From the IMG/VR virus record IMGVR_UViG_3300044631_000780, positions 1 to 64,000 of that record: 64,000 bases of DNA. One strand, written 5' to 3'. The DNA comes from a virus. Made by a program: the position numbers and the translations under genes. Numbering within the stretch: the first letter of the stretch is position 1; every line of letters starts with the position of its first letter. The notes below the pieces were generated by a model. The model did no database searches and was not told the DNA's origin. It saw only the letters and a list, made by a program, of their open reading frames with translations. This document shows, piece after piece, positions 1 to 64,000 of this stretch.

Positions 1-5
1 GGGGG

Positions 6-203
6 TCACCCCTTGCCCTGGTAGTCTGTGTGGAGACCTGCCAACTCTGCGGCGCTGAACCCATCAATGCCCCCTGCTGCCAGGGATGCGCCTAGGCGGT
101 CTTGACGGTGGGAGTTGAGTTGGGGGCGACCCTTCACCACGTTGGTGCTGACCCATACGGTCTGGCGGGTCTTGAGATCGGTTGCGATGTTGTAGAGTGC
201 CAT
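6..203 (-). CDS. Hypothetical protein, 65 aa
   Basis: Function not recognised. A small soluble protein without membrane segment or Cys pairs. It is the last gene before the window edge and has its own promoter module (228-285) inside the 3' end of the next gene. The ATG follows a leader containing CAAACGAACC, a form of the SD-poor leader shared by several genes here. Confidence 0.6.
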   Translation of the reverse strand: MALYNIATDLKTRQTVWVSTNVVKGRPQLNSHRQDRLGASLAAGGIDGFSAAELAGLHTDYQGKG

Positions 204-227
204 GCTCGGTTCGTTTGATCTGTGGTT

Positions 228-285
228 AGTCTAGACGGTCTGGGGGTCAGTCCCGATCGCTGATGTTCCACTCTCCCCACTGTCC
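228..285 (-). promoter_or_regulatory. Palindrome/-10 promoter module T
   Basis: The -10 hexamer TAGACT (228-233) is followed upstream, after 32 bp, by a degenerate palindrome at 266-285 with half-sites GGACAGTG and GAGTGGAA. It precedes the gene at 6-203 and lies within the coding end of 247-423. It is the weakest palindrome of the 20 but has the expected spacing. Confidence 0.5.
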
Positions 286-423
286 CTCGGGTGCCTGGTA
301 GGTCCCGTTAGCGACGGCATCGCGGATCGCTTGGCGGTGTGCCTCCTCACGGGCGAGGCGCTCAGTGTAGGATGCCATCACGGAGGCGATCAGTTCGTCG
401 TGAGTCATCTTGGTTTTGTTCAT
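247..423 (-). CDS. Hypothetical protein, 58 aa
   Basis: ATG at 423, TGA at 247-249. The protein starts MNKTKMTHDELIASVMASY, is charged and predicted helical, and ends WGEWNISDRD. Promoter module A (430-487) lies just upstream, leaving only a 6-nt gap between -10 and ATG, so the transcript would be nearly leaderless. Function unknown. Support is the uninterrupted frame, the promoter and tiling with its neighbours. Confidence 0.6.
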   Translation of the reverse strand: MNKTKMTHDELIASVMASYTERLAREEAHRQAIRDAVANGTYQAPEGQWGEWNISDRD

Positions 424-429
424 GCTGTT

Positions 430-487
430 AGTCTACAGGGTCGGGCGGCAAGATCGGGGGCAGACTGTGCCACCCCCTCAACCGTCA
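430..487 (-). promoter_or_regulatory. Palindrome/-10 promoter module A
   Basis: -10 TAGACT at 430-435; 20-mer TGACGGTTGAGGGGGTGGCA (minus strand) at 468-487; 32-bp gap. It serves the 247-423 gene and overlaps the stop codon of 485-763. Confidence 0.6.
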
Positions 488-763
488 CAGCTCTGCCATC
501 ATGGCGTTCATCTCGTCAGCATCAATGGCGACGCTATCCCATGCCACGCCATCCTTGGTTTGCCCGAGGTGGCGACCGATCATGCCATCCATCATGCAGC
601 GCACGAACTTATCCCAGGGGGTCTCATTGTCGCCGCAGTACTCTACACATGCCTTGGCGGTATTGTAGAGGAACTCATCATTCTGAACCCACAGGGCAGC
701 ATTCCAGGTTTCGTAGGTTGCCCAACCGTTGTAGGTAGGAAGGGTGGCGGTTGCGTTGGTCAT
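485..763 (-). CDS. Conserved phage protein with YNGWxTYETWN motif, 92 aa
   Basis: The N-terminal half carries the pattern Y-N-G-W-A-T-Y-E-T-W-N-A-A-L-W-V-Q-N-D-E, which recurs in small uncharacterised phage proteins of this size (recollection of the family, not a search). No function is known. The ATG at 763 follows the leader CGAAACGAAACGAACC and promoter module B. It is a single-gene unit whose 3' end overlaps palindrome A. Confidence 0.75.
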   Translation of the reverse strand: MTNATATLPTYNGWATYETWNAALWVQNDEFLYNTAKACVEYCGDNETPWDKFVRCMMDGMIGRHLGQTKDGVAWDSVAIDADEMNAMMAEL

Positions 764-787
764 GGTTCGTTTCGTTTCGATGTGGTT

Positions 788-845
788 AGTCTACAGGGTC
801 AGCGGTGCCCTCAGCGGGCATAGGTGGTCACTTCGGACGCTGGCA
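788..845 (-). promoter_or_regulatory. Palindrome/-10 promoter module B
   Basis: -10 TAGACT at 788-793; 20-mer TGCCAGCGTCCGAAGTGACC at 826-845; 32-bp gap; followed by the CGAAACGAAACG leader of the gene at 485-763. The palindrome lies in the coding end of 811-1038. Confidence 0.65.
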
Positions 846-1038
846 CACGGGTGACCGTGAGGCGCTTCCACCCCTCGATACGATAGTAGCGGATCTCTTC
901 AATCACGGCATTAACCACGTTGTCATGCTGGCGGGCCATGCCCTTAGCAGTGGTTGCCTTGCGACGCTTGCGATACTCTACAGCGGTGCTGCCATCGGCA
1001 CGGTCCAGCTCGACACGGTAGAAGGCGTAGGCGGTCAT
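811..1038 (-). CDS. Hypothetical protein, 75 aa
   Basis: A basic protein starting MTAYAFYRVELDRADG, with a K/R-rich centre (YRKRRKATTAKGMAR) and a predicted beta-strand C-terminus. It might bind nucleic acid, but no family is recognised. Promoter module C and the leader CAAACGAAACGACCC precede the ATG at 1038. The 3' end contains palindrome B. Confidence 0.65.
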   Translation of the reverse strand: MTAYAFYRVELDRADGSTAVEYRKRRKATTAKGMARQHDNVVNAVIEEIRYYRIEGWKRLTVTRVPASEVTTYAR

Positions 1039-1063
1039 GGGTCGTTTCGTTTGAACTGAGGTT

Positions 1064-1120
1064 ATCCTACAGGGTCAGGGCATCTTGCAGGCGCCTGGGA
1101 GGACACTGTTGTAAGTGGCA
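1064..1120 (-). promoter_or_regulatory. Palindrome/-10 promoter module C
   Basis: -10 TAGGAT at 1064-1069; 20-mer TGCCACTTACAACAGTGTCC at 1101-1120; 31-bp gap. It serves 811-1038; the palindrome is in the coding end of 1075-1239. Confidence 0.65.
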
Positions 1121-1239
1121 CACCGCTTCTCGGTTGCCTCGTTGACTTGCTGGACAGTGAAGCGGGCAGCGTCTGCCACCACGAGACCAGCACCAACAGT
1201 CAGACCAGCGAACAGCAGATAGGCGAGAAGGCGAGACAT
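1075..1239 (-). CDS. Small secreted or membrane-anchored protein, 54 aa
   Basis: Reads MSRLLAYLLFAGLTVGAGLV at the N-terminus, a hydrophobic signal-like segment, followed by a short polar tail with two Cys residues (KRCATYN, GACKMP). The tail probably lies outside the cytoplasmic membrane. ATG at 1239 follows the CGAAACGAAACGCCC leader and promoter module D. Function unknown. Confidence 0.6.
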   Translation of the reverse strand: MSRLLAYLLFAGLTVGAGLVVADAARFTVQQVNEATEKRCATYNSVLPGACKMP

Positions 1240-1262
1240 GGGCGTTTCGTTTCGATGTGATC

Positions 1263-1318
1263 AGTCTACAGCCCCAGACGACGCATCGCCCAACGATAGA
1301 CCAGTTCGGCAAGCGTCC
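1263..1318 (-). promoter_or_regulatory. Palindrome/-10 promoter module D
   Basis: -10 TAGACT at 1263-1268; 20-mer GGACGCTTGCCGAACTGGTC at 1299-1318; 30-bp gap, the shortest of the set. It serves 1075-1239. Confidence 0.55.
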
Positions 1319-1364
1319 CTTGCTGGCGGATCACAGGCAGGGAAGGCATGGTAAAATGTGCCAT
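1266..1364 (-). CDS. Possible microprotein, 32 aa
   Basis: Open frame from ATG 1364 to TAG 1266-1268, starting MAHFTMPSLPVIRQQGTLAE and ending with a basic amphipathic RWAMRRLGL. It fills the space between the ArdA-like gene and promoter D, and palindrome D lies inside it. There is no family evidence; it could be a chance frame. Confidence 0.3.
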   Translation of the reverse strand: MAHFTMPSLPVIRQQGTLAELVYRWAMRRLGL

Positions 1365-1402
1365 TGTGTCGTTGTGAGTTGTTGTTACTTTGTGAGTGAA
1401 GA

Positions 1403-1828
1403 TCAGTAGTCGCTGAAGATAGCAACTTGCCGATACTTCACTTCACAAGAGGTGAAATCGTAGCGCAAGTTGCTATCGTAGGTTGCCTGCCAATCAATCA
1501 CCAAACCATCGGGAACATCCATGGTTTCGTTATAGTAATCTTCAGCGAAGTCTGCCTCAGATTCGAACCAACCACGGAAGCGTTCATCGCAACCTTCGAT
1601 GTAATCAATGCCCTGTTCTTCGATGAGAGCATCTACGGCATCATAACCGATAGACTCACCACAGCGGCAATATTCTTCATAATGGGCAACAAAATCGCTC
1701 TCGTCGTGCTCATCAATGAACTCCAACATGTCATCGAGAGCATAATTCTCTTCTAGCAATTCATCAACCTTCTCAACAGTGTCAGCGTTGAGAGTTTCCT
1801 TGTAGTTAGCAGTCAAGGTGATGGACAT
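1403..1828 (-). CDS. ArdA-like antirestriction protein, 141 aa
   Basis: A very acidic protein (many Asp/Glu, few Lys/Arg), as expected of a DNA-mimic antirestriction protein. The C-terminal part, with FESEADFAEDYYNET, then WQATYDSNLRYDFT and an aromatic end, resembles the last domain of ArdA (typically about 165 aa), which blocks type I restriction enzymes by mimicking bent DNA. This copy is shorter and its N-terminal domain is not clearly ArdA-like. It has its own promoter module (E) with an approximately 110-nt leader. The assignment rests on pattern recognition and acidity, so it is moderate. Confidence 0.5.
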   Translation of the reverse strand: MSITLTANYKETLNADTVEKVDELLEENYALDDMLEFIDEHDESDFVAHYEEYCRCGESIGYDAVDALIEEQGIDYIEGCDERFRGWFESEADFAEDYYNETMDVPDGLVIDWQATYDSNLRYDFTSCEVKYRQVAIFSDY

Positions 1829-1943
1829 GATGTAAAGAATTGGTTTGAGATGGGGTGCCGATCTCCCCTACAGCAGTGAAGGATCTTACCTAGGACCTGT
1901 CCGATGTCGGGTGGTTTCGCTAGGAGGGTTCGCTTCTGAAAGT

Positions 1944-2000
1944 ATTATAGGGGGTGAGGGGGGCAGATCAACGGGGTCTGTGCCACCTCTTCAACTGTCA
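1944..2000 (-). promoter_or_regulatory. Palindrome/-10 promoter module E
   Basis: Perfect -10 TATAAT at 1944-1949; 20-mer TGACAGTTGAAGAGGTGGCA at 1981-2000; 31-bp gap. It serves the ArdA-like gene. No -35 consensus is present at the usual distance. Confidence 0.7.
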
Positions 2001-2225
2001 CCCCCCACCGTAGACATAGGAGACAATGCCAGCAGGATGATTCACACCCTCAATGACAGTAAACTCTCCATACTTATCGAAATCATCAGCATGATAATCA
2101 CCAAACTCTTTGATGAAGAAAACCCGAGCATCTTCTTTAGACTCGGCAGCGATCACACACATGCCAGAGGTATAATCAGAAAGAACTTCGTTCAGGATGT
2201 ACAGATTCATTGCTTTGTTGTTCAT
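1998..2225 (-). CDS. Hypothetical protein, 75 aa
   Basis: Starts MNNKAMNLYILNEVLSDYTS and continues G-M-C-V-I-A-A-E-S-K-E-D-A-R, a pattern seen in small phage proteins of unknown role (strand, then a helix beginning SKEDARVFF). It ends in YVYGGG. Single-gene unit under promoter module F; its 3' end touches palindrome E. Confidence 0.65.
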   Translation of the reverse strand: MNNKAMNLYILNEVLSDYTSGMCVIAAESKEDARVFFIKEFGDYHADDFDKYGEFTVIEGVNHPAGIVSYVYGGG

Positions 2226-2231
2226 GAGACT

Positions 2232-2288
2232 AGTATGGCAGCAGATGGGGCAGTGTGGGGGGTTTGGTGGACAGTTCGGGGACTGTCA
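2232..2288 (-). promoter_or_regulatory. Palindrome/-10 promoter module F
   Basis: -10 CATACT at 2232-2237; 20-mer TGACAGTCCCCGAACTGTCC at 2269-2288; 31-bp gap. It serves 1998-2225. Confidence 0.65.
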
Positions 2289-2447
2289 CATCCCGTTCAG
2301 GAAGTCTGCCAATGCCTCTTTATAGTCTGCCTCAGTCTCAAAGGTCCGACCATGGATAGTACGGGGGTACTGTGCCTTAGGGGCAGGCGCCTTGCTGGGC
2401 TCCTTGCCCTGGGCGATGATCTGAGCGATGTAGGGGTTGTTTGTCAT
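2286..2447 (-). CDS. Hypothetical protein, 53 aa
   Basis: ATG at 2447, TGA at 2286-2288. The N-terminus MTNNPYIAQIIAQGKEPSKA is followed by a Pro/Ala/Lys linker and a C-terminal helix TFETEADYKEALADFLNG. No family recognised. Own promoter module G directly upstream; its stop codon overlaps palindrome F. Confidence 0.6.
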   Translation of the reverse strand: MTNNPYIAQIIAQGKEPSKAPAPKAQYPRTIHGRTFETEADYKEALADFLNGM

Positions 2448-2453
2448 GTAGAC

Positions 2454-2511
2454 ATTATAGACACAGGGGGAGGCGATCTGTGGCAGTTGGTGGACAGTGC
2501 CTCAACTGGCA
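2454..2511 (-). promoter_or_regulatory. Palindrome/-10 promoter module G
   Basis: Perfect -10 TATAAT at 2454-2459; 20-mer TGCCAGTTGAGGCACTGTCC at 2492-2511; 32-bp gap. It serves 2286-2447 with a very short leader. Confidence 0.7.
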
Positions 2512-2532
2512 CACGGGCGGCTGACCAGTTAG

Positions 2533-2706
2533 CTATACTTCCAGCAGTTCGGGATAGTATTGCTGAACCTCTTCATTCAGCTCTTCATCACTATACTTAT
2601 CGTATCCCTCCATCATGTAATCATAGCAGAGACACATCACAGTTTTGAGATCCATGTCATCCAACATCTGCTGGACAAGTTGTTCCTGAAGTTCTTTGCG
2701 ATCCAT
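2533..2706 (-). CDS. Hypothetical protein, 57 aa
   Basis: ATG at 2706, TAG at 2533-2535. A helical acidic protein, MDRKELQEQLVQQMLDDMD followed by a Cys/Tyr segment (CLCYDYMMEGY) and an acidic tail. It lies 25 bp downstream of 2732-2851 without its own palindrome, so it is probably the second gene of that unit. Function unknown. Confidence 0.6.
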   Translation of the reverse strand: MDRKELQEQLVQQMLDDMDLKTVMCLCYDYMMEGYDKYSDEELNEEVQQYYPELLEV

Positions 2707-2731
2707 GAGTTTGTGTTAGTTAGTGGTAAAA

Positions 2732-2851
2732 TCAGTTTGCTTCATCAAAACCAGAAAGATCCCATCCTGGTTCTTCATTTTCTTCCTGAACTTGCTTCCA
2801 ATCTTCTACATCGAAGATCTCACCAGGCATGTCAGCGATTTCATCCCACAT
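2732..2851 (-). CDS. Acidic small protein, 39 aa
   Basis: ATG at 2851, TGA at 2732-2734. Acidic and Trp-containing (MWDEIADMPGEIFDVEDW). First gene of the unit under promoter module H, with a CACGAAACGAACC leader. No family recognised. Confidence 0.5.
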   Translation of the reverse strand: MWDEIADMPGEIFDVEDWKQVQEENEEPGWDLSGFDEAN

Positions 2852-2879
2852 TGTCGGTTCGTTTCGTGTTGACTTTTAT

Positions 2880-2936
2880 AGTATGGCACCCCTCAGGGTC
2901 ATTTGGTGGGATACTGTGCCACTTCATCAACTGGCA
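2880..2936 (-). promoter_or_regulatory. Palindrome/-10 promoter module H
   Basis: -10 CATACT at 2880-2885; 20-mer TGCCAGTTGATGAAGTGGCA at 2917-2936, with 7 of 8 half-site positions paired; 31-bp gap. The palindrome lies in the coding end of 2899-3132. Confidence 0.7.
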
Positions 2937-3132
2937 CATAATCTATCTCAACAACGCACCAACCTGACTTATCACTGACAGCATCAGATAAGGCATCTTC
3001 ATTATCAACATTCCACACAGTCTCAACATAACGAGATGCTAACAAGTCTGCCGTCTCAACAGCATCATACTCATTCCAATCTTCATCCTCAAGGTAACAA
3101 TCAAAAACGATGTGAGTGATCTTCAGGTTCAT
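2899..3132 (-). CDS. Acidic hypothetical protein, 77 aa
   Basis: Starts MNLKITHIVFDCYLEDEDW and is strongly acidic. The middle (TADLLASRYVETVWNVDNED) suggests a small alpha/beta fold. Palindrome H encodes its C-terminal VPVDEVAQ segment. Promoter module I is directly upstream. Function unknown. Confidence 0.65.
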   Translation of the reverse strand: MNLKITHIVFDCYLEDEDWNEYDAVETADLLASRYVETVWNVDNEDALSDAVSDKSGWCVVEIDYVPVDEVAQYPTK

Positions 3133-3153
3133 TGGTTTTGTGTTGATGTTGTT

Positions 3154-3210
3154 AGTATGGCATCAAATTGTGCCAGTTTCAAGTGATAGTGGACAGTTCA
3201 GAAACTGGCA
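3154..3210 (-). promoter_or_regulatory. Palindrome/-10 promoter module I
   Basis: -10 CATACT at 3154-3159; 20-mer TGCCAGTTTCTGAACTGTCC at 3191-3210; 31-bp gap. A TTGAAA sits 17 bp before the -10, one of the few copies with a -35-like hexamer. The sequence AAGTCAAGTTCA lies just upstream of the palindrome, as in module K. Confidence 0.7.
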
Positions 3211-3231
3211 CAATTGAACTTGACTTGTAAA

Positions 3232-3363
3232 CTATTCTTGAGTAGTGTAATCTATCTCTACAAAGGTATAGAAATCATCGTAGATATCTTGATCACTATA
3301 TCCATTCAAGTTATCTTCAAGCTGTTGTTCTTTCATCTCTTGATACATCTCTTGAATAGTCAT
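3232..3363 (-). CDS. Hypothetical acidic protein, 43 aa
   Basis: ATG at 3363, TAG at 3232-3234. Starts MTIQEMYQEMKEQQLEDNL, a helical, Gln/Glu-rich peptide with an acidic aromatic tail. The upstream leader is AT-rich with TATAAT-like boxes near 3385-3400 and a hairpin at 3428-3458, but no palindrome module. Function unknown. Confidence 0.55.
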   Translation of the reverse strand: MTIQEMYQEMKEQQLEDNLNGYSDQDIYDDFYTFVEIDYTTQE

Positions 3364-3427
3364 AGTTAACTCCAAGTGTTGTTAATAGTATATTATAACA
3401 TATGAGTTATAATTTATAAAATATTAA

Positions 3428-3458
3428 AAATCTCAATATTTTTAATTTATTGAGATTT
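3428..3458. terminator. AT-rich hairpin, possible terminator
   Basis: Perfect 11-bp inverted repeat AAATCTCAATA / TATTGAGATTT around a 9-nt loop, between the genes at 3232-3363 and 3478-3807. The stem is AT-rich and flanked by A/T runs on both sides, so it could terminate the 3478-3807 transcript. The ATTTTGAGATTTT just downstream repeats part of the stem. Confidence 0.5.
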
Positions 3459-3477
3459 CTAATATTTTGAGATTTTA

Positions 3478-3807
3478 CTAGTTCAGACGCATACCAGAAA
3501 AGAAAGGAACAGTGACTTTCTGATTTTTACAATCAGTGAAGGTAACAAACCAGGCGAAGTTCTTCTGGAAGACACCATCACCAGGGCAACCATTCTCTGC
3601 CAGAATAGCATTCAGGCGAGACTTGGTGGTGTTGGATTGCCAACCACCATCAAAGATCTCAACCCAAGTCTCACCCACACGAGCAATCAGATTGCCATGC
3701 AGGAACACATCAGACACATTGCTGCAGCAGATCACCTCAGTGTTGGCAGACTTCCAATCCTTGCCTGCCTTGATAGCGGCGTTCATCTGGCGTTCGATCT
3801 TACGCAT
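3478..3807 (-). CDS. Conserved phage protein of unknown function, 109 aa
   Basis: N-terminus MRKIERQMNAAIKAGKDWKS, a central H-G-N-L-I-A-R-V segment, then TTKSRLNAILAENGCPGDGV and a C-terminal VPFFSGMRLN. This layout (helix, HGN strand, TKSRLNA helix) is familiar from small proteins in cyanophages and other phages. The role is unknown. Promoter module J lies upstream. Confidence 0.75.
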   Translation of the reverse strand: MRKIERQMNAAIKAGKDWKSANTEVICCSNVSDVFLHGNLIARVGETWVEIFDGGWQSNTTKSRLNAILAENGCPGDGVFQKNFAWFVTFTDCKNQKVTVPFFSGMRLN

Positions 3808-3833
3808 TGGGGTGAATTCCCGACGACCTATGT

Positions 3834-3890
3834 AAGATATCAGGGATCAGGGGGCAGTGGGGCGATCAGTGGACAGTTCAGAAACTGTCA
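3834..3890 (-). promoter_or_regulatory. Palindrome/-10 promoter module J
   Basis: -10 TATCTT at 3834-3839; 20-mer TGACAGTTTCTGAACTGTCC at 3871-3890; 31-bp gap. The stop codon of 3878-4039 (TGA) is formed inside the palindrome's loop. Confidence 0.7.
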
Positions 3891-4039
3891 TACCACTCAT
3901 CGTCTTTGGTCTTGAATTTGGTAACTTTCTTTTTAGATTGCCTACGAATGTTCTTCACATCGTAGCCGTAGTCTTCAAAATCATCGTCGAATTCTTTAAA
4001 CTTATCGTTGCTGTTGTAGCGATAGTTTTTGTTGCTCAT
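3878..4039 (-). CDS. Charged hypothetical protein, 53 aa
   Basis: ATG at 4039, TGA at 3878-3880. Starts MSNKNYRYNSNDKFKEFDDD, with a basic middle (IRRQSKKKVTKFKTK) and the end WYDSF, encoded by palindrome J. A TCTAAATA element (4073-4080) upstream resembles the late-promoter variant of this genome. No family recognised. Confidence 0.6.
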   Translation of the reverse strand: MSNKNYRYNSNDKFKEFDDDFEDYGYDVKNIRRQSKKKVTKFKTKDDEWYDSF

Positions 4040-4071
4040 TGTCTTGGGTTTTAGTTACTCAAACTGTGTGA

Positions 4072-4320
4072 TTATTTAGATTGAACTAGGACTTTATCTT
4101 TGATCTGTTGGTTAATAAAACGACCAACAGATCCACTAGATTGTTCTAGTTCAATACCAATGAGTTCTTTACTCAAATTCTGTTCAAATTCTTCTACATT
4201 TTCACAGTTAAATGTATATTCTTTGTCAATATTACTATTATACACCACTTTCACTACATTTTCTTCAATAGTAACACTATTAATAGCTGTACTATTGAAA
4301 TTAGTAAAGGTTTTAGTCAT
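4072..4320 (-). CDS. KTSC-like domain protein, 82 aa
   Basis: The order SVTIEENVVKVVYNSN, then a KEYTF strand, a helix (VEEFEQNLSKE) and SSGSVGRFINQQIKD resembles the KTSC domain, a small fold often fused to or next to DNA-processing proteins. The canonical G-Y and Y-Y positions are not all kept, so the call is tentative. It lies beside the AT-rich, DnaA-box-containing stretch at 4321-4478. Confidence 0.5.
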   Translation of the reverse strand: MTKTFTNFNSTAINSVTIEENVVKVVYNSNIDKEYTFNCENVEEFEQNLSKELIGIELEQSSGSVGRFINQQIKDKVLVQSK

Positions 4321-4329
4321 GTGTGTGTT

Positions 4330-4478
4330 AATCTTTAACGTTTAAGGGATAAAAAAACAGAAAAACTCAAAAAACTTAAAAAACTTAATTTCTCAATTTT
4401 TCAAAAAACTTAAAAAACGAGATTTTTGACTTTTTAAGATTTTGAGTTTTCCACAATTTCCACAGGTTGTGGAAAACC
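4330..4478. other. Candidate replication origin: AT-rich tract with DnaA-box-like hairpin
   Basis: A gene-free stretch with near-repeats (ACTCAAAAAACTTAAAAAACTT at 4355-4376 region, CAAAAAACTTAAAAAACGAG at 4402-4421 region) followed by a 10-bp perfect inverted repeat TTTTCCACAA (4447-4456) / TTGTGGAAAA (4467-4476), with a third TTTCCACAG between the arms. TTTTCCACA is the cyanobacterial DnaA-box form. An AT-rich unwinding element next to clustered DnaA boxes is how bacterial origins are built. That it is an origin is inference; a regulatory hairpin is the alternative. Confidence 0.4.
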
Positions 4479-4646
4479 TCAGAGGGACATCGCCTTCAGC
4501 ATAACCACTTTAGCATACTGTAGGGCATTCTGTCTATCACCTGCCTCGTATGCTTGAATGAATTCCTCACAGACTTTCTGATTGTCCAGGGCAATCTTCT
4601 GCTGAGGGGTCAGGGGTTTCTCAATAACCTCAGTCGTGGTGAGCAT
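4479..4646 (-). CDS. Hypothetical helical protein, 55 aa
   Basis: ATG at 4646, TGA at 4479-4481. Starts MLTTTEVIEKPLTPQQKIAL and is otherwise helical (VCEEFIQAYEAGDRQNALQY), resembling a single TPR-like hairpin. Single-gene unit under module K with a leader (4649-4667) identical over 19 nt to that of 20517-20738. It ends next to the candidate origin. Confidence 0.6.
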   Translation of the reverse strand: MLTTTEVIEKPLTPQQKIALDNQKVCEEFIQAYEAGDRQNALQYAKVVMLKAMSL

Positions 4647-4671
4647 TTGTGTGTCTCTCGATTACCTAGGT

Positions 4672-4728
4672 AGTATAAGGCACCTAGGAGGTCCTCTGAG
4701 GGGTTTTGTGACACTTTGAGTACTGGCA
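4672..4728 (-). promoter_or_regulatory. Palindrome/-10 promoter module K
   Basis: -10 TATACT at 4672-4677; 20-mer TGCCAGTACTCAAAGTGTCA at 4709-4728; 31-bp gap. AAGTCAAGTTCA lies just upstream of the palindrome, as in module I. About 110 bp further upstream carries no gene and nothing else recognisable. Confidence 0.7.
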
Positions 4729-4841
4729 CACCTGAACTTGACTTTCGATAGGTTACACGCTAAGACAACAACACCTCCGCTCGATTCAGTTCTCTTCCTC
4801 TGTATCACTCGGTCATACTATATTTTTTTAACCATTTATTA

Positions 4842-5045
4842 TTATTGATTCTCAATAACCTCAACCTTATTGAGAACCCTTGGTATAACTAGCGCGGAAG
4901 CACCTTGACAACAACGATCGTAGATCGTTTTTACTTGTTGATTCTCAATATCACTCTTGTTGAGATGATATAATTGAGGCCATGTATCTCGTATGATTTC
5001 TGCTAGTTTGTAGGGTGTATTCTCGTCAATCATTCTTCTTGACAA
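4842..5045 (-). CDS. Hypothetical protein, 67 aa
   Basis: Starts MSRRMIDENTPYKLAEIIRD; helical, with one Cys-Cys pair in the middle (YDRCCQG). It overlaps the 3' end of 5026-5178 by 20 bp and is the last gene of the long unit that starts at promoter L (8498). Function unknown. Confidence 0.6.
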   Translation of the reverse strand: MSRRMIDENTPYKLAEIIRDTWPQLYHLNKSDIENQQVKTIYDRCCQGASALVIPRVLNKVEVIENQ

Positions 5046-5178
5046 CTGCGATAACTTTCTTATCTGGGTGTAAGTATTTAATTACATCTCTAGCATCATC
5101 ATAATCAATAGCATCTTCTACTGAATAATAACATACCATCTTGTTGTTATCATCCCATGCTTGTACTTCGTATGTCAT
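5026..5178 (-). CDS. Hypothetical protein, 50 aa
   Basis: ATG at 5178, TGA at 5026-5028. MTYEVQAWDDNNKMVCYYSV then an acidic helix and a basic C-terminus (VVKKND), resembling small single-domain alpha/beta phage proteins. ATGA overlap with 5175-5351 indicates translational coupling. Function unknown. Confidence 0.6.
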   Translation of the reverse strand: MTYEVQAWDDNNKMVCYYSVEDAIDYDDARDVIKYLHPDKKVIAVVKKND

Positions 5179-5351
5179 CGTTTTTTCTTTCTATCTATGA
5201 CTTCTACATGTGATAGGAATTCTTTTGGTGTTTGAAACCAACGTGCTTGTAGTTCATCATACCATTCATACTGTTCTACCTTACCATTTGTTAGATAGAG
5301 TTTATACTTGTGTCTATCGTATGGTTGATTACATGTTTGAGTGAATGTCAT
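5175..5351 (-). CDS. Hypothetical basic protein, 58 aa
   Basis: ATG at 5351, TGA at 5175-5177 overlapping the next ATG. Rich in aromatic and basic residues (KYKLYLTNGKVEQYEWYDEL), ending DRKKKR. No family recognised. ATGA coupling on both sides supports it as a real gene. Confidence 0.6.
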   Translation of the reverse strand: MTFTQTCNQPYDRHKYKLYLTNGKVEQYEWYDELQARWFQTPKEFLSHVEVIDRKKKR

Positions 5352-5554
5352 TTGAGTTGTTCTAATTCTTTTGACAGTGTGATGAGATCATTTCTATCAA
5401 GAACCTCTAGATTATTCATGGTAGATGCCTTGTATGTTTTTACATGAAATACTAGTTTGCGTAGGATAGCAGCTACAAGTTTATTTTCTGTATCTGCCCA
5501 TGTATTTCTTTCATTCCATACTTGGTCCATGAATTGTTGTGCTCTAAGTGTCAT
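5348..5554 (-). CDS. Hypothetical helical protein, 68 aa
   Basis: Starts MTLRAQQFMDQVWNERNTWA and is almost entirely helical, ending in LSKELEQLK. Coupled downstream by an ATGA overlap; its start overlaps the 210-aa gene by 11 bp. Function unknown. Confidence 0.6.
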   Translation of the reverse strand: MTLRAQQFMDQVWNERNTWADTENKLVAAILRKLVFHVKTYKASTMNNLEVLDRNDLITLSKELEQLK

Positions 5555-6176
5555 GATGAATGATGTTGTAAATGTAATGATCGGACGTTTCGAATGATCG
5601 TTTGTTCTCTACTGAATAGACTGTGGTATCAATTTCGTATCCAGGATTTTGTGTGAGACGATTAAATGTCCATGAACTATCATACCATACAATTCTATTA
5701 TTTGGGTATGCGTAGTAATTACCTGTTTCCACTTTGAATAGATGGGCACATTTATGTTCTGGTGTTTCTGAGAAATTAAAATCAGTCATGGCTTTGTTTT
5801 CAAATCCCCAGTCAAGAGTGAACATGTATTCACCTTTCACTTTTATGTTATCAGGTCGAATGAGTTCAGCTTGTAGTCCAGCAAGACGATTTCTGCGTTG
5901 AACATCAATGTAGGAAGAGAAACAATCCCAGTACATGATTTGTTCAAGTGGTTCTATTTCAGCATCTGGTTTCCAACAGAGGGAATGAAGAGGTCTACGT
6001 GTCCAGTTCACACCATTTTCTAACAACACTTCAAACAATGGCACACGCTTTTCAATTGAGGCAACTGAATGTACATTACACAGACTGACTTCTTTGTGTC
6101 CTTTCTTATGATTATACAAGAACTCATTGCGAACATAGCAAGTCCAGTCTGGTAAGTTATGATTTAAATATCCCAT
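5544..6176 (-). CDS. Conserved hypothetical protein, 210 aa
   Basis: The largest protein of this unit. It is rich in aromatic residues (DWTCYVRNEF near the start, SHHYIY-type Tyr/His at the end), contains scattered Cys and His without a clear metal motif, and reads like a mixed beta-rich soluble protein. No domain recognised. It overlaps 6164-6355 and 5348-5554 by 11-13 bp. Confidence 0.65.
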   Translation of the reverse strand: MGYLNHNLPDWTCYVRNEFLYNHKKGHKEVSLCNVHSVASIEKRVPLFEVLLENGVNWTRRPLHSLCWKPDAEIEPLEQIMYWDCFSSYIDVQRRNRLAGLQAELIRPDNIKVKGEYMFTLDWGFENKAMTDFNFSETPEHKCAHLFKVETGNYYAYPNNRIVWYDSSWTFNRLTQNPGYEIDTTVYSVENKRSFETSDHYIYNIIHHDT

Positions 6177-6355
6177 TCTTCGTATCGTGTATTAATTCTA
6201 CCATTATTGAGAAAGATGTTTAGATGACCAGTTCTGTTGTCTGGGAAGTAGAATGCCATCCATACATGTTCACCTTCATCCATCACTTCATAATGGTATG
6301 ATTTGATGTTATCAAGGAGGAATTCGTCTGGATTAAAGAGTGTTTTATCGTCCAT
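6164..6355 (-). CDS. Hypothetical protein, 63 aa
   Basis: Starts MDDKTLFNPDEFLLDNIKSY; the second half alternates hydrophobic residues like a small beta-sheet (VWMAFYFPDNRTGHLNIFL). It overlaps both neighbours by a few bases. Function unknown. Confidence 0.6.
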   Translation of the reverse strand: MDDKTLFNPDEFLLDNIKSYHYEVMDEGEHVWMAFYFPDNRTGHLNIFLNNGRINTRYEEWDI

Positions 6356-6654
6356 TATGAGTAATTAACGTGTAAGTGTGCTTGCCAGGTGAAGAATGGT
6401 TGATCTCTACGATTGATTTGAACCTTTACATGTGGTGGAATAAGTTCTGAATACTTCTCCAGAAACTCTCCCTCTGTAAGTTCATCAAATCCATGTAGAT
6501 AATGATCATCAGGAACAAACTTTGCAAATCTTTCATATTCACGATCTCGGTCAATCAATGGATAATTACGACAGATTTGTAGCCAATACGATCGTCCTTC
6601 ACCAGTGGCAAAATAATCAATCGCAAAGAAACGATAGAATGGTTCGTCAGTCAT
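6355..6654 (-). CDS. Hypothetical protein, 99 aa
   Basis: Starts MTDEPFYRFFAIDYFATGEG; rich in aromatics and charged residues, ending HLHVNYS. It begins at the ATGA overlap with the 22-aa microgene upstream (6651-6719). No family recognised. Confidence 0.6.
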   Translation of the reverse strand: MTDEPFYRFFAIDYFATGEGRSYWLQICRNYPLIDRDREYERFAKFVPDDHYLHGFDELTEGEFLEKYSELIPPHVKVQINRRDQPFFTWQAHLHVNYS

Positions 6655-6719
6655 TGTCCTACACTAGAAATAAAGATAATAAAAGCAATTCCCACCACAG
6701 CAGCAAATAGAATATTCAT
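6651..6719 (-). CDS. Single-pass transmembrane microprotein, 22 aa
   Basis: ATG at 6719, TGA at 6651-6653. The peptide starts MNILFAAVVGIAFIIFISS and is essentially one hydrophobic helix. Both ends overlap neighbours by ATGA (stop of 6716-7147 with its ATG; its TGA with the ATG of 6355-6654). Such coupling is unlikely by chance. It probably sits in the host cytoplasmic membrane; role unknown. Confidence 0.55.
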   Translation of the reverse strand: MNILFAAVVGIAFIIFISSVGQ

Positions 6720-7147
6720 TCTTTTGGTCCCCAGGTTTGTTTTACTCTATTCAGAAATGAAATGGATTGTTGATACAGTGCTTCAATCAGATCTTCGATA
6801 TCTGTAATGGCAATTTGATTGTATTCTTGATTGAGATATTCACACCGTAGGGCATCAATCATAGATTGTAGAGTAATCATCTGTTGTTGTTCTGGTGTGA
6901 CGGGTGTGCCATGTGGCAAACTGGCACATTCCATGTTGTAATAATCGTTGTATCGTTGTAGAACACGGTTGCTCTTTTCCCTACGCTCAGCTTCTTCAAA
7001 CATGGCATCGGGGTATGGTTCTTGATTGTTCATCAGTTGTTTCAGTCGTTGTTTACCGTATTCCGTGAGTTCATGTTTCTTTGCGCGGAGTTCATCTACT
7101 TCTTCTTGTGTGAGATTCACCCACGGCATATCTTCGTTTAATCCCAT
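6716..7147 (-). CDS. Hypothetical helical protein, 143 aa
   Basis: Long charged helices throughout (NLTQEEVDELRAKKHELTEY near the N-terminus, TPVTPEQQQMITLQSMIDAL later), ending with TWGPKE. It may form a helical bundle or coiled coil. An internal sequence at 6907-6926 resembles the palindrome of the promoter modules but lacks a convincing -10. Function unknown. Confidence 0.65.
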   Translation of the reverse strand: MGLNEDMPWVNLTQEEVDELRAKKHELTEYGKQRLKQLMNNQEPYPDAMFEEAERREKSNRVLQRYNDYYNMECASLPHGTPVTPEQQQMITLQSMIDALRCEYLNQEYNQIAITDIEDLIEALYQQSISFLNRVKQTWGPKE

Positions 7148-7287
7148 GGTGCTTTGCGGTTCATAATTTTCCTGATGCTCTCGATTTGTTCTGGTGTTGG
7201 TGGTCGGTTAATCATCTCTACCAGTCTATCATAAGCTTCCTTGGAAACATAGATCTTTTCAGGGTTTTCAAACATCTTCTTCCACAT
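7138..7287 (-). CDS. Antitoxin-like C-terminal motif protein, 49 aa
   Basis: The region from ATG 7287 reads MWKKMFENPEKIYVSKEAYD, then RPPTPEQ and an end RKAPWD. A C-terminal Pro-x-Pro helix followed by (R/K)KAPW is typical of DUF1778/TacA-type antitoxins, whose tail binds the toxin. No toxin gene is adjacent. I prefer ATG 7287 to the farther start at 7386 because GAGGAGG precedes it and the farther start would overlap 7268-7441 by 119 bp. Confidence 0.5.
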   Translation of the reverse strand: MWKKMFENPEKIYVSKEAYDRLVEMINRPPTPEQIESIRKIMNRKAPWD

Positions 7288-7441
7288 TTCCTCCTCTGAA
7301 AGTTCGTTTGAATGTTTCCCAGGCTTGATCATTTGCTTTATCCTGTTCAAAAGCAAACCGATAGTCATTTTCATTCTGAATAGCATATTTAATCTCCGCT
7401 TGTATCAGAGTGCGTAAAAGATCAATTTGTTGGTCAGTCAT
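7268..7441 (-). CDS. Hypothetical protein, 57 aa
   Basis: ATG at 7441, TGA at 7268-7270. Starts MTDQQIDLLRTLIQAEIKYA and is helical and Gln/Glu-rich. It overlaps the endonuclease VII gene by 8 bp and the following gene by 20 bp. Function unknown. Confidence 0.6.
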   Translation of the reverse strand: MTDQQIDLLRTLIQAEIKYAIQNENDYRFAFEQDKANDQAWETFKRTFRGGNVEEDV

Positions 7442-7775
7442 GATTGGTCCTCATCAAATAATTTTCTGCCATCTTGATACCATCTAGGTTGTCACCCAAC
7501 ATACCAATGCCAGTGTTACATTTTCTACAAATCCAACCTCTGTATTGTCCTGTCTCATGACAATGATCAATCAACAATCCATCAGTTATTTTACCACAAC
7601 AATCACATTTGTTTGGTTTGGGATGTACTTTTTTGAGTGCTTTGACTTCTTGTTGATGTCTCTTGGTACAACTCTTACAGTATGGGCTGAGATTATCACC
7701 CTTACAACGGTTCACACCAAAATGTGACAATGGAAGATCTTGTTTACAACCAGAACAGTATTTTTGATTAGTCAT
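7434..7775 (-). CDS. Recombination endonuclease VII family protein, 113 aa
   Basis: A His-Me finger nuclease. Two zinc half-sites (C57xxC60 and C83xxC86) bracket the catalytic DHCH (70-73), followed by TGQYRGWICRKCNTGIGML, which matches the core of T4 gp49/endonuclease VII. T4 gp49 resolves Holliday junctions and branched DNA during packaging. An extra N-terminal CxxC...CxxC pair (C7, C10, C33, C36) is present. At 113 aa it lacks the C-terminal dimerisation part of T4 gp49 (157 aa), so it may instead be a free-standing HNH-type nuclease of the same family. ATGA-type overlaps with its neighbours make it part of the unit starting at promoter L. Confidence 0.8.
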   Translation of the reverse strand: MTNQKYCSGCKQDLPLSHFGVNRCKGDNLSPYCKSCTKRHQQEVKALKKVHPKPNKCDCCGKITDGLLIDHCHETGQYRGWICRKCNTGIGMLGDNLDGIKMAENYLMRTNHD

Positions 7776-8043
7776 ACGGTTGCTGTGGATCTTTTTTCCA
7801 AACTTCTTTGTAGATAATCCAAGGCTCTACATTTGTTTCCATTTGTGCTGACCAGTGCATTCCATTCTCATCAACAGCATCAAGATAATGAATGCGTGTC
7901 TTAGGATCAATTGTGCGTGTGACAGAAATAAACTTTACTTTGTTCATAGTAAATACACCATCTTTCTTTGCTTGTTTCATAGCATTACGGAGACCTTCAT
8001 TCACCTGCTCTGGTGTTTGTGGTGTTGGTTGATATTCAGTCAT
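7768..8043 (-). CDS. Hypothetical protein, 91 aa
   Basis: Starts MTEYQPTPQTPEQVNEGLRN; the N-terminal part is helical, and the C-terminal part predicts strands with an aromatic end. No family recognised. It overlaps its neighbours by 4-8 bp. Confidence 0.6.
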   Translation of the reverse strand: MTEYQPTPQTPEQVNEGLRNAMKQAKKDGVFTMNKVKFISVTRTIDPKTRIHYLDAVDENGMHWSAQMETNVEPWIIYKEVWKKDPQQPYD

Positions 8044-8267
8044 TTCCTATCACCCCATAGCTGCTCAAAATGCTTACCATCTCTACCACAATACATCTCA
8101 AAATCTCTGGCATTTTCACAACTTTGACTTTTTTTGTCTCCAGTTATAAAATCACCAGTTACGATGGGATTATAGCACCGATCAAGTGAGTTGTTCCCAA
8201 AAAGATGACCCAACCAGCTTTTCCTATAATAGAGACAATCTTTACATAGTTTACGTTGTTCAGTCAT
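8040..8267 (-). CDS. Cys-rich, probably zinc-binding protein, 75 aa
   Basis: Starts MTEQRKLCKDCLYYRKSWLG. The CxxC near the N-terminus and later single Cys residues (DRCYNP, QSCENA, MYCGRDG) look like a small zinc ribbon of the CxxCxYY type found in phage and bacterial hypothetical proteins. The partner and role are unknown. Confidence 0.6.
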   Translation of the reverse strand: MTEQRKLCKDCLYYRKSWLGHLFGNNSLDRCYNPIVTGDFITGDKKSQSCENARDFEMYCGRDGKHFEQLWGDRK

Positions 8268-8268
8268 T

Positions 8269-8472
8269 TCAGTTCTTAAAGAGTTTGTAAATTGCGTCTG
8301 CTACTGCGAGTGCCTCTTCTTTTTCCATAGTAATGTGAGTATGTCGTTTTCCATCTTGCCAATAGGAAATAGTACAACCATCCATACTGGTGACAATATT
8401 TGAGTCTTCAACTGTGTAATACCATTCCTCATCAGGAAGGATGTTGATACAGGTGCTGGTGTCAATTGCCAT
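8269..8472 (-). CDS. Hypothetical protein, 67 aa; first gene of unit L
   Basis: I chose ATG 8472 (MAIDTSTCINILPDEEWYYT) because AAGGAACTCC lies just upstream and the farther start would lie upstream of the -10. The middle (SNIVTSMDGCTISYWQDGK) predicts a small beta-sheet, then a C-terminal helix. It leads a unit of about 15 overlapping genes running down to 4842. Confidence 0.6.
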   Translation of the reverse strand: MAIDTSTCINILPDEEWYYTVEDSNIVTSMDGCTISYWQDGKRHTHITMEKEEALAVADAIYKLFKN

Positions 8473-8497
8473 TTGGAGTTCCTTTGTGTATGAGAGT

Positions 8498-8554
8498 ATT
8501 ATAGACCAAAAGACCACCAACCTCAAGGGTCAGTGGTCAGTTCGTCAAGTGTCC
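8498..8554 (-). promoter_or_regulatory. Palindrome/-10 promoter module L
   Basis: Perfect -10 TATAAT at 8498-8503; 20-mer GGACACTTGACGAACTGACC at 8535-8554; 31-bp gap. TTGAGG sits 17 bp before the -10. It starts the largest unit of the left region. Confidence 0.7.
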
Positions 8555-8555
8555 A

Positions 8556-8759
8556 TCAACCTCCAACATCAGCAGAAACAACAATAGGTTCTACATCACT
8601 ACAAACAACTTCTACATTCATAGTTGCCATAATCTCAATAATATCATTCATAGTTCGTTCTCTGGTTTCTGGGGTAAATCCACCACTAAAATTTTGAATT
8701 CGCAAACTATGATTGAGAGTATCTACAATCACCATCAAATCAGCAGCACGTAGTTTCAT
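8556..8759 (-). CDS. Hypothetical protein, 67 aa
   Basis: Starts MKLRAADLMVIVDTLNHSLR, a helix-rich protein of a type common in T4-like cyanophages, with the conserved-looking TPETRERTMNDIIEIM segment. No function known. It ends immediately before palindrome L and is the last gene of unit M. Confidence 0.65.
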   Translation of the reverse strand: MKLRAADLMVIVDTLNHSLRIQNFSGGFTPETRERTMNDIIEIMATMNVEVVCSDVEPIVVSADVGG

Positions 8760-9331
8760 TTCTCATCCCTCCATTCAAATCCCATAAGTCGTTTCACAAA
8801 CCAACGAAAAACTACATTTGGCTTCTTGTCCATATAAAACCTATAATTTCCACCATCAAGACCATAATATCCCACACCAGTATTTCCTCTGACCACAAAG
8901 GATGCGTTAGTGCTAATGGTACTACTCACACCAAGAGTAGAGTAATCTAATTTACCTACTGTAAGTTTGAGTGGGAAACTACCATATTTTTTTGCGTATT
9001 CAATATCCTCAATAATCTTGGTAATCTTTTTACTAAACTGATACTCTTGATAGTATTTAAGTTGTGCGAACTTATACTCTACATCTTCAATCTGTTTATC
9101 AATCTTCTTATCAAACTCTTGTTGAATTTCTTCTAATGATTTGCGTGGATACTCAAACTTGAATTCTTGCGGAGGATTTGGGATAGTGAAGTATTCTTTG
9201 AGGAGTTCATACTGTTCGTTGCCTTCTTCAGCAGAAGCATACAAGTTCATACACTGAAAGACATTTCGCACATCTTTGAGTGTTTTGATTTTACTTGTGT
9301 CTAATTTATGGTTTAGTCGGTTTTCAGTCAT
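8756..9331 (-). CDS. Hypothetical coiled-coil protein, 191 aa
   Basis: Starts MTENRLNHKLDTSKIKTLKD. A long charged helix in the middle (SLEEIQQEFDKKIDKQIEDV onward) likely forms a coiled coil; the C-terminal third is beta-rich with Gly/Tyr (GNTGVGYYGLDGGNYRFYMD). Overlaps with both neighbours by ATGA. Function unknown. Confidence 0.65.
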   Translation of the reverse strand: MTENRLNHKLDTSKIKTLKDVRNVFQCMNLYASAEEGNEQYELLKEYFTIPNPPQEFKFEYPRKSLEEIQQEFDKKIDKQIEDVEYKFAQLKYYQEYQFSKKITKIIEDIEYAKKYGSFPLKLTVGKLDYSTLGVSSTISTNASFVVRGNTGVGYYGLDGGNYRFYMDKKPNVVFRWFVKRLMGFEWRDEK

Positions 9332-9534
9332 TTCTCAAAAAGTTTTTCAAGTTGTCGTCTTTGTTTATTCAGTTCCTTAGAGTTCTTTCTTTCAAAAGCA
9401 AATCTGTCTATATGTCCGCAGATTTCTTTTTCTTCTGCGGTCATATCCATATTATGTTTTTCTTTCAGGATAATAATAACTTTCAAATCTTTGAGAACAC
9501 TATCTGGAATATCTAAAAACTCTTCGTAAGTCAT
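9328..9534 (-). CDS. Hypothetical helical protein, 68 aa
   Basis: Starts MTYEEFLDIPDSVLKDLKVI; highly charged helices end in KQRRQLEKLFEK. Coupled to both neighbours by 4-bp overlaps. Function unknown. Confidence 0.6.
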   Translation of the reverse strand: MTYEEFLDIPDSVLKDLKVIIILKEKHNMDMTAEEKEICGHIDRFAFERKNSKELNKQRRQLEKLFEK

Positions 9535-9698
9535 CGTTCAGCAACCACGATAAAGTCATTCATAGAAATACTCCTCTTACTTTTAGCAAGAATACCTTGA
9601 TTTGGGAAATAAGGAACTGCTACAAGATTATAGAATGGTCTCAACTGCTCATAGAGAGTATAAAGGTGTCCGTCTTTCTTGTATCGGTAGAGTTTCAT
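9531..9698 (-). CDS. Hypothetical basic protein, 55 aa
   Basis: ATG at 9698, TGA at 9531-9533 (ATGA with the next gene). Starts MKLYRYKKDGHLYTLYEQLR, Tyr-rich and basic, ending DFIVVAER. It looks like a small beta-hairpin protein. No family recognised. Confidence 0.6.
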   Translation of the reverse strand: MKLYRYKKDGHLYTLYEQLRPFYNLVAVPYFPNQGILAKSKRSISMNDFIVVAER

Positions 9699-9877
9699 AG
9701 TGCCTCCAGTTCCTCACACAATTCTAACACATCAGCACACATAATCACACCAGGGCTTTGCTGGAGTTGGTTGATAGTTTCACGGAGAGCAAGAATGAGA
9801 GCATACTTCTCAGTCCTTTCTGAATACTTTGGTTTCCACAGGAATGCTTCCCAGATTTTTTGTGCTCTTTCAGTCAT
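9695..9877 (-). CDS. Hypothetical helical protein, 60 aa
   Basis: Starts MTERAQKIWEAFLWKPKYSE and ends LELCEELEAL. Predicted all-helical. ATGA overlaps on both sides. Function unknown. Confidence 0.6.
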   Translation of the reverse strand: MTERAQKIWEAFLWKPKYSERTEKYALILALRETINQLQQSPGVIMCADVLELCEELEAL

Positions 9878-10029
9878 TTTTCTTCCCGATTGCTAATAAA
9901 AACTTTGAGAGTTCTTCCATCATCCTGAAAAGACAACTCTACCTTATTATTGTCGTCCCAATTCACATAAGACCTTCCATCTTGGTCAATCACTTCTACA
10001 CGGGTTACTTTATCAGTTGAGTAAGTCAT
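9874..10029 (-). CDS. Hypothetical protein, 51 aa
   Basis: ATG at 10029, TGA at 9874-9876. MTYSTDKVTRVEVIDQDGRS then WDDNNKVELSFQDDGRTLKV: a repeated strand-turn pattern suggesting a compact beta-sheet. The phrase ...DGRSYVNWDD... is common in small cyanophage proteins. Function unknown. Confidence 0.6.
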   Translation of the reverse strand: MTYSTDKVTRVEVIDQDGRSYVNWDDNNKVELSFQDDGRTLKVFISNREEK

Positions 10030-10265
10030 ACTACCTCACACATAGGAAAGATTTTGGTTCTTGTTATAAATCCTGGTTTTGTGTATTTTTCTCTATAATC
10101 TGCTGCGAATACCTTTGCTTCTTCTCTTGTATCAAATGTTCCAAAGTATCTGTGAAGTGCCTCTACACCCTCATATTTGTTATAAAGTCCCACTATCCAC
10201 TTATGAGAATGTTCTGGATAAGTATCATTTTCATCAATCCAATCGTAGTATGCGTCCTTATTCAT
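10026..10265 (-). CDS. Hypothetical protein, 79 aa
   Basis: I chose ATG 10265 (MNKDAYYDWIDENDTYPEHS), which overlaps the upstream gene by 8 bp; the longer form adds only MRGG. The later part, YFGTFDTREEAKVFAADYR, is a strand-turn-helix like that in several neighbours (10515-10745, 10742-10918), so these may be divergent copies of one small fold. Confidence 0.6.
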   Translation of the reverse strand: MNKDAYYDWIDENDTYPEHSHKWIVGLYNKYEGVEALHRYFGTFDTREEAKVFAADYREKYTKPGFITRTKIFPMCEVV

Positions 10266-10518
10266 TCCACCCCTCAAAGTATTCTGTGAAAAAGTTGAAA
10301 CTCAATCCAACATCACCAAACTGAAAATCTGCTCCAAAAAGAGAAGAAGAAGTAAAAAATGAGAGCATGATGTGTAATCCACCATTACTATGGACTAAAC
10401 TACTGGGGTTCTCATAATTCACCCACAGTAATGAACGATTGTTGAGAATACCAAACTGCCAAGTGCGGTCAGTTTCACCATTATCCCAAACTTTTTTGTC
10501 GTGTTGAAAGAGTTTCAC
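10258..10518 (-). CDS. Hypothetical beta-rich protein, 86 aa
   Basis: Starts MKLFQHDKKVWDNGETDRTW; aromatic, with hydrophobic alternation in the C-terminal half (MLSFFTSSSLFGADFQFG). It resembles the 14466-14765 protein in general composition. Function unknown. Confidence 0.6.
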   Translation of the reverse strand: MKLFQHDKKVWDNGETDRTWQFGILNNRSLLWVNYENPSSLVHSNGGLHIMLSFFTSSSLFGADFQFGDVGLSFNFFTEYFEGWNE

Positions 10519-10745
10519 TGTGGGTCTCCAATAAGTCCAGTAGGTCCAAAAGTATCAAATGTAGTATCTTCCATCCATTCCCTCAAATCAACGATTTCAT
10601 ACCAATCATTACTATACTTATCTTTAGATAGTTCTTCCCATTTTTCTTTTGCTTCTTCTTCGGTAGAATAACAAGCAACCCAATCACCAGTATAAGCAGA
10701 AGGGTAATAGTTGTCCCCAACAATCAAAAGATAAGGTTTAGTCAT
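10515..10745 (-). CDS. Hypothetical protein, 76 aa
   Basis: Starts MTKPYLLIVGDNYYPSAYTG, with YSTEEEAKEKWEEL in the middle: an initial strand, then an EEA-type helix, as in 10026-10265 and 10742-10918. Acidic. ATGA overlaps on both sides. Function unknown. Confidence 0.6.
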   Translation of the reverse strand: MTKPYLLIVGDNYYPSAYTGDWVACYSTEEEAKEKWEELSKDKYSNDWYEIVDLREWMEDTTFDTFGPTGLIGDPQ

Positions 10746-10918
10746 CGGTCAAAGTATCCAGAAGGTTTGTAATCACTAATGTATTGAGTTTTTAGTTGAA
10801 TATCAAATGGGTCAATATCAGGGTGTTTTTCTTTGATGAAGGTTTTACACTCATCACGGGTAGAAAAGGCACAGAGAATGTTTCCATGATAAAGTGCGAC
10901 TTCAATTGCTTCAATCAT
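10742..10918 (-). CDS. Hypothetical protein, 58 aa
   Basis: ATG at 10918, TGA at 10742-10744. MIEAIEVALYHGNILCAFST then RDECKTFIKEKHPDIDPFDI, another strand-turn-helix protein of the local small-fold group. Function unknown. Confidence 0.6.
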   Translation of the reverse strand: MIEAIEVALYHGNILCAFSTRDECKTFIKEKHPDIDPFDIQLKTQYISDYKPSGYFDR

Positions 10919-11169
10919 TCTTCATCTTCCTCTTCATCACCCTCCCAGTCAATCTCAACAGTTTCAAACTGCTCTACATTAGTGTAAGGCATAGGATTTG
11001 CGGGTCCTCCCATCTCATAATGGATTTTATCAAACAATTGTCCAAGCACTAAACTCTCAAATCCTTCTTGATCTGGATAATCCTCCCAGTCCTCAAACAT
11101 TTCAGTTGTGGGAGAAACTGTGAGAGTTCGGGTGTAAGTTACTGTGACAGCTTTGAGTTGGATTTTCAT
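10915..11169 (-). CDS. Hypothetical acidic protein, 84 aa
   Basis: Starts MKIQLKAVTVTYTRTLTVSP, a beta-rich N-terminus, and ends in a very acidic tail (WEGDEEEDEE). The acidic tail could mimic nucleic acid, but there is no family evidence. ATGA coupling on both sides. Confidence 0.6.
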   Translation of the reverse strand: MKIQLKAVTVTYTRTLTVSPTTEMFEDWEDYPDQEGFESLVLGQLFDKIHYEMGGPANPMPYTNVEQFETVEIDWEGDEEEDEE

Positions 11170-11444
11170 TCGTACTTAGCCTCCACTTCTTTCACACGTT
11201 CCATAAAACTATCCTCACCATGATCACCCGAATACAGATAATCAATATGCCTCATAATCTCTGCCATCTTACGCATCTTGGTAACCTGCTCTAACAGATA
11301 CTCACAAACTTCTGGTGAATATTCGTGAGCAAAACCATACTCATCTTGCTCAAAGTTGTTACATACTTCTGCTTCAAGTTCATCAGCAAACTGTGCTACC
11401 TTGTAGTATTCGTAACCACAATCGTTAAAGTGTCCGCCGCTCAT
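11166..11444 (-). CDS. Hypothetical protein, 92 aa
   Basis: Starts MSGGHFNDCGYEYYKVAQFA. The MSGGHFND-type N-terminus followed by a long helical body (ADELEAEV..., LLEQVTKMRKMAEIMRHIDY) and an SGD segment is seen in small phage and bacterial proteins of unknown function. Coupled to its neighbours. Confidence 0.65.
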   Translation of the reverse strand: MSGGHFNDCGYEYYKVAQFADELEAEVCNNFEQDEYGFAHEYSPEVCEYLLEQVTKMRKMAEIMRHIDYLYSGDHGEDSFMERVKEVEAKYE

Positions 11445-11644
11445 TCTTCTTCCTCCAGTTCATCATCTTCTACAGGAAACATAGCATTATACTCTTCATC
11501 AGTCAAGGAGAGCATCTGAACAAACGCTCCATTCTCTTCTGCCTCAAAGACTTCATCTTCATATACCATCAGGTAATGGGCAAAATCTTCTGGGCTGGTG
11601 CTAGCAAATTCAAGCACACCATCAATAATACAAACGTAGTTCAT
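11441..11644 (-). CDS. Hypothetical acidic protein, 67 aa
   Basis: Starts MNYVCIIDGVLEFASTSPED and is very acidic, ending DDELEEEE. Coupled by ATGA at both ends. Function unknown. Confidence 0.6.
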   Translation of the reverse strand: MNYVCIIDGVLEFASTSPEDFAHYLMVYEDEVFEAEENGAFVQMLSLTDEEYNAMFPVEDDELEEEE

Positions 11645-11991
11645 TTGGTTTCCTTTAGTTCCTCAACAAGATTAGCAAGTTGTCCAACAGTCGCCCAAGT
11701 CCAGATCTTGGGATCTCTCTTTACAGCGATGGTGCGCCCATCTTCAGCATCGTCATACCACAGTTTGTCACACCATTCTTCATGAAGATCATAGCTCAGA
11801 TACTCAAGGTCTTCAAGAAGATCAAAGATGTGATCAGCAATAAACTCATGCTCAATCTTGTTCTTTACTGTTTCATACAGTTCAAACTGTTTCTCAACAC
11901 TCAGATTTTCAATACCATCCAGAGGAGTGTAGTTCTGTACAGCAAAGTACAGATACTCCAGTTCTTCTTTGGTGAATTCAAGACGGATCAT
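11641..11991 (-). CDS. Hypothetical protein, 116 aa
   Basis: Starts MIRLEFTKEELEYLYFAVQN; helical and acidic, with a Trp-rich C-terminal half (LWYDDAEDGRTIAV, KIWTWATVGQLANLV). No family recognised. Confidence 0.6.
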   Translation of the reverse strand: MIRLEFTKEELEYLYFAVQNYTPLDGIENLSVEKQFELYETVKNKIEHEFIADHIFDLLEDLEYLSYDLHEEWCDKLWYDDAEDGRTIAVKRDPKIWTWATVGQLANLVEELKETK

Positions 11992-12188
11992 TTACGCACC
12001 TCGTTGATGATAGCAACCAGAAGGATAATAGCAAGAATAGCAAGAACAATCAAAAGACTGATCCAAATGGGAGACAGAACCCACACCCACGGCCAAGTAA
12101 TCTGACCAGTCAGTTTGAGAGCAATAAACAGAATGGTCAGCCAACCCGTGAAACCCATACCAGAGCGAGTAGAAGTGTTGTTAGACAT
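11988..12188 (-). CDS. Two-helix membrane protein, 66 aa
   Basis: Start chosen at ATG 12188 (MSNNTSTRSGMGFTGWLTIL), just downstream of promoter M. Two hydrophobic segments flank KLTGQITWPWVWVLSPIW, a signature of a widespread family of small phage and bacterial membrane proteins of unknown function. It is the first gene of unit M (down to 8556). Probable location: host cytoplasmic membrane. Confidence 0.75.
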   Translation of the reverse strand: MSNNTSTRSGMGFTGWLTILFIALKLTGQITWPWVWVLSPIWISLLIVLAILAIILLVAIINEVRK

Positions 12189-12209
12189 GGTTGTTTCGTT
12201 GATGTAGTT

Positions 12210-12266
12210 ATTATAGGGCAAAGCACAGAGCCCGTGACGGACCCTGTGCCAGTTGTCAAAGTGTCA
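12210..12266 (-). promoter_or_regulatory. Palindrome/-10 promoter module M
   Basis: Perfect -10 TATAAT at 12210-12215; 20-mer TGACACTTTGACAACTGGCA at 12247-12266; 31-bp gap; leader CAACGAAACAACC. The palindrome overlaps the stop codon of 12264-12680. Confidence 0.75.
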
Positions 12267-12680
12267 CTTGTTCATTTGTAAAGTCGGGACAGGCATACCA
12301 CCCTCGGTAGGAACATAGATCGTAACGTTACCATTCTTACTACCATCTTCCAGACCAGTAATATACAGATACTGGAGATACTCACGGTTATCTTTCAACG
12401 AGTTACCGATGATCTGGTTTGCTTTGGCAACACCTTGAGCACGGATCACTTCAGCATCAGCAAGCTGTTGGGCACTATCTTTCTTTGCTTGTGCCTCAAG
12501 AACTGCCACCTGTCGGGTATATTCTGCCTTCTGAAGTTCTGCTTTACCTTGAAGTGATTGTGCCCACACATTATACAGCGGACCAACCACAGCGTTGATA
12601 ACTAGCAGTGAGAGAAGAAACGAAACACCAATAATGGTGGCATTACGCATCGTGTTGTCGGGTTTAGTTCGGTCGTTCAT
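12264..12680 (-). CDS. SPFH/prohibitin-like membrane protein fragment, 138 aa
   Basis: One N-terminal transmembrane helix (about residues 12-35), then an Ala/Gln/Lys-rich coiled coil and the segment AEVIRAQGVAKANQIIGNSL, which matches the C-terminal end of SPFH (prohibitin/HflC-type) proteins, followed by LQYLYITGLEDG and YVPTEGG. The SPFH core itself is missing, so this is a mini-prohibitin. Similar proteins occur in many T4-like phages; a role in the host membrane is likely but unknown. Last gene of the unit starting at promoter S. Confidence 0.75.
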   Translation of the reverse strand: MNDRTKPDNTMRNATIIGVSFLLSLLVINAVVGPLYNVWAQSLQGKAELQKAEYTRQVAVLEAQAKKDSAQQLADAEVIRAQGVAKANQIIGNSLKDNREYLQYLYITGLEDGSKNGNVTIYVPTEGGMPVPTLQMNK

Positions 12681-12880
12681 TCGTCAATCTCCATAATTTC
12701 AATAATAGATTTGATCTTTTGTAAATTTTCTAAGTGTTCTGCTACTGTATCCCACTCTTCAGATAACCAGTCTAAACTGTTATCTTCAAAGTTAGTTTCT
12801 TCACGTATCTGCCATGATAGATCTTCTAAATCTCCTTCACATTGCTGAATAAACTTATCAATGGTGTCAATGAGATCCAT
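12677..12880 (-). CDS. Hypothetical acidic helical protein, 67 aa
   Basis: Starts MDLIDTIDKFIQQCEGDLED; Trp-containing acidic helices ending MEIDE. ATGA overlap with the SPFH-like gene suggests joint expression. Function unknown. Confidence 0.6.
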   Translation of the reverse strand: MDLIDTIDKFIQQCEGDLEDLSWQIREETNFEDNSLDWLSEEWDTVAEHLENLQKIKSIIEIMEIDE

Positions 12881-13194
12881 TATTCTTGTGGGGTTTGATT
12901 AGGAACTGGGGGAGGTGGTGGCGTCACTGAAGGTAGTATAGCAGGTTTGGGTGCCGTCTGGGGTGCTACAGACACTTGTGGAAGTGGCACAGGAGCAGGG
13001 GGATTAACGTTTGTTGCCTGCTTTTCTAATGTAGAAATCTTTTCTTGTAGCTCAGTGATATGTTGTTCGTATGTTTGATTTACTTCTTCTGCTGGTTTTG
13101 TTTGATTTTCGTTTGCCAGTTTCCATCCAGCAGCACCAGCACCAAAGATACTGGCGAGCGCAGCAACAACAGAAATGGTCTTAGTAAAACTCAT
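12880..13194 (-). CDS. Membrane-anchored coiled-coil/Pro-rich protein, 104 aa
   Basis: N-terminal hydrophobic helix (VVAALASIFGAGAAGW), a coiled coil (EEVNQTYEQHITELQEKIST), then a long proline-rich tail. This layout resembles an inner-membrane spanin or a periplasmic tether; the nearby SPFH-like protein is also membrane-bound. No lysis gene is adjacent, so spanin is only a possibility. Confidence 0.55.
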   Translation of the reverse strand: MSFTKTISVVAALASIFGAGAAGWKLANENQTKPAEEVNQTYEQHITELQEKISTLEKQATNVNPPAPVPLPQVSVAPQTAPKPAILPSVTPPPPPVPNQTPQE

Positions 13195-13367
13195 TCGCCC
13201 TCCTCAAAGTCAAAGTATTCGTAGATTGAAGACATTACATGCTCTTCAAGCGATTCAAGGATAGCACCTTCACTCGGGCTATCATTGTGTTTAAAAGCAC
13301 GATGATAACCACGACGCACACCTTCTTCGATTGCCATTTCTAAGATAACACGGGTTTTAGGTTTCAT
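13191..13367 (-). CDS. Conserved small phage protein, 58 aa
   Basis: ATG at 13367, TGA at 13191-13193. MKPKTRVILEMAIEEGVRRG then YHRAFKHNDSPSE and a helical acidic end. A recurrent helical type of phage protein (IEEG...GYHRAFKH); function unknown. ATGA overlaps on both sides. Confidence 0.65.
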   Translation of the reverse strand: MKPKTRVILEMAIEEGVRRGYHRAFKHNDSPSEGAILESLEEHVMSSIYEYFDFEEGE

Positions 13368-13501
13368 TCTTCATCCTCCACAACTGCCCAACGATTTAGT
13401 GCCTCACGGATAGTTTTCCTAACTTCAGGATAAAGATTGTAATACCCTCCAATCTCATCCCAAAGTTCATCAATTTGTTTATCAGTGGGAATGTTAGTCA
13501 C
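13364..13501 (-). CDS. Hypothetical protein, 45 aa, GTG start
   Basis: GTG at 13501 overlaps the TGA of the upstream gene (GTGA), TGA at 13364-13366. Reads MTNIPTDKQIDELWDEIGGY then an amphipathic helix (VRKTIREALNRW). Function unknown. The tight overlap on both sides supports the GTG start. Confidence 0.55.
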   Translation of the reverse strand: MTNIPTDKQIDELWDEIGGYYNLYPEVRKTIREALNRWAVVEDEE

Positions 13502-13674
13502 AAGATTACATCCTTGATTTCAGTGATAACTTCCCAGTGTGCGTCAGCTTTATCACCGAAGCGATTGCTACCAGTGCGAGTGCTGACCCAGAAGAAGTAT
13601 TTGCGGTTTTCGGAAGCAAGAAACAACTCACTGCCAGTATCCTGCTCTACAATACAAACAGGATTATTATCCAT
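13498..13674 (-). CDS. Hypothetical protein, 58 aa
   Basis: ATG 13674 (MDNNPVCIVEQDTGSELFLA) avoids overlap with the upstream gene; a longer form from 13734 is possible. Beta-rich, with YFFWVSTRTGSNRFGDKA in the middle. Function unknown. Confidence 0.55.
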   Translation of the reverse strand: MDNNPVCIVEQDTGSELFLASENRKYFFWVSTRTGSNRFGDKADAHWEVITEIKDVIL

Positions 13675-13678
13675 GGTA

Positions 13679-13954
13679 TTAGCTAGACGGTTCTTCGCCT
13701 TGCTGCTTTTGGGTTTGACTACTACCTTTCGCATTTCTAAGTTCCAGTTTAAGTTTGCGGATACCAGTAATGAAATAAGCGAAGTCTCGTGTTTCAGTCA
13801 CACGAGTTTCTTCACCACACACGCCACATGTACCATTCCAAACAGATGAACAACCTACAGAATACACACCATACTTTTGACCACATTCCATACAGGTTGT
13901 GCCTGCTTGTTCAAGTTTCTTCAGTAGTGCTCGTTTTTCTCGGATAGTAGTCAT
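13679..13954 (-). CDS. Zinc-ribbon protein, 91 aa
   Basis: CMECGQKYG (C21xxC24) and CGVCGEE (about C43xxC46) form a four-Cys zinc ribbon in the N-terminal half, with an intervening VGCSSVWNG; the C-terminus is basic helical and ends in a Gln/Ser-rich tail. Such ribbons bind nucleic acid or protein. It is the first gene downstream of promoter module S, which lies inside the upstream gene. Confidence 0.65.
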   Translation of the reverse strand: MTTIREKRALLKKLEQAGTTCMECGQKYGVYSVGCSSVWNGTCGVCGEETRVTETRDFAYFITGIRKLKLELRNAKGSSQTQKQQGEEPSS

Positions 13955-14105
13955 CGGGGAACTTTTTGTCTATGAGGTAATCATACAGCAACTGGGCGAA
14001 CCCGTAATGGGGTCGTATGCCAGTTTCTAAACTGCCACTCGTTGCCACCATCCACATCATATCGAGGCGTTTATTATCAGGTATCGGTTTCGGGTTCTCC
14101 ATCAT
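13911..14105 (-). CDS. Hypothetical protein, 64 aa
   Basis: Starts MMENPKPIPDNKRLDMMWMV. Helical and Met-rich, ending TSTTEET. The coding sequence carries promoter module S (13980-14037). It overlaps 13679-13954 by 44 bp and 14077-14466 by 29 bp, both unusually long here, so the exact ends deserve care. Confidence 0.5.
   Translation of the reverse strand: MMENPKPIPDNKRLDMMWMVATSGSLETGIRPHYGFAQLLYDYLIDKKFPDDYYPRKTSTTEET
13980..14037 (-). promoter_or_regulatory. Palindrome/-10 promoter module S (intragenic)
   Basis: -10 TATGAT at 13980-13985; 20-mer TGGCAGTTTAGAAACTGGCA at 14018-14037; 32-bp gap. It lies wholly inside 13911-14105 and would start transcription 20-25 bp before the ATG of 13679-13954. 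Confidence 0.6.
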
Positions 14106-14466
14106 GATCTTCTAACTCCAATTCATTTTTTAGATTTTCCATGACTTCATCCATGGAATAAGTTTCTACTTTACCTAGCTCAATGTCCTCACACATCTGC
14201 ATCAGGTATTCAAGAAACTCTTTGGGATACACATCATCCTCGTTGAGTGATGCCCAGAACCATTCAGAACACTCTGCTTCTGGATCTTCTACTGTTCTTG
14301 GCAGAGCATAACTGTCATAGTTGGATGTCATCAAATCAGCCCAGATACGAAATGTCATTCGCATACTCTGCCATCCTGTCATCCAACAGTGTCCAATCCA
14401 ATACTCCCACCAATTCATAGTGGTTTTTTTATTTGCTGTTCCTCTGATTGGTGTGCTGTATGCCAT
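14077..14466 (-). CDS. Hypothetical acidic protein, 129 aa
   Basis: ATG 14466 (MAYSTPIRGTANKKTTMNWW) forms a TAATG overlap with the upstream gene, so I prefer it to 14502. Trp/Met-rich N-terminal part, acidic C-terminal part (NELELEDHDGEPETDT). Function unknown. Confidence 0.6.
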   Translation of the reverse strand: MAYSTPIRGTANKKTTMNWWEYWIGHCWMTGWQSMRMTFRIWADLMTSNYDSYALPRTVEDPEAECSEWFWASLNEDDVYPKEFLEYLMQMCEDIELGKVETYSMDEVMENLKNELELEDHDGEPETDT

Positions 14467-14765
14467 TATCGTGATGTCCCAGGTAGGCTTTCCATCTTCC
14501 ATGTGTAGGTGAGAAAGTCAAGATCAAGTCCAAACTTATACACCCAGAATATAAAACCCACCACACCACTACTACCAAATGTGAGTTGAATGTATGGCCA
14601 ACTGGGATAGTCATTCCAAGAGAATGACCACTGTAGAAGTGATCGCCTCTTGAGAGGTACAGGAAAGTGCTTATTAAAATTCAGCAGTTGGAAGTACCAT
14701 GTACCACCAAAATCTTCTGCGTATGTAAATCTAAACAGGTTTAGTCTTGCGCGTGAATAACTCAT
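14466..14765 (-). CDS. Hypothetical protein, 99 aa
   Basis: Starts MSYSRARLNLFRFTYAEDFG; rich in aromatics and strongly beta-predicted (WSFSWNDYPSWPYIQLTFG), with a hydrophobic stretch (VVGFIFWVYKFGL) that could be a membrane segment. It overlaps the next upstream gene by 35 bp. Function unknown. Confidence 0.6.
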   Translation of the reverse strand: MSYSRARLNLFRFTYAEDFGGTWYFQLLNFNKHFPVPLKRRSLLQWSFSWNDYPSWPYIQLTFGSSGVVGFIFWVYKFGLDLDFLTYTWKMESLPGTSR

Positions 14766-15138
14766 AGTCCATTAACCTACCATATTTGAAATGTATTTTA
14801 GCACGGGGCCAGTCTTCCCACGCGCCACCCCATGTTGATGTGTAGACTTCAACATATTTGGTAATGGGATGTAATCGGATTACACCATGCTTACCGTTTG
14901 GCACCCACTCAAAGTTCAACCATGCTCGCTCTTCATTATACTCTGGATCGCCAGGATTATATATTTTAAGATCCTGAGTGTGGGAATAATCAATTACATA
15001 CAAATAACCAGCAGGATCTAACCAGTATTGGGTCATGGTGCCACCAATACCTTCCTCGATGTCTTTAGTCTGACACTCTACATTTGTGAGTTTTGGTCCT
15101 AGATCAAATGATGATCTGAAGTAATCGAACATGCCCAT
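14731..15138 (-). CDS. Conserved phage protein, MGMFDY family, 135 aa
   Basis: The N-terminus MGMFDYFRSSFDLGPKLTNV then ECQTKD is characteristic of a widespread phage protein family (MGMFDxxxC...FQTKDL) of unknown function, predicted all-beta. Length is normal for the family. It may be a small structural or regulatory beta-sandwich. Confidence 0.75.
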   Translation of the reverse strand: MGMFDYFRSSFDLGPKLTNVECQTKDIEEGIGGTMTQYWLDPAGYLYVIDYSHTQDLKIYNPGDPEYNEERAWLNFEWVPNGKHGVIRLHPITKYVEVYTSTWGGAWEDWPRAKIHFKYGRLMDYELFTRKTKPV

Positions 15139-15147
15139 GATAGTTAC

Positions 15148-15369
15148 TCAGCGTGATGTGACACAAGTTACACTAATGGCAGTATCTTTGGTTGCTTCTG
15201 CCATCTCACGATATCCAAGTCCAACATACAATTGTCCAGCACATACAGCTGCTGCCATGATGCCCCAGAACACATAGTACCATCTGGACTTTACTTGCTG
15301 AATTGTTTGACGAAAGGGGCGCTCGTGGATGGTCTGCCCCTTGTCGGGGCTCTCAAACACAGTTTTCAT
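15148..15369 (-). CDS. Single-pass membrane protein, 73 aa
   Basis: Basic N-terminal half (RPFRQTIQQVKSRW), one hydrophobic helix (YVFWGIMAAAVCAGQLYVGL), then a short polar tail. Likely type I/II membrane protein with the N-terminus in the cytoplasm. Function unknown. Confidence 0.6.
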   Translation of the reverse strand: MKTVFESPDKGQTIHERPFRQTIQQVKSRWYYVFWGIMAAAVCAGQLYVGLGYREMAEATKDTAISVTCVTSR

Positions 15370-15559
15370 CGTCTTCTACCTTACGGAGTACAATATGGTC
15401 ATCTTCAATAATCCATTCAAGCAAATCATCTTCTTCCCATCCAAGTTCATCGAAGAAATCCTCGGGAATGGGCATCAGCAGATCACCATTCTCGTCTTCA
15501 TCGAGAGTAACAGTATAGTCGGTAGTCTGGTTTGTATCGTTCGATGTATTTTTTAGCAT
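15353..15559 (-). CDS. AbrB/SpoVT-like swapped-hairpin protein, 68 aa
   Basis: The segment DENGDLLMPIPEDFFDELGW then EEDDLLEW and a final strand (DHIVLRKVEDD) matches the AbrB/MazE swapped-hairpin fold: a polar strand, the (I/L)P(I/V)P turn, the helix, then G-W-x-x-x-D. Such proteins bind DNA as antitoxins or transition regulators. It is very acidic, unusual for a DNA binder. Start uncertain: ATG 15559 or GTG 15568. Confidence 0.6.
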   Translation of the reverse strand: MLKNTSNDTNQTTDYTVTLDEDENGDLLMPIPEDFFDELGWEEDDLLEWIIEDDHIVLRKVEDDENCV

Positions 15560-15908
15560 GGTTTTCACATTGGAAATAACAGGTTTTCTTTTCGCTTTGG
15601 TCTTCTAACCGATATGGGAATGTATCCACATATGGGAACAATGAAAGATCAGAAGAATAAACGAGGGAGGCGGGGGTCTTCTTCGTCTTTGCGGACGAAA
15701 CCTTGGGTGCGGTTGATTTCTTGCTCTTTTTCGACTGCGGACTTGATGGCGTCTTCGATTTTGACTTGCTCGTTGTCAGGGTCGTCAGATTGTCTGAGAG
15801 CTTCTTCGCAGTGCGAGCGGAGACACTCGATGAAGTCTTCTTCTGTCCAGTCGTTGAGGACTTTTTCTTGGGGGTCGTTTTGGTCCCAGTCAATTGTGAA
15901 CGTGCCAT
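15498..15908 (-). CDS. K/S/T-rich tail protein with conserved C-terminal domain, 136 aa
   Basis: The last ~50 residues (LFPYVDTFPYRLEDQSEKKT then CYFQCENHAKKYIERYK) look like a genuine small domain, with C/H residues and a KYIERY helix familiar from cyanophage hypothetical proteins. The first ~85 residues are a Lys/Ser/Thr-rich low-complexity stretch. That part is read from the same DNA as 15649-15936 in another frame, and the end overlaps the AbrB-like gene. If the low-complexity part is spurious, the real protein starts later. Confidence 0.45.
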   Translation of the reverse strand: MARSQLTGTKTTPKKKSSTTGQKKTSSSVSARTAKKLSDNLTTLTTSKSKSKTPSSPQSKKSKKSTAPKVSSAKTKKTPASLVYSSDLSLFPYVDTFPYRLEDQSEKKTCYFQCENHAKKYIERYKPDYRLYCYSR

Positions 15909-15936
15909 CAGAGTTTTCAGTTACTGAGATTGTCAT
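15649..15936 (-). CDS. Conserved acidic protein, 95 aa
   Basis: Starts MTISVTENSDGTFTIDWDQN then DPQEKVLNDWTEEDFIECLR. A short beta-hairpin followed by acidic helices, a pattern I recognise from T4-like cyanophages (function unknown). It overlaps 15498-15908 in a different frame over 260 bp; this frame is the more protein-like of the two in that stretch. Confidence 0.65.
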   Translation of the reverse strand: MTISVTENSDGTFTIDWDQNDPQEKVLNDWTEEDFIECLRSHCEEALRQSDDPDNEQVKIEDAIKSAVEKEQEINRTQGFVRKDEEDPRLPRLFF

Positions 15937-16252
15937 TTGCTTCTTCCAATGCTTCTTTAATTGCTGCCTTTAGATCACGATGGGGAATGAATACTTCATC
16001 AATCTCATCTTTGTATTCTGGTTTTTCATGCTTGAACATGGTGGATGTTTGAAAAACAAGAGAGCGTGTGATGTCATTCATGACTTCAAAACATGACCCA
16101 GGCAAATTAGAATAGTTGCCATTACCTTTACCATACAGCTCCTCTCTCACTTTGTCAAGCATATATTTGTATGTGGAGAGATTATCATCAAAGATGCTGT
16201 AATACAGAGTTTCATCTTCAGATGATTTAAATTTAGGAAAGTCCATTATCAT
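15917..16252 (-). CDS. Hypothetical protein, 111 aa
   Basis: ATG 16252 (MIMDFPKFKSSEDETLYYSI) or 16246; the longer open frame is a read-through of the upstream gene. Helical, with FQTSTMFKHEKPEYKDEIDE. Overlaps 16233-16403 by 20 bp and 15649-15936 by 20 bp. Function unknown. Confidence 0.6.
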   Translation of the reverse strand: MIMDFPKFKSSEDETLYYSIFDDNLSTYKYMLDKVREELYGKGNGNYSNLPGSCFEVMNDITRSLVFQTSTMFKHEKPEYKDEIDEVFIPHRDLKAAIKEALEEANDNLSN

Positions 16253-16403
16253 CAGGGTTTTTGGGGTTTTTAAATGTGCCGTAGTTGTATGTGTAATACA
16301 GGAAGTTGTTGATACTACGGTCAATACCTAAGCTTTCTTTGACTGCCAACCAACTCTCATACTCTAGTTGAAGATCTGGTCCCAACTCAATCGTTACTTC
16401 CAT
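16233..16403 (-). CDS. Hypothetical protein, 56 aa
   Basis: ATG at 16403, TAA at 16233-16235. MEVTIELGPDLQLEYESWLA, then VKESLGIDRSINNFLYYTYN: a strand and helices resembling the C-terminal half of a ribbon-helix-helix protein. No firm family. Confidence 0.55.
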   Translation of the reverse strand: MEVTIELGPDLQLEYESWLAVKESLGIDRSINNFLYYTYNYGTFKNPKNPDDNGLS

Positions 16404-16542
16404 TTTCCTCTCGTTTCTTTTTGATTTGAAAGAGCAGATCTTCTGCTAGGGCATGATTGTCAGTATTATATGCCATAATATAATCTAGAATTAGAGACCT
16501 GAGTTCAGGATCTAATGGATTGGTAGAGTTCTCCAAGTTCAT
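16387..16542 (-). CDS. Hypothetical helical protein, 51 aa
   Basis: ATG 16542 (MNLENSTNPLDPELRSLILD) limits the overlap with 16505-16729; ATG 16569 would be the longer choice. Helical, basic end (KKKREENGSND). Function unknown. Confidence 0.5.
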   Translation of the reverse strand: MNLENSTNPLDPELRSLILDYIMAYNTDNHALAEDLLFQIKKKREENGSND

Positions 16543-16729
16543 CTGCGTCAAAGAATAATGTAACTTCATTATCTAGTTGCTCAGGATCCAACCACTCAAA
16601 GAACTCGTCAGCAAATGCCAACGCATTCTCCACTTGTTCTTCAGCAATCAGTTGTTTGAAACGGTCACATGCCCAATCGTAAATGTCATCACGATACTGG
16701 GAGATCCGCAGGCAATCTTCGTTGTTCAT
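16505..16729 (-). CDS. Hypothetical acidic protein, 74 aa
   Basis: Starts MNNEDCLRISQYRDDIYDWA; helical, ending LFFDADELGELYQSIRS. ATGA overlap with 16726-16980. Function unknown. Confidence 0.6.
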   Translation of the reverse strand: MNNEDCLRISQYRDDIYDWACDRFKQLIAEEQVENALAFADEFFEWLDPEQLDNEVTLFFDADELGELYQSIRS

Positions 16730-16980
16730 TTCTTGAAAAGAGTAAGTTTGTTCTGGAGGTGGTCGTAAGATCTGAATTCTACATCATGTGGTAGCGATCT
16801 GGCAAGGGCAGCAGCGAACTCATTAGGAAATCTACTGAATACACGCCAGTATTTGGCATTCTCCTCATATGTCAGATCTTGACGAGGAGAGACGCTGATA
16901 CTATACTCACCCATCGTATAACGATTGGGGAATGGTTCTACAAGCGTCTGGATGTATTCAACCAGCGGATTGTATTTCAT
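16726..16980 (-). CDS. Hypothetical protein, 84 aa
   Basis: Starts MKYNPLVEYIQTLVEPFPNR; mixed alpha/beta with EENAKYWRVFSRFPNEFAAA in the middle. ATGA overlaps at both ends. Function unknown. Confidence 0.6.
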   Translation of the reverse strand: MKYNPLVEYIQTLVEPFPNRYTMGEYSISVSPRQDLTYEENAKYWRVFSRFPNEFAAALARSLPHDVEFRSYDHLQNKLTLFKK

Positions 16981-17255
16981 TTGATAAAGACCTCCAAGTG
17001 TTCTTCTGACAGTTTAGCAATCTCTTGAAGATGATAAGCTACGTGAGCAATATACTCACGCTCTTCGTCATCTAGATGATCCCACGCAATATCGTATGAT
17101 CCATCCCAATCAACGTTGCCATCTTCAAGCACAGGAGCACCGTAAATGGCATCTTGGGGATGATCAATAGCGTAGGCGTTGCCGTTAGTAACGATGTAAT
17201 GCATGGTAAAGACGAACTCTGTAAGTAATTTAGCAGGGCGAACGCGGAATGTCAA
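16977..17255 (-). CDS. Hypothetical protein, 92 aa
   Basis: Starts MTFRVRPAKLLTEFVFTMHY. The part GNAYAIDHPQDAIYGAPVLE and WDGSYDIAWDHLDDEEREYI is acidic with strand-helix alternation. It lies 3 bp downstream of 17259-17612. A start at the internal Met (MHYIVTNG) is possible. Function unknown. Confidence 0.6.
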   Translation of the reverse strand: MTFRVRPAKLLTEFVFTMHYIVTNGNAYAIDHPQDAIYGAPVLEDGNVDWDGSYDIAWDHLDDEEREYIAHVAYHLQEIAKLSEEHLEVFIK

Positions 17256-17258
17256 GCA

Positions 17259-17612
17259 TCACCGCATGTACAGGTAACCGCCTGCCCAATCACACTTCTC
17301 AAGCATCTCTTCACGCTCGTTGATCACAAGCAGATTGTAGCGCACACCTTTAGCAGGAGCTTTCAGACTGGCAGGTTTGTACACATAACCGTTGGTCTTG
17401 TCAATGAAAGCATGGATGCTATCACGACGACCGTTGATGGTCATGAAGATTTTGTGATACTTACGACCAGAACTATCCAGTTCATAACCGTAACCATCGG
17501 GAGCAACTTGCTGGAGAGCATCACACAGCATCAAGCAATACTTGACGATGTTAAGTTGAATAGTGTTACGAGCGGTTTGCTCGGAAGCGAACTGGGCGAA
17601 GGTGGTGGTCAT
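17259..17612 (-). CDS. Conserved cyanophage/phage protein, 117 aa
   Basis: N-terminal helices (FASEQTARNTIQLNIVKYCL), then a domain with KYHKIFMTINGRRDSIHAFI, TNGYVYKPASLKAPAKGVRY and NLLV. The S-x-H-A-F-(I/V)-D-K...G-x-V-Y-K-P-A-S...P-A-K-G-V-R-Y-N-L pattern is highly recognisable in phage proteins of unknown function. First gene of unit N (down to 14077 or beyond). Confidence 0.75.
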   Translation of the reverse strand: MTTTFAQFASEQTARNTIQLNIVKYCLMLCDALQQVAPDGYGYELDSSGRKYHKIFMTINGRRDSIHAFIDKTNGYVYKPASLKAPAKGVRYNLLVINEREEMLEKCDWAGGYLYMR

Positions 17613-17638
17613 GGGTGGTGTCCTTTGCTGATGTAATC

Positions 17639-17695
17639 AGTATAGGGTGGATCAGAGCAGTTCCAGGGCTTCGGGTGACAGTTCTTCAACTGGCA
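17639..17695 (-). promoter_or_regulatory. Palindrome/-10 promoter module N
   Basis: -10 TATACT at 17639-17644; 20-mer TGCCAGTTGAAGAACTGTCA at 17676-17695, one of the best palindromes; 31-bp gap. It lies in the coding end of 17652-17783. Confidence 0.75.
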
Positions 17696-17783
17696 CATCG
17701 CTGTCCCAGTCATGCTCAGAAAGGTCTAGATCATAACTATCCAGTTGATCCAGAATGTAACGGTCAAGCAAAACTTCTTCCAT
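17652..17783 (-). CDS. Acidic small protein, 43 aa
   Basis: ATG at 17783, TGA at 17652-17654. MEEVLLDRYILDQLDSYDLD then an acidic, Leu-rich tail; DVPVEELS is encoded by palindrome N. It follows RlpA-like 17786-18091 with a 2-bp gap. Function unknown. Confidence 0.55.
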   Translation of the reverse strand: MEEVLLDRYILDQLDSYDLDLSEHDWDSDVPVEELSPEALELL

Positions 17784-17785
17784 AA

Positions 17786-18091
17786 TTAACCAATAATACG
17801 ATAACAAACAGTAGCGTTACCCTTGCGGGTGGATTGAATGTGCGCGAACGCAGCGTATGATAAATCTAGGTCGGCATGAGAGTAAGGTCCACGGTCATTA
17901 ACACGAACAATAACCTGCTTGCCGTTGTCTTGATTAGTTACCCTAATTTTGCTGCCCATAGGCAAATGAGGATGAGCTGCAGTCCAACGATAAGCATCAA
18001 ACCGTTCTCCATTAGCGGTTTTTTGTCCATGGAAACCATCGCCAACACCGTAATATGTAGCGATGCCACACATCAAAGCGGCAATAATCAT
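17786..18091 (-). CDS. RlpA-like double-psi beta-barrel protein, 101 aa
   Basis: A short hydrophobic N-terminus (MIIAALMCGIA) then the RlpA core: ATYYG (11-15), TANGERF (25-31), TAAHPHLPMGSKIRV (37-51) and VRVNDRGPY (62-70), with the conserved Asp in NDRGP and the DLDLS segment after it. RlpA-type DPBB proteins bind and, in some species, cleave denuded peptidoglycan glycan strands. In a phage this suggests wall modification during infection or lysis. Length is that of an isolated DPBB domain (no SPOR domain). Part of unit O with small membrane protein genes. Confidence 0.85.
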   Translation of the reverse strand: MIIAALMCGIATYYGVGDGFHGQKTANGERFDAYRWTAAHPHLPMGSKIRVTNQDNGKQVIVRVNDRGPYSHADLDLSYAAFAHIQSTRKGNATVCYRIIG

Positions 18092-18243
18092 TTTTTCTTA
18101 GCGTAGATACAGTCAGGATGCCCGACAGGCATAGTAGCACACGCTCTATCGTATGCTTCAAACATCTTCTGATCTCGTTTGATCAGCATACCATTCCACA
18201 TCAGAATGGCAATAACAAGAAAGAACCAGTGATAAGTTTTCAT
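18088..18243 (-). CDS. Membrane-anchored small protein, 51 aa
   Basis: ATG at 18243, TGA at 18088-18090. MKTYHWFFLVIAILMWNGML is a signal anchor, followed by a short outer part with two Cys (ACATM, PDCIY) likely forming a disulphide. ATGA-coupled to the RlpA-like gene, so it may act with it in the envelope. Confidence 0.6.
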   Translation of the reverse strand: MKTYHWFFLVIAILMWNGMLIKRDQKMFEAYDRACATMPVGHPDCIYAKKK

Positions 18244-18443
18244 TTGATGTTACCTTCAGCAATCTGGTTGACAACGTTGCGAGCAGATTTCATGAATTGA
18301 AACGGAGTGTAGAGACCCATATCAACATAATCAAGAACATCAGAACCGTTGTAGGTGTTGACGATCAACAGACAAGCATCGTACAAAGCAGCAAGATGTT
18401 CTTCCTTGGAGTTAAATTGGAGAGCGTTGTAGGAAGGAAGCAT
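18240..18443 (-). CDS. Hypothetical helical protein, 67 aa
   Basis: Starts MLPSYNALQFNSKEEHLAAL; helical. First gene of unit O, which continues with the membrane peptide, the RlpA-like protein and 17652-17783. Function unknown. Confidence 0.6.
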   Translation of the reverse strand: MLPSYNALQFNSKEEHLAALYDACLLIVNTYNGSDVLDYVDMGLYTPFQFMKSARNVVNQIAEGNIK

Positions 18444-18465
18444 TGGTTTGATTGATTACTTTGTA

Positions 18466-18522
18466 AGTATAGGGTCAATCCAGCTCGGACAGGGCACTCT
18501 GTAGACAGTTCCACAACTGGCA
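18466..18522 (-). promoter_or_regulatory. Palindrome/-10 promoter module O
   Basis: -10 TATACT at 18466-18471; 20-mer TGCCAGTTGTGGAACTGTCT at 18503-18522; 31-bp gap. The palindrome lies in the coding sequence of 18475-18669. Confidence 0.75.
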
Positions 18523-18669
18523 CTGTACAGCGATGTCATCCACGCCATGGTGCTTTGCTGTGCTGCGAGCATCACGGGCATCGTGACCCCACATCAGGTC
18601 AATCAGAAACTTGATCTGCTGGGTGTCTAGGGTCACGTTGGTGACCACAGAGGGGCAAGGATAGGTCAT
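18475..18669 (-). CDS. Hypothetical protein, 64 aa
   Basis: Starts MTYPCPSVVTNVTLDTQQIK; ends in an acidic SALSELD. The phrase LDTQQIKFLIDLMW and DARSTAKHHGVDD suggests helices. It directly follows the methyltransferase gene (5 bp). Function unknown. Confidence 0.55.
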   Translation of the reverse strand: MTYPCPSVVTNVTLDTQQIKFLIDLMWGHDARDARSTAKHHGVDDIAVQCQLWNCLQSALSELD

Positions 18670-18674
18670 AGGGG

Positions 18675-19577
18675 TTAGAGGGGGGTTACAGGCGCTCCTA
18701 GAGGGATCTCAGAGCATTCGGATGCTACTCGGTCATGAGCGATTTGGCAATAGTGCTGGTCAAGGTCAACACCAACGAACTGGCGCCCCAGGCGCACAGC
18801 AGCAACACCAGTGCTGCCAGAACCACAGAACGGGTCAAGCACCGTGGAATTGACAGGAGAATAGATCTTGATAAGATATTCCATCAAACTCAGTGGTTTG
18901 ACTGTAGGATGGTCGTTGCCTTCACCTTTCTCTTTGCGTGTGGCACGAGGAGCATAGAAATACTTTTGGTGCTCTGGTTCTACCTCACCAATGATATTAG
19001 ATGGATAACGACCAGCTGGATTAGCATCTACTGTACCACACTCAGCACCAGAACCTTTGGTGTTACCATCACGACCAAATGTACGGCGACTGGCACCACC
19101 TTTTACCCAACCAGTGGGAGGTTTCTTATCCCATGGCACACGGGTATTCTCAACATCAATGAGACCACATCCCCACTGCTCAAAGTTATCTTTGAGAGTG
19201 CCAGAATAAGGTTTCTGTGCTACAACGATCGGTTCATGTGCTGGTTTCAACCGATTATGCTTGGGCATCTTCGTGGTAGTCATCCACATAATCTGATCTT
19301 TGATTGTAAAACCAGCATCTTCAACATTACATGCCAGACGGTGATACAATTCAGGTGAACAGAAAGCTAGGCAAAAAGCACCAGGACGAAGTGTACGAAA
19401 CACCTCTTGCCAAATGTCTACACTGGGCACAGAATGATCCCAGTGATCCATACCCATGCCATAGGGAGGATCAGTGATACATGAGTGAAATGAATTCTCA
19501 TCATAGGTAGAGAGAATTTCCTGGCAATTACCAGTCAAAATTGAGAACTCGTTGTTCACAGTAGGCACGTTGTTCAT
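18675..19577 (-). CDS. Beta-class DNA methyltransferase (adenine-N6 or cytosine-N4), 300 aa
   Basis: Catalytic motif DPPY at residues 36-39, then the target-recognition middle, and near the C-terminus the AdoMet-binding motif DPFCGSGSTG followed by VGVDLD. Motif IV before motif I is the beta-class order of DNA N6-adenine/N4-cytosine methyltransferases. HPTVKP before motif I is typical of this class. I chose ATG 19577; an upstream extension would only read the nuclease gene in another frame. It overlaps the PD-(D/E)XK gene by 50 bp, the arrangement expected for a modification gene with its restriction partner. It could alternatively protect phage DNA against host restriction. Part of unit P. 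Confidence 0.9.
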   Translation of the reverse strand: MNNVPTVNNEFSILTGNCQEILSTYDENSFHSCITDPPYGMGMDHWDHSVPSVDIWQEVFRTLRPGAFCLAFCSPELYHRLACNVEDAGFTIKDQIMWMTTTKMPKHNRLKPAHEPIVVAQKPYSGTLKDNFEQWGCGLIDVENTRVPWDKKPPTGWVKGGASRRTFGRDGNTKGSGAECGTVDANPAGRYPSNIIGEVEPEHQKYFYAPRATRKEKGEGNDHPTVKPLSLMEYLIKIYSPVNSTVLDPFCGSGSTGVAAVRLGRQFVGVDLDQHYCQIAHDRVASECSEIPLGAPVTPL

Positions 19578-20061
19578 GAGTGAAATAGTTAGTTTTTGTT
19601 TTACCGCCAGATTGAGTATACATCGCCCGCATGTAGAAGTCAAATCCACGATCATCTTCAGACCACTCATCATCTACCTGATAGGTCTTTAGAACAGCAT
19701 TAAGATCTTCTACAAGTTGAGCATACATCTCACGCTTACGATCAGAAACTACATCGTCAGCAAAATAGATGGTAGTTTCATTGTACTTTTTACTGCTAAA
19801 GATGTAGACTACACCTTTCTTAGGAAGACCGCCGTTGTAGGTAGGAAAAGGTTGCTGAGAAGATTTACACTCAATGTCTACAGTTTTACCAGAGGGAAGA
19901 TGAACGCGAAAATCAGGAGAGTTTTGCTCACCATTCGGTTGATAGTCATACTTGTAACCAAACTTATCAAGCAGCGCACGAACTTGCTGCTCATGAAGTG
20001 GATTATCTTGAGAGTTAGATTTGTATGGGAGGAGCAAAACCTCTTGCCAAAATTGTTTCAT
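19528..20061 (-). CDS. PD-(D/E)XK nuclease-like protein, probable restriction endonuclease, 177 aa
   Basis: Pro49-Asp50 followed by a strand and Glu64-Cys65-Lys66 fits PD-x13-ExK: NSPDFRVHLPSGKTVDIECK, then SSQQPFPTYNGG. The layout (helix, PD strand, turn, ExK strand, then conserved YNGGLPKKG) is that of small type II restriction enzymes. About 177 aa is in range. The stop region overlaps the DNA methyltransferase start by 50 bp. Reaction inferred: cleavage of a specific unmethylated DNA site, Mg-dependent. The recognition sequence cannot be told from the sequence. A non-restriction nuclease (repair or host-DNA degradation) is the alternative. Confidence 0.65.
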   Translation of the reverse strand: MKQFWQEVLLLPYKSNSQDNPLHEQQVRALLDKFGYKYDYQPNGEQNSPDFRVHLPSGKTVDIECKSSQQPFPTYNGGLPKKGVVYIFSSKKYNETTIYFADDVVSDRKREMYAQLVEDLNAVLKTYQVDDEWSEDDRGFDFYMRAMYTQSGGKTKTNYFTHEQRAYCEQRVLNFDW

Positions 20062-20063
20062 GA

Positions 20064-20345
20064 TTAAACGAACTGAAGGACGCTAGGACGTAAAGGTTTT
20101 AGGATTTGCATGGCACTATAAGGTGTGGTATCTTGAATGTCAACCACTTTGCCAACAGTTTTAGCATTTACTGGCGCATAATAGCACCGTTTCTTTGTAT
20201 CATAGAAACCCCAGATAGACTTAGGAGTTTCATCAGTGTAGCTAAACTGACCATGATTACAGATCCATATAGCAACCATGTTACGTTTATGTTCTGTAGT
20301 CTCGTAAGAGTATCCGTGCGGAGGTGTATGCGGAAATTCAAACAT
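20064..20345 (-). CDS. Hypothetical protein, 93 aa
   Basis: Starts MFEFPHTPPHGYSYETTEHK, then KRNMVAIWICNHGQFSYTDE and TKKRCYYAPVNAKTVGKVVD. A beta-rich protein of a type seen in cyanophages (function unknown). It sits 2 bp upstream of the nuclease gene in the same unit. Confidence 0.65.
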   Translation of the reverse strand: MFEFPHTPPHGYSYETTEHKRNMVAIWICNHGQFSYTDETPKSIWGFYDTKKRCYYAPVNAKTVGKVVDIQDTTPYSAMQILKPLRPSVLQFV

Positions 20346-20526
20346 TTTTATTCAGATGCTCACGGACACAACCGACGAACTGTTGCCATTCTTTTTCTGA
20401 GAAGTTGTCAGAAGCATAAGGGATGCCAACAACAGCAGCACAATGGCGACGGATATTTTCTGGAGCAACATAAGGATCTTGAAGAGCGGTGACAGTAGCG
20501 AGAAGAATGCTAAACATCAGCAGCAC
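20338..20526 (-). CDS. Small exported protein with two Cys, 62 aa
   Basis: Short hydrophobic signal (MLLMFSILLATVTAL), then a helical polar domain with two Cys (RRHCAAVVG, FVGCVREH), likely disulphide-bonded in the periplasm. Overlaps both neighbours by 8-10 bp. Function unknown. Confidence 0.6.
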   Translation of the reverse strand: MLLMFSILLATVTALQDPYVAPENIRRHCAAVVGIPYASDNFSEKEWQQFVGCVREHLNKNV

Positions 20527-20738
20527 ACCATGAATTTGATACGGGGAGAAGTGTTAAACTTGGTCACTTGATAACCATACTGATTGATACGCTCATCTGC
20601 TTGGCGCTCCATATCACGCTTGCTGATCAAACGCTCGCTCATCTCCGCACCATCAAACGAGGTGACTTGAACAAACTTATCAGTCATACCAGCAGCAGGG
20701 TAAAAATCAACCTGCATGGCGCCTTGGACGAGTTGCAT
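20517..20738 (-). CDS. Conserved hypothetical protein, 73 aa; first gene of unit P
   Basis: ATG 20738 (MQLVQGAMQVDFYPAAGMTD) is right after the -10 and leader. The VQVTSFDGAEMSERLISKRD part suggests a small beta-sheet with a helix, ending RIKFMVCC. It shares a 19-nt identical leader with 4479-4646. Function unknown. It opens the unit that encodes the putative restriction-modification pair. Confidence 0.65.
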   Translation of the reverse strand: MQLVQGAMQVDFYPAAGMTDKFVQVTSFDGAEMSERLISKRDMERQADERINQYGYQVTKFNTSPRIKFMVCC

Positions 20739-20762
20739 CGTGTGTCTCTCGATTACCTTGTT

Positions 20763-20820
20763 ATTATGCCACAAAAAAAGGGGTCTTGACCAGACCCCTG
20801 TGCCACTTGCTCAACTGTCC
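20763..20820 (-). promoter_or_regulatory. Palindrome/-10 promoter module P with nested terminator
   Basis: -10 CATAAT at 20763-20768; 20-mer GGACAGTTGAGCAAGTGGCA at 20801-20820; 32-bp gap that contains a complete terminator hairpin (20773-20798). It serves 20517-20738 and the restriction-modification-like genes. Confidence 0.7.
20773..20798 (-). terminator. Rho-independent terminator in module P
   Basis: On the minus strand GGGGTCT / AAGACCCC pairs around a short loop and is followed by a run of seven T. It ends transcripts of unit Q (after 20863-21132) yet sits between the palindrome and the -10 of the next promoter. Confidence 0.85.
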
Positions 20821-20862
20821 CCAAATACTGGGTGAATTTCAGTTTTAGCATGTTCTGTCATG

Positions 20863-21132
20863 TTAACATGCTGCTCCCACAAGATCGCATCCTCTAGATT
20901 GTAGAAAATAGCTTGTTGTTTTGCCTTCTTGTTCTTCTTTTGTTTGATCCACACAACAGCGTACTTCATTCCAATGCTCACGAAAAACTAGTAAATTTGC
21001 CTGATACCTACCATTATGCTTGGTTTTATCAGGAATGTCAAGGAAACAAATTGTGATGTAATCTGAATCAATAAAATTGACCCATCCACGAGTATTACGA
21101 TACTCTACGAAAGTGCCATATTTAAGTTCCAT
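20863..21132 (-). CDS. Hypothetical protein, 89 aa
   Basis: ATG 21132 overlaps the upstream stop (TGATG). MELKYGTFVEYRNTRGWVNF begins a beta-rich, Cys-containing protein ending GCDLVGAAC; the opening resembles an SH3-like barrel (Y-G-x-x-V-E-Y...G-x-V-x-F). Last gene of unit Q. Function unknown. Confidence 0.6.
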   Translation of the reverse strand: MELKYGTFVEYRNTRGWVNFIDSDYITICFLDIPDKTKHNGRYQANLLVFREHWNEVRCCVDQTKEEQEGKTTSYFLQSRGCDLVGAAC

Positions 21133-21329
21133 CAATTGATTTCTTCAAAAAATTTGCGTGTTTGTTTTTCTGCCTCTGGCAGTTTGAACCACTCTCGCAT
21201 GTTATTAAGATCAGTAATTTGTTTTTGTAGTTGATCTATCTGTGCTTGTAGAATTTGAAAATTATGATCATTGTTATTTTGCATCATCAGCAGATTTTTT
21301 ACTGCCTCTTTAAACTCTTCTTCAGTCAT
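21132..21329 (-). CDS. Coiled-coil protein, 65 aa
   Basis: Starts MTEEEFKEAVKNLLMMQNNN; a heptad-rich helix FQILQAQIDQLQKQITDLNN should form a coiled coil. Overlaps 21322-21471. Function unknown. Confidence 0.65.
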   Translation of the reverse strand: MTEEEFKEAVKNLLMMQNNNDHNFQILQAQIDQLQKQITDLNNMREWFKLPEAEKQTRKFFEEIN

Positions 21330-21471
21330 AATGGCTCAGTTGTCGTGTCAGTTCTACATCAATACCGATCAGTTTAGAATACAAAAATTGTTCGTATTCA
21401 TTACCTTTCAGCAATTCAACGAGGTTATTTATCTGCTGCCTGGCAAGGATCAGCTTGATTTTCTCATCCAT
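21322..21471 (-). CDS. Hypothetical helical protein, 49 aa
   Basis: ATG at 21471, TGA at 21322-21324. MDEKIKLILARQQINNLVEL, Gln/Leu-rich helices. The ATG overlaps the stop of the upstream gene (TGATG). Function unknown. Confidence 0.6.
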   Translation of the reverse strand: MDEKIKLILARQQINNLVELLKGNEYEQFLYSKLIGIDVELTRQLSHYD

Positions 21472-21779
21472 CAGTAGGAAGGATCACCTGGGATGTCATC
21501 ATCGCATTTTTCGTCCCTGGGTTTGCCATGGACCAGCAGCAGGGCACCCTCAGCTTTCTCAGCGAAGGTTTTGTGATAAGTGTTCATCTCTACGATGATG
21601 TCACGCAGATCGTTATAGAATTCTAGGATAGATGTGTTAACATCATCCAAATAGTCATGGACAGCATCAGTCAGACGATCTTTACGCTGCTCACGGTAAC
21701 GTGCTTCCCAATCTTCTTGGATTTCGGGGCGTCCTTCAACAGTAGTCATGGTGAATTCGTAGGGGTTCTTGAGTTTCAT
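21471..21779 (-). CDS. Hypothetical protein downstream of helicase, 102 aa
   Basis: ATG 21779 (MKLKNPYEFTMTTVEGRPEI) leaves a 10-bp gap to the helicase stop; the longer frame would read inside the helicase gene. Helical, with EDWEARYREQRKDRLTDAVH, and a C-terminal acidic CDDDIPGDPSY. By position it could be a helicase partner (compare T4 uvsW.1), but there is no sequence support. Confidence 0.6.
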   Translation of the reverse strand: MKLKNPYEFTMTTVEGRPEIQEDWEARYREQRKDRLTDAVHDYLDDVNTSILEFYNDLRDIIVEMNTYHKTFAEKAEGALLLVHGKPRDEKCDDDIPGDPSY

Positions 21780-21789
21780 TTTAGCACAA

Positions 21790-23034
21790 TCATTCGGTAG
21801 GGGCAATACCTTTGACAAAGATGGCATCAACCACACGCTGAAGTCGCTTCTCGGTCTGCTGACCATAGTTGCTGAACACAGGCACGGTGACGAAACCAGT
21901 CTTCTTACGGTAGAATTCCAACTGACCAGCAGGAATTTTACCAGATTGTATATCAGCAGCGTCCTGTTTGTCAAGTCGGATCACACGACCGATGGTTTGC
22001 GCCATCTCGATCACAGGCAGGTTACGCAGCAGGATACAATGGGTCAGACCAGGAACGTTGATACCCTCAGACAGAATGCTGTAGTGGAACATGATAAACT
22101 TACGGCTGGGATCTTTACCCCAAAGGTCAAGAGTGTCAAAGAATTCTTGACGACCAACCTTTTGCTTGTTAATGTAAGCACCATGCTTGCTAGTGATGTG
22201 AAGCACATCATAACCACGAGCAGCAAACTCTGCCATCACATCAGTGCTAGAGAGCAAACGCCACAGCACACGAGTGTTAGGAGCAGCAACCAGGATCTTC
22301 TGAGCACTATCCTCATCAAGTTGCTCTACGATATCAATCAGAACCTCACGGTCATTCTCTGCTGCCAACAGAGACTTGTGACGCTCGATGTCAACAACGT
22401 GGGACTTGATGGTAGGAGGAATGATGCTACCATTGGACACAAGTTCAGGAGCAGGAACGTTGATCAGTTCCTTACCATAAACAGCAGTGTTGTTCATACT
22501 GATCTGACCACCACGATACTTAGGAGTGGCAGTAAAATAGTATGCGTTCTTGGCAGTCAACGAAGCAGCAGCAACTTCTTTGTAGAAGTCACGACGAACG
22601 GAATTGTGTGCCTCATCAAAATAGATCAAGTCAACATCAATACCTGCTTCGTTGATACGACGCAGAGAATTGTAGGTGGTGAAGATAATCTGGTGAGAAT
22701 TGGCAGCTTTACAGATGCTATCGTGAATAACAATCTCACGAACTTTGGTGGTGTGATGGCAATCAACCTCACCGCTGTGAACGTGAAGCACAGTAGCATC
22801 AACTTTGCCGTTCAGTTCAGACCAGAACTCTTCATACAACTGAACTGCGAGCAGGATGCGAGGAGCGCACACTACAACGGTCTGAGGGGTCTGTGCTGCC
22901 TGAAGGCGACGCAGACAGTCAAGGATCATCACAAGGGTCTTGCCGCCGCCCGTGGGGCAGGTGACACGACCGATACCAGCAGTCAGCAGGGCATCGAGCA
23001 TACGCTGCTGGTGGGGGCGGAGGGTCAGGGTCAT
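21790..23034 (-). CDS. SF2 DEAH-box helicase (UvsW-like), 414 aa
   Basis: Full set of SF2 motifs: Walker A CPTGGGKT (26-33), DEAH (140-143), motif III FTATP (167-171), SEGINVP (motif V, 322-328) and QTIGRVIR (motif VI, 346-353). The overall form is like T4 UvsW and type III restriction helicase subunits, which unwind branched DNA and R-loops and drive the switch from origin-dependent to recombination-dependent replication. It is shorter than UvsW (503 aa) and lacks the N-terminal DNA-binding domain, starting directly at the Q-like LRPHQQ. It could therefore be a separate phage helicase rather than UvsW itself. First gene of unit Q. Confidence 0.85.
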   Translation of the reverse strand: MTLTLRPHQQRMLDALLTAGIGRVTCPTGGGKTLVMILDCLRRLQAAQTPQTVVVCAPRILLAVQLYEEFWSELNGKVDATVLHVHSGEVDCHHTTKVREIVIHDSICKAANSHQIIFTTYNSLRRINEAGIDVDLIYFDEAHNSVRRDFYKEVAAASLTAKNAYYFTATPKYRGGQISMNNTAVYGKELINVPAPELVSNGSIIPPTIKSHVVDIERHKSLLAAENDREVLIDIVEQLDEDSAQKILVAAPNTRVLWRLLSSTDVMAEFAARGYDVLHITSKHGAYINKQKVGRQEFFDTLDLWGKDPSRKFIMFHYSILSEGINVPGLTHCILLRNLPVIEMAQTIGRVIRLDKQDAADIQSGKIPAGQLEFYRKKTGFVTVPVFSNYGQQTEKRLQRVVDAIFVKGIAPTE

Positions 23035-23056
23035 GCGGTTCGCTGTTGGTGAAATA

Positions 23057-23114
23057 AGTATAGGGCATGAAAAAGGGGTCCGAAGACCCCTGTGTGACAG
23101 TTTTTAAACTGGAC
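23057..23114 (-). promoter_or_regulatory. Palindrome/-10 promoter module Q with nested terminator
   Basis: -10 TATACT at 23057-23062; 20-mer GTCCAGTTTAAAAACTGTCA at 23095-23114; 32-bp gap filled by a terminator hairpin. It serves the helicase unit. Confidence 0.7.
23070..23091 (-). terminator. Rho-independent terminator in module Q
   Basis: On the minus strand AGGGGTC-TTCG-GACCCCT is a 7-bp stem with a UUCG tetraloop, followed by T5. It ends the transcript of 23118-24209 and lies between the palindrome and -10 of the next promoter, as in module P. Confidence 0.85.
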
Positions 23115-23117
23115 TGA

Positions 23118-24209
23118 TCAAAAATACATACGAAAGGGTTCAGTTTCACCTTCAATTTGATCCTTTACCCAAATTTCCATGTTGAAATCATTAAGCGTTT
23201 TACGATAAATGATATCTGGATTGAGAATATTTTCAATTGGTTTCAAAGCACTGTCACGACGAAGTTCCCACTGATTCATAATCTTTTCTCGGAATACTTT
23301 GCGAGAGTTAGCAATCTTTTTGGATTGTTTGTTAGACTGATTATACAAGAGAACCTTGATTAACTTTTCAGAACCATATTCTTTCTCAACTTCACAGACT
23401 TTACGGGTAATATCATCAGCATATTTGGAAAGAAATCCACTATTATCTTCAATAGCTTTGACAATATAAACCGTAGTTTCAGTCACAGTTCCATCTGGTT
23501 GCCACTCTTTAGATTCTTCAATAAAATTGTTGATAGCATCTTTATCAGTATCATAAGACATTTTGTTAGCAACAGTATTGGGATCGCCAAGTTCCCCTAA
23601 AACATCAGTGATAATGCGGTTGATAACAGATTTGTTAAAACCATAACGCTCTTGAACTCCCATATAGTTAAGAACTTCACCAACTTGCTGTCTATCTGGA
23701 GAAATATCTTCATTTTTAAAGATACTAACAGCAGCTGCTACAAAGTGGTGATCCTTGGCATCATCTTTGATCGGACCAAAAACATTTCCCCAGACACCAG
23801 CCATGGTAAGAATGGAATCTGTAGAAAACTCATTTATCATATCAAATCCTTCTGGAAAGACCCGTTCATATTGAGCAGCGGGAACATCAATAACAGAAGA
23901 AAGTGCCTTAAGAACTTTTAGCGTGTGGCGACGATCAAAAATCTTCAAAAAACCTTTGATGTTTAAATACGGAATAGGAAGAGAAGTTCTATCCCATCCA
24001 TCTGGCAAAGATCCACTAAGACCAGTAATCTTAGAATCATCTGTACCATACATTCCACGAACAAGATTGTCAGTTACTTCCAACAAGTTCTTTGAGACCA
24101 TCTCAAAGCATACCAGTCGTAAGAAGGGAAATTTTACGAAAATATCATCATCTGCATCTACACGCAGATCTTGGATACTAAAAGTACCCCATTCTAATTG
24201 TTTTGCCAT
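23118..24209 (-). CDS. Hypothetical protein with ParB-like pattern, 363 aa
   Basis: ATG 24209 (MAKQLEWGTFSIQDLRVDAD) follows GGAGATTCC; the longer frame lies within the promoter region. The PYLNIKGFLKIFDRRHTLKV segment (about residues 80-100) resembles the ParB/Srx-type box (hydrophobic strand, F-D-R/G-R-H) used by ParB-fold DNA-binding and nuclease proteins. The rest is helical and basic toward the end (KQSKKIANSRKVFREKIMNQ). Monocistronic with a near-consensus sigma-70 promoter and a terminator, so it is probably one of the most highly expressed early genes here. ParB-like is tentative. Confidence 0.5.
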   Translation of the reverse strand: MAKQLEWGTFSIQDLRVDADDDIFVKFPFLRLVCFEMVSKNLLEVTDNLVRGMYGTDDSKITGLSGSLPDGWDRTSLPIPYLNIKGFLKIFDRRHTLKVLKALSSVIDVPAAQYERVFPEGFDMINEFSTDSILTMAGVWGNVFGPIKDDAKDHHFVAAAVSIFKNEDISPDRQQVGEVLNYMGVQERYGFNKSVINRIITDVLGELGDPNTVANKMSYDTDKDAINNFIEESKEWQPDGTVTETTVYIVKAIEDNSGFLSKYADDITRKVCEVEKEYGSEKLIKVLLYNQSNKQSKKIANSRKVFREKIMNQWELRRDSALKPIENILNPDIIYRKTLNDFNMEIWVKDQIEGETEPFRMYF

Positions 24210-24255
24210 TTGGAATCTCCAAGATAGAGCATAAAATGCTCCGATGTACAAACTA

Positions 24256-24284
24256 ATAATAACACGGTTTTGGGGGAGTGTCAA
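24256..24284 (-). promoter_or_regulatory. Consensus sigma-70 promoter, no palindrome
   Basis: -35 TTGACA (24279-24284), 17-bp spacer, -10 TATTAT (24256-24261). The -35 lies in the loop and flank of a GGGGG...CCCCC inverted repeat. No 20-mer palindrome is present. It serves 23118-24209 and would be read by host RNA polymerase at once. Confidence 0.85.
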
Positions 24285-24305
24285 CCCCCCGAACGATAAG
24301 AGTTT

Positions 24306-24533
24306 CTAATCGTCCATACAATCCACAGAACCGATGTCGCACACAGGAACTTCATGCTCACCAGCAATCAGATACCAATGCATGAGTTGACCGTGATATT
24401 CTGGATGTCCTTTGAAATGCTCAGGATAGACACGTTCTCCAATATACTTCAGTTCAGTCTCAGGAACGTTATGCTCACGCAACATCGCTTGAAGTTGTAG
24501 GTGCGTGAGCTCATATTGTGTGGGGACTTTCAT
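24306..24533 (-). CDS. Hypothetical protein, 75 aa
   Basis: Starts MKVPTQYELTHLQLQAMLRE, with a His-rich middle (EHFKGHPEYHGQLMHWYLI) and acidic Cys-containing end. The frame ends about 20 bp upstream of the TTGACA promoter. ATGA overlap with the oxygenase gene. Function unknown. Confidence 0.55.
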   Translation of the reverse strand: MKVPTQYELTHLQLQAMLREHNVPETELKYIGERVYPEHFKGHPEYHGQLMHWYLIAGEHEVPVCDIGSVDCMDD

Positions 24534-25054
24534 TTGTTACGAATGTTGAAAGAGAAAATAATTCTTTCAGAGTCAGACTGTACTGGTTTACATTGATGCA
24601 TCAACACAGATGGGAAAAAAGCAATGTCTCCCTCTGAAACTTCAGGAACAAATTCTATCACATCACCTTCAATGAAGTCAACATATGGGGCATAAAAAGT
24701 TGTTGGTTTATGATCTTCTTCAAGAGAAGCATAAAATATGGCACTATATCCGAGAGCACCATGATTATGAAGAGAATGATGACCTCCTCTCAAATATTTC
24801 TGAGCCCATACGTTATGAATTTCAAATTCTCTGGGATATATCTGATCAAATTCTTCCAGCGATGGTTTTAATAGATCAAACAACACGTCAGCATATTGTG
24901 GAACAATCCCATTCTGATGATACTTATAATAATCAGTAAAATGTCCATCTCTTTCTTCAAGATCAAGAAGGGAAAGGACATCATCTTTTTTATCTTTCCA
25001 TTCATTCACAGTGTATGTGAGAAATGGTATCACAAAAGCATTTGTTGTAATCAT
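24530..25054 (-). CDS. 2OG-Fe(II) oxygenase-like protein, 174 aa
   Basis: The core HSLHNHG, then SAIFYASLEEDHKPTTFYAP, the strand FPSVLMHQCKP and RIIFSFN gives the pattern H-x-H ... FPS-x-x-x-H ... R-x-x-F-S-F-N of phage 2OG-Fe(II) oxygenases (PF13759-type). These use 2-oxoglutarate and O2 with Fe(II) to hydroxylate a substrate, here unknown. The carboxylate of the usual HxD is replaced by His, as is common in this subfamily. Overlaps its neighbours by 4 bp. Confidence 0.65.
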   Translation of the reverse strand: MITTNAFVIPFLTYTVNEWKDKKDDVLSLLDLEERDGHFTDYYKYHQNGIVPQYADVLFDLLKPSLEEFDQIYPREFEIHNVWAQKYLRGGHHSLHNHGALGYSAIFYASLEEDHKPTTFYAPYVDFIEGDVIEFVPEVSEGDIAFFPSVLMHQCKPVQSDSERIIFSFNIRNK

Positions 25055-25440
25055 TGTCTATTGTTTCCTGGTCGCAGTGCTTTGTTGTCATATTCAACAA
25101 CGCCATCTTTTCTTACGATATAACATTGATACCAATATGGTTCACCTTCTTCGCCTTCTGGCAACTCATCTCTGCGAGGAAAATAATCAGTAACAAAATC
25201 AAATGCTACATCAGCATCACGAAATTTGATGTATCCATAATATTTCAATCTCATGTTTGAAATTAACTCTACTGGTACATCTTCTTGAAATTGATAATAA
25301 TCAATTACAGATTCTTTTACAAGATCATCAGCAGATTCAAGTCGAGGGTTTTCAAAGTAAACAATAGCTCCATCAAAGGATGCGGCATATTCTTCTATTT
25401 GATCCCAATCTGCTGCTTCATCAAGCATCTGTATGTTCAT
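25051..25440 (-). CDS. Hypothetical acidic protein, 129 aa
   Basis: Starts MNIQMLDEAADWDQIEEYAA; no oxygenase motif. The C-terminal half has YYGYIKFRDADVAFDFVTDY and EPYWYQCYIVRKDG. It lies between two oxygenase genes with short overlaps, suggesting a common job. Function unknown. Confidence 0.55.
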   Translation of the reverse strand: MNIQMLDEAADWDQIEEYAASFDGAIVYFENPRLESADDLVKESVIDYYQFQEDVPVELISNMRLKYYGYIKFRDADVAFDFVTDYFPRRDELPEGEEGEPYWYQCYIVRKDGVVEYDNKALRPGNNRQ

Positions 25441-25951
25441 TTTTATTCTCCACTTTCTTTAATTTATAAGCAGCGGTAACACGAATACCATAAAACTCTC
25501 GTGATGTGTCTTCAGCATAATGTAAAATGTCCGATGGAAATAAGATTGCTGATCCTGGTTTAGGAAACACAGTGTCAAATCTGCCATCATCTTGGACAAA
25601 TATTGTTTTACCTCCCCAGGTTAAGTCCCACACTGGATTACAAAACAAAACAAATGTGTAATCGGCATCATCTGTGTGAGGAGATCCATCAAGTCCTCTA
25701 GTATGACCATTCAGATAATAATCAAGAATTTCAAATTCAAAGGGAACTAATATTTTAAGTTTTTCTGGAATTATTTGATCAAACATTGCTGTTCCAGTCA
25801 CATCCATTTTCCAGAAACGTTTAAATGGCGTAGCAGTATCACTAGCAGCACCAAAGAACCATCTTGGACGACTGGCAATACGATCTATCTCATTCATTTC
25901 ATCTTTGGTGAGAATTGTATCGTATGATCTTATATCTGTAAGTAATGACAT
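25421..25951 (-). CDS. 2OG-Fe(II) oxygenase (prolyl 4-hydroxylase-like), 176 aa
   Basis: The iron site is canonical: H-x-D in PHTDDADYTFVLFCN, distal His in FPSDILHYAED, and 2-oxoglutarate-binding Arg in RVTAAYKL. WGGKTIFVQDDG and PKPGSAILFPSDILHY match the family. A cytoplasmic hydroxylase; the substrate may be a phage tail protein, since the gene lies in the adsorption module. ~176 aa is normal. Confidence 0.8.
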   Translation of the reverse strand: MSLLTDIRSYDTILTKDEMNEIDRIASRPRWFFGAASDTATPFKRFWKMDVTGTAMFDQIIPEKLKILVPFEFEILDYYLNGHTRGLDGSPHTDDADYTFVLFCNPVWDLTWGGKTIFVQDDGRFDTVFPKPGSAILFPSDILHYAEDTSREFYGIRVTAAYKLKKVENKNEHTDA

Positions 25952-25952
25952 A

Positions 25953-26600
25953 TTAGTTTCTAAAAATACTATTTCGTTTGATCATACCCATGCGAATTAA
26001 ATCAAAATTCACAAGATCTTCCCTTTCCATTGATCCTTCGATTTTATGGTAAAGTTTATTAAGTTCAACCAAATAATATCTCATTGTGGGATCAACGATT
26101 GAACTTTCCATCCAAAACGTTAAACACTTTCGGACACCTTTGGTTACTGGATTTACCCCATGAAGAAATTCGGTTGGATAAACTAGAGCTTTGCCTGGTT
26201 CCAACTTTCTTTCAATTCTTTCGGATCCAATTTTAATAAAATGCTCGCCACCTTCATAGTCATCATTTAAATTAACAACAACTGTGTAATCTGTTCTAGT
26301 TCCCCACATTTCAAAGAAGTCACTATGATCAGCATAGTGATTGCCCTCTTCATATTTTAGCATGAGAGATGGGGAACATTTATTTAAAATGTGAATTTTT
26401 GAAATTTCAGATTCTCTAATCAATTTATGGACGGCAGCATTTACCATCTTATTGATTTCTATATTTTCCTGCTCAGAATTGTGCTTATATTCTTTGTTTT
26501 TTGGTCCAGAAATAGCACCATCAATAAACTTTCCTGAGTCAAATAGACTCAGCATTTGCCTTAGTTTATTTTTGTCCAAAAAATCATATTCATAGATCAT
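25953..26600 (-). CDS. 2OG-Fe(II) oxygenase (PiuC/PKHX-like), 215 aa
   Basis: H-x-D in HYADHSDFFEMW, GGEHFIKIGSERIERKLEPG, and the distal His plus Arg in TEFLHGVNPVTKGVRKCLTF follow the PKHD-type hydroxylase pattern (YP-x-x-x-LH-x-V-x-x-V-x-x-G-x-R). It is the best match to the PiuC family among the four. Substrate unknown. Confidence 0.85.
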   Translation of the reverse strand: MIYEYDFLDKNKLRQMLSLFDSGKFIDGAISGPKNKEYKHNSEQENIEINKMVNAAVHKLIRESEISKIHILNKCSPSLMLKYEEGNHYADHSDFFEMWGTRTDYTVVVNLNDDYEGGEHFIKIGSERIERKLEPGKALVYPTEFLHGVNPVTKGVRKCLTFWMESSIVDPTMRYYLVELNKLYHKIEGSMEREDLVNFDLIRMGMIKRNSIFRN

Positions 26601-26934
26601 TATTCTTAGCTCTTTCGTTCAAAGTTTCAATGAAAAAGTTTACAGCATCTTTGTAAGAGTTTAATACATTTGGAAGGGGAGCACACATGTTAACAACATA
26701 ATCATATCCGATCAAAAATTGTGTATCAGCAGAATATTCTTTCCATGGGGAAAACATCACAGTTTTTTGACCCTTTTCATCAACAGATTGTTCTCTCATT
26801 TTAAATGGATATACTAGATTATAACACACTTCAACTGGTTTATCTTCAATCATCTCAGTGTGTTTTTTTACATTAGCAATCACTTCCTCACCAGTTACCA
26901 GAGTGAGAATAAGAATATTGAGTTGTGTTGTCAT
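26590..26934 (-). CDS. Sm-like conserved T4-phage protein, 114 aa
   Basis: ATG 26934 (MTTQLNILILTLVTGEEVIA). The LVTGEEVIANVKKHTEMI start followed by YNLVYPFKM and a strand-rich middle (VMFSPWKEYSADTQFLIGYD), then a C-terminal helix, resembles the Sm-like (LSm) proteins of T4-like phages and cyanobacteria with unknown function. Located between oxygenase and chaperone genes. Confidence 0.6.
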   Translation of the reverse strand: MTTQLNILILTLVTGEEVIANVKKHTEMIEDKPVEVCYNLVYPFKMREQSVDEKGQKTVMFSPWKEYSADTQFLIGYDYVVNMCAPLPNVLNSYKDAVNFFIETLNERAKNNDL

Positions 26935-26936
26935 AA

Positions 26937-27767
26937 TCAAATGTTATTATTTTGAATTGTTTCTAATAGGTTATCCAACTCTTCTTGCGTTTGAGCAGTG
27001 GATACGACAGGATTATTTGTTGGAGCAAAAATAGCATCAGGATTTTTAATCTTGTAATAGTTTGCTATCTGAGCTGTAATTCTCTTGGCATATTCGCTAA
27101 TGGTGGTTGCTGTGAACACACCAAATTGATCTTCTGTTTGGAGATATTCTTTCTCAGAGTTTCCTTCAATTCTCTTAAATGTTGATTCAAAGAAAACTGG
27201 ATTGATTGGAAATCTTACATCGTCAGCATCTTGACCAGAATAATCTGTTGGAATATTTCTGAGTTTTTGTCTGTAAGCAGACCAGTTTGCTTTACTCTCT
27301 TCCGATAGTTGAGCATCTGGCATTTGTGTCCAATCACTATCATCAAGCATAAAGTTGCGAATCATTCTGATCCCTTCCCAGGAAACTTTATTCCAACGAC
27401 CATATTCGTTATAAATTTTTTCCTGAATAATTTCTTGTTCGGTATCTTGATATTCAAAATACTTTTCTTTTAGAAGTTCGGCAATTTCTTTAACTTGATC
27501 TGCCGTTGGTTCTCTCCATTCATAAGTTTGCCATTTTCTTTCACCTGTTTTACGGTCAAGAACATACTTCTTCTTTTCAATTCCAAAAGAACCATCCGAA
27601 AAATAATTCAGATAAATGAGTCTATCTCTATCCGAAGACCAGAATGGAAATAATAAATTTTGAATTTTATCATTCCAATAATCTTCACCAATTACCAATG
27701 TTTTACCATTGACAATCATCATGCGCTCTAGAGCATTAACTTGAATTACTACACGTACTTCTGACAT
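26937..27767 (-). CDS. Tail fibre assembly chaperone-like protein, 276 aa
   Basis: The middle (RNFMLDDSDWTQMPDAQLSE then KANWSAYRQKLRNIPTDYSG) is the phage tail assembly chaperone signature (L-x-x-S-D-W-T-Q-x-P-D-x-x-L...W-x-x-Y-R-x-x-L-R-x-I-P). These proteins help fold or join tail fibres. N-terminal part carries an unusual KYVLDRKTGERKWQTYEWRE segment. It sits directly beside the collar-domain fibre genes it would serve. Confidence 0.8.
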   Translation of the reverse strand: MSEVRVVIQVNALERMMIVNGKTLVIGEDYWNDKIQNLLFPFWSSDRDRLIYLNYFSDGSFGIEKKKYVLDRKTGERKWQTYEWREPTADQVKEIAELLKEKYFEYQDTEQEIIQEKIYNEYGRWNKVSWEGIRMIRNFMLDDSDWTQMPDAQLSEESKANWSAYRQKLRNIPTDYSGQDADDVRFPINPVFFESTFKRIEGNSEKEYLQTEDQFGVFTATTISEYAKRITAQIANYYKIKNPDAIFAPTNNPVVSTAQTQEELDNLLETIQNNNI

Positions 27768-27771
27768 TATT

Positions 27772-28392
27772 CTATGGGAGTTTTAGGAACCAGCCTGTCG
27801 CAATATATTTATCATGGGTGAAGACAGTGTTTCCACGATGAACATGTGTCATACCAGCTGGCCAAATTAATAATGTTCCAGTTGTTGGTTTATATCTCTT
27901 TTTCTGAAAGAGAAACTCTGTCTCTGCCTCACCATCTGGCATATCATTTAGATAAATCATCCAAGCAAGTTCACGATTTGCTGCTCTAAAACTAGAGTTT
28001 TCATAATGCCATACATGATATCCACCGCCAGGGGGGGTTTTTTGTAATTTAATCCCAATCGTCTGTATGTTTATTCTTGAAATGTGATCGTATTCAGTCT
28101 TGTAGTTTTCAAAAGCAGTATTAATGTACTGATATAGATGTTGTGACAGTCTCAAATCAACATCATCAAGCATCATTCCAACATCATTTCTTCCCAATTT
28201 TTTCTCTGCAAATTGATCTTTGCCATGCTGTAAAAATCCAGGATTTGTCGTCAAATATTTTTCAAATTGATCTACAATTGCGGTACACAACTCATGGTGA
28301 ACAAACCTATGGTAAACTCCAATAAAATCCTCATATTTTCCATTAACTTGTTCTGGATCACAAATGTGTCCACAATCTTTACCAAGTAGCAT
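27772..28392 (-). CDS. 2OG-Fe(II) oxygenase, 206 aa
   Basis: H-x-E in YHVWHYENSSFRAANRELAW, then IYLNDMPDGEAETEFLFQKK, the distal His in WPAGMTHVHRGNTVF and a Lys/Thr/Gly end. The H-x-E form is a known variant of the iron triad. It overlaps the start of the 1406-aa collar protein by one base; hydroxylation of fibre proteins is a reasonable guess, not shown. Confidence 0.8.
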   Translation of the reverse strand: MLLGKDCGHICDPEQVNGKYEDFIGVYHRFVHHELCTAIVDQFEKYLTTNPGFLQHGKDQFAEKKLGRNDVGMMLDDVDLRLSQHLYQYINTAFENYKTEYDHISRINIQTIGIKLQKTPPGGGYHVWHYENSSFRAANRELAWMIYLNDMPDGEAETEFLFQKKRYKPTTGTLLIWPAGMTHVHRGNTVFTHDKYIATGWFLKLP

Positions 28393-31300
28393 CAGTACGC
28401 ACGAATAATGTATTTTACTAGATGATACCTTGTTAAGAGAGGAATGTCAATCTCTGGTTGTAATTGATAAGTAACGTTTAACTTTACAGCAGAGGATAAT
28501 GTAAATTGTCCATCATTAACATCAATTCCAGCAGAACTGATTGGATTCCCCTGTGGAGCAATTACTTCTGTTAATGATTCAACACCAAGATCAACTTTGC
28601 CAGATGTTGTAACAATTGTGGTAACTTCCCCCTCAGCATGGTTAAATGTGACTTTTGCTATCCCATAATTATCATTACTGCTATTTCCTGAAGAAGACCT
28701 ATCTTGTCTAACTTCTAGTAATAAATTATTAACTTGATAATCTTCTGGAATCGAAACAGTGGCATTCGCCCAAGTAGTAGATCCAGATGGAGTAGAAATA
28801 GTTCCAAGCTTATTATAACTTCCGCCAGAATCATTGCTAGCAAAAAGTTCTAAAGGTTCATTTGGAACTTCCCCACCGTTGCTACCATTCCCTCTTATAA
28901 CTTGGAAAGTCACAGATTCCATAGGAGTTCCTTTAGGACCAGTTGATGAAGCATTGATTTCAATTGTTCTTGCCCATCTATTTGCTTCATTGCCAACGAA
29001 TCTCAAATATTTGTATCCGTCTGGTGAAACAAATCCACCAGTTGATCCAGATCCAGTTCCAGATTCAATATAGTCCACACCAGTACTTGCTCTATCAAAA
29101 ACGCCAGCAGTTACAGAAGTGCCACTGCTGCCACCACTAGTTCCACTAACTTGATAACCAACAGATGCTCTTCCAGAAGTATTTCCACTACCAATGACTA
29201 CAGATCCAGCACTGCCATTACCAACATTGCTGAACTGTATTTCAAAGAAAGCACCAGATCCACCGCCGCCACCACCTGATCCATAAAAAGTTTGATTCTC
29301 CGTAGCCGTAAAAGTGACAGATCCAGCCCCACCATTTGCGGTTTGACCCAAACTGACAACACCACCATTACCAGCTCCACTTTCGCTAACAAGAGCTGCT
29401 GTTGGACCAGTACCACTATTTTTTACTGCCGACTGTCCTCTAGCCCCACCAAATCCATCTCTACGAGCATTAGATCCACCACCGCCACCGCCGCCGCCGC
29501 CGATACCAGATCCAATACCAACTCCACCACCACCGCCGCCGCCGCTGGCGCCAGAACATTCAGAGTTCGCACCATTTGCTCCAGTACCAGAAAACAAAGA
29601 ACTTAAACCTTGTACGGCATCCGTAGAATTAAGTTGACCATTTTGATCGGACCCCTGTGCTCCATCACCAGCACCACCACCAGCACCACCACCGCCAGCG
29701 CCAACAATAATCGCAGAAGCAGTACCAACGGCAGAAGCACCGCCACCACCGCCGCCTGCGCCACCGCCACTAGAAACACCACCATTACCACCACCAGCAA
29801 AACCTACGCCACCAGTTCCACCACTTCTATTTCCACCAGCATTACCTCCACCACCAACATAAACTCTCAATGATCCATTATTACCTGGATTGATATTTGC
29901 TACAACTCTCTTTCCAGGAAGACCAGAACCAGCGAACCACCCAGTTCCACCATCACCAAGACCACCAGATCCTCCACCACCGCCTCTTACTTCTACTTGA
30001 AGATTAGAAAGAGGCCAAGTATTTGGAATATTATATGAATAGAAACTTGAAGATGGGGTACTGAAACTCTCAACTACATTATTTGATCCAGTAAATAGTG
30101 TTCTAGCTCCATCACCACCTTCTCCACCAACATAAGAAGAAATAGCACCAGCTCCACCCTGAGAAGAACTGCCACCTCCACCTGGAAGACCATCATAATA
30201 AGAAACACGAGTTAGAGTAGCACCACCAGTAAGAGAAGTTGATCCCCCATTGGAAAGTGAACTTATATCAACGGTTTGTACTGTACTTCCACCACTTTTA
30301 ACATATACAAATCCATCTCCCCCAGCACCACCAGTACCACCCGAATCTCCCCTAACTCCACCACCAGCTCCAGTTGCTCGTGCTTCGTAAGTATATCCGT
30401 TTGCGCTGAAAGAATAATAGGTAGCACCACCAGAACTGCCAGCTGTATTAGTTGTAGCACCGCCGCCACCAGCACCACCCAATGCCACAGCAATGCTGAT
30501 TAATGGAAGTTCAGCAGAAGTTGGAGCAGAAACAGCATAGCTTCCAGCAGTAGTTTGATTTAATTTGTTTATTGTGGTTGTAAATGTATCCCCAGGAATA
30601 AAAATTGGTTTTCCACCAATTACATAATTATTATCAATATCATAAACTGTTGGATCTGGTGTTCTAATTTCCACAATAATTTGTGATGGGAAATTACCAG
30701 CGGCTAGATAATGCGTTTCAAGTACAATTGTTCCGCCACTACCATTTGTAGCAAATGTCAGTGCTGTTCCTCTCAAAGCATTATATCTACTGGATGCTAA
30801 CTTTATTCTATTGGCATCTACTTTAATAACATACCATTCGGTATTTGCGCTGAAAGGTGCTGTAGTTCCATTTAAATTTACTTGAGCAAGTGTAGTCTGA
30901 TCATTTGATTGAACTCTAATTTTATATCCAGACTGAAGTTCATGACCAGTTATCGTTATTGTTGTTTCTCCACCAGTGCTAATGATAGCAGAACTTGAAA
31001 TTGTTTTTGTTGTTTTAGATCCTATTCCACCAACATTACCATAAGTAGAAGCATTTGGATCTGGAATAACATAATCAACAATTCCATGACTATGGAAAAG
31101 TGGTACACCAGATTCTGGCGTAAAGAAATTAACCTGTCCCGTACCACTCTTATATCCAGCAGCATGATTGTCAGCAAAAGCACCAGATCCTTCAAATGTA
31201 CCAGCCTGAGGAGCATCTGATGTAAGAATAGCATGTTCATGTTCTGGAACAGCTGCGATTGGTTTTTCTTGTAATGGTCCAATTTGAATTGAAACTTGAC

Positions 31301-32612
31301 CAGTAAGAAAACCAGAAACAAATTCAGTTACATTATCATATCCAGAGATAACAATATTACCAACATCAAATAAATCTTCCTGTTGTGTTTTCGAGAAAAA
31401 CCATCTACCTCCAGTGGCACCAACTGTAGAGATTACGTTACCAGAGACTGGCGATCCTCCACCAGATACACCTCCACCAGCACCAACTAATTTTCTAGTT
31501 TTATAATCTGGAACAGCAAAAGTAACGGAACTACTAGATCCAAAGCTAGATGGATTATATGTTCCTCCAGTGCCACCATATTGATTTCCAATTGCTCTGT
31601 AAAGCAAAGGATAATCATCGGCATCATAAACAGATCCATCACAATATAAAAATCCTGGATATTGATGAATTGGGTCTGTAGATGTGGTATTACTTACAGT
31701 AACAATTTCAACTCTAGCAGTTCCACTACTTCCTGGTTGATCAATGTAAACAACATCCCCAGTAGAATATCCGTATCCAGATCTTTTGATAGTGGCAAAA
31801 TTAACAGATCCATCCAAATTTGCTGATACACCAACTCTAAGTCCAAAACCAGTTGCTGTTGCTAATGTAAAATTACCAGATGATCCAATATCAGTAATAT
31901 TATAATATTTTCCAGCTGTAACATCACCATTACTTCTTGTCAATCTAAAAGTATTATTATTTACTTTCTTAACATAAAAAGTAAATCCTCTTTCAAATTG
32001 AACACCACCAAGTCCACCAGAAGATAAATTAGCAGTCGCCGTGGCATTACTACCACCTCCACCAGTTATAGAGACTTGTGGAAATTGATATCCTTCTCCA
32101 CCATCAACAACATTAATTGCTGACACAGAACCATTCGTTAAAACACACTGAAAAGATCCAGCAGTGAAAGGACCACTACCATTATCTGTAACTTGAACAG
32201 AGGGAACACTAGTGTATCCAGAACCACCATTTGTAATAGTAAAACTTTGTATTGATGCTCCAAGTTTACATTTATTTGGTGCTTGTTCTGCTTCAATTAC
32301 AGTTACTTTATCTCCATCAACAAATGGATGGTTTGGATAAGTAATTACATCAGTTGTTGCTCCAATGTTGCCAGTAACTATTCCAAGTGTAATAGGAACT
32401 GTAGCAAATCCAGCAGTACTAGAAAGATCGGTATAATAATTGCTTCCACCACCAGATCCAGAAACAACAGATCCTAAAGCAAGAACTACTCCATTATCAG
32501 CTACTTTGTTATCATCAACTTTAAGAACTGGAACTATCGCTCCAATTGGAAAAGTTGATGATGTAAAGGTTACTTTATCAGTTAGATAATTAGAACGTGT
32601 GGATCTTGCCAT
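28392..32612 (-). CDS. Long tail fibre/adhesin with collar domain and glycine-rich section, 1406 aa
   Basis: N-terminus MARSTRSNYLTDKVTFTSST. Collar domain at about 315-375 (GFLYCDGSVYDADDYPLLYR then YGGTGGTYNPSSFG). About residues 700-1130 are glycine-rich (many GGGG runs and SGG), like the polyglycine helical regions in T4-like phage adhesins (gp38) and other receptor-binding tips. A beta-rich C-terminal part follows. Role: host adsorption at the tail tip or as a fibre. Such regions vary fast; the gene should differ most between relatives. Downstream of 32623-33909 and 33911-35104, which share the collar domain. Confidence 0.8.
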   Translation of the reverse strand: MARSTRSNYLTDKVTFTSSTFPIGAIVPVLKVDDNKVADNGVVLALGSVVSGSGGGSNYYTDLSSTAGFATVPITLGIVTGNIGATTDVITYPNHPFVDGDKVTVIEAEQAPNKCKLGASIQSFTITNGGSGYTSVPSVQVTDNGSGPFTAGSFQCVLTNGSVSAINVVDGGEGYQFPQVSITGGGGSNATATANLSSGGLGGVQFERGFTFYVKKVNNNTFRLTRSNGDVTAGKYYNITDIGSSGNFTLATATGFGLRVGVSANLDGSVNFATIKRSGYGYSTGDVVYIDQPGSSGTARVEIVTVSNTTSTDPIHQYPGFLYCDGSVYDADDYPLLYRAIGNQYGGTGGTYNPSSFGSSSSVTFAVPDYKTRKLVGAGGGVSGGGSPVSGNVISTVGATGGRWFFSKTQQEDLFDVGNIVISGYDNVTEFVSGFLTGQVSIQIGPLQEKPIAAVPEHEHAILTSDAPQAGTFEGSGAFADNHAAGYKSGTGQVNFFTPESGVPLFHSHGIVDYVIPDPNASTYGNVGGIGSKTTKTISSSAIISTGGETTITITGHELQSGYKIRVQSNDQTTLAQVNLNGTTAPFSANTEWYVIKVDANRIKLASSRYNALRGTALTFATNGSGGTIVLETHYLAAGNFPSQIIVEIRTPDPTVYDIDNNYVIGGKPIFIPGDTFTTTINKLNQTTAGSYAVSAPTSAELPLISIAVALGGAGGGGATTNTAGSSGGATYYSFSANGYTYEARATGAGGGVRGDSGGTGGAGGDGFVYVKSGGSTVQTVDISSLSNGGSTSLTGGATLTRVSYYDGLPGGGGSSSQGGAGAISSYVGGEGGDGARTLFTGSNNVVESFSTPSSSFYSYNIPNTWPLSNLQVEVRGGGGGSGGLGDGGTGWFAGSGLPGKRVVANINPGNNGSLRVYVGGGGNAGGNRSGGTGGVGFAGGGNGGVSSGGGAGGGGGGASAVGTASAIIVGAGGGGAGGGAGDGAQGSDQNGQLNSTDAVQGLSSLFSGTGANGANSECSGASGGGGGGGVGIGSGIGGGGGGGGGSNARRDGFGGARGQSAVKNSGTGPTAALVSESGAGNGGVVSLGQTANGGAGSVTFTATENQTFYGSGGGGGGSGAFFEIQFSNVGNGSAGSVVIGSGNTSGRASVGYQVSGTSGGSSGTSVTAGVFDRASTGVDYIESGTGSGSTGGFVSPDGYKYLRFVGNEANRWARTIEINASSTGPKGTPMESVTFQVIRGNGSNGGEVPNEPLELFASNDSGGSYNKLGTISTPSGSTTWANATVSIPEDYQVNNLLLEVRQDRSSSGNSSNDNYGIAKVTFNHAEGEVTTIVTTSGKVDLGVESLTEVIAPQGNPISSAGIDVNDGQFTLSSAVKLNVTYQLQPEIDIPLLTRYHLVKYIIRAY

Positions 32613-32622
32613 CTTATTTTAC

Positions 32623-33909
32623 TTATGCCTTGATTAAAAAATCTACCATGATAAATGGAGCAATCAAACCATCCAATTTAGTGTCTGTCTCTGGTTGAAC
32701 ATTTACAGTGGCAGACATTCCATCAGTACTTACAAAGAACTCATTAGTATTTAACGTATAAGCAGTTGGTGTAATTGTGTAACTTATAGTATGAGTATGC
32801 TCAGTTGGATCCTCTTCATAATCAAATGCTTCTGTTGTTTCGACAATGTTTGAAACTTGAGGAAATGCTGGTGTTGTTCCATCAATAGCAGTATCAAATG
32901 GTAAAACATTACGAAGAGAAGAATTATGCGAATAACCATTAGTTCCGCTTTGTGGAATATTATCATCACCAACACCTTCAGCACCTTCAACATAATTAGC
33001 AGAAACTGTTCTACTTGAAGAAGCGCACCCCATCTGAAATCTTCCAAGTAAGATAACGTTAACATAACAAGGACCTTCTGGAGTTGTATCAACTGGATAA
33101 CTTTTACCAGTTGGAACTAAACAACTAGTAATAAAACCAGAACAAGAACCTTTACATATTCCATAATATTCAAAAGTAGTTCCAGTTCCACCACCAGTGT
33201 ATGCTCCGCTATTCCAAGTTTCAGACTGCGCGTAAAATTTACATGCTGGTTGTTCACTAGTAGCGTCAAACCAGTTTCCAACACCAATCGTAGATGCGTT
33301 TGTATAATAGTTTAATTCAAACACATCACTTCCGCCAGCTCTCTTAATTCTACATCTATATGTTGTAGTGTAGTGAGCGTGTGGTTGGAATGCTGTTGCT
33401 GGGACAATTTCAACATCTGGTGCTCTAGGTCTTGTAAATCCAACATTTCCCCTAAGATCTACAGATAATGGAGGTATTCTAAATTGACCAGATAAATCAA
33501 TGTTGACTGTTGTACCTACATTTGATGTAGCAGATATAGCAACACCAGATCTGTCTATTGTCAATCCAGTTCTACTAACAACTGTACTGTCATTGATAAC
33601 ACCCTGATCAGAACCACTACTTGCTTTAATAAATTTAGATCTTAAATCTGGAACTTGAAATTGATTCTCATTCAGAGTTATTCCTTCCTGTTTAAAAGCA
33701 CAAGCATCACCTGTTCCCAAAATTTCAGCAAGAGCTGGATATGTAGTTGAATTATAAATGCTCCCGTCACATCTCAAATATCCAGAAGGTAGCAATGTTA
33801 GGCTAAGTCCCAGTTGAGGATCATTGACATCAAGTTCTCGTGGAAAAGCTACAATTGTTCCAGTTGTTGTTCCTATCTTGGTTCTTTCTTGATTTAAAAA
33901 TACTGCCAT
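32623..33909 (-). CDS. Tail collar domain fibre protein, 428 aa
   Basis: Starts MAVFLNQERTKIGTTTGTIV. The collar domain near residues 40-90 has SGYLRCDGSIYNSTTYPALA and FQVPDLRSKFIKA, the phage tail collar fold (short tail fibre gp12-like). The rest is a variable beta-rich body with an HTHTISYTIT segment near the end. Likely a fibre of the baseplate. Confidence 0.85.
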   Translation of the reverse strand: MAVFLNQERTKIGTTTGTIVAFPRELDVNDPQLGLSLTLLPSGYLRCDGSIYNSTTYPALAEILGTGDACAFKQEGITLNENQFQVPDLRSKFIKASSGSDQGVINDSTVVSRTGLTIDRSGVAISATSNVGTTVNIDLSGQFRIPPLSVDLRGNVGFTRPRAPDVEIVPATAFQPHAHYTTTYRCRIKRAGGSDVFELNYYTNASTIGVGNWFDATSEQPACKFYAQSETWNSGAYTGGGTGTTFEYYGICKGSCSGFITSCLVPTGKSYPVDTTPEGPCYVNVILLGRFQMGCASSSRTVSANYVEGAEGVGDDNIPQSGTNGYSHNSSLRNVLPFDTAIDGTTPAFPQVSNIVETTEAFDYEEDPTEHTHTISYTITPTAYTLNTNEFFVSTDGMSATVNVQPETDTKLDGLIAPFIMVDFLIKA

Positions 33910-33910
33910 A

Positions 33911-35104
33911 TTAGTATGCCCTTATAATCATTATGATTGTTTGAGATGGAGTATTTGTTTCCATTTGTAGATTTAATGCTTTATCAATACTAGAAACATT
34001 TACTGTATATGATTGGATATTATTGAGTGCTATGTTAGTTGGTGCTCTCAATCCAGAACGAGTCATACTAATATCAAAACTAAAATGATTGTGTGCTGCT
34101 AAGCTAGCTTCGGTAAAATTTTCTCCAGCGTGACTAAGATTAGTTGGATATGTTTCAGTAGTGTCACCATTTAAATAATTTGGTCTACCAAGAAGACTAG
34201 GATAAGCAATTGGAAATGTTCCAGTATGCGCTACTTCTTGGTGATTGTAGTTGTATGTATCTGAAAAAGCACCAGTGTATGCTCCAGATGCTGGAATATT
34301 TCTGGTCAATCCAACAGCAGGAATTGTTGCTTGTTGAAATGTCTTTGTAGTATCAGTGAGAACCATTGTATTCTCATCATAATAAGTGATCGGTCCATAT
34401 CCATTTGTCCAAACATCTGGTCCATCAGCGGAAGTAACACCAGTTAAGTTTGCTGATTCGTAATTTGGAGATCCAGAGACTTGATATGTTGGAGCTTCAA
34501 AAACTTGAACATATCTACCACTAGTTACAGCAGTTGTATATTGTCCACTATGTTTGTGACCTGGAGTATGGTCAATTCCCAATTTTCTACCAACCACATA
34601 ATAAGTTTTAGACCAAGTTGGATCATTCAAACTGAATTCTGTAATTCTTCCAGCCATATTATCAATTGGATCCATCTGAAAGATAAGATCAGTATCAGCA
34701 CTATAAAGTGCTGGTGGAGTAACTCCAGTTCCATCTTCAGATATCAGACCACCAACAACATCATAAGCATTTGATTGATTGTATTGATACTTTGTTTCTA
34801 ACAGATAATCTTTTTCAAGATCAACCATTGCTCTTCCGTTTAGATTTGGAACTCGGAAAAGATCACTTTCTTCAAAGTCAGGAAAATTTCCTTGAATAGC
34901 ATCTTCAGTTGGTCCATAGGTATTACCAAGTATTGAAGCTAACAAAGGATATCTTTCTGCTGGATATGTAGATCCATCACATAATATCCACCCATGTGGA
35001 ACACCATTAGGATTATTTCCAGTAACGGAAGAGCTGCCGCCCCAGGGCATAATAGTACCCACTGGGGCGCTCTTCATTGTTTTTAGACGATTGTAGAATG
35101 CCAT
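33911..35104 (-). CDS. Tail collar domain fibre protein, 397 aa
   Basis: Starts MAFYNRLKTMKSAPVGTIMP. Collar domain near 35-95 has HGWILCDGSTYPAERYPLLA and FRVPNLNGRAMVDLEKDYL. The body has HTPGHKHSGQYTTAV (a metal-coordinating HxH type as in T4 gp12). A paralogue of 32623-33909, two bases apart. Its ATG overlaps the stop of the giant protein gene. Confidence 0.85.
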   Translation of the reverse strand: MAFYNRLKTMKSAPVGTIMPWGGSSSVTGNNPNGVPHGWILCDGSTYPAERYPLLASILGNTYGPTEDAIQGNFPDFEESDLFRVPNLNGRAMVDLEKDYLLETKYQYNQSNAYDVVGGLISEDGTGVTPPALYSADTDLIFQMDPIDNMAGRITEFSLNDPTWSKTYYVVGRKLGIDHTPGHKHSGQYTTAVTSGRYVQVFEAPTYQVSGSPNYESANLTGVTSADGPDVWTNGYGPITYYDENTMVLTDTTKTFQQATIPAVGLTRNIPASGAYTGAFSDTYNYNHQEVAHTGTFPIAYPSLLGRPNYLNGDTTETYPTNLSHAGENFTEASLAAHNHFSFDISMTRSGLRAPTNIALNNIQSYTVNVSSIDKALNLQMETNTPSQTIIMIIRAY

Positions 35105-38100
35105 CAGAGTTCAGTCAACCACCAACCTTGATACGTAGCAGGAATAAAGTTATCTCCATCAGTTTGTCCAACATAGATTAGACCAAATGAAGCGTTCTTA
35201 TTCTGAACTACTAGTTCTCCAGAAGCATATGGAGTTGATAAACCACCCAATCTAGTTCCTTCAGTATCACCTTGAATTGCTACTGGTTCACCTCCAACAA
35301 TTGGAGCACGAATTACTAGAGAGTTGTTGTATGTTAGTTGTCCACCAACTTCAGTAATCCTGATTGTATCTCCAGTTTTTGGATTGGATGGTAAGGTCAG
35401 AACAAGAGCACCTGTAGAAGGAGCTACTGCTACAATATAATTTATATTGACTTGAAGAGTGGTATTTGCGTTCACAAACTTGGTGATATGACCACCATTT
35501 GAATTCTTCCATCCTTCATATCCAAAAGCATCAACAGAGCAATCTTGTCTAATTGTGAAATTCTTCGTTCCACCATCTCCAAGATTTCTGATATCTAGGA
35601 TCTTTTGAGATTGAGCAGCAATACTGGAACTAATACCAGCAACATCAAGCAGACGACCAACAAATGTATCACCAAAGTTTGGTTCTACTCTAAACGTTGG
35701 TAAGAATGATCTATTACTAAACTGAATAGCATCTGGTTCTTCAACACAAGTTGTTGGGAACACTCTAAACAATCCACTAACATCTGTAGCAGCATTGATA
35801 GAAAGTTTTCCTCCTTCAAAATGGTGCTCTTCGTTGTTAACTAGATTAATAATTGGAACATTGTTGTCAGTGCCGCTAATTCTAAAGTTAGATCCGACAA
35901 AATTTACATCATCATATACTGTTAGGCGACCATGATGATAATCTTTCTTGACTAGTTTTGTTCCACCATCATTTGTGATTGTACTTGTAACTTCAAATAC
36001 TTCACTGTCAATAACCATGAAATATTCACGATCCAAGAAGAATGGAACAAGATCACTGTTCTTTAATCCAATTTCAATATTTGTTCCGCCAGTTGTTCCA
36101 ATAGCAGATGTTGTAGTTGTTGTTTCTCTAATGAGAACTCTCCATACACTTTCACCATCTTGGTGAGTTTTAGCAGTTCCAGCAAGAGGAGAACGAGTTA
36201 CAGGTAAGTAACCAGAGTTTCCAGAAGTTGCTACTGGATTTGAAGAAATTCTCATAAATTCTTCATTTCCACCAGAACCGTACCCAACTAAGATATAATC
36301 ACCATTGGCAAAATCACTAATATCATCAACTGGTAGTTGGGTTGCGCTTGTAGTAATCGCAGTAACAGTATCAACAAATGTTGTTGCGATAGAGTTATCA
36401 ACCTTTGGATCTTTCAAGATTACATAAACAGTTGCTCCACTGGAATGTGCCGCTACGCTAGTACCAAACTTTGCTCTCTGAGCAAGAATTGTTCCGCTAG
36501 GATTACCAACAATAGTGTCTCCAGAGCAAGCGTCAACAGAGAAAATATCACGAACTCTATCAGTAATACTGAACTTTTCATTCTTATTGGCAACAAATGT
36601 AATACCTTCCTGACTACCAGTTCCAGTGAATGGAAGATTTAGTGTAATTGTAGAACCGCTAATGCTTACAACTTGTGGATCTGTTAGTCTAGTTTCACCA
36701 GAATCAATCGGGAATCTATTTTGAGTTAATGTTACAGTTCCGCCGCCTGTCACAATTTGAACATAATCTCCAACTTCAATACCAGAAGTATTCGTAACAG
36801 CAGTGATAGTTGTCAATCCAGCTTGAGCATTTCCAGTAAACTGCTGCGAAGAAGCAGTCTTACATCCACCAACGAAAGTAAATGATCCATTGACAGTTAA
36901 TTTGCCATTCTCTCCAGAAACACCATCATTACCAATAATTGTTTCACCAGTTACACTATCAACAGAGAAGAGAACGTTTCCATTTGGACATCCGCTTAGG
37001 ATAGAGAATGTCTTGTTCTCTTGAACCAAAGTAGAAACTAGTTTAAATACCTCACCCTGATCAAATACTCCATCACTATTTGTATCAGTACGATCAATAA
37101 CAATATAGTCAACCCCAGTTCTTAAGGTTCCACCAAACGTTGCCAGATAAACATTTTCGGTAGTTCCAGAAGCATCAATTGATTGCTCAGTCCAAGTAGC
37201 ATCAAACGCGATGTTACACTTATAAATTGGAGTTCTATTGTTTGGTTCATCTGGATGATTGGTCTTAACCGCTGTAAATGTTCCCAGTGGTCTTCTTTGA
37301 ACTGTTAAGTAATATGGAGCAGTTTCAGCTCCCGCCAATCCACCAGGAGCAACACGTAGAATTTCTGGATGAGTTCCAGCAACAGAATCAACAACTGTAT
37401 CAAGGATCAGATAATCACCCTCTCTGAAGTAATCTCCAGGTGGATTTAGAAGTGGTAAGTAGTATAGATCTCCAGTTAGTGCTGGAAGATCAGATCCTTC
37501 TGGACCACCACCAGGAATTAGTTCTTGGAAATCAGTGCTGCCCCAATCAGCAGAACCTGCTGTATCCAATCTATTAAAGTTAGGATCACTATCAGGAACT
37601 TGAAGAACATTAATCAAATCTACATTTTGATTAAATGTTGTTGGTCCAAGAATACCATCATCATGAGCAAAAGCGGTTGTTCCCAACTGTGCTCTATTGG
37701 CGGTGAATGAGAACGCAGCGACGCCACCACAGAGATGAACATTACCATTGAAAATTGTTTCACCATCAATCTCCAAACTATTTCTAATGGTTGTTGTTCC
37801 ACCCTGACCAGCAATTCTAACCTCAGAAGCATTCAAGGCAAAATCCATCGTCTGGGTATTGCCAGAGAAGAAACTTACAATTCCTGCTTCTGTGCTTAGA
37901 GTTACAACTTGCTCTGGATTTGTTCTGTCACCACCAAGAGACTTAAATGAACCAAATGTTACATCTCCAGCAAACTTGACTTGTTTTGTTTCAAAGTCAA
38001 CGTAGCTGAGTGATGATAGGCGATCATAAGCACCACCAATCTTGGTCTTAGAAATAGCAGCATCTCTATCAATGTTACCAATGAATAGATTACTGTGATT

Positions 38101-41100
38101 TGCGCTATTACCGATCTTGATAAACTGATCGTTAGTAGCTTTATCTCCAATATAAATCCACTGATTAGCAGTTGTATGATCACCAATTCTAATTGTCTTA
38201 GAATAACCAGCAAGATTTAATCCACCAGTGTTGTCTCCACCAACGAATGTGCTGTCGTTTAGAAGATTGAAGGTTCCAGTAGTAATGCCAGTTCTGACTT
38301 CACCAGTAGCAGTGCCACTATCTGTGTAGATTTCAATATCTCTTTGGAATCTAGCATCTTCTGTAAATCTAGAATCACCAACAACTACAAGTGCTCTATT
38401 GAGTTGACTATTTGTAACTGATTGATTGGTATTAATTCCAAGTCTACCTAGGTTATTACCTCTGCCAGATTCGGAAATAGCAACCGTAGTAGTATCAACT
38501 CTTAAAGTGCTGTAGTTTGTTGGAGCAAGACTATCCCCACCAACTACAAGGGCGTCAGAAATCGCATTAAATGTTCTGTTTGTTGGATTGGAGTTTGATA
38601 AGTAGTTATTTGGTGCTGTAGAAAGAGTTCTACCACTGATATATGCTTTACCAACAACATCAAGGTTAGCACGAGGATCTGTTGTAGTAGGATCAACAAA
38701 TCCATTAGCATATGCCGAGTGTGGAGAACGAGCAACAGTGTTGATGCCCAACTTATAGTTTCCAATGGATTCAGTTTCAGTTCTAAGTGCTTCAGAACCA
38801 ATTACACCAACTTCCTTCCAAGAAGCATTTGAGAATTCAACACTTGGAGGTGTAGCTCCAATTGCTGTTCCAGCAATGATATCTGCCCAGTTCTCTACGG
38901 CAGCTGGAATTTGATCAATTACTTGGAAGTGAACATAATTATTAGTTGGCGAGAAAGCATCTCCTGGTTTGTTGTATACAACCCAAGTTAGATTTAGTCT
39001 AGGATCATAGTAGAAGTTGTTAACTCTGATTTGAGAACCAGAAGTGATACCAATATCTTGGTTTGTAATATCAAGACCAGACTGACTATTCTTAAATGTT
39101 AGTTTTACTACATTGCTACCATCAAATGTAATTGTAAAGATGCTGTTATCAGCAATCTTTTGATAGTAGTTGGCAAGAATCCATCCAATAGATCCAGTTT
39201 TACCGATTTCAGAACCCTTAAGAAGAACATCACCAGGAACTGGTAATACACCACCATAAGTTACATATTGAGCAGAATTTACTCTGGTTCCACCATCAGC
39301 AACAAGAGGAGACTGGTTTGGAGTAATGTTTGCTGGAACACCAGAAGAAGTATGTGTTTGGAACATATACTTCTGTCCATTACCTCTGGCATTGAATTCA
39401 AATACAGCAGCGGTAACTTTATTCTTACTAATACGAATGTCACCAGCTGTTGGTGGTCTGAACGTTGTTCTATCAAGACCTTGATCTTGCTCCAGTTGCG
39501 TAACTGGATCAACAGATGATACATTAGATCTGATGATTAGAACATCTCTTTGCTGAACTAGATCATTATCTTGTACAGCAATTAGAACTGGCGATTCAAA
39601 CGAAGATACAAGAGTTCCATCTCCACCAACAACTGTTAGGTTCTGATTGAATGTAACTGGAGTATCAAATGTAGTAACTAGACCGCCAATTACATCATTC
39701 TCATCACCATCATCTTGTAAAGTCGCTGCGTCAATGAATGTTTCTTGACCAGTAATAGCATTGATTCTTCTATTACCAATATAGAGATCACCCTGAGAGT
39801 TAATACCCGTGTAGAAGACGATACCAGCGTCTTGTTTCTTAGATTGGGCATAGAAGTCCTGCTCTGGTGTTAGAACGACTTCCTGACGCGCAGGGAGACC
39901 AGTAGAGTAGTTACCAGGACCGAAACCAAGGTATTCAAACGTATGGTTACCAGCACGAGCAATGGATGGTCTACGGAGTTCAACGTAGTAACGTTGATCA
40001 TTAGCAACCGTGCTATCTCCAGAAATAGGAATTAAACGATCTTCCGATCCAGAAGTAGCATTTCCTTCCTGTGCTCTAATAGCATTAGATCCAGTGTAAG
40101 TGTTTTCAATGAAAGCTGGTTGACTGATAAGATCTTCAACAAGTTCTCTTGTTACAGAGTTCTTGTAATCGTTAACAGTAACAAGTCCATGAACATAGTT
40201 ATCAGCGGCAGAGAATGCCTGTGGAGGATCAATCAGTGCTGCGTAATAATCCTTCTCTTCATTTGTAGTTCCATTGTTCTTAAACCAGAGAGGATCGTTT
40301 CTGTAGTTTAGAGGATATAGTCTGCTGACTGGTTGCGAGAACTTAAAGTTCTTGAAGTTGTTGATAACTCCAGCACCAGTTGGGAATGGAGAGATGTTAC
40401 CACGTAGGCAAGTTAGATAGTAGATACCATCTTGCTGACCAGCAATACGGCGCTGTAGTGTTTCCGAAGCAAAGATATAGAATGTATCATCAATGATACC
40501 AGCATCTTCTACAGACTCAACATAGTATTCGATACCAGCGTCATCCTGAATGCGGTCACCAGGAGTAATGGTATAAACGTTGGCACCATTCTGTCTCCAG
40601 TAATATTCTGGATAACCCTTACGAATAAGAGTCTTCAGTGGCAACGATTTGCCCATATCCTGATCTTCCAGCATATCTGCGAAGACAGAACCTTGGGTAA
40701 ATCTTACACTATCATACTCGCTATATTCTAGTTTACCACCACGAATATTCTTAATGATGAGGTAGTGATCACCACCAACACTATAATAAGCATGAATGTT
40801 AGCAAGACCAGAGGAATATCCTGTAAATGTTACTTGGTTAGCAGTGATATTCTGAGTCTTGTTGGTTACAAAATCTCCACCTTGAGGAGCAGTGATCTTA
40901 ATTGTTGTAAAGATCTCATTTCTCAAACCAGGGAAGTTCTTAGAGTCAACAGTGTGGTCATAAACTGTTAATTCAAGATACTTAATATTAGAATTAAGAG
41001 CATCTGTTACATAACGACCACCTTGAATTGTTGCTTGAATACCAGAATTGAAACGAGCAAAAGCACGATACTCAATACCAGCACCAGTCAAGTCTTTCTT

Positions 41101-44100
41101 GAATGGATCGTATGCTGCGTCAGTGTTAAGACCGTTCGTAGCAAACTGTGCTGCTGTGTATCCAATATATTCTCCAGCTTGAACTGGGTTTTCAAATCTA
41201 GCACCATACACAGAACCAGTAACTGGCTTGAGTAAGATCTTCTGAGGAATTAGTTTACGTGTATCGTCAGTTCTTGTCTTAAGAACAAATCCATTGATTG
41301 GATCTCTAGCATTCTGGAGATACTTAGGAATGACATAACGGATCTTATAAGTTCTATCGTCGGCTTCTCTAGTGTCATCTAAACGCTCATACCACATGTC
41401 CGTGGTTCTTGGTCTATCAGAATAATCAGATTGATTGATTCTCCAGAAAATATTCTCTTGCTGAACAGAAGATGGTTGAGCAGTTACTTGATCCTTACAC
41501 TGAATATACCACTTACCTGTTGTAGAAACAGAGTCAGTATAAGCAGGATCAAATCTCATTGGAGATCTACGCTTGTTAGCCCAAACATCAAATTTTAGTG
41601 AAGTTTGACCAGAAGCAAATGTAATTGGATTTACATTGTTGATCGCATCAGCATGTGTCTTGTGAATGGTGAATACTTTATCATTCTGATAACGAGCGAA
41701 GAATTCGATCTGAGGATTGATTCTACCGACATTAGAATTTGTGATGTCGGTAACAGCTACCGTGGGATCGTTAGCATAGGTGCTAGCAACAATTGGTAGA
41801 GATCCACCCTCAATTGCTCTAAAGAATACTCTATGTGGAGTTGTTGCTGCTGATGGAACGTCAAAAATGTGTGATACATCAGTCTCAATGCCAGCATTAA
41901 CAGTATTTGTTAGATTACACTCATAGTTGTGTAATGTATACTTGTCATCGAGAACAAACTGATAGAGATCAATTTCAACATCTGGATCAATACTGTCAGT
42001 TTCTGACGCATAGATGTAAATACCAGCAGCAGCATTCTCTTTAGAAGTTGCGAGCATCAGTTTTGTCTGATCGCTTCCGTTAAAGAATGTAGTTGTACTG
42101 TAATCTGCTGGTTGAGTTCTTCTGCCAGGAGCAATTACATAGTAAGTTCTGTTTGGTTCAAATCCTTTTGGAAGTCTGATAAGACGCTTATCAATCTCAA
42201 CATACTTACCAGTCTCAACATCAAATCTAGGACGAGGTACAAGTCTTACTGGTGTTCCAGTTTCAAAGTTATGAGCATTTGTTGCTCCATATCCAGTAAT
42301 ATCAATCGTAAAGATTGTAGCACGAGAAGAAAGAAGTGCTGTGTTAACTGTCTGCTCTTGACGAGTAACAGTTCCAAGTCCACTGTTAATAATGGTTGTG
42401 ATATTACCAACCAATGTGGTGATAGCATTAGCAACGTCGGCACATTCTCTTTGTGTTGGAGCTGATGGTGTATATGCTTGAGTATCCTGAATAACATCTG
42501 GATTTGTATTCTCTGGTCCTACAGTTACTCTCTGTGGTAGAGTATTTGCCCAAGATCCTTTCTCATATGTAAAGTATAGTCTCGTTGTTGTGCTACTTTG
42601 TAGAGCATTTACTGTATTTCCAGTATCAAATCTAGAATTAGCAACTCCAAGTTCAATCGTAGTGTTACTTACAATTCTCTTTACAAATGTATCTTTTGGA
42701 ATATTTGTATAAATTGGAACCGCATTGTTTTGAAGTAGACCATTAACGTAAGGAGTTGGAGATGAAGCATACTCAACAACTCTCATACCAATTACAATGC
42801 CACGAGTATCAGAAACGTTAACGAGAGCAGATCCAGTAGTTGTAACACAATTAATGGCAAGAACATCAAAGTTACGCATTGCTGCGATTGCCAGTTGTCC
42901 AACATAATTCCAAGCATCAATTGTCTCCGTCTTTTCTCCATCAATATATGTTAGATTATTTCCAACATAATATGCTTCACCAGCCTGAATGGAGTTAATA
43001 TTTCCGCCAAGTCTCAAGTCGTTGACAACAGCATCAACAATATATGAAACGTCACGATAACACTTAGATTGCTTAGCATTTACAATAAAGTCTCCAGCAT
43101 TTGCTGTTGGCAATCCAGCAAGAGATCCAGTGCCGATAGCATCGGTAACAATATCAAATAAGTTTTCAATTGATGAGCGAACATTAGCGCAATCCCACTC
43201 TCCATTAGTTAGAGGTGGAAGAGTATTGAGATTGCCAGCTTGAAGAGCATCACAAACAATACCAACTAATGTATCAACTGTTGCTAGAACATCAGAACAA
43301 TTGCCAAGAGTATAGGTTGTTGGTTGTGCTGGGGCAGTTCTTGTAATACCAGTTAGATTTCCTACACCACCATCGTTTCCAATTGCTTGTAGAAGAATGC
43401 CAAATAGGGTGTCAAGTGCTCCAACAGCAGAACCACACTTTGGTAGTAGTTCATCAGAATCCCAGTCATTAACAATAGTAAGATCCTTCTTCTGCGTGAA
43501 AGTATTGCCAGATGTAACTGTTACTGTTTCGTTTCTAAGAACTTGAATTGCGATGTTCTTAACTTCCGTGAATACTTTAGCAGCTTCATCACGCTCAGCA
43601 TCAAGGAATGTCTGAATTGGTTGACCATTGAATATGTTTGTTACATAGATATTCGCTGCGTCATAAGTCTTGGAGTTTCCACCAAACTTGACATCCCACA
43701 TCACTTCTTCTAGAACATCATAAACATCATCGAGACAATCTTGCTCAGTATTTCCAGTTTGTGGAACATATGAAGGATATGCTGCCTTCATGCGTAGATA
43801 TGCTTCCTTCGCAATGAATTCCTTGTTATCAAGAACAAGATTATAGGCATCAGCATGAATGTCAGCAACAAATGCTGGATCTTCTGTGTTATCAAGTGTG
43901 AGTGTTAAGTCTCTTACATAATATTGATTGTTGATGGCACGATTCATCAAGTCAGCAGATCTCTTGAATGCTGTAATTGATGGATTAATTTCATTAACAA
44001 GACCGTTTGGAAGTAAGGTTGTATTATTAGTAAAATACTCCTTAGTTGCTGCGATGGTATATTCATTACCACCAAACCAGAGATCCTGAGCAACAGCATC

Positions 44101-47100
44101 AACAATGTGACCGATATCTCTACGGCACTTGGTTTCACCAGTCAAGAATGTTCCAGCATTCTCAGCAGGAAGTGAATTGAGATTTCCAGCAGTTACAGCA
44201 GCAGTTACAATGCCAGTGAGAGTAGTGATTGCTGACTGGACGTTTGAACATGAAGATGAACTCTGATTATTGCCAGTCGCAGGATCTGCTGTGACAGTAA
44301 GATCTTTGTGGTAGAGTTGGTTTGTAATTGCTCTACGCATGAATTCAGCAGCTTCATTGAATGCTACATTGCTCTGAGCAGTTTCTCCAACTAAACCATT
44401 GCTGATTGGAGTTGTAACGTTAGTAAAATACTGCTGAATAAATGTTCTGGTGTGCTTATTACCGCCAGTGAATAGGTCAACAGAAATGGCATCAATAAAG
44501 TATCCGATATCACGAGCACACTTTCTCATGCCAGCAGGAGCAGATCCTTTGTTGATCGTCTGTGGCATTGAATTTAGATTGCCATCGTTAATAATTGTAG
44601 TTACGATGCCAGCAAGAGTGTCAATAGCAGAGCGAACGTTAGCACAAGAATTAGCATCAGTGTTGCTACCAGTAGCAGGATCAGCAGTAATAGTAAGATC
44701 CTTAACTGTGAGTTGGTTAGTGATAGCAAGTCTCATCAAGTTTCTTGCTTGATTGAAAGCATAGATGCTTTCTGTAACTTCACCAACTAGACCATTGCTG
44801 ATTGGAGTTGTAGCATTTGAGAAATACTCAGCAGCAAATCTGTATGAATACTCGTTACCACGAATGAAAAGGTCAAGCGAGATCGCATCAACAAAGTATC
44901 CAAGGTCTCTCTTACACTTCGTTTCAGTAGAAGCAACACCAGGATACAGAGTGACCATATTGGTCCAAGCAGTATTGACAATTTCTGTCTTGTTCTGCTG
45001 AATTAGACGGTAGCTATCATAGAAACGCGAATCTGCTGTAGTTTGAGCATCGCCAGGGAAGTAGAAATCTGGATAATCAACAGCGATCTTAGCAAGTGCT
45101 CTATCAGTAATCTCTTTGCTATTGCGACGAATGAGACGGAACGCATCAGCAAAACGAGATTGTGCGTTGCTCTGAGTATCACCAGGCATGTAGAAATCTG
45201 GATGATAAACAGCAACTTCAGCAAGTGCTGCGTCAAGAATAAATTCTCTGTTAGCAAGAATACGATTACGAGCATCCTTATAACGACCAGCAGGATCTTG
45301 CTTATTTGCGGCATCAACTGTTACACCTTCACTATTCAATCCTAAAGCAGCAGATCCAGTGCTTCCTGCGATCACACCATATGGACTTAGGATGCTAGGG
45401 TTCTCTGGATCATAAATTGCTGCTTTAACTGTAAGTAGATTAGCAACTGCTTTCTTACAAAGATCTCTTGCTCTGTTAAAAGCAAATACAGCATAGGTTT
45501 CTTCACCAACCAGACCGTTCTGTAATGGCGTACCGTCACCATTGAAGTAGAACTTGGTAGCTTCGATGGTGTTGAGGTTTCCGCCGTCTCTAAGGTCTTC
45601 TGCGATGGCATCTACAATAAATCCAATGTCACGCTTACACTTACCATTTGCAACACCTTGGATATTTCCAATACCAAAAGTTTCAACCATTTGGTTGAAT
45701 GCTGTGTCAACGATTTCTTGGCGGTTCGCAAGGATTAAGTTGCGAGCATCGAAGTAACGACCAGCAGCAGGATTTAGACCAGGGTTGACATAAGGAATGT
45801 TTTGAAGTGCTGGATACTTCTCAAGAATATATCCAAAAACTTCCTCTTGGATCATTGTGCGATTGCTTTCAATCAAGTTAGCAGCATCAGCGTAGATGCC
45901 ATTGATTGAGATACCAGAAGGATTTAAAATTGATCCTTTCGCAATATACTTAACAAAACCAGTTGGTTCTAATTCTACGTTAAATACTTCTCCAGTTCCA
46001 GCAGCAGGATCAAGTTTTACATATAGTTTGTCACCAGTTTTTGCTCCAAGTCTATAACCATCAATGGTCGCAGCTGGACGCTCTGTTGGAATAATAATGT
46101 CATCGCTACCCAAGAACAACTTAGTATAGTTGTTAGGATTTTGAATTGTTCCTTGAATATCAATCGTATAATAAGTAACTTTTTTGATATTCTCAGCAGT
46201 TTCCTCTGCTTGCTGTGGTGGAATGATGTGAGTAATGTATCCACCTTTGTCTTGGTTGAACGCAAATCCTTTGAAACCAATCGCGTGTAGAGAGGTATTA
46301 CCAAAGTTTGAGTTGGAGTTGGTGATGGACATGTCTCCACCACTTTCCATTAGGAAGTGATCAGCAAAACCAACGGCGAAGATGGAAACGTTCTGAATGA
46401 ATGCGTCTTCTGAAGCACGAACGTGGAAGTTTCTCCACTCATCCTTCCAGTAACTATCACCCTTTGCGTGATAAGGAACAGTAGCAAATGCGTCTGTTAG
46501 TGATGCTTGATTCCAAGTGTTTGAATACTCATCGTAACGGATGAATGCTCTATCGTCTTTCTGTAGAGAAACACCAGTGTACTGAGCAATAACCATGGAT
46601 CTAAATCCAGTGGCTTTTAGACCATTTGCCCAGATACCACAAATACCCCAGGTAGAACGAATTGAAACGTTGAAGACGTATGGAGAAGCAGATTCGACGC
46701 TATCAACCTCAGCAAGAGTTTGTGCGTTTTGTCCAAGGGCAGGAGTTGTATCTACACTGATTGTTTGTCCAGAAACAATGTTAGTGCCAATTCCACCAAC
46801 AACGAATGGAACTTCATATTTAAATTTGCGAGGGTCATTCTCGTCAATCTCTTTGATTGGGAAAAATCCTTCAAGAACATCATCAATATTTGTATTTGAA
46901 ATAGCAACAAATTGACCAGCAAAATATCCATGATCAACTTTAGTCGTTACTTCAACTTCAGTTGTGGATGCTGGAATGCTAGGATCAGTTGTCGCATCTA
47001 CAAACTTCAGTGATTCAATAACACGAGAGTCAGATAAAGGACCAACAATTCTATTTTCTTGAATGTTGAAATCAAATTCACCTGGATCATCAATTGTTGG

Positions 47101-47838
47101 TTGATAAGATGAAAATGCCTTAGCGATCTTTCTGTAGAATAATCCTAGCTCTTCACTATCAGCATATTCAAATACTGTTAGTTTGTGGTGAGAGAAATTA
47201 GGAGCAGTAAGTTTGGTGAAGTCTTGAGGATCATAATAAACTTCACCAGTTCCTTCAGCAGAATTGAAAAGAGGAGATTCAGAAGTTGTTTGACCATCTT
47301 TAATAGTGAACTGCCAGAAGTAACATCCACCAGTTACATTAAAGATCGCAGAACGTGGGACAGTTACAGAAGCAGGATCAGGAACGTAGAGAGGTCTGAT
47401 CGTTGTTCTACGAAGGTCATAACCAACAAGTGAAGAACCACGAGGAATAATAGCACCGCCTTCAGTGTTATTAAACTTGTATAGTACGTTGTTTGGATTG
47501 GAGATATCAAGAATGCTATTATCAGTCCAAGCATTTAGAGCTTGATCAAATCCAAATACATCAATGCCATTAGTATCTACAAGACCAGGACGGTTATCAA
47601 TATAGTGAATACCAGGCATCAGCATGATGCTGAACTGGTCAAAACGGTCATTATTCTTACCAGGAAGGTAAGAATATCTTGCGATTTCTAGGAAAGCACG
47701 CTGAATACTCTTGAATGGTGTAATTGGTGAATTACCTCTGTTGGATAACGCATCGGTTGCGTTAAAATCATCAGGAGAAACATAAAGATACTTACCAGTT
47801 TTTGAACTGATAAGATTATCCAGACGTGTTAATGGCAT
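35104..47838 (-). CDS. Giant repetitive virion structural protein, 4244 aa
   Basis: The N-terminus (MPLTRLDNLISSKTGKYLYV then LPGKNNDRFDQFSIMLMPGI) looks like a right-handed beta-helix of the pectate-lyase type. In about residues 650-1650 two repeat families alternate: type 1, (K/R)C(K/R)RDIG(Y/H)(I/F)(V/I)DAI, followed by DL...GGN, at least six times at a DNA period of 390-400 bp in the best copies; type 2, AxxLIxxNxxxI with helices. Later parts are beta-rich. It is the longest gene here, 12.7 kb, and is comparable to the very large structural proteins of cyanophages. Expressed from a TATAAATA late promoter at 47878-47885. Exact role (fibre, sheath appendage or baseplate) is unknown. Confidence 0.85.
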   Translation of the reverse strand: MPLTRLDNLISSKTGKYLYVSPDDFNATDALSNRGNSPITPFKSIQRAFLEIARYSYLPGKNNDRFDQFSIMLMPGIHYIDNRPGLVDTNGIDVFGFDQALNAWTDNSILDISNPNNVLYKFNNTEGGAIIPRGSSLVGYDLRRTTIRPLYVPDPASVTVPRSAIFNVTGGCYFWQFTIKDGQTTSESPLFNSAEGTGEVYYDPQDFTKLTAPNFSHHKLTVFEYADSEELGLFYRKIAKAFSSYQPTIDDPGEFDFNIQENRIVGPLSDSRVIESLKFVDATTDPSIPASTTEVEVTTKVDHGYFAGQFVAISNTNIDDVLEGFFPIKEIDENDPRKFKYEVPFVVGGIGTNIVSGQTISVDTTPALGQNAQTLAEVDSVESASPYVFNVSIRSTWGICGIWANGLKATGFRSMVIAQYTGVSLQKDDRAFIRYDEYSNTWNQASLTDAFATVPYHAKGDSYWKDEWRNFHVRASEDAFIQNVSIFAVGFADHFLMESGGDMSITNSNSNFGNTSLHAIGFKGFAFNQDKGGYITHIIPPQQAEETAENIKKVTYYTIDIQGTIQNPNNYTKLFLGSDDIIIPTERPAATIDGYRLGAKTGDKLYVKLDPAAGTGEVFNVELEPTGFVKYIAKGSILNPSGISINGIYADAANLIESNRTMIQEEVFGYILEKYPALQNIPYVNPGLNPAAGRYFDARNLILANRQEIVDTAFNQMVETFGIGNIQGVANGKCKRDIGFIVDAIAEDLRDGGNLNTIEATKFYFNGDGTPLQNGLVGEETYAVFAFNRARDLCKKAVANLLTVKAAIYDPENPSILSPYGVIAGSTGSAALGLNSEGVTVDAANKQDPAGRYKDARNRILANREFILDAALAEVAVYHPDFYMPGDTQSNAQSRFADAFRLIRRNSKEITDRALAKIAVDYPDFYFPGDAQTTADSRFYDSYRLIQQNKTEIVNTAWTNMVTLYPGVASTETKCKRDLGYFVDAISLDLFIRGNEYSYRFAAEYFSNATTPISNGLVGEVTESIYAFNQARNLMRLAITNQLTVKDLTITADPATGSNTDANSCANVRSAIDTLAGIVTTIINDGNLNSMPQTINKGSAPAGMRKCARDIGYFIDAISVDLFTGGNKHTRTFIQQYFTNVTTPISNGLVGETAQSNVAFNEAAEFMRRAITNQLYHKDLTVTADPATGNNQSSSSCSNVQSAITTLTGIVTAAVTAGNLNSLPAENAGTFLTGETKCRRDIGHIVDAVAQDLWFGGNEYTIAATKEYFTNNTTLLPNGLVNEINPSITAFKRSADLMNRAINNQYYVRDLTLTLDNTEDPAFVADIHADAYNLVLDNKEFIAKEAYLRMKAAYPSYVPQTGNTEQDCLDDVYDVLEEVMWDVKFGGNSKTYDAANIYVTNIFNGQPIQTFLDAERDEAAKVFTEVKNIAIQVLRNETVTVTSGNTFTQKKDLTIVNDWDSDELLPKCGSAVGALDTLFGILLQAIGNDGGVGNLTGITRTAPAQPTTYTLGNCSDVLATVDTLVGIVCDALQAGNLNTLPPLTNGEWDCANVRSSIENLFDIVTDAIGTGSLAGLPTANAGDFIVNAKQSKCYRDVSYIVDAVVNDLRLGGNINSIQAGEAYYVGNNLTYIDGEKTETIDAWNYVGQLAIAAMRNFDVLAINCVTTTGSALVNVSDTRGIVIGMRVVEYASSPTPYVNGLLQNNAVPIYTNIPKDTFVKRIVSNTTIELGVANSRFDTGNTVNALQSSTTTRLYFTYEKGSWANTLPQRVTVGPENTNPDVIQDTQAYTPSAPTQRECADVANAITTLVGNITTIINSGLGTVTRQEQTVNTALLSSRATIFTIDITGYGATNAHNFETGTPVRLVPRPRFDVETGKYVEIDKRLIRLPKGFEPNRTYYVIAPGRRTQPADYSTTTFFNGSDQTKLMLATSKENAAAGIYIYASETDSIDPDVEIDLYQFVLDDKYTLHNYECNLTNTVNAGIETDVSHIFDVPSAATTPHRVFFRAIEGGSLPIVASTYANDPTVAVTDITNSNVGRINPQIEFFARYQNDKVFTIHKTHADAINNVNPITFASGQTSLKFDVWANKRRSPMRFDPAYTDSVSTTGKWYIQCKDQVTAQPSSVQQENIFWRINQSDYSDRPRTTDMWYERLDDTREADDRTYKIRYVIPKYLQNARDPINGFVLKTRTDDTRKLIPQKILLKPVTGSVYGARFENPVQAGEYIGYTAAQFATNGLNTDAAYDPFKKDLTGAGIEYRAFARFNSGIQATIQGGRYVTDALNSNIKYLELTVYDHTVDSKNFPGLRNEIFTTIKITAPQGGDFVTNKTQNITANQVTFTGYSSGLANIHAYYSVGGDHYLIIKNIRGGKLEYSEYDSVRFTQGSVFADMLEDQDMGKSLPLKTLIRKGYPEYYWRQNGANVYTITPGDRIQDDAGIEYYVESVEDAGIIDDTFYIFASETLQRRIAGQQDGIYYLTCLRGNISPFPTGAGVINNFKNFKFSQPVSRLYPLNYRNDPLWFKNNGTTNEEKDYYAALIDPPQAFSAADNYVHGLVTVNDYKNSVTRELVEDLISQPAFIENTYTGSNAIRAQEGNATSGSEDRLIPISGDSTVANDQRYYVELRRPSIARAGNHTFEYLGFGPGNYSTGLPARQEVVLTPEQDFYAQSKKQDAGIVFYTGINSQGDLYIGNRRINAITGQETFIDAATLQDDGDENDVIGGLVTTFDTPVTFNQNLTVVGGDGTLVSSFESPVLIAVQDNDLVQQRDVLIIRSNVSSVDPVTQLEQDQGLDRTTFRPPTAGDIRISKNKVTAAVFEFNARGNGQKYMFQTHTSSGVPANITPNQSPLVADGGTRVNSAQYVTYGGVLPVPGDVLLKGSEIGKTGSIGWILANYYQKIADNSIFTITFDGSNVVKLTFKNSQSGLDITNQDIGITSGSQIRVNNFYYDPRLNLTWVVYNKPGDAFSPTNNYVHFQVIDQIPAAVENWADIIAGTAIGATPPSVEFSNASWKEVGVIGSEALRTETESIGNYKLGINTVARSPHSAYANGFVDPTTTDPRANLDVVGKAYISGRTLSTAPNNYLSNSNPTNRTFNAISDALVVGGDSLAPTNYSTLRVDTTTVAISESGRGNNLGRLGINTNQSVTNSQLNRALVVVGDSRFTEDARFQRDIEIYTDSGTATGEVRTGITTGTFNLLNDSTFVGGDNTGGLNLAGYSKTIRIGDHTTANQWIYIGDKATNDQFIKIGNSANHSNLFIGNIDRDAAISKTKIGGAYDRLSSLSYVDFETKQVKFAGDVTFGSFKSLGGDRTNPEQVVTLSTEAGIVSFFSGNTQTMDFALNASEVRIAGQGGTTTIRNSLEIDGETIFNGNVHLCGGVAAFSFTANRAQLGTTAFAHDDGILGPTTFNQNVDLINVLQVPDSDPNFNRLDTAGSADWGSTDFQELIPGGGPEGSDLPALTGDLYYLPLLNPPGDYFREGDYLILDTVVDSVAGTHPEILRVAPGGLAGAETAPYYLTVQRRPLGTFTAVKTNHPDEPNNRTPIYKCNIAFDATWTEQSIDASGTTENVYLATFGGTLRTGVDYIVIDRTDTNSDGVFDQGEVFKLVSTLVQENKTFSILSGCPNGNVLFSVDSVTGETIIGNDGVSGENGKLTVNGSFTFVGGCKTASSQQFTGNAQAGLTTITAVTNTSGIEVGDYVQIVTGGGTVTLTQNRFPIDSGETRLTDPQVVSISGSTITLNLPFTGTGSQEGITFVANKNEKFSITDRVRDIFSVDACSGDTIVGNPSGTILAQRAKFGTSVAAHSSGATVYVILKDPKVDNSIATTFVDTVTAITTSATQLPVDDISDFANGDYILVGYGSGGNEEFMRISSNPVATSGNSGYLPVTRSPLAGTAKTHQDGESVWRVLIRETTTTTSAIGTTGGTNIEIGLKNSDLVPFFLDREYFMVIDSEVFEVTSTITNDGGTKLVKKDYHHGRLTVYDDVNFVGSNFRISGTDNNVPIINLVNNEEHHFEGGKLSINAATDVSGLFRVFPTTCVEEPDAIQFSNRSFLPTFRVEPNFGDTFVGRLLDVAGISSSIAAQSQKILDIRNLGDGGTKNFTIRQDCSVDAFGYEGWKNSNGGHITKFVNANTTLQVNINYIVAVAPSTGALVLTLPSNPKTGDTIRITEVGGQLTYNNSLVIRAPIVGGEPVAIQGDTEGTRLGGLSTPYASGELVVQNKNASFGLIYVGQTDGDNFIPATYQGWWLTEL

Positions 47839-47877
47839 GATTATACAGACCCTGCGGCGTGACTTATTCCTTCAAGT

Positions 47878-47885
47878 TATTTATA
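47878..47885 (-). promoter_or_regulatory. T4-type late promoter TATAAATA
   Basis: Exact TATAAATA on the minus strand, overlapping the stop codon of 47881-47997 and 40 bp upstream of the giant gene's ATG. T4-type late promoters need gp55 sigma and the sliding clamp. Confidence 0.85.
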
Positions 47886-47997
47886 CGGAAGGTTTATAGT
47901 TGTCTCCCTCTATCTGCATTTTGATAATTTCTCTGACACATAACCAGATATATCCAAATTGTTCAGACCAAGTACAATCACCTTTAATTTTATTCAT
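47881..47997 (-). CDS. Small protein, 38 aa
   Basis: ATG at 47997, TAA at 47881-47883. MNKIKGDCTWSEQFGYIWLC, then a helix with REIIKMQIEGD. It lies between the tRNA cluster and the giant gene, and its stop codon is inside the late promoter. Function unknown. Confidence 0.5.
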   Translation of the reverse strand: MNKIKGDCTWSEQFGYIWLCVREIIKMQIEGDNYKPSV

Positions 47998-48014
47998 ATG
48001 TTTTTTGAAACAAC

Positions 48015-48088
48015 ACTCTCTGTAGGATTCGAACCTACGACACCTTGATCCGTAGTCAAGTGCTCTATATCCACTGAGCTAAGAGAGT
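48015..48088 (-). tRNA. tRNA-Arg (ACG)
   Basis: 74 nt; 7-bp acceptor ACTCTCT / AGAGAGT, anticodon loop CTACGGA, T-arm GTAGG-TTCGAAT-CCTAC. No CCA encoded. Confidence 0.95.
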
Positions 48089-48091
48089 AGG

Positions 48092-48163
48092 CGAAGGGTG
48101 AGAGATTCGAACTCCCATCGCAAGGTTTTGGAGACCTGCATCTTACCGTTAGACCAACCCAAC
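48092..48163 (-). tRNA. tRNA-Trp (CCA)
   Basis: 72 nt; anticodon loop CTCCAAA. The acceptor (GTTGGGT / ACCCTTC) has two U-U mismatches, an oddity that may indicate decay or editing. T-arm GGGAG-TTCGAAT-CTCTC. Confidence 0.85.
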
Positions 48164-48166
48164 TGG

Positions 48167-48238
48167 TTCTGAGGGTAGGATTCGAACCCACGAATGGCGG
48201 GACCAAAACCCGCTGCCTTACCGCTTGGCGACCTCAGA
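48167..48238 (-). tRNA. tRNA-Gln (TTG)
   Basis: 72 nt; anticodon loop TTTTGGT; acceptor TCTGAGG / CCTCAGA; discriminator A. Confidence 0.95.
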
Positions 48239-48242
48239 ATGG

Positions 48243-48313
48243 GGTGACGTATGGGAATTGAACCCATCTAGGTGGTTCCACAAACCACTGCCTTACCACT
48301 AGGCTAACGTCAC
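48243..48313 (-). tRNA. tRNA-His (GTG)
   Basis: 71 nt; anticodon loop TTGTGGA; acceptor GTGACGT / ACGTCAC; discriminator C, as in His tRNAs. Confidence 0.95.
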
Positions 48314-48314
48314 A

Positions 48315-48388
48315 TAGCAGTAGGTAGATTTGAACTACCGACCATAGGCGTATGAAACCCGTGCTCTGCCAGACTGAGCTATACTGCT
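48315..48388 (-). tRNA. tRNA-Met (CAT)
   Basis: 74 nt; anticodon loop TTCATAC; acceptor AGCAGTA / TACTGCT; discriminator A. CAT could also be read as Ile2 (lysidine-modified) rather than Met. Confidence 0.85.
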
Positions 48389-48475
48389 AAAATGGACGCT
48401 GACCTGCTGGTTACTCTTTCTGCGGAGGGAGGCGTCAGTCTTTTATATCCGAGCAAGCACCTTGCTGGAGTCCTA

Positions 48476-48562
48476 CGGAAGATGTTGGATTCGAACCAAC
48501 GGAAAGATTACTCCTTCGACGGTTTAGCAAACCGTTGCTTTAGACCTCTCAGCCAATCTTCC
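48476..48562 (-). tRNA. tRNA-Ser (GCT)
   Basis: 87 nt with the long variable arm of serine tRNAs; anticodon loop TTGCTAA; acceptor GGAAGAT / ATCTTCC. The 87 nt before it (48389-48475) hold no recognisable gene; they contain a short AGCAAG...CTTGCT hairpin. Confidence 0.95.
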
Positions 48563-48566
48563 AAAG

Positions 48567-48638
48567 TGGAACCGACAAGATTTGAACTTGTGACCGCTCG
48601 GTTATCAGCCGAGTGCTCTACCACTGAGCTACGATTCC
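48567..48638 (-). tRNA. tRNA-Ile (GAT)
   Basis: 72 nt; anticodon loop CTGATAA; acceptor GGAATCG / CGGTTCC; discriminator A. Confidence 0.95.
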
Positions 48639-48641
48639 AAA

Positions 48642-48713
48642 TAGTCTCAACGGGACTTGAACCCGTGTCTACACTGTGAAAGAGTGTTGTCCTAACCACT
48701 AGACGATGAGACC
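48642..48713 (-). tRNA. tRNA-Glu (TTC)
   Basis: 72 nt; anticodon loop CTTTCAC; acceptor GGTCTCA / TGAGACT with a terminal G-U pair. Confidence 0.95.
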
Positions 48714-48716
48714 ATA

Positions 48717-48790
48717 CGACCCATACGGGATTCGAACCCGTGATCTCCACCGTGACAGGGTGGCGTGATAAGCCGCTACACTAATGGGTC
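48717..48790 (-). tRNA. tRNA-Asp (GTC)
   Basis: 74 nt; anticodon loop CTGTCAC; acceptor GACCCAT / ATGGGTC; discriminator G. Confidence 0.95.
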
Positions 48791-48794
48791 AAGG

Positions 48795-48876
48795 TGGGAG
48801 GAACAGGATTTGAACCTGTGAAGGCAGAGCCGTCTGATTTACAGTCAGATTCCTTTAACCACTCGGAAATCCTCCC
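48795..48876 (-). tRNA. tRNA-Tyr (GTA)
   Basis: 82 nt with a long variable arm; anticodon loop CTGTAAA; acceptor GGGAGGA / TCCTCCC; discriminator A. Confidence 0.95.
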
Positions 48877-48880
48877 ACGA

Positions 48881-48953
48881 TGGGTCTGGTCGGGCTCGAA
48901 CCGACGACTTACAGGTTAAAAGCCCGCTACTCTACCAACTGAGTTACAGACCC
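48881..48953 (-). tRNA. tRNA-Lys (TTT)
   Basis: 73 nt; anticodon loop CTTTTAA; acceptor GGGTCTG / CAGACCC; discriminator A. Confidence 0.95.
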
Positions 48954-49017
48954 AAAGGGTTAAATTGTCAAGGTGCTGGTCGGGGTGGTTCCCCTTCCGT
49001 TGATGGATGTATCATAG

Positions 49018-49050
49018 CAAAAGGGGGCGGTTTTTGACCTGCCCCCCTGA
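49018..49050 (-). terminator. GC-rich terminator after 49080-49181
   Basis: On the minus strand GGGGGCAGG / CC-GCCCCC with one bulge and a 7-nt A-rich loop, followed by TTTT. It follows the small late gene and separates it from the downstream tRNA genes. Confidence 0.7.
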
Positions 49051-49079
49051 TAAATCTTGCTTATGTGTCAGATGTTAGA

Positions 49080-49181
49080 TCATCGTTTCCACTTATGAGC
49101 AAGCAGGGGCGCTTGAGCGATATGCCAATAGCGGCAATCGCTTTCCATAATAATATCAATTTGCTTGCTGAAGTTAGACAT
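49080..49181 (-). CDS. Small protein in a late unit, 33 aa
   Basis: ATG at 49181, TGA at 49080-49082. Begins MSNFSKQIDIIMESDCRYWH, ends basic (HKWKR). It has an exact TATAAATA late promoter 22 bp upstream of its ATG and a terminator after it, so it is a self-contained late unit between tRNA genes. Function unknown. Confidence 0.6.
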   Translation of the reverse strand: MSNFSKQIDIIMESDCRYWHIAQAPLLAHKWKR

Positions 49182-49203
49182 GATTTTCGACCTTTAGTGT
49201 GTT

Positions 49204-49211
49204 TATTTATA
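49204..49211 (-). promoter_or_regulatory. T4-type late promoter TATAAATA
   Basis: Exact TATAAATA on the minus strand, immediately upstream of the 33-aa gene at 49080-49181. Confidence 0.8.
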
Positions 49212-49224
49212 AGGGTTTTTGAAA

Positions 49225-49296
49225 CTGGGGCGGCGGGATTCGAACCTGCAACCGATCGGTTAACAGCCGATAGCTCTGCCGTTGAGCTACACCCCA
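49225..49296 (-). tRNA. tRNA-Asn (GTT)
   Basis: 72 nt; anticodon loop CTGTTAA; acceptor TGGGGTG / CGCCCCA; discriminator G. Confidence 0.95.
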
Positions 49297-49302
49297 ATGA
49301 AA

Positions 49303-49473
49303 TCAGGACTGTTGAGTGTCCATCATATATTCTACAGTATTTGCTATGTCATTCATAGCATCACGTAGATGTGGTTGTTGTCCGCTTTCTTGACGAACAA
49401 TTGGTCTATGATCATCTGTGAGTGACCAGCGCCATTGTTTCATTATAGCACAGTACCACAGATTAATTTTCAT
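49303..49473 (-). CDS. Hypothetical protein, 56 aa
   Basis: ATG 49473 (MKINLWYCAIMKQWRWSLTD); the longer frame would read the neighbouring gene. Trp/Arg-rich, with a C-terminal acidic helix (LRDAMNDIANTVEYMMDTQQ). Between two tRNA genes. Function unknown. Confidence 0.55.
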   Translation of the reverse strand: MKINLWYCAIMKQWRWSLTDDHRPIVRQESGQQPHLRDAMNDIANTVEYMMDTQQS

Positions 49474-49618
49474 GTTTGAAACTTTCCAATCGAATCCAGT
49501 TGGCAAGGGCGTTAAGTTGCATTCTTTTGTCTTCAGTAAAGTCATATTTTTTATTAAAAAGATAGAACTCAATTGCTTCAAGTGCTAATTGTCTGTCTGC
49601 TTGTGAAATGAGTGACAT
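49463..49618 (-). CDS. Hypothetical helical protein, 51 aa
   Basis: ATG 49618 (MSLISQADRQLALEAIEFYL), helical, ending KHEN. Overlaps 49303-49473 by 11 bp. A TATACT-like -10 lies directly upstream. Function unknown. Confidence 0.55.
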   Translation of the reverse strand: MSLISQADRQLALEAIEFYLFNKKYDFTEDKRMQLNALANWIRLESFKHEN

Positions 49619-49637
49619 AGTGAGTATATAGAACTCA

Positions 49638-49710
49638 TGGAGAATAGGAGACTCGAACTCCTGACAGCCTGCTTGCAAAGCAGGTGCTCTACCAACTGAG
49701 CTAATTCCCC
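49638..49710 (-). tRNA. tRNA-Ala (TGC)
   Basis: 73 nt; anticodon loop TTTGCAA; acceptor GGGGAAT / ATTCTCC; discriminator A. Confidence 0.95.
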
Positions 49711-49720
49711 TAATGGTAGG

Positions 49721-49753
49721 AGGGGGGAGCATCACCTTAAGCCCCCCTCTTTA
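49721..49753. terminator. GC-rich hairpin, possible two-way terminator
   Basis: AGGGGGG ... CCCCCCT with a 14-nt loop; on the plus strand followed by TCTTTA, on the minus strand by T/C-rich sequence. It lies between tRNA-Ala and the small ORF at 49774-49863. Confidence 0.5.
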
Positions 49754-49773
49754 CTTCACTTAGCCACAGAATA

Positions 49774-49863
49774 CTAGACCAAGGAGAGGTTTTGGTTCCT
49801 ACATTTGGGGGGATGATCGGACTTCACCCAGAAGGCAAAGTCCTTAAGACCCTGCCAAATCAT
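49774..49863 (-). CDS. Possible microprotein with 5' structured RNA, 29 aa
   Basis: Open frame from ATG 49863 (with AAGGGG just upstream) reading MIWQGLKDFAFWVKSDHPPK to TAG at 49774-49776. The first 60 nt also form a strong hairpin: GGGGATGAT pairs with ATCATCCCC, with a second stem inside (GGACTT / AAGTCC). It could be a small coding gene, a structured RNA, or a decayed tRNA; no T-arm consensus is present. Confidence 0.35.
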   Translation of the reverse strand: MIWQGLKDFAFWVKSDHPPKCRNQNLSLV

Positions 49864-49916
49864 CCCCTTACGACGCTACGGAAGATACCCGTAGTAGAAG
49901 TTGGCATTACTGCCAA

Positions 49917-49990
49917 AGCCCAAGGTCGGACTTGAACCGACGACCTACGGTTTACAAAACCGTTGCTCTATCCAGCTGAGCTACTCAGGC
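49917..49990 (-). tRNA. tRNA-Thr (TGT)
   Basis: 74 nt; anticodon loop TTTGTAA; acceptor GCCTGAG / CTTGGGC with G-U pairs; discriminator T. Its 5' end overlaps the stop region of the CpeT-like gene by 10 nt. Confidence 0.95.
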
Positions 49991-50505
49991 ATTTTTACAA
50001 ATTTGAATGCTCCCCAGTCAGAACCCCAAATTTTTTCATGTGTCTCTGCGTGTAATCCACGATCAACAACATGATATTCAGTTTTAGTAAGAGTGACTTC
50101 GTTTTGAACATAGGTTTTTATACCTTGCCAATCAACCCAGCACTCACAGGTGGAGGTTCCACCCTGGAACATTTCAGGTCCCGTCTGTGTCATAATAATA
50201 TCACATCCCTCTCGGTATGTCAAGATGTCATCTGTGATGAGTTCAAGGTTTTGACACTCAACAAATCTAGAAGCATCTTGGATTTCGTAGTTTTTGAGAC
50301 GGAACTGCCCCTTCTCAACCTCTACATCAATCACAAACTGACGATATGGGTTATTTAGAAGGTAATTGTATGCTTGTTCTCCATAGAAACGATAATCGGA
50401 AATTTTCCGATGTTGTACCCGAATATGAGCATAACGAGTAGGATGAGATTGTGCTTGCCGTTTGTTAGCAAAGGTTCCTTCAAGATATTCAAGAAACTGG
50501 TTCAT
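49981..50505 (-). CDS. cpeT: CpeT/CpcT-like phycobiliprotein bilin lyase, 174 aa
   Basis: Matches the CpeT/CpcT layout: N-terminal L-x-G-x-F-x-N-K-x-Q-A then HPTRYAHIRV, YGEQAY and PYRQFVIDVE, a GCDIIMTQTG turn, MFQGGTSTCECW, and the end YHVVDRGLHAETHEKIWGSD with WGAFKF. CpeT-type lyases attach phycoerythrobilin or phycocyanobilin to a Cys of phycobiliproteins. It is a known cyanophage auxiliary gene in phages of phycobilisome-bearing Synechococcus. Length normal. It lies among tRNA genes and overlaps tRNA-Thr by 10 nt. Confidence 0.85.
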   Translation of the reverse strand: MNQFLEYLEGTFANKRQAQSHPTRYAHIRVQHRKISDYRFYGEQAYNYLLNNPYRQFVIDVEVEKGQFRLKNYEIQDASRFVECQNLELITDDILTYREGCDIIMTQTGPEMFQGGTSTCECWVDWQGIKTYVQNEVTLTKTEYHVVDRGLHAETHEKIWGSDWGAFKFVKMPE

Positions 50506-50770
50506 CGGGTAAAACTTCGGGATTAACTAAATCTAACTCAAACAATACGGGGTGGCATTCTTCAGCAATCAAATAATCAGAATAACGGAAGATATCTTCC
50601 ATAGTATATTCTTGATTGAGTGCTGCTTCTGCTAAGATCCACTTATCGTGTTTCTCGTTTTCTTCTAAGATGTCAAAAGCAAATGGTATGTTCTCAATAT
50701 AATACATCAGCACAGGTTCGCTGTCAACAAAGACATGCTTTCGAGTGATGGTGTATCTGAAAACTGCCAT
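50489..50770 (-). CDS. Hypothetical acidic protein, 93 aa
   Basis: Starts MAVFRYTITRKHVFVDSEPV, mixed alpha/beta, acidic C-terminal half. Overlaps the CpeT-like gene by 17 bp, so the two are likely co-expressed, from a TGTAAATA late-like element at 50801-50808. Function unknown. Confidence 0.6.
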   Translation of the reverse strand: MAVFRYTITRKHVFVDSEPVLMYYIENIPFAFDILEENEKHDKWILAEAALNQEYTMEDIFRYSDYLIAEECHPVLFELDLVNPEVLPDEPVS

Positions 50771-50800
50771 TACATTTGATCTCTCAAAATTTCCTGTTAC

Positions 50801-50808
50801 TATTTACA
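50801..50808 (-). promoter_or_regulatory. Late-like promoter element TGTAAATA
   Basis: One mismatch to TATAAATA, 30 bp before the ATG of 50489-50770, which leads the CpeT-like pair. Suggestive only. Confidence 0.35.
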
Positions 50809-50814
50809 CAGGAA

Positions 50815-50887
50815 TACCCGTGGTCGGATTCGAACCGACACTGGAGGGATTTTAAGTCCCCTGTCTCTGCCGTTGGACTACACGGGC
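50815..50887 (-). tRNA. tRNA-Leu (TAA)
   Basis: 73 nt; anticodon loop CTTAAAA; acceptor GCCCGTG / CACGGGT (terminal G-U pair); variable loop only about 5 nt, far shorter than normal Leu tRNAs. Confidence 0.85.
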
Positions 50888-50891
50888 AAGG

Positions 50892-50964
50892 TGCTCCTTG
50901 AGGGGATCGAACCCACCTTAGGCGAATTATGAGTTCGCTGCATTCACCAGATTGCTAAAGGAGC
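50892..50964 (-). tRNA. tRNA-Met (CAT), second copy
   Basis: 73 nt; anticodon loop CTCATAA; acceptor GCTCCTT / AAGGAGC. Different body from the other CAT tRNA (48315-48388); one may be Ile2 or an initiator form. Confidence 0.85.
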
Positions 50965-50967
50965 GAA

Positions 50968-51039
50968 TGGGGATACTGGGAGTTGAACCCAGACTAACCC
51001 GTTATAAGCAGGCCGCTCTAACCATTAAGCTATACCCCC
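50968..51039 (-). tRNA. tRNA-Ile (TAT)
   Basis: 72 nt; anticodon loop CTTATAA; acceptor GGGGGTA / TATCCCC; discriminator A. Reads AUA, complementing the GAT copy. Confidence 0.9.
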
Positions 51040-51053
51040 ATAAAATTAGGGCA

Positions 51054-51179
51054 TCATATTCGCACTAACAGTTTTGCTTTTAATGCTTGCCTACGCTTCT
51101 TAGCATCTCTCAATGCTTGAGGCTTGAGAGAACGCTTCTGTTCTTTTTTGGAGTGGTGCTGCCAGTTCGGAACTTTCAT
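51054..51179 (-). CDS. Small basic protein, 41 aa
   Basis: ATG at 51179, TGA at 51054-51056. Begins MKVPNWQHHSKKEQKRSLKP; strongly basic and helical (DAKKRRQALKAK), as for an RNA-binding peptide. First gene after promoter module R, directly before the tRNA genes on the same strand. Function unknown. Confidence 0.6.
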   Translation of the reverse strand: MKVPNWQHHSKKEQKRSLKPQALRDAKKRRQALKAKLLVRI

Positions 51180-51205
51180 CGTTCTCTCGTGTTCTGTATG
51201 TATGT

Positions 51206-51262
51206 ATAATACCCGATTATTAGGCGTTCGTCAAGGGCAGTGTGACAGTTGCTTTTCTGGCA
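51206..51262 (-). promoter_or_regulatory. Palindrome/-10 promoter module R (before tRNA cluster)
   Basis: -10 TATTAT at 51206-51211; 20-mer TGCCAGAAAAGCAACTGTCA at 51243-51262; 31-bp gap; a TTGACG -35-like hexamer sits 17 bp before the -10. It would drive 51054-51179 and the tRNA genes. Confidence 0.65.
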
Positions 51263-51357
51263 CTCTGCTGGGCAATAAATGCCCGAAGCTCTGGGGTTTC
51301 TTCCCATTCCCAGGTGCGACCTTTCTTATCAATCCATTGCTTTTTAGGATTACTCAC
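51220..51357 (-). CDS. Hypothetical protein, 45 aa, GTG start
   Basis: GTG 51357 overlaps the end of the upstream gene; TAA at 51220-51222. MSNPKKQWIDKKGRTWEWEE then a helix. Basic/Trp-containing N-terminus. Palindrome R lies in its coding sequence. Function unknown. Confidence 0.5.
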   Translation of the reverse strand: MSNPKKQWIDKKGRTWEWEETPELRAFIAQQSARKATVTLPLTNA

Positions 51358-51541
51358 TTTTCAATTCCTCCAGTTTGTCTAAAATTGTATCAAATGATCC
51401 GATGCCTTCAATCTCAGAGATCATTTTAGCGATCTGAGTACAAACAATCGGTCGTTCTTGCCTAGCAGCATATGCTAGAGCATTTCGTAGAGAAGCAGAA
51501 GCTTCTTTCAAGCTTTCCTCTACTGATTTTGATAGAGCCAT
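51350..51541 (-). CDS. Hypothetical helical protein, 63 aa
   Basis: Starts MALSKSVEESLKEASASLRN. The ESLKEASASLRNALAYAARQ and TQIAKMISEIEG helices are a familiar type in T4-like cyanophages (function unknown). Confidence 0.65.
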   Translation of the reverse strand: MALSKSVEESLKEASASLRNALAYAARQERPIVCTQIAKMISEIEGIGSFDTILDKLEELKSE

Positions 51542-51592
51542 TACTCACCCGAACCTTGAACAGAGTTATCTTACTCGGTTTCTGAGGTTCTG

Positions 51593-51919
51593 TCAATCCC
51601 TCTGGCGCCAGTCTTCGGGTTTATCTCTGCCTTCAGTAAAGAAATCAACAATTTCATCAACAGAGTTGAACCTGCTGATGCCTCTGCCTTCGTGTCCAGT
51701 CCCACCAATATCTAAGGCATTTAGAAATCCATCCATACTATCTTCAGTCATGTCTGGATTTTCTGCTCTTCGTCTTGCTTGACGAAGCATTGTCCCAGCT
51801 GTTCTATTTGCTTTTGCTAACTTTTCCGCCCATATCATCTCTTCCAAACTCACTTCTTGATGTGCTATAATTTTGTCACAGATCGCTTCCAAACGAAGAC
51901 GATATTGCGTAGAAAGCAT
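51593..51919 (-). CDS. Conserved cyanophage helical protein, 108 aa
   Basis: Starts MLSTQYRLRLEAICDKIIAH. Helical basic region ANRTAGTMLRQARRRAENPD then SMDGFLNALDIGGTGHEGRG. Common in T4-like cyanophages next to the baseplate genes; function unknown. A late-type ACTAAATA lies upstream (51943-51950). Confidence 0.65.
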   Translation of the reverse strand: MLSTQYRLRLEAICDKIIAHQEVSLEEMIWAEKLAKANRTAGTMLRQARRRAENPDMTEDSMDGFLNALDIGGTGHEGRGISRFNSVDEIVDFFTEGRDKPEDWRQRD

Positions 51920-51942
51920 AAAGACCCTTTCACAACTACGTT

Positions 51943-51950
51943 TATTTAGT
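51943..51950 (-). promoter_or_regulatory. Late promoter variant ACTAAATA
   Basis: CTAAATA core, 25 bp upstream of the ATG of 51593-51919 and overlapping the end of 51946-53118. One of several CTAAATA elements placed before late genes. Confidence 0.5.
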
Positions 51951-53118
51951 TTAGGAGAATAAGAGCACCCTTAATACTGACATTTCCAGCACCAACAATA
52001 TCAACAGTAGCACCAGCTTTGAAACTTGCTGCTGCTCCAGCTTCAATATTTACTGCTGCTCCTGCCTTCATGTCAATTGTAGCTCCAGAAGTTTGATCAA
52101 TAGATCCACCAGCTTTGATTGACATAGCGCCAGTTGCCAGAATATCAAATGTAGCACCAGCATCATCCATAATTGCCGCAACTGCCTTTCTATTAATAAA
52201 GTCAGCAGAATCATATGTTTGACCGCCAACAGCAGTCTTTACAGAATAAGCACTATCTCTTGCTTTAATCAAAGGTGGAACTGGAGTGCCACCAGCAACA
52301 ATATGTTGCTCCGCTCCACCAATCCATTGTTGATAATCTCCAAGAATTTTCCAGTTTACATGTCCTGGAGAAACCCAGTTTGCGGAAGCACGAGGATCAA
52401 AAGAAATCGTAGTATCTTCAGATACTCCAAATTTCATAACTTGTCCAAGAACAATATCTTTTTTATTAGCAGTAGTTTGTTCAACATTTCCAGCAAATAA
52501 CTGAATTGTACCAGTTCCATTGTTAGCAGCGAGAACTATGTTTTGACCAGATAAGTAGAGTTCTGTTGCTGCTGTAATAAAAATCTTTTCTGCTTTTATT
52601 GTTCTTTGCGATCCTTTAGCATCTTCTGTAACATCACCATACGCTATAATATTAACAGCACATTTTTCGGAATCATCACCAGCAGAATATTCAAAGTTAG
52701 ATCTTCCCTCATGTTTCTGTTGTTGACCACCATAGGTATGAACATTTAATTTACCACTACCAGCACCAACTTGTTTACTATATTTTCCAGAAACAATATG
52801 AATTGTGCCTTGATTTCCGAGAGCGAAAAAACTATCCCCAGGACCATCTATTCTAAGTGTTGATGTAATGCCATCTGGATACAATCTTTCATAAATGTGA
52901 GATCTTCCTAAAGAAGATTTCCAGCAAGTTAAAATTCTTGGAGTTTCTGATAATGTTTGAGTTTCATTTGGTGTAGATGGTTTTGCTGGTCCTTTTGTAG
53001 TTAAATTATTATACGTTGATTTTGAAGCAGATTTCTGCTTTGTCAAATTTTCTATTTTTGCGTTTCCCCTTGGATCATAACCACCTCTTAATGATGGATC
53101 TTCTCTATTTCCTGCCAT
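51946..53118 (-). CDS. Tail spike needle (gp5 C-terminal beta-helix-like) protein, 390 aa
   Basis: The last ~70 residues have short Gly/Ala/Val repeats (AMSIKAGGSIDQTSGATIDM then KAGAAVNIEAGAAASFKAGA), like the triangular beta-helix of the T4 gp5 C-terminal needle. The N-terminal part (MAGNREDPSLRGGYDPRGNA) and the middle are beta-rich. It probably trimerises to form the membrane-piercing tip. T4 gp5 has this needle fused to its OB and lysozyme domains; here it is a separate gene next to the OB protein. Confidence 0.7.
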   Translation of the reverse strand: MAGNREDPSLRGGYDPRGNAKIENLTKQKSASKSTYNNLTTKGPAKPSTPNETQTLSETPRILTCWKSSLGRSHIYERLYPDGITSTLRIDGPGDSFFALGNQGTIHIVSGKYSKQVGAGSGKLNVHTYGGQQQKHEGRSNFEYSAGDDSEKCAVNIIAYGDVTEDAKGSQRTIKAEKIFITAATELYLSGQNIVLAANNGTGTIQLFAGNVEQTTANKKDIVLGQVMKFGVSEDTTISFDPRASANWVSPGHVNWKILGDYQQWIGGAEQHIVAGGTPVPPLIKARDSAYSVKTAVGGQTYDSADFINRKAVAAIMDDAGATFDILATGAMSIKAGGSIDQTSGATIDMKAGAAVNIEAGAAASFKAGATVDIVGAGNVSIKGALILLN

Positions 53119-53130
53119 AATTTACAACTC

Positions 53131-56010
53131 CTATGGACAATCAACGTAACGACCAGTTCCGATCTTAGTAGAACCAACAGTTGTAAGATCATTAGTATCT
53201 AGACATACTAATGATGGCAATAATTTAGCTCCATATCCACCGCCACCGACAACAATAATTTCTGGAAATTTATCAAAAGTTTTAGTACGATCCAATATCC
53301 TTCCACCTATTACAAATCCATCTTCATTAATGATTGCTTCTGCGATTCCAAGTTTTCCATTAACATACATATCTGGAACTGTTGTATATCCGATTCCTGG
53401 TCGGATCAATGTAAAACTATCTATGATACAACGGACATCGTTTTCCTGTGCTAGATTCTTTCTATAACCATACCCAGATGATTTGACACGAATCTCGGTT
53501 AGATAACCGTTTTCGTCTAGAAGAGCAGTTGCTGTTGCTCCAATTCCTTCTCCACCAACAAATACATATGGAGGTTCTGCCCATGGATCTCCAGGATTAT
53601 CAATTGGAATTTGAATAATTCCTCCAGTATCGTCAGTAATAATTTTATCTGGATTTACAGTAGGCAATTCAAATTCATCATATGTCGTTTGTGTTCCATC
53701 ACCAACTCCAATATCATATTCTTCAATGGATGATCCACCACCTTCTTTATTTGAATCTGGTACAATCAAAACACTAGTCGTTGCTCCAGTGCCATTAATA
53801 GAAAATGTTAATGTTTCATAGTCTTCTGGTCTATCATCTTCTTCAATTCCAATTGTGACCTTTGCTGTGCTATTATTGATAATGAAAGATCCTACTAAAC
53901 TGCCACCAACAACATCATCATTGGAGACACCACTTAAGGTATAAAAGGCAGCAGTTCCATTGGGAACATTTTTTGTTGTAATTGTGAACACAACAAATTC
54001 TCCCTCTTTTACTGTAGATCTATCAGCAATAACTTTATATGAAGGGGAAGAAAAACTCTTTTTTTGACCTGGATTTCCACCAGTGTTTGTATCTTCATCA
54101 CCAGTTTCTTCACCAACTAACGAAGTTGGAAAATTATTATCAATATTATCAAATGGATTGATTGGTTTTGGATTAAATCTATCTCCTTCTTCAGTTAGAT
54201 CAATTTCTGTAATGACGCACTTTCCAATATTTTTAATAAATTCCGAAGATACACCACTTCCACTACCAGGACTGTTTAGAGCAAGTTCTACAAAAAAGTC
54301 CTCATCCTTTTCAACAGCATCAGAATAGAAAGTTTTGAAAGTTATTTTCTTTTGAGTTTCTCCAGGAGCAAATCCGAGAATGTCTTCTGCTGGTAGATAA
54401 TCAGAATTTGCTGTCGCTGTACCTTGCTCTGTTAAAGATTTAAATGTTACGGAAGAAGCTGCTGATGTATATCCAGATCTAGTTACTGTAAATATAGCGT
54501 CTTTTCCTTCTTCTACTTGAATGTCATCAATTGTGTAGATAATTTTTAACTTTTCTGTGGAAGATCCAGTTCCACCAGGAAGAGGAATTCCGCCAGTAAA
54601 TCCAACAGTGGTAACTGCTAAACTATTTCCAGTATAGGCTTCTTCGCATGTGTATGATGTGTAATCAGCTCCAGTGACTGGGAATAGATTATCAATTCCA
54701 GAAAGTAAATCATCGAGAAAATCCTTTCCATCATCAGATGATTCATCCCTACTTCCATCTGTACAAACTTTTTTATATTCCGAACAGGTTTGGTCTGGTC
54801 CAGAACAAGAAATTCCTAGTAAAGATAAAACATAATTAATTGCTCCACCAATGATATTCAATGGTCCAGCAATAGCACCAAGGATATCTTCTAGTGGACC
54901 CAAAATATTACCAAGTAATTCTTCTATCAAAGAATTAATTTTAGATAATATGCCATTAACTAAAGTATCAATTTGACAAGCAACTGCCTGATAAATCTGT
55001 GTGACAAGATCCATCAAAACATTTGTTAACCATTCTGCCAAGCGATCTCCAAGATCTGCCATTTGACATCCAAGGTCTTTCAATAATTTATTAAAAAACT
55101 CAGTAACTGGGGTTAAGGCATTACCTTCTTCTGATGGGTATAGTAAAGCATTAATTAGATCCCTAACAGCAGCTTCTAATTTTTCAATGATAAATCCTTT
55201 AACTTTTGCGATAAAATGCTGTACGACAAATAAAATTTTATTTGTATATCTTCTAGCTTCTTCTACAGCACTGTATAGTCCACCAGTATATTTGTTTATT
55301 AAAAAATCTCCTATTTGCCCACCATTATTTTGAACTGCTGCCAATAGTTCTGAAAGAATATACTTAATCGAAGATCCAAGATCATCTTTCTCACATTTTT
55401 CTGCTACAGATTGACACCACTTCTCTTCTTCATCTCCTTGTGCTGGACCTTGGGGAATAGGAACTCTTGGTTTTCCATCTTTACCTAAAGAACCATCTGG
55501 CAATCCACCTGTGCTTTGATTTGTATTCTCAGATTGTCCGCCTTCTTTATTTTCTGGTGCTGGAGTACCATCCTTTGCTGGTTGAACAGTCGCTGGTATT
55601 GCTGTAGTAAATGGTGGGTCTTCTGGTCTGGCGTTTTTAACAATTGTTGTGGCACCAGGGGTTTGACCAATTGACCCCATTATTATCGGTTTTTGTCTTT
55701 CTGGATCTAAGTAAAATCCAACAACCCAACATCCAGGTTTTAATTGAGAACCTGCTCCGCCTTCGTTCCCAGGCATAAAGGGAACGTTAACTGGCATCAT
55801 CACACTACACCATGGTAAATCAGCAGTGTCAAGTATTTCTTTGCTTTGAGGATGTTCGCCAACAATCCTCACCTTATAACGAATTCCACCTTTGTTATTA
55901 GGTTCGTCTGCTGCTGTTCCTTCTACTTGACCAACCCACCAATTAAAACCATCATTACCAATTTTATTTGTTGGGATGAGTTGAGATAATAGTTGATCCA
56001 TATCACTCAA
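53131..56010 (-). CDS. 5: gp5-like baseplate hub/spike OB-fold protein with Calx-beta domains, 959 aa
   Basis: N-terminal gp5/VgrG-type OB domain at about 20-130 (IRYKVRIVGEHPQSKEILDT then DL-P-W-C, PWC-x-V-M-x-P and WVVGFYLDPERQKPIIMG). About residues 215-410 form long amphipathic helices. Two Calx-beta-like domains follow near 498-580 (DIQVEEGKDAIFTVTRSG) and 663-745 (TVKEGEFVVFTITTKNVP), usually calcium-binding adhesion folds. The C-terminal part is beta-rich. There is no lysozyme domain, unlike T4 gp5; that function is in 57671-60541. Late, hub position. Confidence 0.8.
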   Translation of the reverse strand: MSDMDQLLSQLIPTNKIGNDGFNWWVGQVEGTAADEPNNKGGIRYKVRIVGEHPQSKEILDTADLPWCSVMMPVNVPFMPGNEGGAGSQLKPGCWVVGFYLDPERQKPIIMGSIGQTPGATTIVKNARPEDPPFTTAIPATVQPAKDGTPAPENKEGGQSENTNQSTGGLPDGSLGKDGKPRVPIPQGPAQGDEEEKWCQSVAEKCEKDDLGSSIKYILSELLAAVQNNGGQIGDFLINKYTGGLYSAVEEARRYTNKILFVVQHFIAKVKGFIIEKLEAAVRDLINALLYPSEEGNALTPVTEFFNKLLKDLGCQMADLGDRLAEWLTNVLMDLVTQIYQAVACQIDTLVNGILSKINSLIEELLGNILGPLEDILGAIAGPLNIIGGAINYVLSLLGISCSGPDQTCSEYKKVCTDGSRDESSDDGKDFLDDLLSGIDNLFPVTGADYTSYTCEEAYTGNSLAVTTVGFTGGIPLPGGTGSSTEKLKIIYTIDDIQVEEGKDAIFTVTRSGYTSAASSVTFKSLTEQGTATANSDYLPAEDILGFAPGETQKKITFKTFYSDAVEKDEDFFVELALNSPGSGSGVSSEFIKNIGKCVITEIDLTEEGDRFNPKPINPFDNIDNNFPTSLVGEETGDEDTNTGGNPGQKKSFSSPSYKVIADRSTVKEGEFVVFTITTKNVPNGTAAFYTLSGVSNDDVVGGSLVGSFIINNSTAKVTIGIEEDDRPEDYETLTFSINGTGATTSVLIVPDSNKEGGGSSIEEYDIGVGDGTQTTYDEFELPTVNPDKIITDDTGGIIQIPIDNPGDPWAEPPYVFVGGEGIGATATALLDENGYLTEIRVKSSGYGYRKNLAQENDVRCIIDSFTLIRPGIGYTTVPDMYVNGKLGIAEAIINEDGFVIGGRILDRTKTFDKFPEIIVVGGGGYGAKLLPSLVCLDTNDLTTVGSTKIGTGRYVDCP

Positions 56011-56219
56011 TCATCATATACTCTACATTCCAAAGCACCTGGATTGCTATCACAAAAGAGTTCTAATGATGTTGGATCATGATCATCATTTGGATGACGC
56101 TCTTTGTATGCTTCTAGAGCGGTAAGTTCTTCTTGTGTATGTCTACGAGCTTGTGGAGATGTTTGTGGATCATCGAGAATTTTTTTATCTTGTTCAATAT
56201 GTACGTCAATATTTTCCAT
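56007..56219 (-). CDS. Small conserved tail-module protein, 70 aa
   Basis: Starts MENIDVHIEQDKKILDDPQT; the C-terminal DDHDPTSLELFCDSNPGALE then CRVYDD is a pattern of T4-like cyanophages. Acidic, two Cys. Function unknown; overlaps the gp5-like start by 4 bp. A late-type ACTAAATA (56242-56249) is upstream. Confidence 0.65.
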   Translation of the reverse strand: MENIDVHIEQDKKILDDPQTSPQARRHTQEELTALEAYKERHPNDDHDPTSLELFCDSNPGALECRVYDD

Positions 56220-56241
56220 TTTTAGTTTCCTCCTGTTACAT

Positions 56242-56249
56242 TATTTAGT
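56242..56249 (-). promoter_or_regulatory. Late promoter variant ACTAAATA
   Basis: CTAAATA core 23 bp upstream of the ATG of 56007-56219, inside the end of the hub gene. Consistent with the other CTAAATA elements. Confidence 0.5.
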
Positions 56250-57666
56250 TGCCATGTTGAGAGACACGATCTTTAACACCATGAGTATCTCTAGCAAGAC
56301 GAAGTGTAGTTGTAAATCTCCCATTTGATCCTATTAAAGTATCATATGAATGCGTGACTTCCATAATCAAATATATTCCACTATATTCTGGATCAAAAGG
56401 ATCATCTTTGGCAAATTTGCTAGGTTGTTTGTTTGTAATGCGAATATCTATCCTATCTCCAGCACAAATTTGAGAATTTCCAGGTATGACTACTGTAACT
56501 TTTTGATTTGATAAAGTTTCGTATCTTGCCATAGATTGGGCAGCATATTCTAAATGTCTATCGGAATATTGTGATGGATTTGTTGCGCCATCCTTTTCAT
56601 ATGGAGATGCTGGTTTATCTTCATTATACCAAGTTTCATGATCCAATATCATGGACATAATTTTAGTGGGATAGTCTGCCAATGTTTGATTGGCAGATAT
56701 TCTAACTAAAGTTGGTTCTTCTTGACTGCCCAAATGCTTCATGTCATCAAAAGCTTCTTTCATATTATAGATGTATTCGTCATATTGTCCAGTAGAATGA
56801 TTAAAAAAGCATACTTTTGTGGAATACTTTCCAAATCTTAATCCAGATATCAAGTCTACTTCGGAATTAAAATTAATTTCGCTAATTGTAAATCTATCAT
56901 CTGCTCCATCATCTTGGTTTAGTATTTTTTCTACATATGGTCCCCAAGGTTTTATCTTATAATTCTCAGTTTCTTTGTCCGAGCATAAAGTATCAACTGA
57001 GTAAAAATTAAATCCTCTCTTATTTTCCCAAAAGAAAAATCCAGCACTTCCACCTATAATCTGTTCTTTATCCTTTACTGATGTAGAATTACTTTTTGAA
57101 GACGTTGTTACAGAAACACTTTTTTGTTCAGATGGTACAGATTTTGGCATTAACATTGCCGCAATGTCAAAAACTCTTTTTCTGGCAGCAATTATTTTTG
57201 TTTCAAATAAACAAGGCTCACTATTTAAAGTTTTTTCTGTCTTTAAGTATTCTTTCAAGAGTTTTGCGATAATTTCATCTGGTTTGCCAGTTAATGGAAC
57301 TTCAACTCTCACACATTCGTTGTTTAGTGCTTCTTCAGAGATTAATCCAAGAGTGTAAGACTGATCTTGATTTTTTACATATCTATTCGCAATTTTCCAT
57401 ATTCTTAAATTATACTCTTCACCAGATTCGTTAGTATTTGTCTGTATTCTTACCTTTATCAATTCTCCACCTTGGATTGGCATAGAATTAATCAGACCAC
57501 CACTATCAACAATTGCCATTGTTCCCATTAGAAAAGCAAAATTTGTGCTTTCAACATAATTAAAAATCTGAACAAGATTTTTTATGTCATAAGACTTTTT
57601 GCCATCAGCGGATGTTATCGTGATGGATGATATTTTAAAATCTGTTGTTGATTGAAATTCTGCCAT
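56245..57666 (-). CDS. gp27-like baseplate hub protein, 473 aa
   Basis: Starts MAEFQSTTDFKISSITITSA. The first part, with SYDIKNLVQIFNYVESTNFA and GELIKVRIQTN, is the beta-barrel start common to gp27/VgrG-type hub proteins; VIPGNSQICAGDRIDIRI and YSGIYLIMEVTHSYDTLIGS near the end match tail hub proteins. It sits between the tape-measure-like gene and the gp5-like gene, the usual place of the hub. Identity as the gp27 equivalent is inferred from position and pattern. Confidence 0.65.
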   Translation of the reverse strand: MAEFQSTTDFKISSITITSADGKKSYDIKNLVQIFNYVESTNFAFLMGTMAIVDSGGLINSMPIQGGELIKVRIQTNTNESGEEYNLRIWKIANRYVKNQDQSYTLGLISEEALNNECVRVEVPLTGKPDEIIAKLLKEYLKTEKTLNSEPCLFETKIIAARKRVFDIAAMLMPKSVPSEQKSVSVTTSSKSNSTSVKDKEQIIGGSAGFFFWENKRGFNFYSVDTLCSDKETENYKIKPWGPYVEKILNQDDGADDRFTISEINFNSEVDLISGLRFGKYSTKVCFFNHSTGQYDEYIYNMKEAFDDMKHLGSQEEPTLVRISANQTLADYPTKIMSMILDHETWYNEDKPASPYEKDGATNPSQYSDRHLEYAAQSMARYETLSNQKVTVVIPGNSQICAGDRIDIRITNKQPSKFAKDDPFDPEYSGIYLIMEVTHSYDTLIGSNGRFTTTLRLARDTHGVKDRVSQHGN

Positions 57667-57670
57667 AATA

Positions 57671-60541
57671 TTAACTCTGTACTCTTAATGCCAGCGCCGC
57701 TAGTCCTGTAGAACTTGAACCACCAGCTGGTCCTGCTGCTGCTACCTGAGCACCGCTGCCCGCTTGAGTGTTATTGTTATTAATAATTGTCGTTCCACCA
57801 CCTCTGGTGTTTCTCATACTAGAACTGTAGGATGCCGATGCTTGTGCTACTTCATTGCCAGTAGTACGATTTGCTGGTGCCGTTGTTGGCATCGCTCTTA
57901 GAGAACCAGGAGAAGATCCAGATCCTCTACCACCTCCAGATCCAGTTGGTTTTTTAGCAGCTGCTGCTGTTGGAGTTGGAGTTCCAGATGGTTTTCCTGC
58001 TTTTGCTGCCACACCAGCTGGCATTCTGTAAATTTTACCTTTTCCACGATAATAAGAATTATATCCAGCAACTGTGTCTACCCAACTAAATTGTGCTCCA
58101 CTCGAAGAATTAGAAATTACTTTTCCATCTGGTGTTATGACACCAATATGTTTCTGTCCAGGAGCAACATAGAGGTCTCCTGGTTGCGGGGAGGATACTT
58201 GAGTGTATCCAGCCTTGATCATCATTTCTTCTGCTGTAGGAACATATTCTGATGTTCCCCACGGTGTAGGAATACCAGCTTTAGCAAAAACTTTATTTAC
58301 CGCCCAAACACAACCATTTCTACCACCATCAGGTGCCGCTTTACTCGACATTCCTTTCATGGAAGCAGCAGCTTGTGCTAAAGCAGCAGCACCTCCAGAT
58401 CCTCTCATCGTACTACCAAAGTCTTTTGTGGCAGCAAGTTTAGCAGCATTTTTCATTCTATTTTCAAATCCAGCAGATCCTGCCTTTTCCCCAGATCGTT
58501 CAAATTTTTCCAAGAACATCGTAGCAGATTCTCTGGATGTTTTTGCTCCTTTTAAAGTTTTTAAGCTAAGTCCGCCAGCGCCAGTTCTCATTTCTTCCAT
58601 AATCCACTGAAGCTGTGCTTCTCGTGTGTTCACATCCAAATCCTTTTGTTTTGCCCATTTTTCAAAATTTCCCCATCTGTTTTTATCCCACTGGGCAATT
58701 CCGCGATGTCCAGTAGCATTCTTTGCTTTTGGATCAATTCCAGCTCCAGATTCTTGCATTAAGTTACCAACAATACCAGCAGCCTGATCTTTTGTTAATC
58801 CTTGGCTCATGAAATAATTCATTGCTTGAGCTTGTCCGCTAGTTCCACTGAAATCTCCAGCACCATTCAAATAATCTGCTGGATTTCCAGTAGGAGCAGC
58901 TTGAGCAGCTCCACCAAGTAAAGTGGTTAAAGTTCCACTAAACAATGATCCAAGAACACCTCCAATTTTACCCCAAACACTAGCAAGATTTTTTCCTAAT
59001 CTTTCTCCACCACCTTCATTTTCATAATATTGTCTCAGTCCTTGAGATTGAATTCTCGCAAAATCTCTACTATTTGCTTTTTGAGCATCAATCATTCCTT
59101 CACCAAACAACTTAAACATTTGCTTGGATTTTGCCTTATCCCCACCAACCAAACCACCTTGATTATATGCTTTCCCCCCAGTAGGATTATTGGATCCACC
59201 ACCCATCGCATTCATCGCCAATAGTGTACCTCTACCCCAAGCATTACCAGCAGCATTACTCATCACAACTTCGCCCTCATCGGCACGAATAGGCACATCA
59301 TCAACAACACTCTTCTTACCACCAGTGACTAAACCTCCTCTAGCCATTCCTTTTCCACCACCAGATACATCTCTGGCAACATCAGCTGCCAGAAATCCCC
59401 ACCCAATTGGTCCTGGTATCGCAGATCCTGCTGATAGAGCAGCGCCTAAAATATCACCTCTACTCAATGCTTCTCCAGCAAGTCCAAGACCAATTGCTGT
59501 TTGAGCACCTGGGATCATTCTTGCTGCTGTTTTTCCACCAATTTTCATCAATGCCTTGGCGCCGCCTTTACCAGCAACCGCTGCTCCAGCCCTTGGCAAT
59601 ACCCTAGCAGCTCCTCTTGCGCCGATGCCTGGTGCCGCTTTGCCGATGATCTTACCAGCTGCTCCCAAAGCAGTTCCAAGACCCAATCCACCGCCTCCAC
59701 CACCGCTGGAACCACCACCAGTAAGTGAACCCAATCCACCAGTTGGAGTGATAAATCCAGAATTATCAGTTCCAGCTTCCAATGCTTTTTCTTCATCTCT
59801 TGCTAGAGATCTATTTGCAATCTTTTCTGCTGATGATTTCGCATTCTGAGCAATTTGCTTGTCTGCCGCTGTTTGTGCTTTTACAGCATCAACCAAAGAA
59901 CTAACTACATTCGTTAAATTATCAACAGATCCTACAACTGCTTCATCTCCTTTAGTCATGAGAGAAGAAGCACTAGAAATTCCTGGTGCTGCTGCTGATG
60001 CTACACTCGCAGTAGCATTTAACTGTGATTTTGATTTTTTTAGAAATTCCTTTCTTTCTTCACTACTAAGATATCTTCCAGTTTCTGGGTCTACTCCAGT
60101 TTGTGCTGCTTTGAAAAATGCTTCGCTATCTAATTTTTTTGGAGCAGCAGAAATACCAGAAAGATTTGTAAATGTTCCACCTTTTGTTGGAGATGCTCCA
60201 CCAGGAAGTCTTGGTCCCCCTGGTGGTAGTGCTAATTGTTCTTTTTTTACAATAGCATCAGATCCAGCACCAAGGACACCAGCAACAGCAGATTGCTTGA
60301 GCATCTTTAGTGCTGGTGGTTCACTCTTTTGTGCTTTTGAGGCAGTAACATCAGAAACTCTTACCGCTTTTAATCCTGGATCATAGATATCTGGTTTTGG
60401 AGTTGTTGCTAATGCGCCACCACTTTCTTCTTTTTTTTCTTTCTCTTCCTTCTCTTTGTTTAGTTTTTTCCACAACCATTCAACGTTTTTCCAGAAGTTA
60501 TCTCCTGATACTGGTGTGGGTGTAAGAAAACCGTGTGCCAT
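57671..60541 (-). CDS. Tape-measure-like tail protein with lysozyme and NlpC/CHAP-like domains, 956 aa
   Basis: The first ~560 residues are Ala/Gly/Lys-rich with long low-complexity helices (VAKSQ-type, AAKSG) and a transmembrane-like stretch, as in tape measure proteins. About 570-700 is a phage tail lysozyme domain (LTKDQAAGIVGNLMQESGAG then GHRGIAQW and WIMEEM). About 740-850 is an NlpC/P60- or CHAP-type domain with Cys and His (NGCVWAVNKVFAKAGIPTPW, PGQKHIGVITPDG). These would cut peptidoglycan during DNA injection. The lysozyme of T4 gp5 thus seems moved here. Directly follows the frameshifted chaperone genes, the classical tape-measure position. ATG overlaps the preceding stop (TAATG). 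Confidence 0.75.
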   Translation of the reverse strand: MAHGFLTPTPVSGDNFWKNVEWLWKKLNKEKEEKEKKEESGGALATTPKPDIYDPGLKAVRVSDVTASKAQKSEPPALKMLKQSAVAGVLGAGSDAIVKKEQLALPPGGPRLPGGASPTKGGTFTNLSGISAAPKKLDSEAFFKAAQTGVDPETGRYLSSEERKEFLKKSKSQLNATASVASAAAPGISSASSLMTKGDEAVVGSVDNLTNVVSSLVDAVKAQTAADKQIAQNAKSSAEKIANRSLARDEEKALEAGTDNSGFITPTGGLGSLTGGGSSGGGGGGLGLGTALGAAGKIIGKAAPGIGARGAARVLPRAGAAVAGKGGAKALMKIGGKTAARMIPGAQTAIGLGLAGEALSRGDILGAALSAGSAIPGPIGWGFLAADVARDVSGGGKGMARGGLVTGGKKSVVDDVPIRADEGEVVMSNAAGNAWGRGTLLAMNAMGGGSNNPTGGKAYNQGGLVGGDKAKSKQMFKLFGEGMIDAQKANSRDFARIQSQGLRQYYENEGGGERLGKNLASVWGKIGGVLGSLFSGTLTTLLGGAAQAAPTGNPADYLNGAGDFSGTSGQAQAMNYFMSQGLTKDQAAGIVGNLMQESGAGIDPKAKNATGHRGIAQWDKNRWGNFEKWAKQKDLDVNTREAQLQWIMEEMRTGAGGLSLKTLKGAKTSRESATMFLEKFERSGEKAGSAGFENRMKNAAKLAATKDFGSTMRGSGGAAALAQAAASMKGMSSKAAPDGGRNGCVWAVNKVFAKAGIPTPWGTSEYVPTAEEMMIKAGYTQVSSPQPGDLYVAPGQKHIGVITPDGKVISNSSSGAQFSWVDTVAGYNSYYRGKGKIYRMPAGVAAKAGKPSGTPTPTAAAAKKPTGSGGGRGSGSSPGSLRAMPTTAPANRTTGNEVAQASASYSSSMRNTRGGGTTIINNNNTQAGSGAQVAAAGPAGGSSSTGLAALALRVQS

Positions 60542-60729
60542 TAGCGTTGTGCTGCTCGTTCTTGTTCTTGTCTATCTTGTTCCAGATACTGCATCAGAAG
60601 AGTAGTATAAACCTGCCTCTCCCATGGCATCATATTTTCAATATCAGTCAAGCTATATTTATGGTGCTGCATCAAAGCAAAGTTGGTTTTATAGTACCCT
60701 TCCAAACTGTTATGGAAGAGTGCTATCCG
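60541..60729 (-). CDS. Frameshift-expressed C-terminal extension of gp26-like protein (GT-type), 62 aa
   Basis: Open frame in the -1 register of 60723-61439, from CGG right after the slippery site to TAA 60541-60543. It contains no in-frame ATG/GTG/TTG early on; the first ATG is residue 20. Reads RIALFHNSLEGYYKTNFALM, then an IENMMPWERQVYTTLLMQYL helix and a charged tail. The MPWE motif is shared with chaperone T-type domains. Expected product: gp26-extension fusion made by -1 frameshifting, needed for tail assembly with the tape measure. Late promoter CATAAATA lies inside at 60656-60663. Confidence 0.7.
   Translation of the reverse strand, partial: RIALFHNSLEGYYKTNFALMQHHKYSLTDIENMMPWERQVYTTLLMQYLEQDRQEQERAAQR
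60656..60663 (-). promoter_or_regulatory. Late promoter variant CATAAATA
   Basis: CATAAATATAG, identical in core to the element before gp54 (62295-62302), 115 bp upstream of the tape-measure ATG. It lies inside the frameshift extension. Confidence 0.55.
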
Positions 60730-60735
60730 AAAAAA
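60697..60735 (-). promoter_or_regulatory. Programmed -1 ribosomal frameshift signal
   Basis: Slippery heptamer U UUU UUC at 60735-60729 in the gp26 frame, 8-nt spacer GGATAGCA (holding the UAG stop), then an 8-bp stem CUCUUCCA (60720-60713) / UGGAAGGG (60704-60697) with an 8-nt loop. All three parts of a canonical signal are present, at the right distances. Confidence 0.8.
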
Positions 60736-61439
60736 TTGGTCAGTCCCGAAATCGTGTACTCAGAAACAATTCCAGTTTTTGGATTTTTGAGAGAAAATGT
60801 ATGTTCTAGTCTTGGTGTATCAGCAAAAAACTGCTGTACTTTCTCAAATTGCTTGTTTGTAAATCCTTCAACAAATTCAATAAATTCTTTTTTACTGGTT
60901 GTTGAACTATCATAAACATCTTCACCGTTGTAAATTTGATCAATACAATCAGCAAGATTTTCAATTACTCCATCAGCGGTGATAGGAGCACCAAGAATAG
61001 AAGTTTTGATAAAATCGTCAAATGATGGATATTTCATGATCACACCCATTTCATCAGTGAGATCAATTTTGTTAGAATGTCCTTCTGGTTTATTTACTTT
61101 GACTTCTAGTAAATTGAGATTATATTTTACAACAGTCTCTTCATCATCTCTACAGGTGATATTCATCTCAATTGTTTCACCAACCGAAACGGCACGAATT
61201 TGAAGAAAAATGTATTCTAGGTCAAAAGATGCCAATTCTTCAACTTTGATACCTTTAGTTTGAATACAACCTTTCAGCAATGTCTTCATTGCCTCTTCAA
61301 CTTGTTTTTCGTCATTTGTCTCTAATGCCAGTAAAAGCAGTTTTTCTTCTTTTACTACAAATGGACGATATTTGATTTTTTTGCCATTAGATGGAATTTC
61401 CAACTCATACGTTGGAAGAACAACTTGTGGTAATGCCAT
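60723..61439 (-). CDS. 26: gp26/gp51-type tail assembly chaperone (baseplate hub protein), 238 aa
   Basis: Starts MALPQVVLPTYELEIPSNGK, then KKIKYRPFVVKEEKLLLLAL: the T4 baseplate family (PF12322) start, P-x-Y-x-L-x-I-P-S-x-G-K. In T4 it is listed as gp26 and gp51, hub assembly factors. Its position just before the tape measure, plus the -1 frameshift at its end, makes it the analogue of lambda gpG, which makes gpG and gpGT to chaperone the tape measure. Two products expected: 238 aa, and a fusion about 60 aa longer. Last residues read LTNFFG. Confidence 0.85.
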   Translation of the reverse strand: MALPQVVLPTYELEIPSNGKKIKYRPFVVKEEKLLLLALETNDEKQVEEAMKTLLKGCIQTKGIKVEELASFDLEYIFLQIRAVSVGETIEMNITCRDDEETVVKYNLNLLEVKVNKPEGHSNKIDLTDEMGVIMKYPSFDDFIKTSILGAPITADGVIENLADCIDQIYNGEDVYDSSTTSKKEFIEFVEGFTNKQFEKVQQFFADTPRLEHTFSLKNPKTGIVSEYTISGLTNFFG

Positions 61440-61462
61440 TATGTTTAGACCAGATCATATGT

Positions 61463-61471
61463 ATATTTAGC
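61463..61471 (-). promoter_or_regulatory. Late promoter variant GCTAAATAT
   Basis: CTAAATA core 24 bp upstream of the gp26-like ATG. The 91-bp gap it lies in also carries GGAAAAA...TTTTTCC (61490-61510 region), a possible weak terminator after gp54. Confidence 0.5.
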
Positions 61472-61530
61472 GCGACTTTTTCAGCGATTTTTTGGCGGAA
61501 AAATTTTTTCCAATTTCATAGAATTGAAAA

Positions 61531-62268
61531 TCACGTTTTGGAACCAGGAACTACCTTTTGTTGAACATCTGCTTTTGCTTTGCCAGTATACATTCCGTTT
61601 AAAGTACCAGCCACAGAAGTAATGTTATTAGGAATAGTATAGTGTCTGGAATATGAGAACTGTGCTGAGACCTGAGTGATCTGAGAGTTTCCATAGGACA
61701 ATGGTATTGCGTCAATCGCATATGGATACGCATTTTCTAAGACGTAAGTAATTGGAGCTCTTTGATTTGCTGCGTATGGTCCTTGTTCTGTCTTACTGAT
61801 CAACATAGTACAAGCATATTCATCTCTATATTTTAGACGAACTGCTCTATTTTCTGGTCGTATACTTGTTGTAGCCAAAGATTGTAGTTGGGATAATGAC
61901 TTATTGTTCTGTTGATCTTGCCATTCTTGAACCGTTCCTAACTTTCCATCGCCACTAAAAATAAAATCCAACCATTTGTTCAAAAATTTCAATGCTGATA
62001 GATTAGCATCCAGCATAAATCCAAGTTGTAATTCAGTGTACACTCTTGTATGTGGATATTGTACAGTGCCACTGCCAACATACAATCCATTAACACTGCC
62101 TTGAGCAGTATTGGTGTTAGGTAGCTGAGCTTCATTACAAAACAATGACACGATGGTATCTAAGTCATTGAAAGTAACTTTAGGATTAATGAACTTAACC
62201 TCAAAGTTATTACTATATGACATTCCGCCATACTTAGCAATAGTATTGATGAAGTTATTTACTGACAC
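61531..62268 (-). CDS. 54: gp54-like baseplate tail tube initiator, 245 aa
   Basis: GTG start at 62268 (MSVNNFINTIAKYGGMSYSN). The fold is the gp19/gp54 tail-tube type: NNFEVKFINPKVTFNDLDTI, then VKLPYLN-like strands, and the end pattern ITYVLENAYPYAIDAIPLSY then GNSQITQVSAQFSYSRHYTI as in T4 gp54 (C-I-P-I...S-Y-D-G-D-N-Q-I-T-x-F-x-V-T-F-x-Y). gp54 starts tube polymerisation on the baseplate, so it is expected next to gp48. T4 gp54 is ~320 aa, so this is shorter. Confidence 0.75.
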   Translation of the reverse strand: MSVNNFINTIAKYGGMSYSNNFEVKFINPKVTFNDLDTIVSLFCNEAQLPNTNTAQGSVNGLYVGSGTVQYPHTRVYTELQLGFMLDANLSALKFLNKWLDFIFSGDGKLGTVQEWQDQQNNKSLSQLQSLATTSIRPENRAVRLKYRDEYACTMLISKTEQGPYAANQRAPITYVLENAYPYAIDAIPLSYGNSQITQVSAQFSYSRHYTIPNNITSVAGTLNGMYTGKAKADVQQKVVPGSKT

Positions 62269-62276
62269 GCTAAATA
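62269..62276 (+). promoter_or_regulatory. Late promoter variant GCTAAATA (plus strand)
   Basis: CTAAATA core in the 31-bp intergenic gap, 24 bp before the gp4 ATG. Confidence 0.5.
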
Positions 62277-62294
62277 CCTATGTTGGTACAACTA

Positions 62295-62302
62295 TATTTA
62301 TG
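62295..62302 (-). promoter_or_regulatory. Late promoter CATAAATA (minus strand)
   Basis: CATAAATATAG 27 bp before the gp54 GTG. With the plus element it makes a compact divergent late promoter. Confidence 0.55.
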
Positions 62303-62731
62303 GCATACTCTGGGTTATACAAACCTGTAAATCCTAGTAAGTATCGTGGAAACCCAACTCGTGTTATCTATAGGTCGCTATGGGAACGAAAGTTCATGGT
62401 GTTCTGTGATAACAACTCCTCAATAATAGAGTGGGGGAGCGAAGAGGTAATCATTCCTTATCGTGCTCCCGATGGTAAGGTGAGGCGATACTATCCAGAT
62501 TTCTACATCAAGGTTCGTGAAAAGGATGGAAAGATCTCCAAGTATATTATTGAGATTAAACCCAAAAGACAAACTCAACCCCCGAATGAAAAAAACAAAC
62601 GCACAACTGCCTATCGTGAAGCAGTTTTAACATTCGCAAAGAACCAAGCTAAATGGTCCGCTGCTCGTGAGTATTGTGAAGATAGACAGATGAACTTCTT
62701 GATACTCACCGAAGACCATTTAGGAGTATAA
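62300..62731 (+). CDS. 4: gp4 head completion protein, 143 aa
   Basis: ATG 62300; any longer frame reads antisense to gp54. MAYSGLYKPVNPSKYRGNPT then R-V-I-Y-R-S-L-W-E-R, IIEWGSEEVIIPYRAPDGKV, RRYYPDFYI and IIEIKPKRQTQPP match T4 gp4 (150 aa) almost along its length. It is a PD-(D/E)XK-fold protein (D-x-Y ... E-I-K) required to finish the head and join the tail. First plus-strand gene, divergent from gp54. Confidence 0.95.
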   Translation: MAYSGLYKPVNPSKYRGNPTRVIYRSLWERKFMVFCDNNSSIIEWGSEEVIIPYRAPDGKVRRYYPDFYIKVREKDGKISKYIIEIKPKRQTQPPNEKNKRTTAYREAVLTFAKNQAKWSAAREYCEDRQMNFLILTEDHLGV

Positions 62732-62733
62732 CA

Positions 62734-63420
62734 ATGGCACAAGGATTCGCAGCAATTCAAAGAAACAAAGTCAATAAACAACCAGGATACAAAACACTCT
62801 TTGAAAGAGTAACAGCAGCAACTGGTGGAGAAGCAAAGAGTTATAGTTGGTATCTCGCCGCAGTAAAATCAGAGGCAGGAAAATACAAGAAAAATTTTAA
62901 TAAGTATGTTCTAGATGAAAAAAGTGATAAAGGTGGTCTAGCAAAAGAACAAGACCAAAATGAACTAAGAAAATTTGTAGTTCAAGGTCACCTTTATATG
63001 TTTGAATACAAGGCAAAAATGAAATGGTTGCCTTACTATGATAGATTTCCTCTAGTTTATGTTTTTAAATCAAGTAAAGATGAATTTTGGGGGGCAAATC
63101 TCCATTACTTACCTATCAAAAAAAGAATTATTGCCGTCAAAAAATTGATGGAAGGAAAAATTGATATGCCGAAGGCATGTTTCCATAAATACATACACGA
63201 TCATGTCCAGGGATTATATATTGATCTTGCTTCTGCTGAATGGGACACTGCTATTCTTCTACCCACAGAAGATTTTGTCAAAGATGTGAATGGTGTCAAA
63301 TTTCCTATCAACAAAGAAGAGGTTTGGAAAGAAACACTTGACAAATATTATGACAAAATTACTGGTCACAGAACAATAAAAGGATACGGAACAAAGCAAA
63401 GTAGGGAGATGACACAGTAA
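62734..63420 (+). CDS. Conserved myovirus morphogenesis-module protein, 228 aa
   Basis: Starts MAQGFAAIQRNKVNKQPGYK. The central WLPYYDRFPLVYVFKSSKDE with GANLHYLP resembles a protein family of large myoviruses (Y-Y-D-R-F-P-L-V...L-H-Y-L) of unknown function. By T4 gene order (4 then 53) it would be gp53, but it does not look like the gp53 wedge domain. Ends TAATG with the next gene. I give no function. Confidence 0.65.
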   Translation: MAQGFAAIQRNKVNKQPGYKTLFERVTAATGGEAKSYSWYLAAVKSEAGKYKKNFNKYVLDEKSDKGGLAKEQDQNELRKFVVQGHLYMFEYKAKMKWLPYYDRFPLVYVFKSSKDEFWGANLHYLPIKKRIIAVKKLMEGKIDMPKACFHKYIHDHVQGLYIDLASAEWDTAILLPTEDFVKDVNGVKFPINKEEVWKETLDKYYDKITGHRTIKGYGTKQSREMTQ

Positions 63421-64000
63421 TGTCGTATGATCCATGGAAATCTGGAGAATTATTAATAACTCCTGGCATGACTATGACTGCCACTGGGCAAGTTAAAGAT
63501 GTAGATGGAAAACCAGTTGCTTCTGCCTCAACTGCGGCTGCTAATAAAGTAGCTCAGGAAAATGCTGTAAAGGAACAGGAAAAAATTACAATATCTGGTC
63601 CCAAAAAATCAAGTGTTACTGCTGGATCCAGTAATGCTTTACGATATCCAAACAATCCTCCCATTGGAGCAGAAACTGACTACGTAGTGTTTGAATTTTA
63701 CGAATACAATCCTCCATTTAAAAATGATGGAAGTACCTCTGAGTTTGGATTGGAATCTTTAGCAAAATATAATTCTTCCGTTGAACAATATAATCCAACC
63801 AATTTAAAATCTATCATTCTTTATATGCCAGAAGATATATCAACTGGTTTCAAAGCAAATTGGACTGGCAAGAATTTTAGCAATATTGGTGCTGGTATTT
63901 TAAGAACTGCTGGCGGAACCGATCTTATGGCAAAACTTAAAAGTTTTGGTGAAACAGCAAATGAAGGTTTGGATAGGTTTACAACAATTGCTGGAGCGCA
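63420..64000 (+). CDS. 48: gp48-like baseplate tail tube cap, partial (first 193 aa)
   Basis: ATG 63420 in a TAATG overlap; runs off the window. MSYDPWKSGELLITPGMTMT then an Ala-rich part, RYPNNPPIGAETDYVVFEFY with YEYNPPF, and LKSIILYMPEDISTGFKANW then KNFSNIGAGILRTAGG: the pattern (Y-x-V-x-F-x-F-Y-x-Y-x-P-P-F ... V-x-L-Y-M-P-E-D-I ... F-S-N-I-G) of cyanophage gp48. gp48 binds gp54 and the hub and starts tube growth. Confidence 0.8.
   Translation, partial: MSYDPWKSGELLITPGMTMTATGQVKDVDGKPVASASTAAANKVAQENAVKEQEKITISGPKKSSVTAGSSNALRYPNNPPIGAETDYVVFEFYEYNPPFKNDGSTSEFGLESLAKYNSSVEQYNPTNLKSIILYMPEDISTGFKANWTGKNFSNIGAGILRTAGGTDLMAKLKSFGETANEGLDRFTTIAGA

What the first reader, a model, noticed from the sequence alone, without database searches (positions are those of the whole stretch)
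18675..20061. Putative phage-encoded restriction-modification pair: PD-(D/E)XK nuclease overlapping a beta-class DNA methyltransferase
The nuclease candidate (19528-20061) has P49-D50 and E64-C-K66, and its 3' end overlaps the methyltransferase gene by 50 bp. Both are in a unit driven by promoter P. Phages usually carry lone methyltransferases; a complete pair in a lytic cyanophage could exclude other phages or degrade unmodified host DNA. An ArdA-like antirestriction gene lies in the same region, which suggests an arms race over restriction.
Basis: partly seen in the sequence, partly recalled or inferred. Interest (0 to 1): 0.8.

Follow-up and report, generated by a model that had tools for sequence, protein, structure and literature searches.

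The report
Cyanophage type II restriction-modification gene pair
This virus of cyanobacteria carries what looks like a complete restriction-modification pair (a DNA-cutting enzyme and the DNA-marking enzyme that would protect its own genome), sitting at a spot where related viruses swap in other such pairs.

Summary
The two overlapping genes are real. The 177-aa protein folds confidently as a PD-(D/E)XK nuclease (pLDDT 90.7; best matches EcoRV, I-Ssp6803I, Holliday-junction resolvases). Its P49-D50/E64-C65-K66 motif is invariant in 61 distinct pairs; dN/dS is about 0.13. The partner is a clear beta-class DNA methyltransferase. The pairing is not chance: the same nine public phage records hold both genes at 60% identity or more, and 56 of 72 distinct nuclease genes in IMG/VR have this methyltransferase in the same locus. 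At the same syntenic spot related phages carry other nuclease-methyltransferase pairs, some annotated as restriction endonucleases, often with a ParB-fold gene in between. TGCA is the 4-mer most depleted in pair-bearing genomes (median obs/exp 0.34 versus 0.75) and is a candidate target, but one close relative without the pair is depleted too. Best reading: a type II R-M system carried by T4-like cyanophages. Whether it destroys host DNA or rival phages is unknown; no activity was tested. The 'ArdA in the same region' claim fails (sub-threshold, 17 kb away). Virus-borne R-M pairs are known; the swap locus with a ParB-like third gene is the less expected part.

The parts
19528..20061 (-). PD-(D/E)XK nuclease, 177 aa, candidate type II restriction endonuclease (phrog_18119, unknown function)
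18675..19577 (-). Beta-class N6-adenine-type DNA methyltransferase (PF01555); ORF open from 19673, start at 19577 most likely, a later GTG start is possible
19528..19577 (-). 50-nt overlap of the two genes, candidate translational coupling; 22-50 nt in relatives
   Evidence: S-SKS1 annotation
20064..20345 (-). Small gene directly upstream of the nuclease, phrog_573, unknown function; in S-CAM4, L147, ACG-2014i and others it lies elsewhere, so not part of the pair
18475..18669 (-). Conserved downstream flank of the locus (phrog_9334), shared with S-CAM4, ACG-2014i, S-RSM4
20811..20981 (-). Conserved upstream flank of the locus (MKYAVVW... protein), shared with S-CAM4, L034, L147, L149, ACG-2014i, S-RSM4
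20863..21135 (-). Second conserved upstream flank gene (MMELKYG... protein)
20779..20799 (-). Terminator-like hairpin (AGGGGTCTGGTCAAGACCCCT + T run), possible upstream boundary of the transcription unit; consensus match only
20115..20143 (-). Sigma-70-like match TTGACA-17-TATAGT upstream of the nuclease; consensus match only

Best explanation
The two genes are a phage-borne type II restriction-modification system. The methyltransferase (probably N6-adenine, from its DPPY motif) marks a short site in the phage's own DNA. The 177-aa PD-(D/E)XK enzyme, probably a dimer like other small type II enzymes, cuts the same site where it is unmarked. Translational coupling through the overlap would keep the two proteins in step. 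The most likely recognition site is TGCA (candidate only). Since the carrier belongs to the lytic T4-like cyanomyoviruses, the likely targets are the unmarked host chromosome (as for chlorovirus enzymes) and/or unmarked competing phages (as argued for marseilleviruses). The cassette sits at a swap locus where relatives carry other R-M pairs, often with a ParB-fold gene between nuclease and methyltransferase. Shown by computation: fold family, invariant catalytic residues, purifying selection, linkage and co-inheritance, locus swapping, TGCA depletion. Inferred: cleavage, methylation, shared specificity, dimerisation, coupling, biological purpose.
For: Nuclease model pLDDT 90.7, pTM 0.86; structural matches are dominated by PD-(D/E)XK enzymes: EcoRV Z 7.7, I-Ssp6803I 7.8, Hjc/RecU 6-7, NhoI/HhaI/HincII about 6. 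P49, D50, E64, K66 plus H23, E24, Q41, P42, G44 invariant in 61 distinct pairs; dN/dS 0.129 (nuclease) and 0.16 (methyltransferase); distance matrices correlate r = 0.70, permutation maximum 0.36. The same nine phage records (60% identity or more) hold both genes. IMG/VR: 56 of 72 distinct nuclease genes have this methyltransferase in the locus, 38 adjacent or overlapping; 56 of 65 methyltransferase genes have the nuclease. Three exceptions (L147, L149, L164) carry a different PD...ECK nuclease that is a distant relative (hhalign 94%, E 9e-8). At the same syntenic locus S-RSM4 and ACG-2014i carry a gene that RefSeq calls 'restriction endonuclease II' with a gamma-type methyltransferase, and ACG-2014j US23 carries annotated 'R.RsaI endonuclease' overlapping 'DNA adenine methylase'. 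The only non-cyanophage relative in the phage collection (25%, E 6e-3) lies beside a Helicobacter type II methyltransferase (687 bits). TGCA ranks first of 136 4-mers for depletion in pair-bearing genomes: median obs/exp 0.34 versus 0.75, p 6e-5 with 8 controls, 1.4e-4 with 12; 0.08 in the window.
Against: No sequence match to any named restriction enzyme in Pfam, NCBIfam, PADLOC or PDB. Fold Z values are below 8, so the superfamily is well supported but the sub-family (restriction enzyme, homing enzyme or resolvase) is not fixed by fold. Ten distinct nuclease genes with at least 2.5 kb seen downstream lack this methyltransferase there; some such contigs have it about 10 kb away (G003, G004, G008), others show none in 44- and 28-kb fragments. 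TGCA is equally depleted (0.36) in ACG-2014j US23, a close relative of S-CAM4 (0.34) that carries the RsaI-type pair instead, so host or lineage effects are not excluded. No biochemical data.
Confidence: 0.78

Rival explanations
1. The nuclease is a free-standing homing endonuclease with a PD-(D/E)XK fold (like I-Ssp6803I) that spreads its own gene, and the methyltransferase is an orphan neighbour.
For: Best single fold match is I-Ssp6803I (Z 7.8, tied with EcoRV); nuclease genes at boundaries of genetic exchange are known in phages (PMC10448857); the locus is clearly a site of gene exchange.
Against: A homing gene need not travel with a methyltransferase, yet 56 of 72 nuclease genes do and the two are co-inherited. 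When the nuclease is replaced, it is by another nuclease next to a methyltransferase, including annotated restriction enzymes. The cyanophage homing enzyme F-CphI uses an Endo VII motif, not PD-(D/E)XK (PMC6083498).
Confidence: 0.07
2. The nuclease acts in DNA repair, recombination or general host-DNA breakdown (resolvase-like, not site-specific), and the methyltransferase is an unrelated self-protection enzyme against host restriction.
For: Holliday-junction resolvases (Hjc, RecU) score Z 6-7; nuclease-only loci exist; lone methyltransferases are common in phages (one search shows 1565 records with relatives).
Against: Tight linkage and overlap with one methyltransferase subfamily; replacement by other R-M pairs at the same locus.
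Confidence: 0.1
3. The pair was once an R-M system but the nuclease is now inactive or kept for another role, with only the methyltransferase working as an anti-restriction shield.
For: One contig (G021) has the nuclease split by a frame change while the methyltransferase stays adjacent.
Against: dN/dS 0.13 and fully invariant catalytic residues in 61 distinct pairs; G021 may be a sequencing error.
Confidence: 0.05

Closest known systems
Cyanophage R-M pairs already annotated: 'restriction endonuclease II' + DNA methyltransferase (S-RSM4, P-SSM4, ACG-2014i) and 'R.RsaI endonuclease' + DNA adenine methylase (ACG-2014j US23)
   Same: Nuclease and methyltransferase side by side in T4-like cyanophages; S-RSM4 and ACG-2014i share the window's flanking genes
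   Different: Nuclease and methyltransferase families differ; the window's nuclease family is annotated 'hypothetical protein' in every annotated record found
Chlorovirus R-M systems (PMC7019647) and the marseillevirus GATC system (PMC7253447)
   Same: Virus-encoded adjacent methyltransferase and restriction endonuclease; candidate roles are host-DNA degradation or exclusion of rival viruses
   Different: Eukaryotic viruses; activities were shown experimentally there; sequence relationship not tested here
EcoRV-type PD-(D/E)XK type II restriction endonucleases
   Same: Fold (Z 7.7, 116 residues, 3.0 A) and PD...(D/E)XK motif
   Different: 10-16% identity in the structural alignments, 177 aa rather than about 245 aa; specificity unknown
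I-Ssp6803I, PD-(D/E)XK homing endonuclease
   Same: Fold (Z 7.8, 112 residues)
   Different: The window protein is linked to a methyltransferase and overlaps its gene
ParB / Noc / KorB N-domain proteins (for the third gene found in relatives, not in the window)
   Same: Model of family a/b matches ParB Z 8.5, then Noc, KorB, PadC, sulfiredoxin; conserved DG-x-x-R / G-x-H-R motif
   Different: No sequence-level family match; sits between nuclease and methyltransferase

Membership tests
Type II restriction endonuclease | Restriction-type nuclease fold with intact active site | tested here: met
   AF2 pLDDT 90.7, PD-(D/E)XK matches; P49, D50, E64, K66 invariant
Type II restriction endonuclease | Gene adjacent to a DNA methyltransferase, inherited together | tested here: met
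   56 of 72 distinct genes; r = 0.70
Type II restriction endonuclease | Sequence similarity to a characterised restriction enzyme | tested here: inconclusive
   None in Pfam, NCBIfam, PADLOC, PDB; weak relative beside a Helicobacter type II methyltransferase. Restriction enzymes are often unrelated in sequence, so absence does not exclude
Type II restriction endonuclease | Cuts a short specific site, blocked by the partner's methylation | not testable with these tools
   Needs purified protein; TGCA depletion is a candidate signal only
Beta-class DNA methyltransferase (N6_N4_Mtase) | DPPY motif before the SAM-binding FxGxG motif; PF01555 above cut-off | tested here: met
   128.6 bits against a cut-off of 26.7; TDPPY, then DPFCGSGSTG in the sequence
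Beta-class DNA methyltransferase (N6_N4_Mtase) | Methylates the site cut by the partner nuclease | not testable with these tools
   Needs methylation sequencing
PD-(D/E)XK homing endonuclease | Fold | tested here: met
   I-Ssp6803I Z 7.8; not discriminating, tied with EcoRV
PD-(D/E)XK homing endonuclease | Gene mobile on its own, without a modification partner | tested here: inconclusive
   The locus is a swap site but the nuclease usually travels with a methyltransferase
ArdA antirestriction protein (neighbour claim) | PF07275 above cut-off near the pair | tested here: not met
   13.7 bits against 27, at 1403-1828, about 17 kb away

The most novel reading that the evidence does not exclude
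T4-like cyanophages have a syntenic 'R-M swap locus' where unrelated restriction nucleases, unrelated methyltransferases and a third, ParB-fold protein are exchanged in a modular way. The ParB-like protein, found between nuclease and methyltransferase in at least two unrelated R-M families, is a working third component (for example a DNA-sliding regulator or a timing or specificity factor) of phage-borne R-M systems, which serve as weapons in contests between phages.
Probability: 0.3. Interest if true: 0.75.

Novelty: new member of a known kind. Interest (0 to 1): 0.55.

Why it matters
If active, lytic cyanophages carry complete and exchangeable restriction systems, which makes phage-encoded restriction of host or competing phage DNA a testable factor in cyanobacterial infection. 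It suggests a function for an unannotated protein family (phrog_18119), proposes a recognition site (TGCA), and points to a hotspot where R-M pairs of different kinds replace each other, with an unexplained ParB-fold gene often inserted between the two enzymes.

Tried and rejected
Cellular relatives: one scan of genome contigs with the nuclease alignment found none (only two peptide patterns were used, so weak evidence). Sequence search of PDB with the nuclease or its profile: only chance matches. ArdA in the window: sub-threshold. The window protein 23121-24209 was tested as a possible ParB-like third gene: no match to families a, b or c. Family c of the third gene shows no profile link to families a/b and was not folded; its ParB character rests on a DSHTR motif only. 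T4-type late promoter TATAAATA: 2 sites in the window, not more than chance. Palindrome depletion: GGCC, AGCT and CCGG depletion does not track the pair. Literature: no paper found in the held library that describes this cyanophage pair. Foldseek in 'pdb' gave no E below 0.001 for the nuclease; the superfamily call rests on the consistent top of the list plus the motif. A first version of the co-inheritance script failed and was rerun.

Full report
What is there. The window lies in a 65.7-kb IMG/VR virus record. It carries T4-like cyanomyovirus genes and a 17-tRNA cluster, and its best DNA matches are S-RSM4, S-CAM4 and ACG-2014 phages. On the minus strand, ORF 19528-20061 (177 aa) overlaps by 50 nt a methyltransferase gene that most likely starts at 19577 and ends at 18675.

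The methyltransferase. PF01555 N6_N4_Mtase at 128.6 bits against a cut-off of 26.7. The catalytic DPPY lies before the SAM-binding FCGSGSTG, the beta-class order; DPPY favours N6-adenine (background knowledge).

The nuclease. No named family matches by sequence except phrog_18119 of unknown function. AlphaFold2 with 34 window and IMG/VR sequences gives pLDDT 90.7. Foldseek and VIA-align put EcoRV, I-Ssp6803I, Holliday-junction resolvases, NhoI, HhaI and HincII near the top, with Z 6 to 7.8; human Rep15 (Z 7.5) is an unrelated row among them. Z values below 8 alone would not be decisive, but most of the leading families share one superfamily and the motif residues are invariant in 61 distinct pairs. 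Against viral models the best hits include an uncharacterised Micromonas pusilla virus protein and proteins named PD(D/E)XK endonuclease.

Is the pairing meaningful? In the public phage collection, nine records hold the nuclease at 60% identity or more and the same nine hold the methyltransferase at 60% or more (S-CAM4, ACG-2014j, S-SKS1, AG-345-F15). In IMG/VR, 72 distinct nuclease genes were collected: 56 have the methyltransferase in the same locus, 38 of them adjacent or overlapping and 18 separated, mostly by 1.05-1.5 kb. Of 65 distinct methyltransferase genes, 56 have the nuclease; of six without it but with upstream sequence, three carry a different PD...ECK nuclease, two have the nuclease elsewhere on the same contig, and one has none. 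The loci were found by searching with these very proteins and the lists were cut at the best 80, so the fractions are descriptive. Nuclease and methyltransferase distances correlate (r = 0.70; maximum of 2000 permutations 0.36). dN/dS is 0.13 and 0.16.

A swap locus. The genes around the window's pair (MKYAVVW and MMELKYG proteins upstream, phrog_9334 downstream) also flank: nuclease + third gene c + methyltransferase in S-CAM4; nuclease + third gene b + methyltransferase in L034; a different nuclease (nucB) + third gene c + the same methyltransferase in L149; a 'restriction endonuclease II' + third gene a + gamma-type methyltransferase in ACG-2014i; the same type with third gene c in S-RSM4. 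The gamma-type methyltransferase of ACG-2014i ends in nearly the same tail (ETPPRSPTSVLNHL) as the S-CAM4 beta-type enzyme (ETPPQSPTSVLNHL), which suggests recombination at the cassette edge. In ACG-2014j isolate US23, at a similar genome position, 'R.RsaI endonuclease' overlaps 'DNA adenine methylase' (flanks not re-tested there). P-SSM7 has third gene b, a PADLOC type II restriction-enzyme match (E 2e-7), and two genes annotated as DNA adenine methylase within about 4 kb. So at least two further restriction-modification types occur in this setting.

The third gene. It is absent from the window. In relatives one extra gene (ORFs of 317-500 aa) fills the gap between nuclease and methyltransferase. 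Families a and b are homologous (hhalign 97.7%, E 1.4e-12); c is not detectably related. The a/b model (pLDDT 75.5) matches ParB Z 8.5, then Noc, KorB, PadC and sulfiredoxin, i.e. the ParB/Srx fold. Whether it is a functional part of the system or a passenger is open.

Candidate target site. Over 15 pair-bearing genomes and 8 cyanophages without the pair, TGCA is the 4-mer with the strongest difference in observed/expected counts (median 0.34 versus 0.75, Mann-Whitney p 6e-5, rank 1 of 136). The window has 28 TGCA sites, obs/exp 0.08. With four more controls, including freshwater S-CRM01 (1.12) and S-CBWM1 (0.77), p = 1.4e-4. The caveat is important: ACG-2014j US23, which carries the RsaI-type pair and not this one, is as depleted (0.36) as its close relative S-CAM4 (0.34), so host- or lineage-driven avoidance remains possible. 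Genomes are not independent and controls were few.

How it probably works. Methyltransferase marks the phage's own sites; nuclease cuts unmarked sites in the host chromosome or in competing phages. Two precedents point different ways: chlorovirus enzymes are packaged and are held responsible for degrading host DNA, and were found not to be responsible for mutual exclusion (PMC7019647); the marseillevirus system does not degrade host DNA and was proposed to exclude rivals (PMC7253447). Nothing in the sequence decides between these.

Verdict. As a phage-borne R-M pair it is a new member of a known kind; the modular swap locus with a ParB-fold third gene is the more surprising part.

Noticed in passing
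L024, L034, L149, L194, L203 (cassette interior): A ParB/sulfiredoxin-fold gene (families a, b; family c by motif only) sits between nuclease and methyltransferase in relatives of two unrelated R-M types; not present in the window.
   Followed up: partly
L149:4280-4957, L147:4108-4818, L164 (L201): A second nuclease family (225-236 aa, STPDF...ECKS) replaces the window-type nuclease upstream of the same methyltransferase.
   Followed up: partly
window 1-64000: CCGG is completely absent from 64 kb of the window (also from 50 kb each of ACG-2014d, S-RIM8, Syn19) but normal in S-SKS1 and S-CAM4; TCGA is absent from 50 kb of ACG-2014d. Looks like avoidance of restriction sites.
   Followed up: partly
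window 1403-1828 (-): 141-aa acidic protein with sub-threshold ArdA similarity; a related protein lies downstream of the nuclease in L025-L027, which lack the methyltransferase.
   Followed up: partly
window 48013-51040 (-): Cluster of 17 tRNA genes.
   Followed up: no
window 23118-24284 (-): 363-388 aa protein with no Pfam or PHROG match next to the ResIII-type helicase gene.
   Followed up: partly
G021 (locus L066) 35250-35778: Nuclease gene interrupted by a frame change while the methyltransferase stays adjacent: recent loss or sequencing error.
   Followed up: no
L072:3890-5510: Helicobacter phage record with a type II methyltransferase overlapping by 8 nt a distant relative of the nuclease; the neighbouring genes look bacterial.
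   Followed up: partly

Follow-up and report, generated by a model that had tools for sequence, protein, structure and literature searches.

The gp26-like gene of the window, that is, the whole 64,000-nucleotide stretch of viral DNA analyzed here, which comes from a marine T4-like cyanophage, very probably undergoes −1 ribosomal frameshifting close to its end, giving a 238-aa product (TAC-N) and a minor 299-aa product (TAC-NC) in a manner similar to lambda gpG/gpGT. A G/GT-type tail chaperone frameshift had been proposed in a preliminary description of this DNA, and is supported here by the conservation of the slippery heptamer and of the −1 frame, by the coding signal of this frame, by homology to gp51 and by the best structural matches of the predicted gp26-like fold.

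Results

Organization of the locus

The features on which the analysis relies are the following, in the direction of translation:

61531..62268, minus strand: tail tube gene, upstream (phrog_45 tail tube, E 2.4e-38)
60723..61439, minus strand: gp26-like gene, zero-frame product TAC-N (gpG analogue), 238 aa (PF12322 T4_baseplate, E 1.2e-68; phrog_150 baseplate hub, E 1.2e-74)
60729..60735, minus strand: in-phase slippery heptamer of the gp26-like gene, T TTT TTC (U UUU UUC) (from the sequence and the T6N of relatives)
60723..60725, minus strand: zero-frame stop TAG, with a single codon (GGA) between heptamer and stop (from the sequence)
60696..60721, minus strand: putative stimulatory hairpin, 9 bp with an 8-nt loop, 7 nt 3' of the heptamer (from folding energy)
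60541..60729, minus strand: T domain, an extension in the −1 frame of 62 codons followed by TAA, start codon unneeded (phrog_634 match; dN/dS)
60541..61439, minus strand: TAC-NC, predicted frameshift fusion of residues 1–237 plus 62, 299 aa (from the reading frames)
57671..60541, minus strand: tape-measure-like gene, downstream, 956 aa, with a tail lysozyme domain (phrog_9570, PF18013)

The gp26-like ORF ends with ACC AAT TTT TTC GGA TAG, and from the heptamer onwards the −1 frame reads RIALFHNSLEGYYKTNF...AAQR over 62 codons up to a TAA stop at 60543–60541, so that the junction of the predicted TAC-NC would read LTNFF-RIALF. This stop overlaps the ATG of the tape-measure-like gene as TAATG. 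Upon rechecking, the coordinates given previously for the gp26-like gene, for its end and for this overlap all hold. The cassette sits between the tail tube (phrog_45) and tape measure (phrog_9570) genes, the product of the latter matching the tail length tape measure profile with an E-value of 4.6e-19 and carrying a PF18013 Phage_lysozyme2 domain at 571–703 (E 4.3e-25). The order tail tube, chaperone and tape measure is shared with other long-tailed phages.

The −1 frame is conserved as coding sequence and related to T4 gp51

Among PF12322 relatives, the T domain is 56–69 aa long and never truncated. Over its first 60 nt, the −1 frame is free of stop codons in 76/76 representatives, and in this stretch the other two frames contain a stop in 76/76 and 73/76 representatives, respectively. 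Across relatives, dN/dS is about 0.09 in T codons 4–18, where 66% of the differences fall at third positions. Judged from these codon-level comparisons, the −1 frame is coding, with purifying selection acting 5' of any conserved start. The 62-codon frame reported in the preliminary description is thereby retained, while its view that no usable start precedes residue 20 has to be amended, as the start candidates of the window are TTG at codon 9, TTG at codon 19 and ATG at codon 20; no clear Shine-Dalgarno-like motif was found in the window before any of the three.

The T region matches the phrog_634 gp51 profile ('baseplate hub assembly catalyst') with an E-value of 1.1e-27, and also the C-terminal columns 238–278 of phrog_150 (E 1.1e-5). 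Both T4 gp26 and T4 gp51 belong to PF12322, and gp51 also carries the C-terminal gp51/T region. On the strength of these profile matches, the T region and the C-terminus of T4 gp51 are homologous, and gp51 is a natural in-frame long form. T4 gp26 corresponds to TAC-N and T4 gp51 (PF12322 plus T) to TAC-NC, with the same domain order. Unlike the single frameshift locus of the window, the T4 counterparts are two separate, divergently oriented genes, and the end of T4 gp51 is without a slippery heptamer.

These observations also bear on a different explanation, in which the T region would be a separate short gp51 gene with a start of its own (TTG at codon 9 or ATG at codon 20), used through reinitiation or coupling once ribosomes have terminated on gp26. 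Such a short gp51 is annotated in many cyanophage records, and cyanophage gp51 was described as a protein of about 20% of the usual length (Sullivan et al. 2010, PMC3037559). In addition, relatives commonly have an ATG at T codon 20 or 19, and an ATG at codon 10 is accompanied by a Shine-Dalgarno-like motif in 9 of 75 representatives. However, the purifying selection seen in T codons 4–18 acts on the −1 frame 5' of the common ATG, the first ATG of the T frame scatters from codon 2 to codon 34 among relatives, and annotators have chosen differing starts. Moreover, an independently started gp51 leaves unexplained both the invariant in-phase T6N described below and the fusion, in T4, of the same domain to a second gp26-like protein. 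We therefore consider this explanation very unlikely.

The slippery heptamer is conserved in phase and position

The in-frame U UUU UUC heptamer noted previously is confirmed at 60729–60735, in the phase X XXY YYZ. The preliminary description had suggested looking for T6C in relatives; an in-phase T6N heptamer is kept in 255 of 257 PF12322 loci. In 254/255 relatives the XXY codon is the third codon before the stop, and likewise in 254/255 the run comprises exactly six T followed by C, A or G, in the tandem-slip phase. Lack of the heptamer or of the −1 extension in relatives had been named as counter-evidence; both are present in nearly every relative.

Under a synonymous-codon null, the log10 P for the heptamer is about −32 (80 clusters, relatedness ignored), and −13 with 30 clusters below 60% identity. 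Other FF pairs in the same gp26-like genes are encoded as T TTT TTN in only 5 of 87 cases. As evaluated on synonymous codon choice, heptamer conservation thus goes far beyond chance expectation and is very unlikely to have arisen by chance. TTTTTTC as such is not enriched in the window (18 observed versus 25.5 expected); heptamer frequency alone was therefore dropped as evidence, and the argument rests on phase, position and conservation.

A downstream hairpin is common among relatives

A hairpin downstream of the heptamer had been described as 8 bp at a distance of 8 nt. The hairpin itself stands, its size and spacing being corrected to 9 bp and 7 nt, as the closing A-U pair had been omitted. 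The stem (ACUCUUCCA/UGGAAGGGU) pairs 60713–60721 with 60696–60704, and has a folding energy of −12.6 kcal/mol, corresponding to a z-score of −4.55 versus dinucleotide shuffles and of −3.5 versus synonymous recoding. Whether relatives keep this hairpin, as the earlier work had asked, can be answered in part: the mean z-score of hairpin stability versus synonymous recoding is −1.98 (79 cluster representatives), and lies below −1 in about 59% of representatives, indicating that the hairpin is common, not universal. In the P-HM2-like group, 77% of cells are paired versus at most 57% in slid controls. Many stem pairs are broken in some lineages of this group, so that the pair counts are mixed, and accordingly we make no claim of a family-wide conserved base-paired structure.

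Upstream of the heptamer, a Shine-Dalgarno-like GAG GGA is favored in the family (GAG at 35/57 Glu codons versus 28% background), and this element is weak in the window itself. A search of Rfam with 60400–61500 gave no match, and a CTAAATA late-promoter-like motif, which was also examined, is not enriched.

As a tentative reading, to which we give somewhat less than even weight, the T4-like chaperone signal may be composed of GAG GGA, U6N and the hairpin, with only U6N being fixed and the hairpin shifting arms or register, or being lost, in some lineages. Under the same reading, Ackermannviridae would have lost U6N entirely (A/G AUU UUC in Kuttervirus-like loci, G GUU UUC in phage KNP4) and yet keep the −1 frame, such that a different slip mechanism may operate there.

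The conserved homopolymer run would also be compatible with transcriptional slippage on the T6 run, which would generate a mixed pool of mRNAs and, from it, an identical fusion protein. RNA polymerase slippage usually needs about nine or more identical bases, for which six T are short. Furthermore, the fixed length of the run, which ends in C, A or G after six T, the tandem-slip phase and the enrichment of the downstream hairpin are features of tandem tRNA slippage, and we regard transcriptional slippage as highly improbable. Finally, that the arrangement is an accident, with Phe-Phe present for protein reasons, T6C resulting from AT-rich codon use (T6C is indeed no commoner than expected in the window) and the −1 frame open by chance or sequencing error, deserves practically no credence, given that 255 relatives from different studies share the arrangement, and given the strong synonymous constraint, the dN/dS of the −1 frame and the match of the T region to the gp51 profile. 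The comparative data (relatives, synonymous null and dN/dS) led us to reject both sequencing error and chance overlap.

The predicted fold of the gp26-like protein

An AF2 model of the 238-aa gp26-like protein has a pLDDT of 89.9. Re-ranking with VIA-align 2 placed 3klu (Z 7.0), 2ob9 (Z 6.8), which is the HK97 tail assembly chaperone, and 3fgx (Z 6.4) as the best PDB entries, the next reaching 4.0; these values are below 8, a range where a common arrangement is possible. A Foldseek search of the PDB with the same model gave no match with an E-value below 0.001, and searching PDB sequences with a profile built on the gp26 alignment returned nothing meaningful. Going by the best entries, which are tail assembly chaperones or similar proteins, the predicted N-terminal fold may be that of solved tail assembly chaperones.

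Discussion

According to the frameshift model, most ribosomes translating the gp26-like gene would stop at the TAG codon and release TAC-N, while a minority would slip back by one base on U UUU UUC, presumably assisted by the hairpin that follows at 7 nt, and read on in the −1 frame to give TAC-NC, whose extra 62 residues would form the gp51-like T domain. If the proteins act as lambda gpG and gpGT do, the tape measure protein, encoded by the next gene, may be coated with many TAC-N and few TAC-NC copies, and tail tube subunits may be recruited by the T domain. Slippage itself, its rate and the binding roles of TAC-N and TAC-NC are what we infer from the arrangement described above.

In lambda, next to the tape measure gene, −1 slippage near the end of gene G yields a short chaperone and a C-terminally extended form (Atkins et al. 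2016, PMC5009743). The window has the same predicted short/long layout beside its tape-measure-like gene, the likeness lying in the arrangement. In the locus of phage Adele (Vandenendeviridae/Andersonviridae), a polyT motif preceding the tape measure gene is the site of a conserved −1 frameshift (PMC12846349); the motif is GTTTTT there and a full U UUU UUN heptamer in the window, and the phage families differ. Vladimirov, Gautam and Davidson (2022, Virology 566:9-15; referred to in PMC10885494 and PMC12846349) dealt with the tail chaperones of T4-like phages, and their study is cited for slippery polyT stretches in the TAC-N genes of these phages (PMC12846349) and for T4-like phages with separate short and long genes (PMC10885494). 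As represented in these citing papers, the chaperones in question belong to the same gp26/gp51 family, of which the window holds a frameshift-type instance. The locus is thus a well-supported new example, the T4-like chaperone frameshift itself having, by the same accounts, already been published in 2022.

In many cyanophage records the T stretch is unannotated or given a doubtful start; gene callers should therefore join both parts.

Overall, the cyanophage 'gp51' stub, about a fifth of the length of T4 gp51 (PMC3037559), would be the frameshift-only C-terminal domain of the long chaperone, and would look stub-like for this very reason. These findings fit the idea of T4 itself having two genes in place of the frameshift used by many of its relatives, and refine the earlier description of T4 as an exception to G/GT frameshifting.

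Layout of the probable tail chaperone locus

The window covers 64,000 of the 65,671 bases of the virus record, and the locus follows this minus-strand order:

61531-62268, minus: tail tube gene
60723-61439, minus: gp26-like gene (predicted short chaperone, 238 aa)
60729-60735, minus: heptamer T TTT TTC, entry point of the -1 frame
60696-60721, minus: 9-bp hairpin, beginning 7 nt 3' of the heptamer
60541-60729, minus: -1 frame, 62 codons
57671-60541, minus: tape-measure-like gene, 956 aa, with a tail lysozyme domain

The last codons of the gp26-like gene are ACC AAT TTT TTC GGA TAG; translation of the -1 frame from the heptamer gives RIALFHNSLEGYYKTNFALMQHHKYSLTDIENMMPWERQVYTTLLMQYLEQDRQEQERAAQR, and its stop overlaps the start of the tape-measure-like gene as TAATG. 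The preliminary description of this layout was accurate overall, small corrections applying to the stem length (9 bp) and to TTG codons. CTAAATA, late-promoter-like in look, occurs at 61464-61470 (minus) and 62270-62276 (plus), which places it ∼25-30 nt upstream of two genes, the gp26-like one and that for head closure; across the whole window it is not enriched (6 found, 9.6 expected). Elsewhere, a 4244-aa ORF (35104-47838, minus) matches short tail fibre and tail fibre families along much of its length.

Conservation of the heptamer and the -1 frame

By count, T TTT TTC is unremarkable in the AT-rich window (18 found, 25.5 expected). Among 257 PF12322 family loci from viral contigs and named phages, T TTT TTN (T6N) occurs in the same phase in 255 (231 T6C, 22 T6A, one T7 and one T6G), with the XXY codon three codons ahead of the stop in 254 of these, and the preceding codon ends in T without exception, across Asn, Ser, Asp and Ala. 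Under a null model using the codon usage of gp26 itself and ignoring remaining relatedness, the probability that synonymous choice alone kept T6N is ∼1e-32 for 80 clusters (below 80% identity) and ∼1e-13 for 30 clusters (below 60% identity); elsewhere in these genes, the slippery form is used by just 5 of 87 Phe-Phe pairs. This comparison was decisive, indicating a heptamer arrangement beyond chance.

The two non-conforming named loci belong to Ackermannviridae, Salmonella phage SJ2 (ATT TTC ATT TAA) and Serratia phage KNP4 (GTT TTC ATC TGA), both of which lack T6N and retain an open -1 frame with T-like (gp51-like) sequence. Eighteen Kuttervirus-like contigs match the SJ2 pattern; the Ackermannviridae gp26 loci concerned are L087 (2238-2400), L091 and L262-L279.

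The open -1 extension initially described for the window recurs in relatives, measuring 56-69 aa and never less wherever its end is present. Its first 60 nt are stop-free in 76 of 76 representatives, compared with stops in 76 and 73 of the 76 in the other two frames. Codons 4-18 lie ahead of the common codon-20 Met; here third positions account for 66% of differences, and dN/dS, at ∼0.09, is as low as that of codons 21-45. These patterns show that the -1 frame is truly coding from the heptamer on. Translation of the gp51-like T region from an independent start of its own would not preserve codons 4-18; candidate starts lack conservation, the first ATG being scattered from codon 2 to 34, and an SD-like motif precedes a start-like codon in 16 of 75 representatives, mostly an ATG at codon 10.

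Putative stimulatory elements

The window hairpin has a dG of -12.6 kcal/mol (z -4.55 against dinucleotide shuffles) and its stability exceeds that of synonymous recodings that leave the peptide unchanged (z -3.5). Across 79 representatives the mean z against synonymous recoding is -1.98, 59% lying below -1. Its shape varies by lineage: CTCTTCCA pairs with TGGAAGGG in the window group, and one sub-lineage uses a shifted register in which CCCTCT and AGAGGG form the pairs. The stem is long (∼11 pairs) in P-SSM2 and S-SSM6a; in the P-HM2 group it is short, with a small loop. Since counting pairs in the P-HM2-like group gave a mixed picture and some lineages of relatives lack a stable hairpin, the element is frequent, not universal. 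In the P-HM2-like group (L095, L182-L227), the short hairpin GCCCTC/GAGGGC immediately follows the slip site; its 3' arm also resembles an SD motif, and several members have an ATG close behind it, making a second, internally started T product possible there.

Upstream, GAG is preferred to GAA in the family as the codon ahead of the conserved Gly, at 35 of 57 (background 28%), and this GAG GGA preference yields an SD-like GAGGG ∼10-15 nt ahead of the slip site, comparable to the E. coli dnaX stimulator. The window carries only a weak version, TCG GGA (CGGGA, 60744-60748, minus).

Relation to T4 gp26 and gp51

Modelled with AF2 (pLDDT 89.9), the 238-aa protein scores best, over residues 1 to ∼90, against the solved structures 3klu (YqbN, one of the XkdN-like chaperones), 2ob9 (HK97 tail assembly chaperone) and 3fgx, with Z of 6.4-7.0 and the next entry at 4.0, values below 8 being no proof. 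Among predicted viral proteins, the matches are gp26-like proteins of many myophages. The tail chaperone hits accord well with gene order and homology.

Both T4 gp26 and T4 gp51 match PF12322, and gp51 additionally matches the T region through phrog_634; the short and long forms of T4 are therefore two genes, separate and divergently oriented, whereas the window has one gene and a predicted frameshift. Frameshifting of the G-T type was described as widespread, with T4 excepted (Atkins et al. 2016, PMC5009743). Cyanophage gp51 was reported at ∼20% of the usual length, its first ∼200 residues missing (Sullivan et al. 2010, PMC3037559), which the predicted frameshift would explain. Several named cyanophage records carry no annotation for the T domain, in the interval separating gp26 from the gene that follows, and others are inconsistent in the start they give gp51; S-WAM2 (L084, 2215-2392), L092 and L101 exemplify such annotation trouble.

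The abstract of the 2022 study by Vladimirov and colleagues reportedly describes the frameshift as apparently conserved in several T4-like groups. That study is cited for separate short and long genes in T4-like phages (PMC10885494) and for polyT slippery sequences in T4-like TAC-N (short chaperone) genes (PMC12846349), so that, as far as these citing passages convey, the arrangement is already published. Heptamer conservation, -1 coding and gp26/gp51 homology together favour the G/GT-type chaperone reading first proposed, in which predicted slippage would yield short and long chaperone forms from one gene, and the window locus is a further instance of the published T4-like chaperone frameshift.
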